Assembly (NCBI RefSeq): GCF_029633865.1
Contig: NC_079219.1
Location: 16,213,810-16,277,809, forward strand
Source: Lampris incognitus
Lineage: Eukaryota > Chordata > Actinopteri > Lampriformes > Lampridae
Direction: 5' to 3'
Length of the DNA stretch: 64,000 nt
Below the pieces are notes generated by a model, which saw only the letters and a program-made list of their open reading frames with translations, did no database searches and was not told where the DNA came from. Below, in pieces: positions 1-64,000 of this stretch. Each line of letters begins with the position of its first letter. Position 1 is the stretch's first letter. The translations under genes were made by a program, and so were the position numbers.

Positions 1-354
1 CACCTCTAGAAAGGGTGACTTCCTGTGAAGCATAAAAAAAAATTAAAACGCAAGAGTACATTTTATTAAAATGAAATAAACATTAGACTTTATACAGTAC
101 ATATGTGTACCTGGTACTTTAACCCATCTCCCAGTTTCTCCTCCTCTCTGTTGGTGCTGCTCCTTCATGGCCGCTAGGAACTTAGACAGCATACCATCAG
201 GTTTGGGTCTGGCTGCCATAGCGAGGAGACTCTTGGTGCCACTAACAGCTTGGGAAGACACAATTATTTTCTTACTAGCTTATAAAAACATATTAATTTG
301 CAACAACAACAAAAAAATATTGTAACGTGCATAGATAAGTAGACATGCTGGCCG

Positions 355-517
355 CTGGCTGGCGGGTCTGGCCCTTTAGTCTAGCGGTTAGCGATGTCTG
401 CTGCGGTGCGGGCGATACAGGTTCGCTTCCCGGCCGCGGCAGTTCCTGTGGTTGCCTTGTCCCCCGAATTCGCTACAATATATATGGCACCCCCCTGGCC
501 CCCCTTTCTCTCTGTCT
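355..517 (+). mobile_element. tRNA-derived SINE fragment
   Basis: A tRNA-like head begins near 370 with box A-like CTTTAGTCTAGCGGTTAGCG and has box B-like GGTTCGCTTCCC at about 420-431. It is followed by a pyrimidine-rich body. It is not a functional tRNA gene because the cloverleaf is not complete. A related head occurs in reverse at 26,452-26,581. Confidence 0.5.
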
Positions 518-536
518 CCCTTACCTGAGGTAGGAT

Positions 537-693
537 TAAGAGGAAGGCTAAAGAGGTTTATGGATGTGGGGAGGGAAGACATGCAGGTGGCTGGTGTGAC
601 AGAGGAAGATGCAGAAGACAGGAAAAAATGGAAAAGGATGATCCGCTGTGGCGATCCCTAACGGGAGCAGCCGATAGTAGTAGTAGTAGTAGT
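537..693 (+). mobile_element. RTE-type LINE, 5'-truncated, with 19-bp target duplication
   Basis: This encodes the extreme C-terminus of an RTE-like reverse transcriptase, ending in RKKWKRMIRCGDP and a stop, then a (TAG)n tail. Flanking copies of a 19-bp target (518-536 and 694-712, one mismatch) bracket it exactly, so both ends are defined. The target spans what looks like a splice donor of the minus-strand remnant gene. Confidence 0.75.
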
Positions 694-1122
694 CCCTTAT
701 CTGAGGTAGGATGACATCATTTCTCTGGAGCAGCAGGCTGAACTGGCCGATTGATGAGAAAAGGTCTGACAGGAAGTGGCAGAATGCCACACATGTCCCA
801 TCCTCCATGGTCTCTTTGATCTACAAATACGTATATCAGTGTAGTTCTCAAGCTCAACTCTGATACAACACAAACGTTACAATGATTTCAATAATGAAAT
901 CCTGCCCAACTCAAAACAGATGATACTAACCTTCTTTGCTCTGCCAGCTGTGTCGGAATTGGCCGAGGCACCTGCCAGGCGGTCCATGTGCAGATAAACT
1001 GCAGCAAACTGCCCAGATCTCAGGGGGTTGCCGTCCTTCGCTGGTTTTAAGAACTGAGTCAAACTGCGGGACACATGGGGCAGCAGCCACCTTGCCCCTT
1101 TAACACCACTGGGTGCGGCGCC

Positions 1123-1432
1123 GGCAGCCGTAATCCTGTACGCACCGTGCGTACATTTTTTAAATGATTTTGTTCGTTTATATTTTTTTTTAGCATTCTA
1201 TCTTGAAAATAAAATTGTGACAACAGCAGATCCTGTCTTTGGATTCTCTTTTATTGATGTGCTTGAGATGCATTTTTGGCTGCGTCCACTCCCTAACGTT
1301 ACCCTAAGCCACTCACGCCGTTTGACGCAAATACATTAGAAGGCCGATGATTGGTGTAACGTCACTGGCTAATAGCTGTACGCACTGTGCGTACAGATCC
1401 CTGCGTATCCCTATACGCACAGTGCGTACTAC
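1123..1432. mobile_element. Small non-autonomous DNA transposon (MITE)
   Basis: A 310-bp insert lies between two copies of CGGCGCC (1,116-1,122 and 1,433-1,439) and interrupts the coding of the ZNF862-like remnant. It carries three copies of a near-palindrome of the form TACGCAC-N-GTGCGTA (1,138-1,154, 1,378-1,394, 1,414-1,428), one subterminal on the left and two on the right. No coding is seen. A 7-8 bp duplication would fit hAT, but the superfamily is not established. Confidence 0.55.
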
Positions 1433-1699
1433 CGGCGCCACTGCATTGACCGACACTCCAAGTTCAGATCCCAGGGATTTCAGCTCCCTCGTGGATTTGG
1501 GGCTGAGGTGATATGTCTTCCGGATTAGGTAGAGCAAGTCATAGACTTGCCTAATCATGGAAACATCCTTCTGGACACTCAGCAACCCGTTTCAACTTAA
1601 AATTAAACCTTAAAAAATGTGAGTTACTAATCAACTCGTAACTCCCCTCTGGTGACAGCCCATAATGCTTGCGGATGACATTGTGATCTGTAGCGAGAG

Positions 1700-2248
1700 T
1701 AGGGTGTAGGCTGAGGAGAGCCTGGAGAGGTGGGGGTATGCACTGGAGAGAGTGGGAATGAAAGCCAGTAGGAGCAAGATGGAATACATATGCGTGAATG
1801 AGAGGGAGGACAGTTGAATGATGAGGATGCAAGGAGGTGAAGAAGGCGTATGAGTTTAAATATTTGGGGTCAACTGTCCAAATTAATGGGGAATGCGGAA
1901 GAGATGTGAAGAAGAGTGCAAGCAGGAAGGGGTGGGTGGAGAAGTGTCAGGAGTGATTTGTGAAAGAAAAGTACCAGCAAGAGTTAAAGGGAAGGTTTAC
2001 AAGATGGTTGTGTGACCAGCTATGTTATATGGCTTGGAGACGGTGGCACTGACGAAAAGAGAGGAGGCGGAGCTGGAGGTGGCAGAGTTGAAGATGCTCA
2101 GATTTTCATTGGGAGTGACAAAGGAGGACAGGATTAGGAACGAGTATATTAGAGGGACCGCTCAGGTTGGACAGTTTGGTGACAAAGCAAAAGATGCAAG
2201 ACTGAGATGGCTTGGACATGTGTGGAGGAGAGATGCCGGAGAGATGCA
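1700..2248 (+). mobile_element. RTE-type LINE fragment (RT C-terminal region)
   Basis: Frameshifted reading frames keep KYLGSTVQ, then PAMLYGLETVALTKREEAEL, then LRWLGHVWRRDAGE, which mark the C-terminal third of RTE-like reverse transcriptases. It is broken by frameshifts and stops and ends abruptly in a CA-rich simple repeat rather than its normal 3' end. Confidence 0.7.
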
Positions 2249-2805
<557 letters not shown>

Positions 2806-2819
2806 TACACACCTTACAT

Positions 2820-2962
2820 ACATCACATGCTATTTATTATTATTGCTGCTTTTTTGTTGTTTTATTGCCATTGTTGCAGCAGTGTTGAGTCGAAACTCAA
2901 GAATGTTACTCTATGTACTTTTGTAGTGCGACCTAACAAATAAAGAATCCTGAATCTTGAGT
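2820..2962 (+). mobile_element. LINE 3' tail
   Basis: An AT-rich stretch ends in AATAAAGAATCCTGAATCTTG, the polyadenylation and short tail repeat typical of the 3' ends of fish non-LTR retrotransposons. No coding remains. Similar tails occur at about 9,030 and 63,150. Confidence 0.5.
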
Positions 2963-3304
2963 AAGCTCAGTCCCCTACCAAGTCTAACAGTAGATGTGTG
3001 GGACACAATAGTGCTGTGAAACATGACCTGGTTAATCCAGTCGATTTCAGAGCGTTTTCCGTAGCGGTTGTGTTTTATGATTCTGCTTAACAAATCCTTC
3101 CAACTGGCTCCTGTACGGTCAGGTGGGAATCTCTAACTATATAATTTGCACAGCATGACTACACAAAGAGCATACAAGTCTGCCAAAACCCAGACATTGC
3201 ATTTTTTTTAAAGCAAAACAAGAGAACACTAGTCCACCCCCTTTCATAGAACACCTAACAAAACTACAAAACAACACAACTGTTTGGTCAAAATAAGGTC
3301 TATG

Positions 3305-4159
3305 GCAGTAATGAAACAGAGATTTATTAATCCCACGTTAGAGTCACAGACATTCAAAACTCATTCCATGTGGCCATAATGCTGAGATGACTCCTCTCCA
3401 CTCCTCTGCCTTCATTCAAACAATGGATCCCTTTCAGCTGTTTATCAAATTTCCAAAACAACTGAATCAAATCCTTAACACGTTTGTCCATTTAAACAGC
3501 AGACAGGAAAACAAATAAGTTATTAAAAAGACAGTCTGTGACCACTGCCTCCTTTTGGGTGTGATACAAAACTCTCCTTTTCACAAAGGAGCAACCTACG
3601 TTATGTCGTCACGACCTGGGTGAGCCATTCCTATTAACACAAGCCTTCTTAATGAATCGGTGATACAGCAGATTAAACTGACAAACACAACATCAACAAC
3701 CAATTTTTACCTTGACCACATTTTTTTCCATGGCGGAGTGCTTAACATACAAATCTCTATGTTTGTACAGCACATTGTTGCTTGCTCAGCATCGCCACAT
3801 TTGCCTTTGAACATATCAGCGACGCTTCACTGTCCAGATATCATGAGTATCAAGACATACAGAAGAGTACATCAGAGTGTATTTTTGCATTAACTTGTTG
3901 CAAAAATGTCAATGTCCACTTTTTAAAAAAACAGAATGAAAGAACAATTTAGTTTAAGAACTGGTTAACATATCAGCTGGAACCATTAGTCTACCCATGT
4001 ATCTCAGACATTCACATTTATAACCACTTTGCAATATTCCTCTCAGTGGTAATGTGATATTTGGACTGTTGTTGTATCAAGGGTAAAATTCTGGTGTGGC
4101 AGCAACTCCAGTCGGATCAGGTGTCGCTCTGAGGCTTATGTCAGGGAGTGGCATTTTAC
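3305..4159 (-). other. tmem147: Probable tmem147 3' UTR
   Basis: Non-coding sequence lies between the tmem147 stop codon (4,160-4,162) and a minus-strand AATAAA at 3,323-3,328, the first canonical poly(A) signal found downstream. No repeats are recognised. The exact cleavage site is inferred. Confidence 0.5.
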
Positions 4160-5249
4160 TTAGTTGCTGTGGACCAGAGTGACGAAGAGAAACAGCGAGC
4201 AGAGAGAAATGGCTCCAGTCAGGACAGCTTTCACCAGTAATGCTGTCCAACTGCCCAGCAGGAAGACATGGACAAATAATCTGGATAGAATGAGACAGAA
4301 ATAGAAGTTGAACCACAAAGATTATTTACACGGGGATATCATAAATTCCAAATTATTATGGTTAAGCAAAATGTATATTCGTGTGAGTGAGTGAGAGAGA
4401 GAGAGCGAGAGAGAGACATACTCCATTAAGAAGGCCTTGTAAACACAAAGGCCCAGCAGCACGGTAACTGGTAGTCTGAAGCTCTTCGGTAGATCATACC
4501 GTGTAAACATCCACACTACTGCTGCCATGGCGATATAATGGATCTACACATTAGACAGAGAATACAGAGTGATTAATACTGCTTAGTTCATTGACATAAT
4601 TTCTTTTATAATTGTAAAAGTAAAAAAAACAGAATAATGATCTAGTGCCTTAACTAGCATTTCAACAGATGTACTCATTTATGTTGCTGCTCTTGATGCC
4701 TTTTGTGTTTTGTATGGAGCACTGAATTGCCTTGTTGCGGTGCAGAGATGTGCTATATTGATAAATTTGCCTTACCTTGGTCAAGGTCACAGACGGAGTG
4801 TTGGCCCTAACATGCATGTCTTTTGATGTCTTTTTAGCTACTATGTGGTAAATAGCTGGAATAAACTTCCAGAAGATTTGAGACTTGCTCCAACACTGAC
4901 TACTTTTAAATCCACATTAAAAACATTTGTTTACCATTGCTTCTGCTAAACTGCAAACCTTGCTCTTTGACTTTTGAAAAGTTGTAAAGCTTGCATTACA
5001 TTTTGATTTTTTTCTTTAATGTAAATGTCTTCATATGAATTACTTGTTAAATCCTTTTAATTGTATGTTTATTTTTTATGTGAAGCACACTGAGTCTGTC
5101 TGCCTTGTGTATAAAATCCATCCATTATCTGACCCGCTTATCCTGCTTTCAGGGTCGCGGGGATGCTGGAGCCTATCCCAGCAGCCTTTGGGCAGTCGGC
5201 AGGGAGACACCCTTGGACAGGCCGCCAGGCCATCACACAGGGCCAACAT

Positions 5250-5301
<52 letters not shown>

Positions 5302-8300
5302 TCATACCTAGGGGCAATTTAGTACGGCCGATTCACCTGACCCACATCTTTGGACTGTGGGAGGAAACCCGAGCACCCGGAGGAAACCCACGCAAACACA
5401 GGGAGAACATGCAAACTCCACACAGAGGACAACCCAGGACGACCCCCAAGGTTGGACTACCCCGGGGCTCAAACCCGGAACCTTCTTGCTGTGAGGCGAC
5501 CGCGCTAACCACTGTGCCACCCTGTGTATAAAATGTGCTATATAAATAAAGTTGTCTTGCCTTGCTTTATGGGTTTTCTGCCAATTACTGTTGTCTGCTA
5601 TCTCAACAATCTTCCAGATATCAGTTAATTCCTCAAAAAACAAATTTTAGTGTTTCTGAGTCCTTTAAACAAAAACCTAGAGCAAGATCGGTTAAGCACA
5701 AGCTATTAACAAGATACTGAGTTTTAATCTGCCACACTTTTGCCCTAAGAAAGGGAACAATGTGACTAGTCACCTCTCAGTTCACTGAGGTGTCACTACA
5801 CACAGCATCCCCAGTGGAAAAAGAACATGAAAAAAGACATGAAAATATCAATGTAACTCTCTGTAAGGACTGGAGGAGAAGGGAAAGAGGGAAGATGGAG
5901 GTGGTGAGAAGAAGACAGGGAGCAACAAGTAGGAGGTGAATAGAAATCAGGGAGGGACAGGGGTAGAGCAAGCACAGAAAGAGAAGACAGGACAACATTT
6001 CTTTTTACCAAACTTATGTTGGAGTCGAAGCTCATCTGGATGTATTTCCAGTCAAACTCTATCCCTCTGGCTCCTACCCAAAGAGGAAGGCACCTGGAAG
6101 GATGGAGGGAGGAATACAAATCAGCACACCGAAGTTAAGATCATTTCCAATAAATTTCACACATTTAGATATAAAATCATTTTTAGTCTCTATCTGTATT
6201 TAATACATTTTCATTTATTATCACTGAGGATATCAAATTTTAGTTCATGCACTGAGAGTTCCCTTCCAGGAATTGATGGAAAACTGGCTCCAAGTATACA
6301 AAAACACATTGCATGACTTAGGGCTGAATGTTTTGGGAAGATAATCATCTAATTGTGATTTTTTTTTTTTTACCAATATTGCGATGCGATTTAGTATGCA
6401 AAATTTTTTTTTTAATTTCCCCCATGTTTTCACCCCAATTATATCTGGCCAATTACCCCGCTCTTTTTGAGTCGTCCTGCTCGCTGCTCCACCCCCTCTC
6501 TGCCGATCTGGGGGGCACCCCGACCAACCAGAGGAGGCGCTAGTGCAGCGACCAGGACAAATACCCACATCCGACTTGCTACCCGCAGACATGGTCAACT
6601 GTGTCTGTAGAGACGCACGACCAAAGCAATTTTTTTTTCAAAGTTCATTATCTTCTGTGTTTTCCAGTAAGCACAGCAGTAAATCATTCTATAGTATGAT
6701 CAACACAACAGTCAACATATAAACTGCTCTTTCCTGTAGGCCAGGCCTACGTGTTATGATGAAATGAGATGAATTGATGCATGAATTGATATGAATAACA
6801 TATCTTCATTTAACTATTTCATTGTTAAAAGAAAAACCTTCAATCACAGAAGATTGACTGATTGGTTTTACTTCAAGCCTTTTAAACATGTACTATAATT
6901 ATCATGACTTACTTTTTAATAAAATCTGAAAAAGGAACAAAGCACTGCAGAACAACAGGCCTGGTGTGAACATTAATATGAAAATAAATACGAATCTTAC
7001 TGATCGCCAGTCAGTAACAAATCACACAAACTAAAGTGCATATTATATATATATATATATATATATATACACTACCGTTCAAAAGTTTGGGATCACCCAA
7101 ACAATTTTGTGTTTTCCATGAAAAGTCACACTTATTCACCACCGTATGTTGTGAAATGAATAGAAAATAGAGTCAAGACATTGACAAGGTTAGAAATAAT
7201 GATTTGTATTTGAAATAAGATTTTTTTTACATCAAACTTTGCTTTCGTCAAAGAATCCTCCATTTGCAGCAATTACAGCATTGCAGACCTTTGGCATTCT
7301 AGCTGTTAATTTGTTGAGGTAATCTGGAGAAATTGCACCCCACGCTTCCAGAAGCAGCTCCCACAAGTTGGATTGGTTGGATGGGCACTTCTTTGAGCAG
7401 ATTGAGTTTCTGGAGCATCACATTTGTGGGGTCAATTAAACGCTCAAAATGGCCAGAAAAAGAGAATTTTCATCTGAAACTCGACAGTCTATTCTTGTTC
7501 TTAGAAATGAAGGCTATTCCATGCAAGAAATTGCTAAGAAATTGAAGATTTCCTACACCGGTGTGTACTACTCCCTTCAGAGGACAGCACAAACAGGCTC
7601 TAACCAGAGTAGAAAAAGAAGTGGGAGGCCGCGTTGCACAACTGAGCAAGAAGATAAGCACATTAGAGTCTCTAGTTTGAGAAACAGACGCCTCACAGGT
7701 CCCCAACTGGCATCTTCATTAAATAGTACCTGTTAGAGCCTGTTTGTGCTGTCCTCTGAAGGGAGTAGTACACACCGGTGTAGGAAATCTTCAATTTCTT
7801 AGCAATTTCTCGCATGGAATAGCCTTCATTTCTAAGAACAAGAATAGACTGTCGAGTTTCAGATGAAAGTTCTCTTTTTCTGGCCATTTTGAGCGTTTAA
7901 TTGACCCCACAAATGTGATGCTCCAGAAACTCAATCTGCTCAAAGAAGTGCCCATCCGACCAATCCAACTTGTGGGAGCTGCTTCTGGAAGCGTGGGGTG
8001 CAATTTCTCCAGATTACCTCAACAAATTAACAGCTAGAATGCCAAAGGTCTGCAATGCTGTAATTGCTGCAAATGGAGGATTCTTTGACGAAAGCAAAGT
8101 TTGATGTAAAAAAAATCTTATTTCAAATACAAATCATTATTTCTAACCTTGTCAATGTCTTGACTCTATTTTCTATTCATTTCACAACATATGGTGGTGA
8201 ATAAGTGTGACTTTTCATGGAAAACACAAAATTGTTTGGGTGATCCCAAACTTTTGAACGGTAGTGTATATATATATATATATATATAATATATGCCGGG

Positions 8301-11300
8301 TGGTATTCAGCCTACTTGACCTTAACAAACTGGTGGTCAGGTTTTTAGACATGCTACTGTCATACATGATCTTGTGATGCTTTCTTAAATGCTGGAACAG
8401 GTTTGCAGTGTTGTCCCACGTTGTAGCTACGGTAGCAAGGCACATTCTGCACAATAGGTCCAGACAACCAATGTACTGCTCCTCTTTCACACTTAAGTCT
8501 CCTTTTCAGTGTTCGGGTCTGCCGAGGCCATTTTCACAAGATAATAACATTACTGCTTGAATCAAAGGGTAGCGTGGCAAGTTGTTTACTACTCTGCTCT
8601 CACTTGCATGTCACGTGAGCGTAGGGTAGTGTGTGTGTACGTGACCCCACATGGCCACGTTTCTGAGCCTGTGTTCTATTAAATTGTGATGTCGGTCTGA
8701 ATTCAATTTATCGTTCAGTCCAACTGCATGTAATAATTTAATTACATTCTCATCCCGAAGAATCTGGAACATAAAATTTGACTTCCAGGCCCATCCGTCT
8801 ACTGATCTGATGGGACTGTCACTTTGCCTCCGACACTACACTTTACTCTTACAGACTATTCGCACACTTGTACATAAGATATTTATCGGGATATACCTTC
8901 TGTATATTCCCCAGATTTTTAACTTTTTTTTTCAGATTTGATTGTATTTTATTATATTGATGTTCCACTTCTTCTGTTGTACAGTTTTCGGAGTTTACCA
9001 AAAATCATCGTACTTGAAGCACATGATGAATAAACTTTTTGAATCTTTGAATCTTGATCAGAACCGTGGTCCAGAGCTGCATAATTAATACAAAAAAATA
9101 TCTGACATACAAGATACCTGGACATGACAAGTTCAGCTGTTGCCCAGCCCATGGCAGCAACCATGATCTTGTACTCTCCTTTACCAGCATTGCGAGACAT
9201 GACAAGATGAAGGCCCAACAAGTCTGCAAGGTCCACTGTGGCCTTCATAAATTCCTGCAAGACACAAACAAACAATAGTGTAGTTTGTTTGGCCTAGCTT
9301 GGCCTGTTTGGTGTGCAGGATGCTCTTTCTGGATGTTTACAAATAAGCTTTACATTGCAACAGTAGTCACACAAAAAAATGACTGCATCAGAAGGTGCTC
9401 TCAGACATCTTATTGTGACACTGTCTCGCCACTTACCCCAACAAAGTCATAAACTCCAGCTCCTCCCTCCCACGTGGGGAAGAATGTGGCCAGAAACAGC
9501 ATCTGTGAAACAGAGTGATCAGGGAGCAGTATTTATATGGTGTCACACACAGAAACAGTCAATGTCTCATTGAACGTGACAACATGAACGTGATTTTGTC
9601 TGATTCTTAGTGGTACGCAGAGATGCCAAGTCACCAAAACATATCCATTAGCTGAAAGAGTCAGCTATTTCTTCTGAATCGGCCACCTTGATATCCCCTG
9701 CCAAGACAGCCTAAACTGAGCAATTAATCTGTCATAAACAGCACTGACACCATTCTAATACCAACTGTTTATGAAAACCCCTCAATTGCTCTCATTAACT
9801 GGCAAAACTGATAAAACGGCACACTTCAACAATGCAGTAATGTTGACAGATGCACTGATACCACTTAAGCATCTATGCCTTCACTTCAGGGTCTTAAGAA
9901 GACAACAGGACTTATACAAATGCTTAAACAGGCTTGTAGATTGTAAAGAAAGGCCAACATGGCAGACAGCTGTCATCGGTAAATCGATCTGTATACAAAT
10001 ATGAAGATTTAGAAGTATTTTTTGTTTCTTACCTGTAACATTTTTATTATCAAGTTAATGATTCTACAATTGAGTGAGATTATTTTTTGTACTGTGATTT
10101 ATTAGTACAGTTATAAACACTCAGAATCTTGTCAGACTGAAGCTGCTTTATGTGACAATAGATATTGATCATAACAGCTAGCCAACAGTTTGCAATAAAG
10201 TCTAAAATATGAGAGGTGTGCTGGAGAGCTAACTCACCTTACAGAGCTGAACAAACAGGTAGGTTGCGCCAGCCTGGACACACCTCCAGAATGCATTATA
10301 CTCTGAACTGAGGGATAGAACGCACACGCACGCACGCACACAGAGAAAGAAGAAACACACACAGATACACAAGCCCATGAAATTCGCTAATAGGACTGCA
10401 CATCAATAGGGACAGAAAAGATAATATGGCTACAGTAACTTCAACTCCACTGAAAAAAACACTTAATAGCAGGAAGAGGCAGTCATTCCAGGAGTTTGAA
10501 ATGATACAAGGGCTGGAAATCAACACACAGTCTGATACAGGAACGAGCCCACCACCCAACCAATATTCATAATACCTCCACATTCTAAGAGGATTGTCAG
10601 GAACCCCTCCCAAATCCCTGACATTCCAAAGCAGCTTAGCAGGAACCATATGAATGGCTCTTCAACAGTTGGATGTAAACTGATCAGCCAAAACATTAAA
10701 ACCACTGACAGGTAAGTGAATAACTTTGATTAACTTATTACAATGGCATCTGCCTAGGGGTGGGATATATTAGGCAGCAAGTGAACAGTTAGTTCTTAAA
10801 GTTGACGTGTTTGAAACAGAAAATATAGGCAAGCGTTAAGGATCTGAGTGACTTTGACAAGGGCCAAATTGTGATGGCCTGAAATCGAAGACTGGGTCGG
10901 AACATGTCCAAAACGGCAGGTCTTGTGGGGTGTTGCTGGTATGCAGTGGTAAGTACCTACCAAAAGTGGTCCAAGGAAGGACAACCAGTGAACTGGCGAC
11001 GGCCATGGGCACCCAAGGCTCACTGATGCGCATAGGGAGCAAAGGCTAGCCCGTCTCATCCGATCCCACAGAAGAGCTACTGTAGCTCAAACTGCTGAAA
11101 AAGTTAATGGTGTCTACAATAGACAGGTGTCAGAACCCAGAGTGCATCCCAGCTTGCTGCATATGGGGCTGTGTAGCCAGGAACCAGTCAGAGTGCCCAT
11201 GCTGACCCCTGTCCACTGCCGAAAGCACCTACAATGGGCACATGAACATCAGAACTGGACCATGGGGCAATGGAAGAAGGTGGCCTGGTCCAATAAACCA

Positions 11301-12490
11301 CGTTTTCTTTTACATCATGTGGATGGCGAGGTGCATGTGTGTCGTTTACCTGGGGAAGAGATGGCACCAGGATGCACTATGGGGAGAAGGCAAGCCGGTA
11401 GAGGCAGTGTGATGCTCTGTGCAACATTCTGCTAGGAAACCTTCGGTCCTGCATTCAGGTGGATGTTACTTTGACATGTACCACCTACCTAAACATCATT
11501 GCAGATCAGGTAGACCCGTTCATGGCAATGGTATTCCCTGATAGCAGGGCCTCTTTCAGTAGGATAATGTTCCCTGCCACACTGAAAAAAAATTGTTCAG
11601 GAATGGTTTGAGGAACATGACAAAGAGTTCAAGGTGTTGCCTTGGCCTCCAAATCCCCAGATCTCAATCCAACTGAGCATCTGTGGGATGTACTGGAAAA
11701 ACAAGTCCAATCTGTGGAGGCCCCACCTTGCAATTTACAGGACTTAAAGGGTCTGCTGCTAATGTTTTGGTGCCAGATACCACAAGACACCTTCAGAGGT
11801 CTTGTGGAGTCCATGTCTCGACTGATCAGAGCTGTTTTGGCAGCACAATATTAAGCAGGTGGTTTTAATGTTTTGGCTAATCGGCATATACCATCATGGC
11901 ACAATTACTCATATATCAAAAATATATTTTTGTCACTAGGAAATGAAAGTTTGCTATTGACTTTGTTATGAATTAATCTACTATTATATTTTCCTCTATT
12001 TAACCTTACTTTTAGCAGGTAGAAAACCCTAGAGGTAGAGAACCTCGTTTGGGAGGGTGGCCAGGCAAGAAAATGGAACAATAAATATGAGCAGTTTGTA
12101 AAAATATAAAAAGATATCTAAACATAATAGACATAACACAATCATGAAATTATTTATAAAAGATAGTTACAAAAATTACTGTTGTGAGAATTCAGCTCAT
12201 TAACCTGAATCTTAAACATCTCTAATAACCAACATGACTGTATTCTCTAGCACCCCAGAATGCAGTGCTTAAAATGTCACTCGTTCCATGTAGAAACTCT
12301 TTACTTGCAGGACAGGCAGGAACTGACAGATGAACATGAACCATTCCAATCACACAGTCATAAAACTTAACTCACACTGCTGACCTCTGTCTTACAGTCC
12401 CACAAATACTTACAGCCCACTGCACTTGTATGTGATGAAATAGGGGAAATATGCCAAAGCAAAACAGTTTCCAAAGTGAAAGAGTGTCAT
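4160..12490 (-). CDS. tmem147: Transmembrane protein 147 (seven coding exons, 225 aa)
   Basis: TMEM147 is a small multi-pass ER membrane protein of the NCLN-NOMO-TMEM147 (BOS/translocon-associated) complex, which helps multi-pass protein biogenesis. Coding exons: 12,490-12,414; 10,307-10,238; 9,502-9,437; 9,254-9,118; 6,093-6,009; 4,543-4,422; 4,280-4,160. All junctions are AG/GT and phases agree, totalling 678 nt including TAA. Landmarks in order: [81 protein letters not shown] and [14 protein letters not shown], ending [10 protein letters not shown]. Length matches the mammalian 224 aa closely; an extra two residues follow EGG in exon 3. No breaks are seen. Introns carry Tc1, LINE, SINE and hAT debris. 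It lies downstream of gapdhs in the same orientation, as in mammals. Confidence 0.95.
4830..5565 (+). mobile_element. Non-LTR retrotransposon 3' end, split by a later insertion
   Basis: The frame near 4,852-4,930 reads [20 protein letters not shown], the C-terminus of an L2/Rex-type ORF2, then a stop and a 3' UTR. The 3' terminus (TGTGCTATATAAATAAAG) continues only after the inserted element at 5,118-5,522, so the LINE is older than the insert. Confidence 0.65.
5118..5522 (+). mobile_element. SINE-like dispersed repeat with 12-bp target duplication
   Basis: This is a well-known fish repeat: TCCATCCATTATCTGACCCG at the left, an internal (CA)n (5,250-5,300), then GGACTGTGGGAGGAAACCC and GAGAACATGCAAACTCCACA, ending ACTGTGCCACCC. 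It is bracketed by identical 12-bp copies of TGTGTATAAAAT (5,106-5,117 and 5,523-5,534). The duplication length suggests LINE-mediated retroposition. The class is otherwise not certain. Confidence 0.7.
6405..6625 (-). mobile_element. Fragment of the tRNA-SINE family seen seven times here
   Basis: It shares GAGGAGGCGCTAGTGCAGCG and the CCAATTACCCC tail with the copies at 29.6, 42.9, 45.5, 46.0, 51.4 and 53.2 kb. About 150 bp of the middle and the tRNA-like head are missing. It lies in tmem147 intron 4. Confidence 0.75.
7070..8266. mobile_element. Foldback Tc1 element: two inverted left halves
   Basis: Arms 7,070-7,604 and 7,732-8,266 are each 535 bp and are inverted copies of one another; I counted only about four mismatches. 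Each carries the Tc1 terminus CACTACCGTTCAAAAGTTTG and the N-terminal DNA-binding part of a Tc1 transposase ([19 protein letters not shown] on +; the copy on - has an L at residue 7). The 127-bp loop continues the transposase frame through [11 protein letters not shown] to SLNST and then stops. The DDE catalytic part is absent. TA dinucleotides flank both ends, inside a (TA)n tract. It lies in tmem147 intron 4. Confidence 0.9.
8290..8490 (-). mobile_element. hAT transposase BED-finger fragment
   Basis: The minus frame keeps [20 protein letters not shown] followed by HLRKHH, a C2H2-type BED zinc finger as in hAT transposases. Nothing else of the transposase was recognised. Confidence 0.5.
8830..9057 (+). 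mobile_element. LINE 3' tail in tmem147 intron 4
   Basis: It ends in AATAAACTTTTTGAATCTTTG followed by a GAATCTT repeat, typical of a fish LINE 3' end. It stops only about 60 bp from the splice donor of tmem147 coding exon 4 (9,118). Confidence 0.5.
10676..11890 (+). mobile_element. Degenerate full-length Tc1 transposon
   Basis: The terminal inverted repeats share GCCAAAACATTAAAACCAC (left at about 10,686; right, in reverse, at about 11,858-11,876). Inside, plus-strand frames follow a Tc1 transposase with many frameshifts and stops: [60 protein letters not shown] and [16 protein letters not shown]. It is too broken to be active. It lies in tmem147 intron 1. Confidence 0.9.
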
Positions 12491-13250
12491 GATGTCTCGT
12501 CACAGCAATGGATAATACAGCATCCTGTTAAAGAGATGGAACCTATCAACACATAAGCCAAATATATGAAATATATAAAGATTCTTCAACCTTCCTGTTA
12601 GTGTCCCAGTTGAGCAACTATGGTCTATTCTGAAGCCAAAGTTGATCTATTCATTATAGGACTAGTAAGGACACCTAACTAATATTTGATAAACGTAATT
12701 ATTGGTGTTAAATCAAACGGCGGAAAGGAGGCACAGCTATTCACACAACAAATACGTATCCCCAATAATTATGGGATTTTTTTTTTATCTTGTGGAAGCC
12801 CCAGGCAACCTGTGTATTGCATGTTGTCCGGGCAAAGTTGTAAATGACTCAAATCTGTTTTAATCACCACGGCAAATGACAAGCCAACAAGGTGCTATCT
12901 TGTCACCTATCATATTAGCTCCCTTGCTAAAAGCAAGCGTTAACCTAGCTAACCAGTGCTGCTAATTATGAACTTATAACAATTTCGACCTTAGTTTGTC
13001 CATTAATATTTTAGGAGTTAGCAACATAACGACAAGTTAGGATTCAAATCAAGTTGAAGAACCCTAAATTTACCTTTTAAGACCACAAATCTGAAAACTT
13101 ACGAAATAAGGAACGGCTTAAAACGCCAAATGCTGCAAAAGCAAGCAGCGTTAGCCTAAGTAACGGACGTGATTTCAGTAAAACGTGTGTACTTTCAAAA
13201 TAAAGTCTCAGCGTTTGACCGCCGTTTCTGTTAGATAGATACAGCAGTGG
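12491..13250 (-). other. tmem147 5' region with candidate non-coding first exon
   Basis: Just upstream of the ATG the minus strand reads TTTAACAG (a plausible acceptor near 12,520), so the start codon probably sits in exon 2. A consensus donor GTAAGT at 13,102-13,097 would end a non-coding exon 1 at 13,103. A short upstream ORF of seven codons ends 11 nt before the main ATG. No TATA box was recognised. The remaining sequence shows no coding or repeats. Confidence 0.4.
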
Positions 13251-13934
13251 CTAAAGGGTCGGTCTGCGGGCCATTAATTTGAAAAGAAAATACACTGTGG
13301 AGCCAGCCAGAATTACGTTTTCCGGCATCCAAAACGGATATGGCTCGTAACCTTAAAATGGTTCTGACAAAGACGTTTTATTAGTGCCTTAAACTTTGCA
13401 AGCATTTTTTGTCTTGCATAAACATTTTCCAATGGATAAAGATTCCGAATTTTTTTCAAATTGATAAACGTATTGAGCATGCAATAAAGATTTATAGCCA
13501 CACACTAAATGCTAATCTGCAAATATCCAAATTATGTGCACTTTGGTAGTTGCTTGGTTTAATTGTACTTTTTCTGTTTTGTTTAACTGACTGCCAACGT
13601 ATGATCATGGCTCTAAAATTCATTCACAAGCTAGATAAAGATCAGGTGCATGTATACAAATAACATTAATGAAACAAAAATGTGTTTAAAGGAAATTGAA
13701 AATAAATAAATAGATAAATAAGTAAAAGATATACAGGGCTAGTAGTATACATGTGAACTTTATTACGTTAAAAAGTTGTCCTGCATTTTTTTCTTTTCAT
13801 ATGCTTAAGGGCTTTAAGATTATGATACAGTTCTTTGGAAACATCATGAAAATTGATTTAACTTAAACATCTTTTGATTTTTCTACACATACATACATAC
13901 ACACACATTTTTCCATGTTCCATGAATTAGTAGA

Positions 13935-13936
13935 GT

Positions 13937-13969
<33 letters not shown>

Positions 13970-14325
13970 TCGACTGCTCCCGTTAGGGGTCGCCACAGCG
14001 GATCATCCGTTCCTATTTCTTCCTGTCCTCTGCATCCTCCTCTGTCACACCAGCTGCCTGCATGCCCTCTTTCGGCACATCCATAAACCTCCTCTTTGGC
14101 CTTCATCTTTTCCTGTTCCCTGGCAGCTCTATATTCAGCATCCTTCTCCCAATATACCCATCACTGTATACACATGTCCAAGCCATCTCAATCTTGTCTT
14201 TCCTGCTTTGTCTCCAAACCAACCTGAGCTGTTCTATCCTTCTTCGTCACTCCCAATGAAAATCTTAGCATCTTCAACTCTGCCATCTTCAGCTCCGCCT
14301 CCCGTCTTTTCGTCATGAATTAATT
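13935..14325 (-). mobile_element. RTE-type LINE 3' end
   Basis: It starts on the plus strand with a (CTA)n tail (13,937-13,968) and then reads, in reverse, the RTE C-terminal block seen at 537-693 and 16,131-16,497. Coding is degraded. It stops at a sequence matching the KRREAELKMAEL region. Confidence 0.7.
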
Positions 14326-14329
14326 CCAT

Positions 14330-15639
14330 GAGTATTCACCAGCAAATTGTTCTCACTATTGTTAAGGGAATATTAAATAATTGGTGTTCTATCAAGAAAA
14401 TCAATCCATGAAATCTAAATATGTTTGTGTGAAGCCAGTTTTGTAGATATAGTAGAAAGCCTCAGAGTGCACACAACGGAAAAAACAAATGGACAGTTTC
14501 AGTATCAACGTCTAACAACATACAGATAAATCATGACTGCAAAGATTCATTGGATGAATACACTCTATTTAAAGCTTTAAAATTGTTTTTTAATGGGATA
14601 TGGACATTTCAACTAATTGGCTCATAATCTGTGATTGGTATGTGTGAGATTGAATTTCTGTAGGACACCACTGGATATCATAAAGGTATTAGGGATACTG
14701 AATAGACTGCAAATTGTTTTGGTGGGGATTTCAACTACATCGAAACCCCCAAATAGAAGCTGTCTGTTAGGATTTCCCAGTAAATTGAGACAGCACGTCA
14801 TATTGTATGTCTTCAACATAGTGGCCAAACAGCAAAGAAAATAGCAGGTAGTCGTGAGTTTATGGACATAATTAAGTTGTTGTGGCTAGTAAGCAGATAT
14901 GGAAGATTCCTCATCACTGCAGCCCTCCTCCCATCCCAAGTCAAGGTAGACATAAGTTTGACTGATCTCAAGCACACAATACAAAGCAAGTTAAAAAAGA
15001 AAAAGAAAAAAGAGTGTGACTTGGGAAGCCATGCATGACCCATGTACTCATGTCATTCACAGTACTCAGTTTCACATTTAGCCAGTATCTTAGAAACACA
15101 AAGTGACAAAAGCATAATAAATGATACTGACTGCAAAGCATGCACGCAAGCATCCACTGCAGCTAAACAGTTCAACTACACAATTGCAAAAGCGCATGAA
15201 TGTAAGAACAATGGCATAACTTCGTGGACTCTACATTTGTATAGGTTTGTAAAAAATAAACAATAAATATCAATTCAAACTAGAGGTCTAAAAATGAACA
15301 ATAAATATCAATTCAAATGTATAGATTTGTAAAATCCAACACTTCAGTTCAGCTACACAAACAGTTGCATACCTTTGTGAACTCTACATTTGTATAGATT
15401 TGTAAAAATGAACAACGAAACTTGAATTAAAACAGCCACAAAACAATTGTAGAAAGCGCTATTAATAACAGGGATGTGAAATAACGTGTGTGCAGCTGAT
15501 AGGGAAGGCGTTTCAGCGATGGTTGTCTGATGCAGGGCAACATTCTATAAAAAAAAGTCAAAATGTAGAGAATAAAATCAAATTAAATATCGTATTTATA
15601 TGTTAACTTGTCCAACACAGCCACACTATATGAATCTCC
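14330..15639. other. Intergenic stretch with a diverged tandem repeat
   Basis: No gene was recognised. At about 15,170-15,440 a unit containing CTCTACATTTGTATAGATTTG recurs, and AACAATAAATATCAATTCAA occurs twice, so this is a diverged local tandem duplication. The rest is AT-rich with no clear features. Confidence 0.5.
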
Positions 15640-15929
15640 ACGAATCTCTCCGTGACGTGCGTGACGTGATCTTGATGACTCTGATTGGCTCGCACTCCCT
15701 CCGTAAGCAGTCGTCCGTTGATTTTGGGTTGACGCTAGAGCCAACGGGGTGTAGGCACGGAAGTAGCCGTGATTGGCTGTTGCGTCGGCCAATAGACAGC
15801 GCGGAACCTCGAAGCGCACTGACTTGAAACAAACGGTGCGCACTGAAACATTTCGCTAGCTAGCTTACAGCTAACCTTAACATTGCTAGGTCGTACTGTA
15901 ACGATAGCTAACGTTAACGCTTGCTAACA
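15640..15929 (+). promoter_or_regulatory. Probable promoter of the CARF-MULE-SWIM gene
   Basis: A CpG-rich island lies directly upstream of the ATG at 15,930. It has two GATTGGCT boxes (about 15,683 and 15,770) and GGCCAATAG (about 15,788), which are NF-Y type CCAAT elements, an ETS-like CGGAAGTAG (about 15,759), and TGACGTG half-CRE motifs (about 15,654 and 15,663). No TATA box is seen. This is a typical dispersed housekeeping promoter, judged from motifs only. Confidence 0.5.
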
Positions 15930-17323
15930 ATGGAAATTCAAAAAGAGTTTAAATCGAGGAACGATTTGAATGACCATATTAGGTCATTTCAAACCTCGTC
16001 AATGACGAAATCCGTCGTCTATGGGACACACCAGCATTTTTCCAGTGATTGTAAGTACAGTACAGTAGCTATAAGGAATCACTACAAGCAGTCGCTGTTC
16101 GCTAGCGAACTAGCTAATAGAGTTAGCTATACTACTGCTACTTTCGGCTGCTCCCGTTAGGGGTCGCCACAGCGGATCATTCGTTTCCATTTCTTCCTGT
16201 CTTCTACATCTTCCTCTGTCACACCTGCCACCTGCATGTCTCCCCTCACCACATCCATAAACCTCCTCTTTGGCCTTCCTCTTTTCCTCTTCCCTGACAG
16301 CTCCACATTTAGCATCCTTCTCCCAATATACCCAGCATCTCTCCTCCACACATGTCCAAGCCATCTCAATCTTGCCTCTTGCATTGTCTCCAAACCGTCC
16401 AATTTGAGTGGTCCCTCTAATATAATCGTTTCTAGTCCTGTTCTTCTTCGTCACTCCCAGTGAAAATCTTATCATCAACTCTGCCACCTCCAGCTGTGGT
16501 AACGTTAGCTAACGTTACTCAATAAACTTCACGAAAATGTATGTTGTGGCACTAACAGGAAAATATTGATAAATTAACATTATATGTTTATGAAGATACA
16601 CAGAGATGTAGTTAGCTAACGTTCATGAAAATGAAATGTTATGTCACTGACAGGAAAATATTGATAATTCAATATTCTGACAGGAAAAACTGATAATTCA
16701 ATATTTTCCTGTCAGTGACATAACGTTCATTTTAATGAGCGTTATGTAATAGCCACGTTAACTTGGTTAAACTTCATGAAAATATGTGTCACTGACAGGA
16801 ATATATTGATAAATTAACTTTAATGTTTATGATAATGTTAATTTTTAGATCACTTTTTCTAATATACTGTTATAACGTTTAAATCATTTACACACTTTTC
16901 CTCAGCCTTTGGTTACATGTTTGATACTGTATAGCTAGCTAATTAGGTTTAGTAATAATGCTGGGTAAGCTATTGTTATGGTTATGAATACCAAAAAGTG
17001 AGGGGAAATTCTTGTGTGCATGTGATTGATGTCTCTACTGGCCAGTCACCAAAAGATCTGCTCCTATAACTATAATCTGACTCCACCAAGTAAAAACGGA
17101 ACTTCTAGTGAAGCTACACCTCAACACTGCTAAGGTCAACTTGGTATTGCTTTATATATAGTTTATACCCACTGATTTATTACAGTTTTTTTTACTGTAC
17201 TTGCTAGCTAGTAAAAAATTGTGGTAGCTAGTATTAGTAGTAACTTAGTAGTTGTAGTAATAGTACTGTATTATCTCACATGATTGTTCATCTTGGTAGT
17301 TAAATGAATGATGAATAATGTTG

Positions 17324-17355
<32 letters not shown>

Positions 17356-20300
17356 GTTTTGGTTTTCTAGCTTGGCAGCCTACATCCAAAGACCGGGTGT
17401 TTTGGGAATGGGACAAGGGGGATGATACTCCAGCTATCCAGTTTACTGGTGTGCCCTTCATCTTTATTGGGACCAAAGAGATGGGGTGTCATCAGGGCAA
17501 GGATAGTTCAAAGAGCAAGAAACACCGGGCTTCAGCTAACGGCTCAGAGGCTAATGTGAGTAAGATGTTTGTTTACTCCATCTTTTTCTAAAGAAAAGTG
17601 ACTGGCTGACTCTGGCCTATGAAGAATATAACAATGTTTCTGAACCATAAAGGAGTGATTCCATCAGATATCAGACAGGCTGTCAAGCCTAAGACACATT
17701 CTTTAACCACCCATATGAATAAATATGAAATTGGGACCCTGAAGTCCAAGTGGTTTATGAAAAATGAAGCTTCAGTTACGGTTCAGAATGGCCAACTGTA
17801 GTCTGTAAAGTCTGTAAAACTCCCAAATCTTGTCTGATTCAAGATGGAAAATTTAACAGGATACCAACTCAAGCCCTGATTCAAACAGAACCCGCGATAA
17901 GTTTCGCATTAGCGGTCTGCTTGATAGTACTCCACTGAATGGCAAAAATGCTGCGGTTGGCCTGAGCTCACTTCAAATCAAGTGCAAACTCAGCCCGACT
18001 GCACCACATTAGACGTTTGCCAGAGTACTATCAAGCGGACCGAATCGGGGCCAATGTGAGATGAATATAACAATGTTTTTGAAACATAAAGGATACTGAC
18101 TTAGTCAGATGAAGAATATGTTTTTGAAGCATAACACTATTGAACTATACATCATATGTGACATACATTCAAGAAACAGGATCATTCTTTTGGCAAGAAA
18201 AGGAAGCTTCCCCAGAACACTAAAAAAGTTGGATGTCCAGCTGTTATCACTATAACACGGATTGCTGCATTCCCGGGATTCAAGGTTTGGATTTTTTTTT
18301 TTTTTTTTTTTACTCCCAGAATGTATAATATGATTAGGAGAATTGTAATGAAACAAGACAAATAAGTCGATAACTGCAACATATTCCTATGTGTATTTCC
18401 AATGATTGTGTTCCTTAGTCTAAGTTAGGCAGTCATTCAGTTCATAATCCTGCAGTGATGATTATTGTTTCTCACATTTATTTATTTTCAGTTAGCTGAG
18501 AATAAGACCAGGGCAAAGAAGGAAGCTTCAGCTAGGCTTAGACGGGCTCTAGACAGGGATCCCGTGGTCTGGGAGAATCAGTTTGTTGTGAGGACTCCTT
18601 GTGTCAGTGCCCATGTTGGTCACCCAGTTCATGGAGAGGTAACTCCAGTAAAATGATCTGAATTGAAAGAATATTTTTGATGCTTTTCTGTTTTACTCTG
18701 TTAGGTAAACAAGAAAAAGGCATTCTTGTTCAATGTAATAATTGTGTCCCCATTACTGTTCTGAAGGTGGCTTCTGTTCGAGAGCCAGTGGACAGCAGGG
18801 TGGTGAACTATATTACTGACCAAGCAAAAGCAGGAGTCAGGAAGTGCAACGAAATGAGGTGGCATGTCTCAAATTTTGTGAAGTCGGAGTTGCTCCGAGG
18901 AGAAAGTTCCCCCCCCTCTATCGAGACGCAGATTTTGTCTTAGTGACAAAGATCTGCAGAATATCATGATGAAGGCAAGAGAGCAGATCCACCATTCAAA
19001 CATTGACCAAGTCAATCTTCAGGTGAGAAATGTACAGTGCTGCTTGAAAGTTTGTGAACTCTTGGAATTGTTTGTTTTTCACATATTTTAGACATACATC
19101 CACATTAGATCTTCATATAAGTCTAATTTTCTGATAAAGGATGACCTGATTAAAGAAAAACACATTAATTGAAATATATTTTTGTCAGTTTTTGTCTGTA
19201 ATAATTTGACCGATATTCCCTACAAAGGAAAGCATTTAACAATCAGTTTATCCTATGCTGGCAACTGCTGCAGCCTTTTTTTTTAATTATTATTAACGCT
19301 ATTCAGACGCCCACTAGGGGCATCGGCACCAGCATAATGAAAATTATATATACTAATCAGCCGGCACCATGACCACTAGGGGGCCTTTGTCAGAATGAGG
19401 CAACACTGCTGCATCTGTACATTAGTAAATAAGTTGTCATAATTCTCTGTTTGTGTAGATTCTGTTTCAGAAGTGGAAGGAGCAAGCCGCTCATGACAAA
19501 TTCCATCTGAGAGTCCAGACTGAGACGGAGAATTTCCTGCTCTGCTATCAAACAGAGTGGCAGCAGAGGCTTCTCCATTTGTACGGGCAGGATATTTGCT
19601 TGCTCGATGCCACATACAGGACAATCCGCTACTCCCTTCCTTTGTTCTTCCTGTGTGTGGAGACAAATGTGTGTTATGTAGTGGTTGGGGTGATGGTGGT
19701 GCAAGAGGAGACCACCAATGCGGTGAAGGAGGGTCTCCAGATCTTTAAGACCTGGAATGAGGATTGGCGGCCTGCTCACTTTCTGGTGGATTACAGCTTG
19801 GTAGAAATTCAGGCAGTGGAGGCAGTTTTTGAAGGTACATCACATATTGTTTTGTAAGCCATGGAAATTTGAGGCATAGAAAGATTTAATTTTTCTAATG
19901 GATATGTTTTTCACAGGCTCACTTGCGATCCTGTGTGATTGTCATCGGGAAAAGGCATGGGCAGAGTGGGTTCGGAAGCAGGACCATAGGATCAACAGCA
20001 AGGAGGAAGTGCTGAGCAAGATGAGAGCCATTGCCAAGGCAGAGACACAAGCGGAGTATGAGATGGCAGTGAAGAGCCTGATGGACAGTTCCTGCTGGAG
20101 AGAGAACCGCCTCTTCAGAAATTGGTTCTCTGAGATTTGGCTTGCAGAGGCAAAGGTGAGAATATTCTGTGTGGTCAATTTTTTTTTCTAAATTTATTTC
20201 CTAGTTTTTCCCCTTATCCCACCTAATTAACCCAATAGCATATGGCCGGAACTCTTGTCGAATAACTCCCCTGGCTCACATTTCCACAGGAAGGAGATAG

Positions 20301-22615
20301 TCGTAACACCAGCTTCCTTCACACTCGTGTTGGCTGCTCTTGCTATTTTACACGCTGACGCCTCGCATGGATTGCATTACCTCCAGGCCGCGAAGGAGAC
20401 GTAGGGAGAATGCTTTCGGTTGCTTGGCTGCAGGCGCCCGGATGGGCCAGAGGGGTCGCTGGAGAATGATGAGTCCCCCAACGCTACACCGATCTACACC
20501 CACTATCCCTCGGGTAAGGGTGGCCTAATGAATGCCTTACCCCGTGGACGCTCTGGCCTTGACCGGTTACGGCGAGTCTGGGATACGAACCTCCCAGCCA
20601 CATGAGCGGATTACAAGAACGGCGGTTTATTCTGCTTGGCCATCAGAGTGATGTGTGGTCAATTAAAAGGAATAGTTCACCCTGAATCAATGTCATATAA
20701 TTGCGCACACCATTACATTTGGGCTGGGACAGGGATTGCGCAATCACCAACAAAGTAAGAAAAATATTGTGTTAAAGTCAACAGAAACATCAAATGGTGA
20801 TTTACTGGACGCATTTCATCTATATTAAATGTAAGAATTAACATATCCAATATGCGAAACTCAGCAAACTACTCCTCTAACTGTCTAAAACAACATTTCT
20901 ATTCTTGATTTTTTTTTTGGTCTGGTCTTCCATTCTTTTTTTCTGTTATTCATGAAAAAGCTGAATTTGCACAATATTTCAAAGCTATGCCTTAAAAGAG
21001 AGGCAACCAAGTATGCTGCCCCAATATATTTTGTAAAACACAATACTGTTGACTATTTTGTATTTCCAGGTGGTTTTATGTCAGAATATGTTGGATTTTG
21101 TCATGTTTTGCAGAGATGGGTTACTGTCTTCAAGGCTGAGACATTAAACATACATCTAGCCATCACAACCAACAATGGGCTGGAGAGACAGAATGAGTCT
21201 TTCAAGCACAGGCATCTTGAGAACTTCATAGACAGCTCTCTGTCGGAAATGATGCATGTTGTGGTGAAAGACTACATACCACAGATGCAAAAGAGGTAAG
21301 ATAGTTATACACAGTATCATGACAACAACAATACCTTTCTTTCTAATTAATTTACTCAAAAGTAAGCACCATATTTTTGTTATCCATTTATGTTGTTTCT
21401 CTTAGTATATTCCAGGTACACAGAATTGAATGTGAGATCATCATCCGGCTTCAGGAAATTCCATGCTGCTGTACCCATCTGCCTACATGACAAACCCAGA
21501 GACATGGTGAAACATGTTGTTAGTCGGATGGAGAGTAGTCTTAGTGGAAAAGATGTCATGCAGATTGATGATGGGGAGTTTGTCGTTAAGAGTGAGACTG
21601 AGAAGGGCAGGTCATACAAACTTCACTTTGGGATGGAAGACAGAATGCCAGCATGTGAATGTGACGACTGGAAACACTACAGATTGCCTTGCAAACACTT
21701 CTGCACAGTGTTTCAGTTCGTTCCTGGATGGACATGGCAGCAGCTGTGTCCAAGGTACAGGAATCAACCCCTGTTCTCTTTGGACTCCATCTGTCTCTCT
21801 GAAACCTCCAGCCCTGTCACAGCCACTGAAAACACCGATGAGTCAGCTGTTGTTAGCGAAGGTAAATTTTTCTTTATTGTATCTGAAAGTCTGACATTAC
21901 AAAGTTAACTACTTTCTAATAGCCTGCAAAATAGTTACCTCTTATTTAAAGTAAGACACAACTTCTTATCCTGCTATCAAATATCAATATTTGAATAATG
22001 GCTACTTTGAACTTTCATCTCAAGTTCTATAACTTTGTGTACACAGAGACAACAGCAAGCCCAGACCCAGAGACAATGCCTGTGGAGTTGCCACCATGTA
22101 GGAGGTCCAGAAAAACAACGCTCAGAAACAAGTGTGTTGGCCAGCTTAAACTTCTCATTGACAAAGTTAACTTGTTGACTGAGGAAACACATCTTAAATA
22201 TGTTAGTGGGAAACTATGCACTCTTTTGGAAGATGTAGACTCTCTGATTCCAAAAGAGGCAGGGATTCCCATATATGATAACAGCAAAATGAGAAAAGTC
22301 AACATCACCCCAAAGCCGTTACAGGGGAGAACATGTGGCAGACCAAAGGGGAGATTTAGTCACAGAGTTGGTGCTCACGCAGAACTGATGCCATCAACAT
22401 ATAGAGTGCGGCTTAAGTTGCCCACCAGTACTACCACCCTGCCTCCCACAGATGTGTCAAGCCCAACTCTCCACCACCAGCCTGCCTCCATCCAACACCA
22501 GCCTGCCTCCGCCCACCACCCGCCTGTCACTGCCCACCACCAGCCTGTCGCTGCCCATCACCAGTCTGTCTCCGCCTGCCACTCGCCCGCCTCCGCCCAC
22601 CCACCACCACCCTAG
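15930..22615 (+). CDS. CARF/ALS2CR8 domain - MULE transposase - SWIM finger protein (ten exons, about 874 codons)
   Basis: Exons: 15,930-16,050; 17,371-17,555; 18,180-18,284; 18,492-18,638; 18,767-19,022; 19,459-19,834; 19,917-20,155; 21,114-21,295; 21,416-21,861; 22,047-22,615. All junctions are AG/GT and phases match. Residues about 30-186 follow the CARF (ALS2CR8) pattern: VYGTHQHF, FTGVPFIFIGTKEMGCHQGK, CPAVITITRIAAFPGFK. Residues about 310-510 follow MULE transposases: D321 (LLDATYR), D382 (FLVDYSL), the C/H motif LCDCHREKAW and E500 (NNGLERQN). A SWIM finger (CxCx9CxH) has C617, C619, C629 and H631. The tail has about six 7-residue AHHQPVx repeats. Multiple introns and a CCAAT promoter suggest a domesticated gene that may bind DNA. 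One extra C in the C8 run at 18,909-18,916 (exon 5) puts the frame out; restoring phase needs a single-base loss, so it is either an assembly error or a recent break. Function is unknown. Confidence 0.8.
16131..16497 (-). mobile_element. RTE-type LINE 3' end in intron 1 of the CARF-MULE gene
   Basis: The plus strand starts with a short CTACTGCTACTTT tail. The minus strand then reads the RTE C-terminus: LMIRFSLGVTKKNRTRN, WLGHVWRRDAGYIGRRML, RRFMDVVRGDMQVAGVTEED. It is the best-preserved of four RTE scraps in the window. Confidence 0.8.
16618..16745. repeat. Imperfect inverted repeat (hairpin)
   Basis: The arm GTTATGTCACTGACAGGAAA (16,639-16,658, continuing ATATTGA) recurs in reverse complement up to about 16,724, with weaker matching outwards to 16,618 and 16,745. 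A third direct copy of the core lies near 16,785. It sits in intron 1 of the CARF-MULE gene. Confidence 0.7.
17325..17355. repeat. (TAA)n microsatellite
   Basis: About ten TAA units lie just before the acceptor of exon 2 (17,371) of the CARF-MULE gene. Confidence 0.95.
19034..19210. mobile_element. Tc1/mariner-type terminal fragment
   Basis: It begins ACAGTGCTGCTTGAAAGTTT followed by GTGAAC, a terminus familiar from fish non-autonomous Tc1/mariner elements. No matching right end was found. It lies in intron 5 of the CARF-MULE gene. Confidence 0.4.
19308..19385. promoter_or_regulatory. Two CTCF-like core motifs
   Basis: CGCCCACTAGGGGCATCG (about 19,308-19,325) and GACCACTAGGGGGCCTT (19,371-19,387) both resemble the CCACNAGGGGGC CTCF core. 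They lie about 60 bp apart in the same orientation in intron 5. This is motif similarity only. Confidence 0.3.
20181..20651 (-). mobile_element. tRNA-derived SINE with 13-bp target duplication
   Basis: On the minus strand a tRNA-like head with box B-like GGTTCGTATCCC (about 20,590) leads into a body of about 400 bp ending A-rich. Direct copies of TGTGTGGTCAATT (20,168-20,180 and 20,652-20,664) bracket the 471-bp element precisely. It is a different family from the seven-copy SINE. It sits in intron 7 of the CARF-MULE gene. Confidence 0.75.
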
Positions 22616-22701
22616 AGGGGGGATAGGACACTTTGCCTCAAGTGCCACCCTCTCTTTTCACCCACCCATACCCCACCTGATTATCTACACTATTTTGTGA
22701 C

Positions 22702-23256
22702 TCAAGTCATGTGTAATTTTTTGATTATGGCTTGCTTTTTTGATGAGTATGTCAATGAATCATAATCAACCATTAATCATATTGTTATGACATAATAATT
22801 CATGAATCAAATGCTGATATTTTGTCTGTAATTGAGTACACTCTCCAGCTAATCTAGGATATAACCAGAAAACACTTTGATCCCTGATGATTTGAGTTGT
22901 GCACCTTTGCTCCGTGAGAAAGTGAGTAAATGGAGTGAGAAACTGAACTAAAAAAAGATAATTGAAATTGAGCCATGTCTTGGATTATGGCCCAATTTCT
23001 AGAATTTTTTTTTTTTAGTTGCTCACGCCACTTACCGACTCCGCTCAGGGGAATCCATATGGAGCAGAGGTACACAACTCCAGTCTTCGAGGACCAAAGA
23101 CTTTTTTCTTGATTAGCGGAAAAGTATACTCAGGTATTACTGACATAATAGCAGCATTTGATTCATGAATAATTATTATTTGATAATAATATGATTAATA
23201 GTGAATTATGGTTAATTGTCGTGCAAGTCATAATCTAATAGTTACACATGACTTGA
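22702..23256. mobile_element. Long inverted-repeat MITE after the CARF-MULE gene
   Basis: The left arm (22,702-22,821) starts TCAAGTCATGTGTAA and includes CATTAATCATATT and ATTCATGAATCAAATGCTG. The right arm (about 23,147-23,256) is its reverse complement with modest divergence. The 325-bp centre has no coding. It begins only 87 bp after the gene's stop codon, so it probably forms part of the 3' UTR. No clear target duplication or canonical poly(A) signal was seen nearby. Confidence 0.7.
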
Positions 23257-23419
23257 CAGTCATAAAACAGCATAGATGATCAGGTTAAGAACAGAGGGTG
23301 GAGGTTTTGCTTAACAAACATGTGGCAGCTCTTTTGTTTTGTATTGCCCTTCTTTCTTGCCAGGTGATGTGTGAAAAGTGCTATAGAAATAGCAATAGCA
23401 TGGTTATCAGTTCTGCACT

Positions 23420-23610
23420 CCAGCACTTTGGATTTGAAGTAATACAATGACTGAAAAGTGCAGAATATCAGCTTTAATAATTTTCATCTATATCAGGTGA
23501 ATCGTTTAGAAATTACAGCACATTTTGTACATAGTCTCCCCATTTTAGGGTACCAAAAGTATTTGGACAAAGTAACATTATGTACCATATGGCCGGAATT
23601 CAGACCTCTA
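23420..23610. repeat. Dispersed DNA-element fragment
   Basis: The stretch with AAAGTGCAGAATATCAGCTT and TTTTAGGGTACCAAAAGTAT resembles a common fish non-autonomous DNA transposon. Ends are not resolved. Confidence 0.35.
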
Positions 23611-23636
23611 TATTGCTCACATGTTCTGCTTGATAG

Positions 23637-23838
23637 TGTAATGTTTCTTATTATAAATGAAGAAACTTGGGTTCAACAATTACAACTATTTATTAAAGTA
23701 CTGTGACAACTCATCTAACATGCATCAAGTATCGTGTGGTGTCTTCTTCTGCCGCAATCCTACAGACTACTAAATTCGCGGCTACTGCCCTCAGGTGGTA
23801 GGTATTGGTGTAAATATTAGTATTAACTCCTTTAGCCA
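23637..23838 (-). repeat. Gypsy A 3' LTR
   Basis: About 202 bp, TG...CA bounded. It carries the poly(A) signal AATAAA on the minus strand within ACTTTAATAAATAG. It matches 26,312-26,451 over their shared part with scattered substitutions. Confidence 0.8.
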
Positions 23839-24046
23839 CATCCCCTTTCCTTTAGATGTAGCTATACACAAACTATTCATCTAGCCTTAGTAGCAACTTC
23901 AAACGGTAATGAAAACATTCTTGTCACCCACAAGCATGATCAACATTTTTTCAACAGCATAAACAATCATATGTTTCTATTTTTAACACCATAACCAGAT
24001 TCCTTTTACTAAGCGTTCATGTTTGATTTCAGTCTTTCTTTCAAGT

Positions 24047-24112
24047 CTGTGAATGTTCTCATTCATCCAGATCATGGTTAGCCAAAGGAGTTGAATCAAG
24101 TGCAACCGGACT
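24047..24112 (-). mobile_element. Penelope 3'-end scrap inside gypsy A
   Basis: A 66-bp stretch starting CTGTGAATGTTCTCATTCAT matches 26,585-26,650, the 3' end of the Penelope-like element, in the same orientation. It lies between the gypsy 3' LTR and integrase. Confidence 0.65.
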
Positions 24113-24563
24113 TTCTTTCAAGACAACTCACAAGGGAACAGCTTAGTTTTTTTCTTCTTTTTTTTTAACATTGGCGGTTCAGCGGATGCAGTGTAGGTTG
24201 GATCTTCATTTGTTTGTTCTTGCAGTGTCTCTCGTGTTTTCAGCAAGCTCCTTCGATTCCTCCTCAGGATTTGACCATCCTCTGTTCTGACTGTGTAGGA
24301 TCTTGGACTTACTTCCTCCAGAATAGTGGCTTTCTTATTCCAGCTGTTGGAATCTTCGAGTCATACTGTCATCTCTTGCCAGTGGCACTAAGCTTCTCAA
24401 TCGATGACTTGTCATAGTTTGCTTTTTGTCTCTTTTGCAGATGCTTTTGTTTCTGTTTCACCTCTTTGTGCTTCTTTTGCTCTTCAGTGCAGGGAAGCGT
24501 GGTGCGTAGCCTACGTCCCATTAGAATCTCAGCAGGAGACTTACCATGTTCAAGCAGCGAAGC

Positions 24564-25366
24564 TCAGTAACTCAGCAGAGCTAGATATGGATCTGAGCGG
24601 CTGTCTTTTGCTTTCTTGAGCAGATGTTTGACTATTTGAACTCCTTTTTCTGCTTTACCATTTGACTGGGCATACAGGGGTGTTGAGGTCACATGTTGAA
24701 AGTCATACTCTTTGGTAAAGTCCTGAAACTCTTTGTTGCTGTAGCATGGTCCATTGTCACTGTAGACGATCTGTGGGATTCCATGTCTTGCAAGTATTGA
24801 CTTCATGTGTCTAACCACACAAATAGCAGGTATGCTGAGAAGCAGCGCCATCTTTGGATAATTTGACTGGTAGTCCATCACCAGCAGGTAATTCTTTCCA
24901 TCCAGGTGAAACAGGTCAGTCCCAACTTTATGCCACGGCTTGTCTGGTAGGTCTGTGATTGCCATTGGCTCTTTTGGCTGTTTTGCATAATACTTCAGAC
25001 AGGTCTCACAGCTTGAGACCAGCCTATTGATGTCTGCATTGATTCCTGGCCAATAAACGGCTGTTCTGGCCCTTCTCATGCATTTTACCATACCGAGGTG
25101 CCCCTCGTGCAGCCTTTTCAGCATCTCTGGTCACAGTGACTGAGGAATGACAATTCTGCTTTTTTTCTGAGTAGCAGCCCATTGACGATGCTCAGCTCAG
25201 CTCTCATGTTGTAATACTGTTGACATTCACCTCTAGGCCAACCCTCATTCAGATTCTTGATGACTTTCTGTAGGCCTGTGTCATTTTCTGTTTCAGCTGC
25301 AATCTGCTTCGATTTCATGTCAGACACGGGTAGCGATTCAGTAATCAGGTTCACGTGGAGAGTCAC
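24564..25366 (-). pseudogene. Gypsy A integrase remnant
   Basis: After the spacer region (VTLHVNLITESLPVSDM) come an HHCC zinc motif (HEGHLGMVKCMRRAR ... CETCLKYY) and a catalytic core with D in KVGTDLFHLDGKNYLL, D in YSDNGPCYSN and E in NGKAEKGVQIVK. The core triad is present but a frame break follows the zinc region and the C-terminus is cut. Confidence 0.8.
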
Positions 25367-26284
25367 GTCTGTCTCTGTGGAGCTCCCACCGTGTGCTTGC
25401 CTTTGTTCACACTTAATTGTTCAGTCCCTTTAGGCGTGACATCTTCCTGCGCTACCATTCCCACGAAGAATGAATCACAGAGATCAGTTTCTTCCACTGC
25501 ATGCACACGTTCACCTCGGCTTTGTTTCCCCTTGGAAAAGCATTGCTTCATGTAGTGATTCTGTCCTTTACATTTATTACAGACTTTGCCATAAGCTGGG
25601 TATTGTTTTGGTGCACGTCGAGTGCCACATCTTTTACAATTAAAAGTCTCTAAGCCCCTTTGCTGTTTTGACTGCCATAATGTTCTCTGTTTCTGTGCCC
25701 ATGCAGACACAGTGGCTATCGCTGCATTGTCTTTTTCACTTTCCTTCGCGCCACCACCGAACGTTCTAGCGCGTTGCAGGACTACCTCACTAGCATGGCA
25801 TATCCTCACAGCTGCAGCTAAGGTAAGGTCCGTTTCTCGTAGTAATCTCTCTCTCACTTGTCATTAATGCCAAACACTCATTCATCCCGGATCATTGAAT
25901 CATGCAGCTCTCCAAAATTGCACGTCTTAGCTTCCAATTTCAAGTCCGTCAAAAAAAAGTCAACGCTCTCACCATTTTGCTGCGTGCGTATGCGAAACAC
26001 GTCCATTCGAATGTCTCGTTTTTCTTTGGCGAACAATGTTCATCAAACTTCTTGACAACTTCGACGAACGTGTCGTTATGAGCTGCGTCGGTGTAAACAA
26101 ACGTGTTGTATACCTCCAATGCTTGAGGTCCCGCGACGGTAAGTAGTGCAATCTTCCGTGCGTCCGGTTTGTCATCCAGTCCGAGGGCATGCAGGTACAG
26201 CATGCATCGCTGTATGAACGTCCGCCACTCGTAGTCCACATTTCCAGTCCAATTCACAGCGTCAGGCGGCTTCAAACTTTTCAT
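25366..26284 (-). pseudogene. Gypsy A gag remnant
   Basis: The frame starts at 26,284 with MKSLKPPDAVNWTG and continues through a capsid-like region (FIQRCMLYLHALGLDD). It shifts frame near 25,950-25,850 and then has RERLLRETDLTLAAAVRICH and a zinc knuckle CNKCKGQNHYMKQC near 25,580. The knuckle Cys/His spacing fits a retrotransposon nucleocapsid. Confidence 0.75.
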
Positions 26285-26311
26285 GACGGCTGTATACCAC
26301 TCCTGGTACCA

Positions 26312-26451
26312 TGTAATGTTTCTTACTATAAATTAAGAAACTTGACTTCAACAATTACAACTATTTATTAAAGTACTGTGACAACTCAGCTAACACGTGC
26401 ATCAAGTATCCTGTGGTGTCTTCTTCTGCCGGAATCCTACAGACTACTGTA
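26312..26451 (-). repeat. Gypsy A 5' LTR, truncated
   Basis: About 140 bp matching the R/U5-side part of the 3' LTR, ending at GACTACT. The outer part of about 60 bp is replaced by a tRNA-SINE. Confidence 0.8.
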
Positions 26452-26581
26452 ACCGGTTATTTTCTTGCCCGGTGCGGGATTCGATACGGGGTGTACTGCA
26501 CCATAAGGCGACATTACTAACCGCTCGGCTAAAGGGTCAGATCCGTTAGCTACGGACTAACGTGTCTTATTAGTAGTTTAC
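26452..26581 (-). mobile_element. tRNA-derived SINE head
   Basis: The minus strand reads CCCTTTAGCCGAGCGGTTAG (box A-like) and, 40 bp on, ATCGAATCCC (box B-like). It sits exactly at the truncation point of the gypsy 5' LTR and is related to the head at 370-431. Confidence 0.6.
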
Positions 26582-26582
26582 A

Positions 26583-28470
26583 CTACTAATCTGTGAATGT
26601 TCTCATTCATCCGGGTCATGGTTATCCAAAGGAGTTGAATCAAGTACAGCTGGACTTGGTATATATCCGTGAAGACGTTTCACCTCTCATCCAAGAGGCT
26701 TCCTCAGTTCGTGCCTTTCTGACTAGACGAAGCTAGTCTGACTGGCTGGTGATGAGACTCAGAATTTATCCTCTTTGGAGTCGTTGTCAGAGCTATAGAT
26801 GCCCATGGCTCTTTGTGTCCCGATGTTTACCAACGCCCGTCGCTAACAGAGCCATAGATATGAGTGGCTCTTTTGTGTTCCGATGTTTGGCCGCGCCCGT
26901 CGTTATCGGAGCTATTGATATGCGTGGCTCTCCTGTGCTCCGATGTCCAGCCGCGCCCGTCACCATCGGAGCTATTGATTTACATTTGTTTAGCAGCGAC
27001 GGTCGTTGGGGGCGTTAGTTTCGACTTCATTGTTCAGTGGTCATGAGAGTCGTTGGAGTCGTTAGTGACCGACTGTTGTTCTTGGAGGCTAGGCTCCTTG
27101 AGTCTCCTGGGTAGAGATGAAAGGACGGCATTGTAAGTGGGAGATAGGTGGTGTCGCAGACCTCCTCCTCTGTTGAGGGATGGTTTTTTTCCAGTTTCAC
27201 ATAGATGACTTCCTTCACCCCTCTTTCAAACCATCTATCTTCTCTGTCCAAAATGTGTACATTGCTGTCCTCGAAGGAGTGTGTCTTCCCCCTTAAGTGT
27301 AGATAAGACTGCTGAGTCTTGTCCTGAGGAGTTTGGCCTTCTGTGTTGGGCCATCCGTTTGTATAGTGGTTGTTTGGATTTCTCCTATGTATAGGTCAGT
27401 GCAATCCTCATTGCATTGTACAGCATACACCAGATTGCTTTTTTGGGTGTGTGGTACACGGTCTTTGGGATGAACCAGTCTTTGTCAGAGTGTGTTGCTG
27501 GGTTTGAAGTATAACAGGATGCGGTGTTTGTTGAAAATTCTCCTGAGTTTCTCAGAGACCCCAGAAACATACGGGATGACTGTGCTCTTCCTTCTGTTCC
27601 TTTTCTCCTCGTCGTTCACCTGGTTGGTCTTTTTGGAACGTGTTGCAGTTTTCACAAAGGTCCAACTGGGGTAGCCGCAGGTTTTTAAAGCTCCCCTCAG
27701 GTGTTTGTGTTCTTCTCGTTGGGCCTGAGTGCTGCTGGGCACATTGTCAGCTCTGTGTTGCAGAGTTCTGATGACACCCAGTTTGTGTTCCAGAGGGTGG
27801 TGTGAGTCAAAAAGTAGATATTGGTCTGTGTGTAGGTTTCCTGTAAACCCCAATGTGGAGGCTCCTGTCTTCCCCAATGTGGACGTCACAGCCCAAGAAG
27901 GGCAAACTGTTGTTCTTTACATCTTCCTTGTGAACTTAATGAACTTTGTCAAATGAGTTGATGTGTTTGGTAGACGCTTGCACCTCTGTGTTTGGATTTT
28001 GACCTATGTGTCGTCCACATATCTGAACCAGTGGCTCGGAGGTGTTCCTCTGAAGGAGTTCAGGGCCCTGTGTTCTACCTCTTCCATATATAAGTTTGCC
28101 ACAATGGGCGATACTGGTGAGCCCATTGCACAGCCGTGTTTCTGTCTGTAAAACTGGCCCCTGAACTGGAAATATGTAGTTTTCAGGCAAAGGTCCAGTA
28201 GTTGGCAAATCTGGTCTGGGCTGAGGTTGGTCCTATTGTGGAGGTTGTCATCCCGTAGCAAACGTTGCCTCAGTTTCCAAAGCCTCCATGGTTGGGATGC
28301 AGGTGAATAACGAGGTCATGTCGTAGGATACCATGGTTTCATCCGGTTCCAGTTTTACACCTTGGACCTTGTCCACGAAGTCAGTGGAGTTTTGGATTTG
28401 ATTGATTTTTTTTACCTTCGGACCAGAACCGGTATTTTCAACAAAATAAGGCAAACGAGATGCCTCCATG
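26583..28470 (-). mobile_element. Penelope-like retroelement (Poseidon/Neptune type), 5'-truncated
   Basis: Minus-strand coding follows Penelope RT order: NSTDFVDKVQGVKLEPDETM and SYDMTSLFTCIPT (about 28,400-28,300), FYRQKHGCAMGSPVSPIVAN, and the RT catalytic YVDD (about 28,012). Further on, LVYAVQCNEDCTDLYIGE (about 27,440-27,380) supplies a GIY-YIG endonuclease signature, and RWFERGVKEVIYVKLEK is the following block. There are several frame breaks. The 5' part of RT is missing. The 3' UTR contains a 60-bp minisatellite. Confidence 0.85.
26780..26988. repeat. 60-bp minisatellite, about 3.5 units
   Basis: Units start GTCGTTGTCAGAGC, GTCGCTAACAGAGC, GTCGTTATCGGAGC and GTCACCATCGGAGC, spaced 59, 60 and 60 bp, each holding GTGGCTCT and CGATGT. 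It lies in the Penelope 3' region. Because the period is a multiple of three, the plus strand stays open as a 20-residue repeat, which I take as accidental. Confidence 0.85.
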
Positions 28471-28871
28471 CGGGATGCCTTTCCCGAGCGCCGGTCCCCA
28501 CCTGGAGCTCACAGAGGGGGAGAAACGTTTAAAATAGGCCGGATATGGGGAGGTCAGACTGGCCAGAGACCAACCCAGCCGACCCTCCCCGCAGATCTTT
28601 ATGCTCTGAAATGAAAGGCGGAACATGGCTAACCTGTGACTAGCATAACAAAGTTATGTTAGTGGGCTAGCTATCATTAGCTATCATTAAATTAGGTATC
28701 TCTGGCCACAGACTAAGCTGGTTACATTCATCAGGTACATTAATAATGTTATTTTGTTAGTCATTAATACATTTATATGTTGATAATGGTAATAATCGTT
28801 GTTTGGATAAAAGTAACAGTAATAATACGTTAGCTATATTAGCTATCAATAATAGCTAGTAGCAAGTTTAG
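28471..28871. other. Unassigned AT-rich stretch
   Basis: No coding was recognised. Short repeats of GCTATCATTA and AGCTATATTAGCTATCAATA occur. It may include the diverged left end of the neighbouring THAP element copy. Confidence 0.4.
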
Positions 28872-29171
28872 CTTGGAGCAGACCGGTATTTTGTTTATTT
28901 TGGATGGATTAAGCTAGCCATGGGGTCTGCTATACTCCGAAATCCATTGCCGACATTGCGCTTCTTGCGTTCTAGGTTTCGGGAAGGGAAACAAAATTAC
29001 ACCCCCTCCAAACTTTTCAGATATCTGGTATCTGATTTGCAGATACCAAAGGCACACCGTTTCAGCATTTTGCTGTCTGTTTGAAAGCTTGACGGACCTC
29101 TCACTTAGAAACTCTTGCTAAGGTAGGATTGGACAAGCACCGTTCCGGGGTGGTACTTTGCGAAAGTTCAA
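28872..29171 (-). mobile_element. THAP-domain DNA element, copy 2 (degraded)
   Basis: The minus strand has an ATG at 29,068 followed by LKRCAFGICKSDTRYLKSLE, the start of a THAP zinc-finger exon. A frameshift follows, and the end reads NPSKINKIPVCSK at 28,872, where the splice donor G is changed. Its right end (about 29,140-29,171) resembles the right end of copy 1 and abuts copy 1's left terminus. Confidence 0.65.
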
Positions 29172-29634
29172 TTGACCCTTTGCTAAGGCCCGCCCCCTTA
29201 GTTACTGTTGCTAAGCCCATCTAGCTTTAACATTATTTTACGGTTAATAAAAGTAATTACTTACCTTGGACCAGACAAAGCTGTGCTTGTTGATCTTTGA
29301 AGGGTTCAACTGGATTTGAGGACGTCCACATAGCTTTATCCACAGCCTACACGTTTCAGGGTTTGATTTTGGTTTTAGAAAGGGAAAAAACGTACATCTC
29401 CCTCCAACCTCACCAGGTAACGAGTGTCACTGTTACAAGTGCCCCAGGCACAACGTTTAACCATAACTAGCTAAAAGTCCACAAAACCAGCTCGAAAATA
29501 AAGAAAATCTGAAACTTTTGCATCGGAGTCAACTGAGCGCCGCCATGAATGTGTCGGACCTCTGTCGGAGCCTTCCTATGCTGCGCTGTGACTGGCCAGT
29601 CTGCGTTTCGGGGGCGTGGCTTAGCGAAGGGTCA
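29172..29634 (-). mobile_element. THAP-domain DNA element, copy 1, with terminal inverted repeats
   Basis: The termini GACCCTTTGCTAAGGC (29,173) and, in reverse, GACCCTTCGCTAAGCCAC (ending about 29,633) form inverted repeats. Inside, the minus strand has one clean THAP exon, 29,464-29,265: ATG, VKRCAWGTCNSDTRYL, RFFPFLKPKSNPETC, LWIKLCGRPQIQLNPSKINK, then SFVWSK and a GTAAGT donor. The THAP zinc ligand expected in FVCSK is Trp here, and no later exon exists between the ends, so this is a non-autonomous internal-deletion derivative. The superfamily (P, Kolobok or PIF-like) is undecided. Confidence 0.7.
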
Positions 29635-29925
29635 ATTACCCCACTCTTCCGAGCTGTCCCAGTTGTTGCTCCATCCCCTCTGCCGATCCGGGGAGGGCTG
29701 CAGACTACCACGTCTCCTCCGATACATGTGGAGTCGTCAGCCGCTTCTTTTCACCTGACAGTGAGGAGTTTCGCCAGGGGGAGGTAGCGCGTGGGAGGAT
29801 CACGCTACCCCCCCCCCTCGAACAGCCACTCCGACCGACCAGAGGAGGCGCTAGTGCAGCGACAAGGACACAGACCCACGTCCAGCTTCGCACCCGCAGA
29901 CACGTACTGTAGGGACGCAAGGAGA
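29635..29925 (-). mobile_element. Seven-copy tRNA-SINE family, truncated copy
   Basis: From AATTACCCCACTCTTCCGAG to CGCAGACACG. The tRNA-like head is missing. It abuts the right terminus of the THAP element at AATT. Confidence 0.8.
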
Positions 29926-30100
29926 GGGACGTCTGGAGTGCCCTACTTAGCTTGCTGCCACCGCGACCCGACTCGGGTGAAGCGGTTGATGAATGAATGA
30001 ATGAATGAACAAAAAGGACAGCAACTGTCATTTTTTTTTAATTTTAACACCTCCTCCGTCCTCCACACACACAAAACAGCATGGCAATTATACAGATAGT

Positions 30101-30142
<42 letters not shown>
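30101..30142. repeat. (TG)n microsatellite
   Basis: About 21 TG units, pure. Confidence 0.95.
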
Positions 30143-30143
<1 letters not shown>

Positions 30144-30469
30144 TATTAATTCACAACCTAGCAATAGCTTCGAACAAGGAATTACAGTACTTCTTTTAGT
30201 CCTTTCAACACTGAGTTGACTGAACTCATCCTGATCCTCATCGTCGTGAGTTGCATCTTCATCAATTACCTTACCTACAGCCTTTGAACAAGGAACAACA
30301 GTATTTCTTCATTTTGAGGTAATGTCCGCTCAGTTTTTAAAGGCGAAAATAAGTGCACATCTGCAGTCAATGTAAACATTTTGTTGGGAACTACTTCTAC
30401 TGTACTGTCCATCTCAAATGAGGTGAAGCAGGTCTCTACTGATGACTGGTGAGAATTCTCAGCCTGGTC

Positions 30470-31878
30470 AAACTAATCAAACTTGAAGAAGTTCTTATTC
30501 AACTTCAGTAGAAGCTGGTTTTCGAAGTTGTGTGAGTGAATCCTTCCCCTTCTTGGTCTGAAGATCAATCCAGCTGCACTAAAAAGTCTTTCACAGGCAG
30601 CAGAGGCTGAGAGGGCTGTGTTTTAACTTGAGCGACAGGTTGGATATAGCTGGGTAAGATGTCAAAATGTCTATACCTCCAGCGGTACATGCCAGCTTAT
30701 GCATCCAGTTGTTTGGTCGTTTCCTGGGTGTGTACATGCTTCATATTGCAAAAGAAATCCTCTTAATTGGAAGTGCTTGAGCAGATGTTGATGGGCCACA
30801 GCAGAGGCTCATCATGGTCAGGAAGATATTCCTTGATGTAACCGAGGCCTAAATCACACATCTTTTTCATCATCATCATCATCAGTCTGTGTATACAACT
30901 TTAGTGTTTAAAAAAGTGAAAATGAAAAACTGACCATGGAACATTTAGTGATAATTGTTTTCTTACCTAGTTTGAGGACATCTTCATCATAGGTCCAGGA
31001 TGTTTTCAATTTCGAATGAAGAATGGCTGCAGCAACCAGCTCTGGGTTGGACATCATTTACCCAAACTGTTTCTTCAACCCATCTCGCAGGGGAATCAAC
31101 CAGTGGCCTTCAGAATCTCAGCGACACTTTGGTTTTCTCCAGCTTGGAGAAGAAGGTTATGATTGTAGGGAACAGCCATCCCATCTGAATGTTGTACTCT
31201 CCCTGTGGTATGTTTATTGCCTCAGCAATTTGACCTATGGTGTTGGCATATTCACCCTAAAAGGCAATGTCAGCTGGACTGTACCTAACACACACAAAAA
31301 CTGCATTGCATTCAGATATATTTAATTGAACACACCAGTTATTTCAGTTTATGCAGGATATAATTTAATTATTCCTTGTTCTTTGGACAAATCATGCAGG
31401 AAGGTTTAGAACTAGCAAGGTAATTGATTACTTAGTGTAATAAATCTAAAAAATAGATTGTGTTAGGTTGTACCAGCTGAAGCTTGCAGTGCTCTTCAAC
31501 CACCTCTGCAGCAGTAGTGGGCCTTGCAGTCTTGTTCCAGAGAGCCTGAGATTTGGAGAAGGTGGACCTCGACAGTTTCTTGTAGGCCTCCTACCTGTTT
31601 GCATAATTGGCGTCTACTGTAGAAACCAAATTTAGCAAATGACAATGAAAAATGATGTTAGCCATGTTAATGCGCAAATACGCAACATCTGCAACCTCGG
31701 AAAACTTCGTTTCAAGTGTTGATCTGGAGTGAAACAAACGTTTAACGTTACGTACCTCAAAGTGCTTCCTCAGGTTGGACGGCGAGTTCTTCAAGGCAGA
31801 GATGTAGTTTGTTTGTGGTAAACACAGTAAACATTTAAAACGATATGTGTAATGTCTGTAGAAGTGTCTTCTCGACAT
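30470..31878 (-). mobile_element. hAT transposase remnant (BED finger to dimerisation domain)
   Basis: At the 5' end (31,878-31,740, minus) is a BED finger: FKCLLCLPQTNYISALKNSP then NLRKHF. At the 3' end (about 30,610-30,480) is the hAT C-terminal dimerisation motif SAACERLFSAAGLIFRPRRG followed by NFENQLLLKLNKN. The middle is eroded and not in one frame. The two ends and their spacing of about 1.3 kb suggest a shortened full-length copy. Confidence 0.75.
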
Positions 31879-31989
31879 AAAGAATACTTTCCGAATAGAA
31901 TGAGCCGACTCCGTGATTTCTTTTTAACAAGTGTAACTTTTACTGCTGCTCAGCATATTTTTAATCCAGCACACTCCATTTCCGTCTAC

Positions 31990-32109
31990 CTCAACAACTA
32001 ACAGACACGCGCACTTCACGGTAATAGACGGTGCAACAGTGACACCTACTGGTCATATTACTTTCAACTATCACATCTCCCCCTTAAGATGATTTCTTCA
32101 AACTAGAAA
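31990..32109 (-). repeat. Possible isolated LTR start (purine tract plus TGTGATAG)
   Basis: The minus strand reads AAGGGGGAGATGTGATAGTT at about 32,095-32,075, the polypurine-tract/LTR start typical of gypsy elements. No partner LTR was found. Confidence 0.3.
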
Positions 32110-33580
32110 AATAACATTAATAATAATAATAAATCAATCTTATATAGCGCTTTTCAAGTACTCAAAGTCGATTTACAATAAATGGAGTGAAACAAGACGA
32201 CAGATGAACATAACACAGACATACAGGGGTGGATGGGAAGGGGGTGCTACGAGAGGGAGAAGCGGCAGCCACAGACGACGTCAGCAGTACTCTCCGACTT
32301 GGACAGATATAAAGGGAAAGAAAAACAAACATCATAAATCACATAAATCACAGATGCAGGTCAAGCGCTCAGTCCCCAGCCTACCCCAGACCAGGGGTGT
32401 ATGAGCGGACGGGGGAGGGGAGGGCACGAGAGGGCAGTGGAGAAAAGGTGTGTCTTGAGACGGGATTCTGAGTCTCTAATGATTTGGGGAAGTGAGTTCC
32501 AGAGCCTGGGCGCTGCTCTGGAGAAGGCTCGGTCACCAAAGCTGCGGAGGTTGGACCTGGGGGTAGAGAGAAGGGAGGCCGAGGTGGATCTGAGGGCCCG
32601 AGAGGGTTGGTAGGGGGAGAGGAGATCGGTGAGGTATGGGGGAGCCAATTTGTGGAGGGCTTTATGAGTAAGAACCAAGAGTTTGTAATTGATCCAGTGG
32701 GAGATGGGTAGCCAGTGGAGGTCTTTTAGGACTGGGGTGATGTGGTGCCAGGATTTGGTGAAAGTTAAAAGTCGGGCGGATGCGTTCTGGACCAATTGGA
32801 GTCTCTTGATAGAGCTAGCACTGATGCCATAGAGGAGTGAATTGCAGTAATCAAGGCGGGAGGAGATGAAGGCATGGATCAGTATCTCAGCAGCAGGGCG
32901 TGTGAGAGAAGATCTTATTTTTGCAATGTTGCGAAGGTGGTAGAAGGAGGATTTGACCCTTTGGCGGATATGTGGCTCAAGGGAGAGGGTGGGATCAAGG
33001 GTCACACCAAGGTTGTGTGCCTGGGGGGAAGGGGAGACAGTAGTGCCATCGATGGTGAGTGCAAGGTTGTTGATATGGCTGCGAGTGGACTTGGAGCCAA
33101 TGAAGAGGAGTTCAGTTTTGTCACTGTTGAGTTTGAGGAGGTTTTGCTGCATCCATACTGCAGACAGACAGGAGTCGATGTGAGAGAGGGTTGGATTGTG
33201 AGGGGATTTGGTGCTGAGGTATATCTGGGTGTCATCACTATAACAGTGGAAGTCCAAGTTGAAATGGTGGAGAATCTGACCAAGTGGGAGGATGTAGATG
33301 ATGAAAAGGAGTGGGCCGAGTACAGAACCTTGGGGAACACCTTGTGTGACTGTGGATGGAACAGAGGAGTGGTTGTGGAGTGAGATGAAGTGTGGAGAGG
33401 TAAGACTGGAGCCAGCTGAGTACGGTGCCTTCAATACCAACACCTTTCAATCTGGTGAGCAGGATGTTGTGGCTCACAGTATTGAAGGCTGAACTCAGGT
33501 CGAGGAGGATGAGGATGTTAAGGTCATTAAGTACTTTAAGGAGTGCAGTTTCAGTGCTGTCTTTCTTGTACTGACACTTT
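32110..33580 (-). mobile_element. L2-type LINE, 5'-truncated
   Basis: Minus-strand coding from about 33,575 starts [14 protein letters not shown], then [14 protein letters not shown] (frame changes near 33,440), then [18 protein letters not shown], the RT catalytic motif as YSDD ([11 protein letters not shown]), [16 protein letters not shown], and [19 protein letters not shown] near the C-terminus. A 360-residue frame is open from 33,443 to 32,361. The 3' UTR with TATATAGCGCTTTTCAAG runs to about 32,110. Only the 5' part and one frame break disable it. Confidence 0.9.
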
Positions 33581-33722
33581 AACAAAAATAGCAAATATAC
33601 AAAATATCTTTGTATCACTCAGTTCACTGTCAAATTCACTCTATTTAACAAATTAACCCTCAAATGAACATTCTAAATAAACAAATGAACCATTTTCACA
33701 TTATTGCTATATTAAACCTATC

Positions 33723-35690
33723 ATACCCCCCCCCCCTTTCAAAAAGTACAATCCCACAGTCCATAAATCCACACAACTCACAAATCAAGCCTTATAGCTG
33801 GTTTACTCACTCTCCCTGAGCGAGTAACATTTGTCCCCTGTGCAAGATTAACTGGTGCCTTTGGAGCTGGGGTGACCTCAGTGTCTCCATCCTCTTCCGG
33901 ATCAACCCAGTCAGGACCCTTGCTGATGGATGTGGGTGTTTTGGGTGTGGCCAACAGATGACGCGTGTTCCTTCTGTATTTCTCACCTTGAGCTGTCTCC
34001 ACTATGTAAGACCTGGGAGTGGAGCTGGGACTGTGGACGACAGCTGGCGTTGTCCATTGTTTTTGTCTGTCCAATGTTGTGAGCACAGTGTCCCCTGGGC
34101 TCAATGGGGGCAGAATCCTCGCTCCATTCCTGCGGTTGTAGTAATATGCCTGCTTCTGTTTAGCTGTGGCATCGGCCTTTTTAATTTCATTGGCCAGTTT
34201 GGTTTCAGATTGTCCTGCAGAGTGGGTAAAGTGGCCCTGAGTTTCCTACCCAAAAGCAGTTCGGCTGGAGTGGCTCCGGTAGAAGCTGAGGGTGTGGCTC
34301 TGTACGTTAACAGAGCGAGGAGGGTGTCTTCCTGTCTTAGTATTCCTTTCGCTATCTGGACAGCCCTCTCTGCATGTCCATTGCTCTGAGGGTAGTGTGG
34401 GCTTGACGTTACACGGACAAAATCATAGTCCTCACTAAACGTCCTCATCTCTGCTGAAACTAGTTGGGGCCCAATATCACTCACTAACACTTCAGGGATG
34501 CCATATCTGGCAGATGTAGCTTTAAGCTTAGCCACTACCTGACTGCTAGTAGCTGTTGGTAGATTTAGGATCTCCAGGTATCTAGAGTAATAGTCAGACA
34601 CTATCAAGTAGTTTTGCTTTTTAAACTCACATAGGTCTATGGCAATTTTCTGCCATGGCCGGGATGGGAGCTCACTTGATATTAAAGGCTCCTTTCTTTG
34701 TGTGTTCTTGTTTTCTCTACAGAATGCACACTGCTGTACTTTTGTTGTGATGTGTTCTGACATTTTGGGCCACCAAACGGATTGGCTAGCTCTTTCTCTG
34801 CACTTAACAAGACCCTGGTGCCCATCACGTATTCTCTCTAAGATCATCTCTCTCATAACTGCAGGGATGACAATGCCGCTCCCTCTAATAACTAAGCCCT
34901 CTAACTCAGATAACTCCCCTCTCACCTGGTAAAAGTCTCTGACTGTCTTAAGCACCGTCTCTGCATACTCAGGCCATCCATGCCTGATGAAACCCAGTAC
35001 TGTCTGGAGTTGCAGATCCTCATCTGTGTTTTCTTTTATCTGCTTCATTCTCTGGGGTGTGGCTGGCATCTGGCACATGACAGCATCAACGTGTGCCGCC
35101 ACATCATCGTGGAAAGCTCCATCTGCAAAGCGCTGCTCCGGGCCTCTGGAGAGAGCGTCAGCCACTGCCATGGTTCTGCCTGGTGCATATTCAGCTATGC
35201 CATTGAAGCACATTAACCTCATTAACAGCCTCTGGCATCTGATGGGAACATTGTCCAAGTCTTTGCTGTTCATAAGAGGCACCAGAGGTTTATGATCAGT
35301 GACCAGCCTGAAGCCATCAAGTCCGAACAGGTACGTCTCAAATCTTTCGCAGGTCCACACGCTGGCCAAACATTCCTTGTCGATTTGGGCGTACCTCGTC
35401 TCCGCGTCGCTTAGCCGCCTCGAGCAGTAGGCCACGGGCTTCCAGTGGTCTCCATGCAACTGGAGCAGGACGCCTCCCAGCCCATAGCTGCTGGCGTCTG
35501 CTGACACTGCTGTAAGCTTGGTGACGTCATAAAAGGCGAGTACGGGGTGAGGTGGCTAGTGCAGCTTTAAGTTTGTGAAACGCTGTATGCTGTGCGGGCA
35601 CTGGACAAGCTTGTCGAGGCGGTCGATGATGCTGTGTTAATCCACTGTGCTTTGCACGCGTGGGTTCGTATCCCATCCTCGTCGCCAAAT
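33723..35690 (-). mobile_element. Ty3/gypsy retrotransposon B (RNase H-integrase part)
   Basis: A 468-codon open frame (35,507-34,101) holds RNase H (SADASSYGLGGVLLQ ... TDHKPL ... VADALSRG), a zinc region (HQGLVKCRERA ... CAFCRENK) and an integrase core with D in KIAIDLCEFKKQNYLI, D in LVSDIGPQLVS and E in GHAERAVQIAK. A frameshift near 34,150 leads to the C-terminal tail, which ends at 33,781. A polypurine run (11 G) follows at about 33,738-33,726. gag, protease and most of RT are absent: RT sequence breaks off at about 35,600 and joins a tRNA-Ser-like primer-binding segment. Confidence 0.85.
35613..35687 (+). other. tRNA-Ser(GCT)-like segment ending in CCA (extended primer-binding site)
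   Basis: On the plus strand the last 51 nt match the 3' two-thirds of tRNA-Ser(GCT) with about four mismatches, including GCACGCGTGGGTTCG and CCCATCCTCGTCGCCA. The CCA is not genome-encoded in eukaryotic tRNA genes, so this copies mature tRNA. On the minus strand it reads TGGCGACGAGGATGGGAT, the expected primer-binding site just after a 5' LTR. Sequence 5' of it (GTCGAGGCGGTCGA) loosely resembles the tRNA's 5' end with about 10 nt missing; that part is tentative. It is not a functional tRNA gene. Confidence 0.7.
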
Positions 35691-35694
35691 ATTA

Positions 35695-35859
35695 TGTTCA
35701 GTCAATGACCACACCGGGAGCCACGTTCAAAACATTTACTTAACCAACATCAACTCACGACACTTTCCACCTTGCCGTAATTCACACTGCCCCCTGCTCT
35801 TCTTAAAGGCACAGTAACTGCTAGTGCTTAACCATACAAGTCAAGACTCGGGCATAACA
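35695..35859 (-). repeat. Candidate gypsy B 5' LTR
   Basis: On the minus strand it begins TGTTATGCCCGAG and ends CTGAACA, then TAATATT and the TGG of the primer-binding site. The boundaries fit TG...CA but no matching 3' LTR was found, so this is provisional. Confidence 0.35.
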
Positions 35860-37304
35860 CTACCTCACCAGATATAACAGTGAAGGTTGAGAGTGAGACG
35901 TGACAGGCACAGAACAGTACACCAACACACTAGACGCTTCACAACAACCCGACTTTTACAGAAGAATGTCAGACACTTCCTTTTAACCCTTTTTCCTAAG
36001 ACAAAGAAAGGTCTACTCATTGGTCAGCTCCAGCTAAGTAATGAATATACATGCCTATTGCCATAGGTTGAGCATCCTCTTGTCATCTCCAGCTAAGGGG
36101 GGCGGGGGCATATAGGATTACAAAACTCTGAGTTAAGCAGAACACAGTCAGAGACTTGGGGCCCCTCAAATGACTTATCTCATGACAGCTCTTTGCACCA
36201 ATTAACACGACCTATAATAACGAGGGAGTGATTAACATACCATTTTCAAAAGGTTCAAATATTTCATTTTATCATGTTTAAAAACATCTCAATTCCGCCT
36301 ATTTTTAATAATGAGTGATGGGCTGATATTTAGGCTGCACTACTCAAAGAGACAGCAGGTGGCGCTAAGCAGCTGCAAAACATGCACTGTTCTGCATACA
36401 TACGAGTAGTATTAACTGATAAGATAACAATGCAGAAAACGTTTATTTCTGTGGTTTCTCATCTCCTAAAGTGGGATGGCATTAGGGCATTAGACATCAG
36501 GCACACTTGTTTCCAGGTCACCAAGGTATACAGCCATTAAAGCAGTTTAACAGCATCAAACTTAAATTCCTCAGTCTTATCTCAAGTCTGAAATAATATA
36601 AAAGCAATCCTCTTATCTGGATTTGTTTATAGCCACAAACTATTGTAATGACTCAGACCAATACACGGCCTACATCTTGCATTGAATCAGCTGGGGCACA
36701 TTCCTTTGGTACTGATAAAGAAAAAGTTTAAACAGTAACCTAAATTAGATGCTTTGTTTATTTGTACGGTACAATTCAAGATATTTTTGCCCGTTAATGA
36801 ACTGAGACTGATGCAAGTCTGGCTTGTTAAGTGGTACCTGATTTGCTACAGTCAAGGAAAAATGTGGTTATTTCAAAAACTAATGTCTATTGTGATTGAC
36901 AAGCATAGTGTGTATATGTACCCTTCAATCAAATAGACAAATTGATGCTGGAAAGATCCACAACTTTCTAGAATGAACACTTGTGGAACTGCCACTCACA
37001 AAAATATTTAACAGATCCCTAATGCCTTCACTGAAAAAAAAATCTTCCCTTTCCCTCATGTGGAAAAACACAGACAATAAAAATAAGACTTAGTTATTAA
37101 AGAGAAGACATTGCACATCTCCATTAACTGTAGAAGCTGAGTAGGTGTTGCTGGCACAACTTCACCTACTTCTAAAGTGCAAGAAGGGAAAAAGTCATAA
37201 GAGGTCAAAACTCCAGCAACACTTGTAGTATATAGAACAACTTTGTTAGGCGTCTCCATTAACTGCAAGGTTTTCAGACAATCAGATAATAAAAAGCCAA
37301 GAAG
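35860..37304. other. Intergenic region downstream of gapdhs
   Basis: No gene or clear repeat. It contains one CTCF-like motif (36,352-36,367) and two related CTCCAGCTAAG stretches near 36,028 and 36,088. Confidence 0.5.
36352..36367 (+). promoter_or_regulatory. CTCF-like motif
   Basis: ACAGCAGGTGGCGCTA matches the long-form CTCF core well. It lies about 1 kb beyond the gapdhs poly(A) signal, between the gene and the retroelement cluster. Confidence 0.35.
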
Positions 37305-37732
37305 ACAGCTTTAGGTTTTTCAAGTTTTATTTCTTATTCTCATTGCTCATTAACGGACATACAGTAGCTCTGCCTCTCTTCTTCTCCTTCCACTGTTTAA
37401 TAAGCCTTTAAAACACACCAATAGGGAGATGGATACAGTAGTCAACCATGGAATGTGACCATAAAGACATCTAAAATGGCAGTGGGAGTTGGAGGGGGAC
37501 ACACGGACACAACAAATACTGTCACCGACCAACCGTTTCGTAATTAAAGGATAAAACAGATTAACTCAAAACACTCGACTGCATCGCTGCTGCTGCCTAC
37601 AAATAGAATTGCTAAAGGATTGTGATGCTAAGACTTGGCTATGGGGGGAGTCTGTGTGTAAAAGAGAAGGGGAGGGGTGGGTAGTTGGTTGGGGTGGTCC
37701 CTTTCCTGACTTCCTTTCTGGACAGGAAGTGC
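37305..37732 (-). other. gapdhs: gapdhs 3' UTR
   Basis: Runs from the TAG stop (37,733-37,735) to about 20 bp past a minus-strand AATAAA at 37,326-37,331. No repeats recognised. Confidence 0.75.
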
Positions 37733-45339
<7,607 letters not shown>

Positions 45340-45370
45340 GGCTACTGTATACAGGTGGGGACTGAATCAC
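45340..45370 (-). other. gapdhs: gapdhs 5' UTR part of exon 2 with acceptor
   Basis: The minus strand reads TTTTTTGTTCCAG and then 31 nt of leader up to the ATG at 45,337-45,339. A strong polypyrimidine acceptor so close to the start means that at least one non-coding exon lies upstream. Confidence 0.75.
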
Positions 45371-45534
45371 CTGGAACAAAAAACAATGACAGACTTAGAG
45401 ACAGCAGCAGCCACAACTGAGCTACGATGACCTCAGAACAGCAAATGACCAAGCATAACTCATATTAATTCAGTCAATTTCATTCATTGTTAGTAAGGGA
45501 ATTTTAGAATAAACTAAAATTCCTAGAATAGACG

Positions 45535-45930
45535 GGCATCCGGGTAGCGTAGCAGTCTATTCTGTTGCCTACCAACACCGGGATCGCAGGTTTGAATCCC
45601 TGTGTTACCTCCGGCGTGGTCGCGTGTCCCTACAGACACAACTGGCCGTGTCTGCAGGTGGGAAGCCAGATGTGTGTATGTGTCATGGTCGGTCGCGGCG
45701 CTTGTTTGGGGGGGAGGGGGAACGGGGGGGAATAGCGTGATCCTCCCACGCCCTACGTCCCCCGGGTGAAACTTTTACTGTCAGGTGAAAAGAAGCAGCT
45801 GCGGACTCCACATATCAGAGGAGGCATGTGGTAGTCTGCAGCCCTCCCTGGATCAGCAGAGGGGGTGGAGCAGCGACCAGGACAGCTCAGAGCAGGGTGA
45901 CTGGCCAGGTACAATTGGGGAGATAAAAAA
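45535..45930 (+). mobile_element. Seven-copy tRNA-SINE family, plus-strand copy
   Basis: The head CCGGGTAGCGTAGCAGTCTA and box B AGGTTTGAATCCC are followed by the body and the tail AATTGGGGAGATAAAAAAAT. It is the only plus-strand copy and faces the next one, 75 bp away. Confidence 0.85.
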
Positions 45931-46004
45931 ATTGGCTAGAATATTATTACTCGAGTTTGGTGTGCGAACAAAGGTTGTGGGCCAACATTTCTTTCTTTTT
46001 TTTA

Positions 46005-46428
46005 TCTTATCTCCCCCCCCCCCCCGCCCCCAATTGTATCCGGCCAATTACCCTACTCTTCTGAGCCATCCCGGTTGTTGCTCCACCCCCTCTGCTGATC
46101 CGGGGAGGGCTGCAGACTACCATGTCCCCTCCGATACATGCCAGCTGCTTCTTTTCACCTGACAGTGAGGAGTTTCGCCAGAGGGACGTAGCACGTAGGA
46201 GGATCACGCTATTCCCCCCAGTTCCCCCTCACCCCGAACAAGCAGCCCGACCAACCAGAGGAGGCGCTAGTGCAGTGTCCAGGACACACACCCACATCCG
46301 GACAAGGCCAATTGTGTCTGTAGAGACGCCCGCCCAAGCCGGAGGTAACATGGAGATTCGATCCAGTGATCCCCGTGTTGGTGGGCAATGGAATAGACTG
46401 CTACACTACCCGGACACCCAGGCCAAAA
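46005..46428 (-). mobile_element. Seven-copy tRNA-SINE family, minus-strand copy
   Basis: The tail is at the left (CCAATTGTATCCGGCCAATT) and the head at the right (GCTACACTACCCGGACACCC). About 25 bp is deleted near 46,138 relative to the other copies. With the previous copy it forms a large inverted repeat. Confidence 0.85.
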
Positions 46429-47001
46429 TTTCTTGATACAAAAATGCGACGATGTAGATTATGGCATAAATTCAACAGCATCTCTTTTTTAAACTAGCAG
46501 AGGTACCCGGCGTTGCCTGGGGAAAATGTTCTCACCAAAACAACCAACACGATCTGATCTTTACGATATAATCGATGATGAAATATTGGATAATTTATAT
46601 GATACGATACATGTGATAAACAAATGTTGAATAAACGAGTGTTATTAACAAAAATTATCAAATGTCATAATTTTCAATCCATTCATCAAGGTTCTTTGCC
46701 AATGTGTGTATGAATCGCTCAGTACTCAAGCGCCTCAGGGTAAACCACGTTGCCGGCCTTTGGGCTAGCATTGACAATGTTAGGTGTAGTGCCTCCCTTG
46801 ATCACTGGAAGGATTTGCCGAAGTCTCGACAAAGCATCATTGGAATGCCTCTTTCACAAATAAATTATATTTTTTACTTGTTTTTTGAAATATTTTTCGA
46901 GAACTGTGCAATCATTAGAAAGTGCTGATTCTAAAGATACCTTTCTTTTTGTTCTACAGTGAGTAATTCTGGAGTTTTAAGAGAACATACAAACCCTCAC
47001 T

Positions 47002-47032
<31 letters not shown>

Positions 47033-47034
47033 AT
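47002..47034. repeat. (TA)n(TG)n microsatellite
   Basis: TA repeats running into TG repeats. Confidence 0.9.
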
Positions 47035-47376
47035 AAGAAAGAGATGCCAGAAATCACAAAAGGTGAAATCGAATAGTTAGCCATCAGATTTGCTTGCTTG
47101 CTTTAATTCCCCCCCCCCCCCCACATGTTCTTAAGTCATAAACACAGGAGAGAAAACAACTTAGACTTGACTTGGAAGTACAGACATGCAAGTACAGCAA
47201 ATGAAAAGTCGACACATCTCTACCGGTGCAAACTGTTGCATTGGTAGCATAAGGTGGTACTGAAGGCCGGTTAATAGTCATTGACTAGAGTACTGCGTGT
47301 GTGTTTTTTACTGCTGTGCAAAGACTCCAATTTGTCGTTTTGGACAGAACCTAGTATTGTTCAAGCACTGCAGGCA

Positions 47377-47378
<2 letters not shown>

Positions 47379-47409
<31 letters not shown>
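47379..47409. repeat. (GT)n microsatellite
   Basis: About 15 GT units in the presumed gapdhs intron 1. Confidence 0.95.
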
Positions 47410-47411
<2 letters not shown>

Positions 47412-50400
47412 CCAAGCGCTGCTTTAGTCCTGCCAGTTCCACCATTTCTATGGACCCCGTTATATGGAAAATCCTTTATTCTTTCATTTGCCATTACAAA
47501 CGGGAGCCAGCTGATTAGTCTCTTCTCTCCTATCCTATTAGCCCCTGTGGTTATCTCCAAGTCTCCTGCTAGCACCAGTCCTTCTGCCCCATACAGGATG
47601 TCCTGTCCTCACACGTAATATTTCTACTCCCAGCCCAGAACACAGAGTTTGTGTGTGAAAAATTTGCCAGTGGACAACAAGGCCAACTCCATGTTTTGTA
47701 GTTTGTTTGTTTTTGTTTTTTTAAATCTAAACCACTTTTTCAGATTGTCACATTTATACATTTTTTGTTTGTTTGCCAGCCATGACATTAGCCGATCTAT
47801 TTGGAAATTCCGTCGTTGAGTTTGTATCAACTTTGCTTACACATGTAGAGTTGTTAGTTTGCAAAAACTTCTGGTAACATGTATGTACTGCCCTGATCTG
47901 TAGTAGTGGTTGGCCCAAGACTTAAACTTCTGCACGCATGCACGCACGCACACACACTCTTCGGGGTTGTTTTAAGTTTTTACTAAGGTCAGATCCACAG
48001 TAACTGTGGTTTTACAATAAAAGGTAAGATGACTTTAAGTCAGACTAGGGTGTGGTGTAGCAACAGAAAAAAAAAACCAGAGGGCATGTTTAGTGTATAC
48101 ACAAGCTCAAGCATGAGTAAGGATTCATGTGCCATACAGGTACATGTTTAGAAAAACCAATGGAGATAGGGGAGGAGGGAAAAGTGTGTTGTGGTTTATG
48201 TGTGCGTTTTTGTAGAGTTGGGCCTGTTACGTAACAGAGAAGCCTGCCAACAGAAAACGGAGGAAGACTGGCCTCAAGTCAACTATGTGAACTCCTCTAC
48301 CCCACTTCCTCACCTCTGCACGGCTCTTTTCTGTCTCCTGTCTTTCCATTTTCTTTGAAACAGTCACCCTCTCCACACTTCTTTTTCCTGTCACGCCTTC
48401 TTTTTCTACTGTCCGTTTCCCCTCTTCACATCTCAACTATCTCCTTCTGCACTAGTTTCCTCATTTGCTCCATCTCGCTCCCTCTCCTTACCTGTTCTGG
48501 TTTCTCTAAATCCCAGGGGGACTGGATACCAGTGTCAAGTAAAAATTGGGACTGCTGTAATGACAAACAAATACACTCATCCATGTTGTTAGCTCAAACA
48601 GCATCGCACATAGTTTTGTATACATGCACATGCTTGCTCTACTCTAGTTTCATTGTGCACCTTGACTTAGGACCAAACGACCCCCCCCCCGCCATTGTCT
48701 GATGGTGGTTCAATAATAGCGACCAATATTTGTATAATAGCTTGATACTGTATTTCTATTGTATCCCTACAATATTGCATTTCCATAATATTTCTGTAAT
48801 CATGACACAAACTAAATCTAATCAACCACAATCTAGGCCTGCTCAAAAATGTTGGGACTAAACTAGTCCATTCACCCTAATCCTGACAAAAATAGCAATG
48901 AATGTCAGCATTTCAAGTCACAATCATGAGATGGAAATAGGGTTGTATTTTGTAATTTACATAATATTTAAATACTTAAGATTAATTTTATAGTTAATGT
49001 AATGTTACAATGTCATGCTATAATTAAAATGGAAAGACTACTGTGAGTTTACTGGGGTAATGAGATAACACTACAGATATTTTTGGCCACCTGAGTTCTG
49101 CACTATTGCCACACCAATCCCACTTCCAACTTTTACAAATAACTCCAATTTTACCATGACAGGAAACAGCCTAACTGTTTACTTTTCTCAAAGTTAATTC
49201 CAGTTTCCCCAAATTTACTGCATTACAATGTATTCCTGTGAGCCTTTGGGTGAGACACAACAGCAGCTAGTGCAGGGCAGTATAATTAGACACTTGTCTG
49301 CTAGCCTGGCCAGTGGCTGGAATGTGTGTGAGACTTTACACTAAGTGAGGGATTGCCTTTGAAGCCGTTTGGTTTTCAGTTTAGACTAGCATAATCTCCT
49401 AATCTGGTGTGTGTCTCCGAGTGATGCATGTAGAGCAGTCTGTCAATTCCAACGCAATGCATTTTGGGAACCCTTTAAAGAGATTTAAGGGGCAACCAGA
49501 TTTAGATAAACCACTTCTCACACATATACACATACATACACGCGCAAAGGGGCCTTGGATTTAGAGATGCAGCTGGGTTGCTGGTGTCATATACAGTCTG
49601 TAGTTTACTGTGTTGGTGCGTTCTAGCAATTTATATTCATCCACTTTATCACCTGGTGTCCTCACTAAGACAGTTCAGTTTACATGCTGACATGGAGTAG
49701 ATGTTACATTTTCCTTTATTCCTTGGGTTAAACAATTTAAAAAAAAGCAAATGTTTTTATATAGGCGGTTCAAACATTTGATGGTTTGGCTGCTGATGGT
49801 TGATTTCTTGTTCAAATTCAGCTTTTTCTCCACATCAGCAAACTGGTTTACAGCCACTTCATTAGCAGTTTCTTCTGGTTTCTCTCGTCTTAGCCTTTTT
49901 GGGCAGTCCACTCCACCAACTGTTTCTTTTCTTTCATAATGATGCAGTAGGCAGACTGAACGAGAGAGAGATTGTGGCAGTCATTGGAGAAATAGTTCTT
50001 GAGGTATTTGATCCAAGACCAGCAGGGATGGACGCCGTTCCAGAGGTGCAAGTTTCAACCACTACACCCTCTCTATAGAAGAATAATGGACTCATGGTAA
50101 CATATGACAGCAGTCGCCCCATTTTTGATGGCACAAGCGAGGCTGCACTTGCAGTCTCATCTAGTATGGATCCAAGTGCAGACATGAGACTAAGCATGAG
50201 AAACAGCAGGAGATGTACCACCCTGCCCTTTATTAACAGACTGCTACCCAGCCGACAGAAAGAGAAATGAGAAAGTTCCACATCGCTATGCTCTCCTCAT
50301 ATTTCTTTAATTCTTAACTTTGTGTTCTGATCGGTGTCCTTGTGTACAGAAATGTCCAACATTAACCTTGTCCCTTTCACTTTGCTTCCTCCCCTGTCTC

Positions 50401-51390
50401 CTGTGGTTTTTCAGACCAGTTCATTCTCTTGTTACTTTTCTACCTCCATTTTGTCTCAACTGCCCTAGTTTTCCGTGACAAAATGGATGCTCACATGACA
50501 AACGCTACTTTTGAATAAACATCCTTAGTAGTTATGGGGAGCAATTTGATATGTGAGCCTTTACTTAAGAGGCTTGGTGGCGTTTAAAATATACCTCAGC
50601 TTTCCTATGTTGCACACTAATATGTAGAGAGGATGCATAAAATGCCCATGAACAAAGTGAGGAATACAGCATCATACTCTCTAATATCAGAAGCATAAGT
50701 GCAAGTATCTGGTAAAAACCTTCTGTATAGAAGCATGGTAGTGCAAACAGGACCTGAGACTTACCATGCATTTCTAGCCTTAACTAATGACTTTTTCATA
50801 TTTTCTGGAAAATGAGATTGTAAACATTTTCAGCCATAGTACTTCAGGGCAAAAATGAGGTTAACTGTAGGGTTTATTAACCACTCACTGCTGCAGTGGC
50901 TGTTCAAAGGCTTTACTTCGTCAGTGTCCTCAGCATCACTGATGTCGTGCCATTCAGGCTGACAATGTCTCGGGCATTTCCTCACATCTCCAGGCTCGTA
51001 AAGTTTGTCACTCAATATCACATTTCTTCTGTTCCACTGAGTGGTGACATCCACAATGAGTTTAGACTATGGAAAGAGCAGCAACGTTGTGGTGGCTGTT
51101 GTGAACTCCCATGGAAGCCTGTTTGAGCAGCAGGTTTCAACAGATGAGTAAAAACAACTGATTTGTGGTCAGTCTGGCCTTTCTCATTACAACTGATTAG
51201 ATCCACATTGTGTGCATGGTCCACCATGAGTTATGTTGCAATTGTTTAAAGCTCCCATTCCATAACAGCCAAACTCACCACATCTGTTATACTGGCTCCA
51301 GCGTGTGATTTGAATTGTGGAGGCGTTTGCTGTACAATGCTTACCATGTCACACTTCAGGTGATTGGAAAATTTGTTTGTTTTTGTTTTT
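47410..51390. other. Unassigned part of presumed gapdhs intron 1
   Basis: No gene is supported. Two coding-like scraps stand out. On the plus strand at about 50,028-50,270 a frame reads MDAVPEVQVSTTTPSL, a stop, then VTYDSSRPIFDGTSEAALAV. On the minus strand at about 51,227-50,860 overlapping frames read GQTDHKSVVFTHLLKPAAQT and then RRNVILSDKLYEPGDVRKCP. I could not name either; both look like eroded transposon or retropseudogene pieces. Confidence 0.4.
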
Positions 51391-51810
51391 TTTTTGTGTG
51401 GATTTCCCCCCACTTTTTCTTCCAACTGTACTTGGCCAATTACCCTACTCTTCCGAGCTGTTCCAGTCGCTGCTCCACCCCCTCTGCCAATCCGGGGAGG
51501 GCTGTAGACTACCACATGCCTCCTCCAATACATGTGGAGTCGCCAGCTGCTTCTTCTCACCCAAGTGAGGAGTTTCTCCAGGGAGACGTAATGCGTGGGA
51601 GGATCACGAGCAGGCACCCGGACCGACCAGAGGAGGCGCTAGTGCAGCAACCAGGCCACATACCCACATCCGGCTTCCCACCCGCAGACATGGCCAGTTG
51701 TGTCTGTAGAGACACCCGACTAAACCGGCGGTAACACGGGGATTCAAACGGGCCATCCTCATGTTGGTAAGCAACGGAACAGACCACCACGCCACCCGGC
51801 CACCCCCAAA
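51391..51810 (-). mobile_element. Seven-copy tRNA-SINE family copy
   Basis: Tail TTGGCCAATTACCCTACTCT at the left; head region with GGGGATTCAAACGGG and CCACGCCACCCGGCCACC at the right. About 25 bp around the G-rich segment near 51,608 is missing. Confidence 0.85.
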
Positions 51811-51901
51811 GGTGATTGAAATTTTACTGTTTCGCTCTTGAGGTTCAGCAGTTAGCAGTTACTGAGACTCTCACTGCCTCTTGTAAGGTTTTCATCTTGC
51901 A

Positions 51902-52738
51902 TAGGGTTGGGTATCGAAAATGGTGCACATATGGCACCGACCGAAATATCTCGGTCCTACGGAGTATCAAACTCTTTGGAAAAAAAACGGTGCCAAATTT
52001 CGATACTTTACAGTAGACGACGTGAACGCTATCACAGCCAGCCAATCACTACCAGCATTGTTGTACACAGGTGACTGACTGACAAATCAGCATGAAGCTA
52101 TTTGGTATGCGTGTGCGTCTCGTGACTGCGTTAAGAGTTAAAAACCGGTGGGCAAGATTCAGTGAGCTACTATGCGTCCAAAGCGTGGCTACACTTTGTA
52201 AAACTAGACAGCAAACCTGTCACAGTAAAATGCAGCCGCTGCAAAACGATCATCAAATCCAAGTCTGGGAGTACATCGAATATGATGAAACATCTGATCA
52301 TGCATGGGATAAATTTACGAGTGGACAACTGCTCTATGTTTGATAACGTTAATGTCCGTGCTGCTGCCAATGTTAACGTTAGCTCTGGGACGTCTGCTCT
52401 GGGTCTTCTTCTGGTGCCACTGCTAGCAATGATGAAACAGGTAAGGACGGTTATGATGATGTATATAAATAGGCTCACATACATTAAAGATGTCAGTCTG
52501 CACGTTGACCTCATTGTCATTGCTGACCTCACTTTCAATCTCAAAGCGCTAGAGTACAGAACCAAAATAACACAATATGTCAATGAATTATGATGCTCGC
52601 TGTATAGAAAAGTAGTTTGCTGATAATCCTATAAGGTTTTCATAACATATAGTATCGGGAAAAGGTATTGTTTAGGTATCGTATCGAATTGGAGGTACTG
52701 GTTTTGGTATCGTAAATTTTCAAACGATACCCAACCCT
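51902..52738 (+). mobile_element. Non-autonomous hAT element carrying a BED finger
   Basis: The terminal inverted repeats are TAGGGTTGGGTATCG (left) and its reverse complement at 52,725-52,739. Flanking 8-mers ATCTTGCA and AATTTGCA agree at six of eight positions. Inside, the plus frame at about 52,180-52,330 gives VKCSRCKTIIKSKSGSTSNM then MKHLIMHG, a BED zinc finger with its C2/H2 ligands. The DDE and dimerisation parts are absent. It lies in the presumed gapdhs intron 1. Confidence 0.8.
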
Positions 52739-53184
52739 AATTTGCACATTTGATTTTGTTTACAGGGCTGGGAGTACACATTGACTAATATTCTGTTAGG
52801 GCTCCAGTGTCACTGAGTCATTGAAAGCCTTCATTTTCAATGACAAAATAATGCCCTCCATACTCTTCACAGTAATACTGCCAATCCATGTTGTCTCTGG
52901 CTCTTGGCAATTGATTATGAAAGTGTAACTGCCAGATTTTGTCAGTCATTTAGCCTTTGGGCATTTCTTGTTACTCCTTTGCATAGTGGCAACCAAAGTT
53001 TGATAATTTGAATGCAGTATATGGTGCATGTTGCCTGGTTCTCCTTTTTGTTGCCCTTTTCTTCTCTAGATTAAAAAAAAAGAAGTATATTATATATATA
53101 TGCTGCCATATAGCAAACTTTCCAACCAGCATTCTTCATTATTGTAACACAAAAACCCCCTCCAAAAAAACAAACAAAGGTCAC

Positions 53185-53603
53185 GTTTTTTTGGGGGCCC
53201 CCCCCTTTTCTCCCCAATTATGCTTTTTGGCCAATAACCCCACTCTTCCGAACCATCCCAGCTGCTGCTCCACCCCCTCTGCTGACCCTGGGAGGGCGGA
53301 AGACTACCACATGCCTCCTCTGATACATGTGGGCATTGCCAGTTGCTTCTTTTCACCTGACAGTGAGGCGTTTCGCCAGGAGGACGTAGCGCATGGAAGG
53401 ATCACGCCATTCCCCCCAGTCTCCCCCCCCAAACAAGCACCCCAACCAACCAGAAGAGGCGCTAGTGCAGCGACCAGGACACATACCCACATCCGGCTTC
53501 CCACCCGCAGACACGGCCAATGTCTCTGTAGGGACACCCGACCGAACTAGAGATCCCCGCGTTGGTAGGCAACGGTACCTACGCTATGCTACCCGGGGCC
53601 CCG
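53185..53603 (-). mobile_element. Seven-copy tRNA-SINE family copy
   Basis: Tail CCTTTTCTCCCCAATTATGC at the left; head ending GCTATGCTACCCGGGGCC at the right. About 25 bp is missing before the head (box B region damaged). Confidence 0.85.
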
Positions 53604-54529
53604 GGGTCACTTCTTTGTATCAGAAAGTGTTGTCTGGTTTCAGTCCGTGTGTGTGTGTGTCTCCTGGTTCTTGCCCTGACACACCCCATACTGTTGCCTG
53701 GTTACAGAGTGAGCTGCATGGTCAATAGGAGTTACTTTGTCTGTCAGCCAATCGACCCTGATCTAATATTCAACACACAATTTGTCACATGTGCACACAA
53801 ACACACTACACAGACTCACAGAGGCAGTACTGTTTTGCGAAGGGCAGAGTGCGAACATCTTGCGAACAGCAACTTACAACCTGCTGCCACTCACTAACAT
53901 GCGCACAGAAAAGACAGACAGACACCCTTTAATAAGAAATTCTTGAAATTGAACACATCTGATAATTCATTACAGATTAACGAGCACTGAATGCATTTTG
54001 ATAAATGCTGAAAGTGCACTACTCTCATTTGAATTCAAGTTTCAGAAGCCAAGCACTTGCGTGATTGCAGTACAATGTGAAAAATGTAGACCCCCTAGCA
54101 GTGCGGCCTTGCCATCTTTTCACACTGGCTGAATTGAGGGCAGCCCTGGCCGACTGGGTTGGCACTGGCTGCGTTCCTTCCTCCCTCCTCCAGTGAATAA
54201 CGCTAAACTTTGTTAGTGTGCTACCACCTCCTGTTCTGATTGGCCTGCAAGAAAGCAGAACGGACCAATCAGAGAGGCTGCAGCAGCTGGGCTCCTTCAC
54301 TAGTGGTTGGGAAGAACAATATGTTCCTTACTGACCTCCTCACTAATTACTTGCCTTCATTATTATTCACTTCTGTCCCTAAACTGCCTCGCTTTCAGAA
54401 CCCCTCACCACCTTACTTTCCCCCTTCTCTTTTGCTTCATTTGTCCTCCACTCCTACCATCACCACCACCCCTCGTTTTGGATCCCATGACCTTTCCCTC
54501 CCCCTGAGCTGCAACCTATTTTCTTTATA

Positions 54530-55095
54530 CACAGCGTGTGACAAGAGGGGTGCTGGGGGGGGGCAGTGTGTATGTGGGTCACGCTCCCCCAATGGATGAG
54601 AAAATATCACGGTTCTCTTAGACAACAATGTCACAGAAAATGTCTGACAGGATAATACCTCTCTGCCCTCAACCCTGCCATCTCTCTTTCTTGAAATGAC
54701 ACAGCATTTCACTTCACGTACACAGGCACACACACACAGACACGCACATCTTTTGTATGGGACAAGCGTGCAAAAGAGGGGGAAGCAGTATGTCTGTGGA
54801 GCACACTCTCCCAGTGGATGAGAAAATACTGAGGTTCTCTTCATTTTAAATTTCTTTTCATGTGACAAAAAAAAAATTACTTGGCCAAATGAAATTTGTG
54901 GAGAAGGAAAAGGTGCAAGCAGAAAAGGAAAGTGGAGAAGAGATGAGAAGAAAAGATGAGACATACGGATAGGAGAAGAGTTATTGGAATGACTGGGAAA
55001 TATTTGGTAGACAAGACGATACACCTCTTCCTTACTCTCAACCCTGTTCTCTCGTTTTTTTTGCAAGAACAAAGCATTCCCCTTCACACAATAAC
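54530..55095. repeat. Diverged tandem duplication
   Basis: GTGGATGAGAAAATACTGAG (54,813) repeats AATGGATGAGAAAATATCAC (54,591), each preceded by a GACAAG...GAGGGG block and followed by GGTTCTCTT. Farther on, CTCAACCCTGCC (54,667) is repeated as CTCAACCCTGTT (55,037), with ACAGCATTTCACTTCAC / AAAGCATTCCCCTTCAC. The second unit carries about 130 bp of extra purine-rich sequence. Confidence 0.6.
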
Positions 55096-55998
55096 CAACA
55101 TGCACAGCTCTGGGACAATGGACTCATTTATTCCCTGTCGGCGTACAGAACTTCACACACTAGTTGACCATCATATGGACCACGTTGTTCGACAGCAGAT
55201 ATTTCCTCAATTTCTCCCCAACACCGTCAGTGTCAGTATACAGCGGCTCCATCTAACAAACATCTGTGATACAAATAAACACATTTACATAAAATCCAGT
55301 ACGGCAACACCAATGAAGAGTCCCCTGCCCGTTAACTGGTACAAAGACGAGTTATTCACCACTAATATCAGACAATTAGAATAAATAAAAAACTAAAAAC
55401 ACATGTCAAGGACTCTCACAGTTAAACTAACATCAGATTATAATAGTTTATAATGAAGCTACTATACTATTCAAACAGGTTGACCTGGTTTGTGTATTCG
55501 TTTGACATGATTGGCATCGAATGAATGAAAAGGGGCATTTTGCTTACAGTACTTCAACACTCATCCTTAACACAACCTTTTTTTTTTTATTTCTCGTCTA
55601 TCCCCTTATCCCCTCCATCTACCACTCCCTTCCTCTCCAGTAGATTTCCACTCTGGTGCATTGATTGGCCAAGAGCCCAGAAGAAGCCAATTAGGAACTG
55701 TTGTCTACTTCTCCCACTCCTCCGTGAGTCTCACAAACTAAACATGTTGCATGGAGACTTAAAAATTAACTTTAGCTATTACACTTCAATACACACAACA
55801 TGGTAGTAGAGCGGCACAACCGAGTTGATGTGAAGTAATGCAAAGTCCACATAATAACATAAAATGTAAGAAAAGAGATGTCTGTCATTTCAAAAGTTAA
55901 TCATGGTCAATAGTGACTCTCCTCGCTTCAGTCTCCTCCCTCCTTTCCTCCCCTCTTCATAAGTCACTAGTGTTTTCCACCATAGCAATGTCACTCTT

Positions 55999-56130
55999 CT
56001 GCTTTAACCTAGTCGGTGAAACGTCCAATACCATCACATCACTTTCCTCTCTCACACACACACACACACATGCTTTTAACCTAGTCGGTAAAACGTCCAA
56101 TACCATCACACACACACACACACACACACA
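55999..56130. repeat. Two 38-bp direct repeats joined by CA tracts
   Basis: AACCTAGTCGGTGAAACGTC (from about 56,006) recurs at about 56,079 with one change, each copy followed by CAATACCATCACA and a CA-rich tract. Confidence 0.85.
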
Positions 56131-56566
56131 TACGGCAAGGATGGCTTCCCACAAACAATGGCAGGCACTGATGCATCAGACTGGCACCTTGACTGTCCGT
56201 TACATAGGTCTATATTTTTATAACAGAGAGCGAGCTTGATTCAGAACTGGTTTTGGCTCATAGCAGGTCTCTAGATCTGTGCACAAAAAAAAAAGTTAAG
56301 CGCTGACATTTTTTTAACGTAAAATGTATTCCTATTGCCCATTACCAATGGTAATGGCGGAGGAGGTGGTTGGTCAATGGTTCAGTAAAAGTGTGGCATG
56401 CGTGCAGACACACATGAATTAGTAAAAGGTGTGCTGTCTCACACTGCAGAGGAATCCGTTTGGAAGCCATGTGACTGCTTTGCAGTGGTACTGCCCTATC
56501 CAGAAACATGCGCACACATACATACCTGTTCACAGTTGTTAGAGCTTGCATCAGCAGGAAGTTGAC

Positions 56567-56598
56567 AGACATTCCTCTGACAGCTCAGAGGAATGTCT
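56567..56598. repeat. Perfect 14-bp hairpin
   Basis: AGACATTCCTCTGA (56,567-56,580), loop CAGC, then the exact reverse complement (56,585-56,598). Confidence 0.9.
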
Positions 56599-56599
56599 C

Positions 56600-59500
56600 T
56601 ATACTCACTTCCTCCCTCCTGTGTCAACTGCTATATGTCCACGAGGCACAATGTGCAACCCTCGAGCTATAGCTCTATGGTGTCTGTTCATGTGAGACCA
56701 TCTATACAATTCAAGTCCCGGGCTCTGATTTGCTGGGCCATGTTCAAAAGGAGTCAAAGTACTTGAAAAGGTCGCATGAAATGAAATTTAAAGTGCTGCG
56801 AACTTCCAGGATTTGACCTATTGGAATGAAACAGAATGAATGGTTGGGTAGGAATTTGTGACGGGAGTTTGATTTGACAAATAGTCAATAATGGTTGGAC
56901 ATTTTTGAAAGAATGCTCTGATCTCATCCCTAGCCAATACGCTATTGGCTAGTTTCCATTTGGTGCTAGAGCACTCTTATTTCAATTTAATGCACCATTC
57001 ATTGGATTTTTTTTTTGTGCAAGCGCAGGGTGATATAACCAATAAATTATCGTATTTTTCCATAAGAGAAAAACATCATTCTCATGAACTCAAAACTAAA
57101 AATGATTTTTTTTGAGGGCCTCTAGAAGATAACGTTGAATAGATGCAAATTAAGTGCAGGTAAGAGGTGACAAGAATGAACATAATTTTTTCCTATCACA
57201 GGAACTTTAACACTGCACCTTTAGATGAAATAACTAGTCATTTGAATATATACATTTTTTAATTTCATTGTGTGTTTCCATAGTAAAAAGGTAGAGTATA
57301 TGAAAAATTGTTTTATTGCACACAGTCTGTAGAAGTTGAGGTGTGATAGTTGCCACCATAGCAGAGAGGCTTTCCCCAGTTGTGAATCTGCATCCCTGGT
57401 AAAGGCAATACAGACCATCATGGCTGTGCAAAAAGTGTTGAGTCATTGTGGGGTTCTCTTACGCACATCCTGTACTAGCCAGCTAGTGCAATTAGTCAAA
57501 CGTAGAATATAATCAAATGGAAAGCTCATGCTAACCTGAACCAGGGAACAGTCATAGTACTTTGAAAGGGAAGCAAACCAACATTAACCCTGACTGACAC
57601 ACACTTCTAACTGTGCTGAATGACATGGATCCTTATGTAAAATAATCCTTGCAACAAAGTTGTGCTCTTGTTTCTAGTGGTAATACTCCAACCCCAAACA
57701 AATCTCGAGGAATCACCAAAGTAATCTGTGTTAATTTTAATCTATGGCAATCTGCCAGAGTGACTACCAGATTGAAACATGGAAAGACTGGAACGACACC
57801 AGCAGCATGTGGCAGCTAATCTACTGGAGGAGGCTGACTCATGGGCTGACAAGTCTGTACACCACTGACAGCACGTAGCGGATTTTCCCCTGCAACTTTG
57901 TGGAAAAAAATAGCTTTGGTTTTACATTAGCAAAACCAGTTATTGCCATGTGTTCCAATTAACCTGAGCCATCAAAAACTAACCTGGATAGGTTTTTTTG
58001 AAAAAAGTGCCGATTTTAAAATACGAGCCCTATAATAGTTGCAAATGTCCCATGAGGAAATTGACCTCAACTGTAGGAATGTGTTAAAAAAAAAACGAGG
58101 ACATGGACTCCCTTTACAATATTGAGCATCTTCCCAACACCTCCAGGCCCATTTGCGACCTTCAGTATGCTAGCAATATAGTTATGTGCAATTGACTATG
58201 GTGCAGACAGAAGCACAGCCTGTTCCAGGTCAAATTGGAGGGGGGGGGTGAAGCTCGGGAGTGAGTTAGCATCTCCCCAGCAGCTCTGGTAGCCCGTTGT
58301 GACCTCTGCCAGTCTAATGACCTTCATCAGTGAAACAAGGCCAGCTGTGGCTGCATCCACCTCTACCACGCCTCATCTGATTGAATGGAAACTACTGAGA
58401 CATAATGTGTTGTGGGCCACCATTATACTATATGAAAAGGGTGTCAACCTCCATTAACACAAAACATGAACAAAATTATCTGATTTAGGTATCTAAAAGG
58501 TTTTCGGGGAGGATGTGTTTGGAAGCATTTCATCTGCCAGACTTTCTCCTTGTAAGGCCCCACCGCATTGCATTGACTGACTACACCATGAGCAGCAACC
58601 AATGTCAAGAACCTGTTGCGCTATAAGCCAAGTTCTGCGACTGCCGTAGGAGAAAGTCGCGTTTTAAACCGCACATAAACGGATATATACGATTAAAGTG
58701 ATCGTGTGGCCGATGGCCCAAAAAGGGGTTGCAAGCTTGTGTCTACTGTGGACTCAAAACTGCGGCAGAATCATGCACCACTGTCTCTTTGCTCTTCAGG
58801 CGGCATCACGGAGAGAGGACGTAAAACCAAACCGCATCGATCGTCTTTCAAGGTGAAGCAACTACGCCAGACACGTACGTTGCAATATTAATGGCAGGGA
58901 CTGTTCTGGTGCTTTACGGAAGAAATACGTCTGCTGCCCCCCCTCCCCCCGCCCCAACACCGACTGCGGTAAGACGATGACGTAACAAGGAGACATAATC
59001 ACGACAACCAGGGGATGCACGTAGTTTTCACCTCCGGTCTGAAACTGCGCTATTTTTTATTATTATCAATTGGCCATTAAGAATTAACTAGCATCTTAGT
59101 CGACGTCATCAGAGGTAATAATTCAGATATGGTGCAAATCTGCGTAGTTATTAATCCATTTCCACTCCCCCCCTCCCCTCTATGTCCACGTTCATTCAAA
59201 CTGCAAGCGATAAACTGCACTGACAAATGTAATACCTGCTGCATCAACAGTTATGCTCCGTGTGGCAGAACAAAGTGTGGCGGTTATATAATTCTCTTTA
59301 TTCGAGCTTCTTAATCCACTTACGGAGAAAAAGCATCGGGGGCTGCTATTGTCACGTTAAGCTAGGTTGCACATTATAAATTAGCATACAAGAATCGCGC
59401 TCTTATGTTTAATTTTACACATTCACGCCGCTTTTGCTATAGCCTATGCTTCTGTATAGGGTTTCAAACCAAACGTCGTTTTTGGCGTAAACGACGCGAC

Positions 59501-59800
59501 AACTCAACTGGAAAGCGTTTAACACAACCAGTCTCCCAAAAACTGGAAGGCCACCGCGGACGGGCGCATCCGCTTCCATCCGCGCATCCCCCGTTTTCGC
59601 GTCCTCATTTTGGAAAGGGGACGTTAAAACATGCAAAACCCTCTCTTCTTCGCACCACCTTAAATATATCCGTTTAAGGGTGGGCAAAGGCGGTCCAAGT
59701 AGCCGTTTAAGCAAAGTATCGTTGCTTGAACGGGCACTTGTTGCTGTTGAGAGTGTACCGTTTGCACGGGTATTCGTATCTACGGGTTTTATTTTTGCAG
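56600..59800. other. Presumed 5' part of gapdhs intron 1, no features recognised
   Basis: No coding region or known repeat is supported. From about 58,580 the sequence becomes richer in CpG (for example TCGCGTTTTAAACCGC and ACGCCAGACACGTACGTTGC), which fits approach to a promoter area. Confidence 0.4.
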
Positions 59801-59818
59801 AGGCTGTGCATCCCTTAC

Positions 59819-59930
59819 CTTGCTGACGATGCTTCTCCGTCGGTGTAAGCCAAGTGCAGCGCCGCCTTCCGTAATTTATAGTGGACACGTGCCCTACGCC
59901 GGGTTGCCCTGGTGATTTGACGTCACGTCT
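59819..59930 (-). promoter_or_regulatory. Candidate gapdhs promoter and non-coding exon 1
   Basis: Minus-strand order: a perfect CRE TGACGTCA (59,918-59,925), an E-box CACGTG (59,886-59,891), a TATA box CTATAAAT (59,881-59,874), then a presumed start near 59,845 and an exon ending GTCAGCAAG with donor GTAAGG at 59,818. No other minus-strand gene is available for this exon, and the gapdhs coding exons need a leader exon, so I assign it to gapdhs. The CRE plus TATA layout would suit CREM-type control in germ cells, or CREB. The assignment is inference. Confidence 0.5.
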
Positions 59931-60142
59931 TCCGCTGCTCCGAGTATCCATTCGGGACGAGGGCCTGGTCACGGCTACCCACCGCGGCCATGGAGACGAC
60001 ATGATGGGACATTATTTTCACTAGTGGTCTTTTTATCCCTTAACATTTGCTATAGGGGACAACCTGTGCTCCGAAGGCATACATGCCACGGGTTACCATG
60101 AAATACCGTGAAAAAGTAAAACAAAAATAACCCTAGCAAGAA

Positions 60143-60196
<54 letters not shown>
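60143..60196. repeat. (CT)n(GT)n microsatellite
   Basis: About 9 CT units directly followed by about 18 GT units. Confidence 0.95.
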
Positions 60197-60199
<3 letters not shown>

Positions 60200-60202
<3 letters not shown>

Positions 60203-61640
60203 AGGTGGGGGTATGATGACGAAGCATTTTATCACATGTAGTTAATGTAAGAAAAAAAAGATGACAAGGTTGCAGGCGTAAAAATCGATACATTTTTCCC
60301 TACATAATGGAGATGGACGATAGGCAAACAACATAAGTGGGCACACTGGTAATTGTTGAGCTTCATTTTGCCCATCCACGTGGCTACGTTGTCTCCAAAT
60401 CAAGCCAGCAGCAATATCGTTTGCAGCCTCGCTTCATTTGGTGCGACATCAATGGAGGGTATAGAAGGAAATTTTTTATAGCTGGGCCATTGGTGTGCGT
60501 TGGTGCGTAAAGGGCGTTTGTAGGGCAGATTGGATGTGATAGACTGTGCGGGTAGCATGCGCCTTTGGGTGGCTACGTCGGATGCAGCATGAAACTTGCA
60601 TGTCACGTCGTTACAGCATACTGTCAATGATGACCAACGTGGAATTCAAGAAGGTTGTTGAAGTTGAATTAATTTTCCTTTTATTCTGCTGTTGCATGGA
60701 CTGAAAATAGCAGCCTATCAAAATACAGACTTAAAAGACAAATCGTTTGAATGAATATATGAGAAAGCGTGTATGATATGAGTAGGTGAACAGCTCTATT
60801 CAGGGTACCGTCCCTCCCCTCTCCACATGCCACCACACGTGTCTGACTGTGAAGGACTACGTGAGGCAGGATAAGTAGAGCAGTTTTATGGGAAATCCCT
60901 TAAAAGACGAAACTATGCTTATTATTTAACAAAGTAACCAACATAAGTCAAAAACGTATGGCACATATGTCGCCTTCTGTCATTAGCAAATCTGATTTCT
61001 TCACTCAAGCAAGGGTGGAAACGATGCTTGCCTGTGATCTTTTCCGCTTGGCCCTATCGAGAAATACACCGTTAAGTGAATTGGGGCTATATAAGGACAA
61101 GAAATACCACCCGGTCTTCTCGTCGCGCAATTTAACTGTTGGGATTAAAATTTCATAATTTCTCATATTTGCCATCGTGTCACATCTTTTGATTGAAGAC
61201 TTCGCCGTCCCGTCCCGTCTCAATACCGCCCTCATGTGGCATGAACGGTGTAACTAACCATCCATCAGTTATCCAAACCGCTTATCCCAATCGGAGTCGC
61301 TGGACCACCACCCCCGACCAGACCACCACCCCGACCAGACCCGCGACCCGAGTAACCATCAAATTGAATTAACACCGCTTCGAGGGAACACAGGCAAGGC
61401 AAGAAGAGCACCCTGGCTTTATTTGAACTCTGAATTTTGAAGGACCGCGATGAACATTTAGATTAACCTTTTTTTTTTTTGCTGTTAGATCACGAAAAAA
61501 TGAGCTGCTCAAAAACTTTAAAATAAAATTACAGATGATGATTTTTCAAACGGGCCGAGGATTATTGGGAATGTTTACAACAGTCAATGACGTTATAGGC
61601 GCCAATTTATTATCGCAGGGCCCACTCAGGAAAGGTTTAC
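60200..61640. other. Intergenic, no gene supported
   Basis: Short open frames only. CCCGACCAGACCACCACC is locally repeated near 61,300-61,340. Confidence 0.4.
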
Positions 61641-61659
61641 CTCTGGCGCCATCTGCTGG
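61641..61659 (-). promoter_or_regulatory. CTCF-like motif
   Basis: The minus strand reads CCAGCAGATGGCGCCAGAG, a very good match to the long CTCF motif. It directly precedes the large CT/CA microsatellite. Confidence 0.4.
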
Positions 61660-61661
61660 AA

Positions 61662-62055
<394 letters not shown>

Positions 62056-62056
62056 T

Positions 62057-62059
<3 letters not shown>

Positions 62060-62144
<85 letters not shown>

Positions 62145-62219
62145 AGATTTTTCTACCCTAATGAGGGACCAAATGTTAGGATTTGGGATAGAAAAACCAT
62201 TAGGATAGAAAAACCTGGT

Positions 62220-62255
<36 letters not shown>
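62060..62255. repeat. (GT)n, spacer and (CA)n
   Basis: About 42 GT units (62,060-62,143), an 80-bp spacer with two copies of TAGGATAGAAAAACC-like sequence, then about 16 CA units (62,223-62,255). Confidence 0.9.
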
Positions 62256-62857
62256 CACATACACACACATGCACACACATGCACACACACGTGCTTTTTC
62301 AAGTGAAATGAGCTCTCAGTGAGATCCACATTTTGAAGTTAAACTGAAATGAATGAATAAATAAATTAAAACTTGACATTTGATTTTTTTCCCAACTAAA
62401 CATTACAGAGCAGCCAACTGAAAAATTAACTCGAAAAGAAAAATTCCACCATGTACTGAACAAGTTGGCCAGGCTTTGCACTTCCCAGTTTACATTTGTT
62501 GTGGGCTCCTTTAGCATCTAATTTGGATGGGCTCAAACATGAGTAATGAGGTACACTTGTCAGAACCACACCAGCAAACCCTCTGAGACCCTAACAGTGG
62601 TACCTCTTAGGCATTCATGGTTGCCCCCCCCCCCAAGTCAAGGTTGGGAACAAGAGAAGTAAAACTTTTTTTTTTTTAAAAAGGACACAGACAGGCCAGC
62701 GTGGGGTGTTGCTTTATCACCGAAAGTCTTAGGTCCCATCTTGTCGGGTCTATGGGGGTGTTGCTGTGTGAATGCCATGGGTTGGATGCTGCTCCTTTCA
62801 GAGCTATCATCCAAAGCAACACATAACATTACAGCATCTCTGATATAGTCGCTGCAC

Positions 62858-63175
62858 CATTGCACTTTATCACCTAGCCTGTATAAGGTAAGGTGATAAT
62901 TGCACTTTATCACCTCACTTAATCACATTGCACTTTATCACCTCACCTGCATCACCTCACCTACTCTCTGATATAGTCTCTGCACCATTGCACTTTATCA
63001 CCACTGCACTTTATCACCTCACCTGTATAAGTCAATCCTTGTTTATATATCTGAAGATTGTTGTGTTGTAGTGTTGTTATTCTATGTCAAGTGCACTGAG
63101 AGAGTCACGAAACCTGAGTCAAATTCCATGCATGTATAAACCTATATGCCCAATAAACGTGATTCTGATTCTGAA
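62858..63175 (+). mobile_element. LINE 3' end with internal minisatellite
   Basis: CATTGCACTTTATCACCTCA is repeated about five times between 62,857 and 63,020, followed by a UTR ending AATAAACGTGATTCTGATTC and TGA, the tail repeat of a fish non-LTR element. Confidence 0.6.
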
Positions 63176-63179
63176 GACA

Positions 63180-64000
63180 GCCATCACTCTAAATCACAGC
63201 TGGATTGGGACCACTTTGAACTTTGCTGCTATTCCTGCTTGCCTGGTGAGTTTATAAATTAGCCCTGGTAGGGGTTCCTAAGCATCTGAGTGGAGGCCCT
63301 GAGAGAAAACCTCATATGTACAGTAAGGCCCTGTATTTGTCACAAGGCTTTTGAAAAGTGCAGCTGTCTTAGCTGTGTCACCACCCCTTTTGAGTATTTT
63401 CCGGAAACGTCCTCTTTGGGAATACAGCACAGCTCAGAGAGCACTCCTTACTGTCATAAAATGGGGCAGTAAAGCTTAAAATTATCATTACACTTGGCCC
63501 GACGATTATGTCCTGCTGAGTCTAGATGTCGCTGCTGTGAAGAAACTTTGTCGTAAAATATGGAGTCGTGCTTGCCAATGGATGGGAGGTTCTGGGGAAA
63601 CAGATGGAGCCAACTGTGCCAATTAATACCACTTAATGTTTCTTAGGGTAGAGGCTGAATCTCTGTTGGGATACACAGGAGACATGAGCTGTATGTTCCT
63701 GTGACTGTCTGTGGCCACTGGCTGGAATACAGCCCCTCTAATTAAACTGGTTTCCTGGACTTGAGCTGGAGCTGGAGCTGACTAACCCTTCTGGCTGATG
63801 GGCCACCTGGCAGTTTGTCCTGTGGCGTGCACGGACTGTGGATCGAGACTGGAGCCTCAAACAGCTTCACCAAGTGGGGACAGGGCGGAGGTAAGTCCCC
63901 AAATGTCCTGGAAGATTTGTGTCTGCTGCAGAAATGTGGAAGTGAAGAAGCCAATGGGTTATTATCCTCTCTCGCTGTCTCCAGGTCAAGGTGATGGTGT
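63180..64000. other. Right edge, no gene firmly supported
   Basis: A consensus donor GAGGTAAGTC occurs on the plus strand at about 63,890. Upstream is a GAGCTGGAGCTGGAGCTGA run and GC-rich sequence, so a 5' exon of a plus-strand gene extending beyond the window is possible. Reading frames do not resemble any family known to me. Confidence 0.25.

Follow-up and report, generated by a model that had tools for sequence, protein, structure and literature searches.

The window (the whole stretch of 64,000 nucleotides of Lampris incognitus DNA that was analysed) contains a ten-exon gene that joins a CaRF (ALS2CR8) domain to a MULE transposase core, and the same genome harbors a DNA transposon with the domains and introns of this gene. 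With moderate confidence, we regard the window locus as an intron-bearing gene from this CaRF-MULE lineage, most likely resident in the host genome (domesticated).

Structure of the window gene and its predicted product

The gene extends from 15930 to 22615, and all of its introns have GT/AG borders (Table 1). Motifs that we take to be those of tmem147 (4226–12490, minus strand) and GAPDH (38190–44268, minus strand) lie on either side of it, in accord with an earlier note on this DNA that placed the gene between tmem147 and gapdhs.

Table 1. Features of the window gene (positions in the window)
Feature	Position	Strand	Remark
CpG-rich start region	15400–16199	+	o/e 1.22
Exon 1, ATG at 15930, short N-terminal region	15930–16050	+	
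Exon 2, CaRF domain part 1	17371–17555	+	GVPFIFIGTKEMGCHQGKD
Exon 3, CaRF domain part 2	18180–18284	+	KKVGCPAVITITRIAAFPGF
Exon 4, CaRF domain part 3	18492–18638	+	HVGHPVHGE
Exon 5, end of ALS2CR8 model	18767–19022	+	holds frame break
Eight-C run, one-base frame break relative to relatives	18909–18916	+	within exon 5
Exon 6, RNase H (MULE/ZSWIM) core	19459–19834	+	D321 and D382
Exon 7, CDCH motif, then insert	19917–20155	+	
Dispersed repeat, intron 7	20177–20648	.	92–93% identity to 39 other listed places
Exon 8	21114–21295	+	E500 (NNGLERQNE)
Exon 9, SWIM finger	21416–21861	+	CECDDWKHYRLPCKH
Exon 10, C-terminal region, proline/histidine-rich repeats	22047–22615	+	stop TAG

Pfam searches detected ALS2CR8 (PF15299; cut-off 28.9 bits) in the window protein: the portion preceding the frame break scored 121 bits, and a version continued across the break, with X in its place, scored 137 bits over positions 2–233 of the 235 in the model. 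The ZSWIM1-3_RNaseH-like domain (PF21056) scored 46 bits and MULE (PF10551; cut-off 27.6 bits) 28.8 and 28.4 bits, which confirms that a CaRF domain and a MULE core share one ten-exon gene. The residues D321, D382 and E500, the CDCH motif, and CxCx9CxH from C617 are all present where the earlier note had located them. Its claim of a complete MULE core with a SWIM finger holds for the core, the catalytic triad being present, whereas the finger (PF04434; cut-off 19.6 bits) is borderline at 19.7 and 19.1 bits. A FAR1 match of 14 bits, below the cut-off, appeared in a single window query.

The exons total 2626 bases, a length not divisible by three, and the frame upstream of the break in exon 5 meets a stop at 18941–18943. 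The eight-C break had been overlooked when the introns were described as AG/GT-bordered and in compatible phases throughout; the borders stand, but the phases do not. The corresponding stretch of exon 5 lies in a single frame in all seven copies compared from the tandem arrays (L019 twice, L020–L024), and is likewise unbroken in the C14 and C2 copies. Because all of these read through, three explanations are left for the break in the window copy, namely an assembly error, a polymorphism and a real lesion. The remaining exons are open and their splice sites are canonical; the intact frame expected of a domesticated gene is interrupted, in the locus as assembled, by this one break.

CaRF-MULE transposons in the same genome

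The copy of the transposon on contig C14 is 10.75 kb long and carries 39-bp inverted repeats at both ends, 36 of the 39 bases being alike. The transposon tip occurs 46 times genome-wide, and 40 of these occurrences form 20 inverted pairs, compared with zero occurrences in the backwards control. A 9-bp target duplication is a hallmark of MULEs. Exact duplications of this length were found in four of the 11 copies checked, and one more matched at 8 of 9 bases; in the other six, including C14 and C2, the duplication is imperfect or lacking. Mismatched flanks, used as a control, agreed at no more than 6 of 9 bases in 110 pairs. The edge of the element (GGTR) was fixed after the flanks had been inspected, identically for all 11 copies.

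In alignment, the C14 element has the D, D, CDFH and E residues together with those of the SWIM finger, and its introns 3–8 match those of the window gene in both position and phase. Its first exon is weakly like exon 1 of the window gene, 20 of 500 shuffles being equally good. The frame of the C14 element is broken in exon 6, and a stop in exon 7 is common to three displayed array copies (L019, L022 and L023). Terminal inverted repeats, 9-bp duplications and a DDE transposase, which together define a MULE family, are all found among the C14 relatives, and CaRF-MULE transposons in this genome have been mobile recently. A transposon of the same genome, with terminal inverted repeats of 39 bp and target duplications of 9 bp, supports the proposal of a transposase that carries a CaRF-like domain as its native DNA-binding part. 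A segmental duplication, at one point considered as the source of the C14 and C2 copies, was dropped once the inverted ends were found. Two single-protein scans revealed no relatives on viral contigs.

Host gene or relic

Unlike its mobile relatives, the window locus combines a DDE core with neither detected terminal inverted repeats nor multiple copies. No close copy was found by protein search, nor by a weaker DNA search, in which the repeat of intron 7 dominated the 7188 candidates and 40 were scored. Likewise, no terminal repeats were detected at the locus, and no inverted pair of at least 16 nt has its arms before 15930 and after 22615 within 14000–25000. High copy number with terminal repeats, which the earlier note had named as the mark of an active transposon rather than a gene, is thus true of the family, but not of the window locus. 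Within the limits of the DNA search, a single copy without terminal repeats is what a domesticated gene should present. The domestication proposed earlier is accordingly plausible and unproven, with the lack of a close copy and of terminal repeats on one side and the frame break on the other.

We propose that the window gene descends from the CaRF-MULE DNA transposon lineage. Judging from what is known of MULEs and CaRF, in the transposon the CaRF domain would recognize the ends of the element, leaving cutting and joining to the DDE core. The window copy is probably unable to move as a unit, because neither terminal repeats nor a close sister copy were detected. It would persist as a host gene with a DNA-binding product that keeps the catalytic triad and perhaps regulates transcription or its own mobile relatives. 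On this view, the eight-C break would stem either from the assembly or from a lesion that is recent or polymorphic.

The main rival to this reading, less probable but a serious contender, is that the window locus is a decaying relic: an older CaRF-MULE transposon would have left an immobile copy here, and this copy would now be a young pseudogene. The broken frame of exon 5 suits such a relic, as do the breaks in its relatives (exon 6 of C14; the exon 7 stop in L019, L022 and L023). However, the other window exons are open with canonical splice sites, and neither terminal repeats nor close sister copies were found. Furthermore, the repeat in intron 7 is 7–8% diverged from its relatives, yet the window exons contain no in-frame stop. 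Counting both sides of the break, the gene has 874 codons without an in-frame stop, for which a neutral simulation gave P values of 0.038 at 3.5% substitution and 0.0015 at 7%, a count biased by the choice of the gene model for open frames.

Silent sites are saturated between the window gene and the transposon and arrays (pS 0.78–0.81), with pN at 0.29–0.38, a pattern that suits a host gene but equally fits a line of active transposases. The CpG o/e of the start region is the highest in the 64 kb (800-bp windows, 100-base steps); this too suits a host gene, but it is no proof of a host promoter, because the 5' end of the transposon is also CpG-rich (o/e 1.04–1.06). Introns were rejected as proof of domestication, since the transposon has the same introns. 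It is highly improbable that the locus is a still mobile autonomous element with unrecognized terminal repeats of another family: its catalytic triad is intact and relatives of the same architecture were mobile recently, but the searches described above yielded neither a second close copy nor a spanning inverted pair.

Origin of the CaRF domain and comparison with known systems

A CaRF gene on C2 has no core apart from a stub of 30 residues, which matches the core start without gaps. This stub is sited as expected and ends at the first catalytic Asp; against the window protein it scores 62, compared with at most 48 in 2000 shuffles. Pfam detected no MULE domain in the C2 gene. A search with the 3' part of this gene found no second gene with a stub; apart from itself, it returned weak matches to the C18 and C30 arrays (E 0.18–0.74), which lie outside the stub. 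The stub favors a descent of CaRF from a transposase. We give about even chances to the following scheme. The DNA-binding part of a MULE transposase would be the source of the orphan CaRF domain; CaRF-MULE transposons with introns would persist in vertebrates and have been mobile recently; and their lineage would have produced host genes of full length, the window gene among them, as well as CaRF regulators that have no core but retain a fossil stub of it. The suggestion that such an element was the ancestor from which CaRF-type genes obtained their domain is thus supported, although not settled, by the C2 stub.

The reverse direction, with CARF as the host regulator from which a MULE acquired its CaRF domain, seems to us rather unlikely. 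In its favor, CaRF is old, since PMC2877716 reports it from 35 vertebrates as well as amphioxus and Nematostella, each species having a single gene product, and MULEs tend to acquire fragments of host genes, according to an account in PMC6446971. Against it stands the 30-residue core stub in the C2 CaRF gene, whose orthology to CARF is putative. Identification of this gene as the mammalian CARF orthologue through WDR12 and ICA1L, which we assume to be neighbors of CARF, was unsupported: the neighbor search gave an NLE match on C11 and ICA69 matches on C12 and C27, none of them near C2:140 Mb. Close to the NLE match, C11 carries an ALS2CR8 exon that is very like one on C25 and of the multi-exon, transposon-like kind, and that therefore does not decide the orthology of the C2 gene.

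The CaRF domain was also considered as a hidden zinc domain of the FAR1, WRKY-GCM1 or FLYWCH type, but no significant profile similarity was found: none of six CaRF protein queries matched FAR1, and hhalign gave a probability of 0.2% for CaRF against a three-row FLYWCH alignment. Single-sequence and profile searches revealed no CaRF relative among solved structures. Neither at the transposon end nor in the start region of the window gene did the reported CaRF consensus YSANAACGAGGC match better than shuffles, and a CaRF consensus site in the transposon end was therefore rejected.

Among the matches listed, no publication links CaRF/ALS2CR8 with MULE, SWIM, transposase or transposon, and none was found on ZSWIM3 together with MULE. 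A CaRF-bearing transposon with terminal inverted repeats and target duplications provides a testable origin for the CaRF domain. This single genome houses the transposon alongside tandem arrays, a single-copy gene of full length and a CaRF gene devoid of the core, which allows a comparison of the steps leading from transposase to regulator.

The window protein shares with MULE transposons the RNase H core (D, D, CxxH, E) and the SWIM finger, and the CaRF-MULE family of this genome shares their terminal inverted repeats and 9-bp duplications. In contrast to MULEs described elsewhere, the window gene and the C14 element have introns at no fewer than six shared places, and their DNA-binding part is CaRF/ALS2CR8. 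For MULEs, PMC6446971 tabulates FAR1 and other fingers, and it has zero occurrences of CaRF or ALS2CR8. The host here is a vertebrate, whereas that source doubts MULEs in vertebrates; the concrete copies described here bear on whether MULEs are truly absent from this group. MULEs are rare in animals according to a statement in PMC8277862, and teleost MULE-MuDR elements had already been annotated and counted in the data given by PMC4746887.

CaRF itself, the calcium-response factor and BDNF regulator, is characterized in PMC2877716 as a transcription factor that has an activation domain and shows no homology to others. Its domain is nearly full in the window protein (2–233 of 235 in PF15299), which differs from CaRF in having a transposase core and a SWIM finger after this domain. 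ZSWIM1 and ZSWIM3 share the SWIM finger, and the RNase H part of the window protein best matches ZSWIM1-3_RNaseH-like (46 bits); to our knowledge these proteins have no CaRF domain, in contrast to the N-terminal one of the window protein. In domesticated regulators of the FHY3/FAR1 type, a DNA-binding domain, a MULE core and a SWIM finger are retained in a host gene. According to PMC10027918, MULE-derived FHY3 genes occur in some animals, but not in human. The DNA-binding domain is FAR1 in those regulators, whereas it is CaRF in the window protein.

CaRF-bearing elements in the host genome

Searching the 1.48 Gb of the host genome (537 contigs) gave at least 127 MULE-domain matches above the Pfam cut-off. 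CaRF, MULE and SWIM exons occur together on contig C14 and at 87.6 Mb on contig C2, parts of this set were seen on C27, C25, C6, C1, C5 and C3, and relatives of the window gene form arrays on C18 and C30. Between the C14 and C2 copies, identity is 98.4% across 9.0 kb, introns included, and it starts abruptly around 170 bp upstream of the start codon; the first 35 bases are found again, inverted, at the far end. With the flanks included, the ends (GGTRATGGCTATCGGACAG...) form a 39-bp inverted repeat (36 of 39 bases match), and the C14 element is 10.75 kb long. The 27-base tip has 46 occurrences in the genome (up to three mismatches), compared with zero for a backwards control; 40 of them form 20 inverted pairs, and six are single. 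The span is only 0.26–1.76 kb in 15 of the 20 pairs, a length that suits internally deleted copies. With an element edge fixed after inspection of the flanks, identically for all 11 copies in which both flanks were read, a 9-bp target duplication is exact in four and agrees at eight of nine bases in one more, while the best of 110 mismatched pairings, used as a control, reached six of nine, once. The duplication is imperfect or absent in six of the 11, including the C14 and C2 copies, and both of these long copies have coding breaks. Derivatives are 94–100% identical in their matched parts. Thus, the inverted ends, 9-bp duplications, MULE core and closely similar derivatives make the CaRF-bearing element, judged from its sequence, a recently mobile MULE, and the transposase with a CaRF-type DNA-binding part that the earlier note proposed has a counterpart in the same genome.

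Loci L026–L030, L032 and L033 belong to two other MULE families that have a FLYWCH finger (one member of each family scanned); in the first, four copies are approximately 96.5% identical to a fifth over 3.3–3.8 kb, and GGTCCTAT-type repeats lie close to the copy ends. A third MULE-type family is represented by L034, whose frame scores 32 bits for MULE in Pfam, with Transposase_mut and ZSWIM1-3 below cut-off; L031 resembles it.

The window gene and its paralogues

The ten exons with GT/AG introns ascribed to the window gene in the earlier note stand, but they sum to 2626 bases and include a one-base frame break in exon 5 that the earlier note overlooked; the upstream frame reaches a stop at 18941–18943. 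The counterpart of the stretch at the break lies in a single open frame in all seven array copies compared; the same holds for the C14 copy and the C2 copy. With X placed at the break, the product has 874 residues, and this read-through protein scores 137 bits in Pfam for ALS2CR8 (PF15299; model 2–233 of 235), 46 for ZSWIM1-3_RNaseH-like, 28.4 for MULE (cut-off 27.6) and 19.1 for SWIM, slightly below the cut-off of 19.6. When the two sides of the break are scored apart, the values are 121, 46, 28.8 and 19.7 bits, respectively. D321, D382, E500 and the SWIM cysteines occupy the positions previously assigned to them. The CpG ratio of the start region (1.22) is the highest among the 800-bp windows, and the transposon 5' end is likewise CpG-rich (1.04–1.06). 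The gene has tmem147 on one side and a GAPDH gene on the other, both recognised by peptide motifs. This neighbourhood suggests a vertebrate host, and the placing in fish follows the earlier note.

Features of the window and of locus L025 (window positions unless stated)
Feature	Position	Strand	Remarks
Window gene, ten exons	15930-22615	+	GT/AG introns
Frame break, one base	18909-18916, exon 5	+	run of eight C
Dispersed repeat, intron 1	16138-16495		71-89% identity to three other places among the matches listed
Foldback/MITE-like element	22702-23256		immediately 3' of window gene; inverted arms ~100 nt together
tmem147 motifs	4226-12490	minus	gene recognised by peptide motifs
GAPDH gene motifs	38190-44268	minus	gene recognised by peptide motifs
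Two Tc1/mariner-like fragments	7070-8280		inverted orientation, between tmem147 exons; named by look
Another Tc1/mariner-like fragment	near 10690-11880		named by look
Open frames	24564-26332 and 32364-35555	minus	LTR-retrotransposon-like integrase and CCHC knuckle; also within, LINE-type reverse transcriptase-like frame and second LTR-type polyprotein-like frame; named by look
C2 CaRF gene, single large exon ending in core stub	L025:2840-4490 (C2)	minus	apparent GT/AG intron and short coiled tail follow

Window exons are 42–67% identical to the C14 copy where no intron is read through, and introns 3–8 have the same places and phases in both; the arrays have these introns too, with some splice sites damaged. 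A protein search of the host genome found no close copy of the window locus, the next best matches to parts of the gene being at most 73% identical (mostly 40–62%), and a DNA search, flooded by an intronic repeat, found none among the 40 candidates scored out of 7188. No transposon-type terminal repeat was found at the locus, nor do inverted repeats of at least 16 nt bracket the gene within 14000–25000. High copy number with terminal repeats, named in the earlier note as pointing to an active transposon rather than a gene, was not found at the window locus; among its relatives, the transposon family with its 20 inverted pairs shows it. The C18 (0.33–6.45 Mb) and C30 arrays, including loci L019–L024, consist of an amplified paralogue of the window gene, with at least 43 matches over exon 4 and a spacing of 5.88 kb at the C30 start. 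A stop in exon 7 is common to the three copies inspected, and thus these look like pseudogene arrays.

Silent sites between the window gene and the transposon and arrays are saturated (pS 0.78–0.81) and pN is lower (0.29–0.38), which, as read from these substitutions, shows long constraint on the CaRF-MULE lineage, not specifically on the window-gene branch. For pairs of transposon copies, and for pairs of array copies, the ratios are 0.63–0.96, the C14–C2 figures being inflated by frame breaks. Intron 7 of the window gene contains a dispersed repeat with 92–93% identity to at least 39 other places. Coding drift of 3.5–7% since the repeat arrived would be expected to produce 3.3 to 6.3 in-frame stops, and none is seen (P 0.038 to 0.0015); because the gene model was picked for open frames, this is suggestive only.

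The CaRF part would recognise DNA, and the core of the transposon would cut and join it; the product of the window gene may serve the host as a DNA-binding protein. In the transposon end, no match to the CaRF consensus site was better than those in shuffles.

A core-less CaRF gene and a possible origin of the domain

According to passages of PMC2877716, CaRF has no homology to other transcription factors and is a single gene product in each species searched. The best ALS2CR8 match in the host genome (108 bits) is an intron-poor gene, C2:140168569–140169228, in which the CaRF domain is followed by 30 residues that align without gaps to the first part of the transposase core; they end in ICLVDASY (compared with ICLLDATY), which includes the first catalytic Asp. 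With the whole tail used, this stub scores 62 against the window gene (shuffle maximum 48; 0 of 2000 shuffles as good), and its scores against the array and transposon references were each equalled by one of 2000; the score of the stub alone was reached by 0, 0 and 1 of 2000 (window, array and transposon reference), where two of the three references are composites and all counts are for a site picked from a weak tblastn hit (E 6e-4), a choice that the shuffles leave uncorrected. This gene has no MULE domain according to Pfam, no second gene with a stub was found in the host genome, and synteny with mammalian CARF was looked for and not found. We read this one gene as a regulator that probably lost its transposase core, which would favour the direction from transposase to CaRF.

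No paper linking CaRF/ALS2CR8 to a MULE or transposon was among the matches listed, in a search outside of which most subscription journals lie. In excerpts of earlier reports, vertebrate MULEs are doubted, with no mention of CaRF/ALS2CR8 there (PMC6446971), MULE-MuDR elements are counted in teleosts (PMC4746887), MULEs are described as rare in animals (PMC8277862), and MULE-derived factors are reported from some animals, though not from human (PMC10027918). Set beside these, the host genome adds MULEs that carry a CaRF domain, together with a host gene that probably descends from them.
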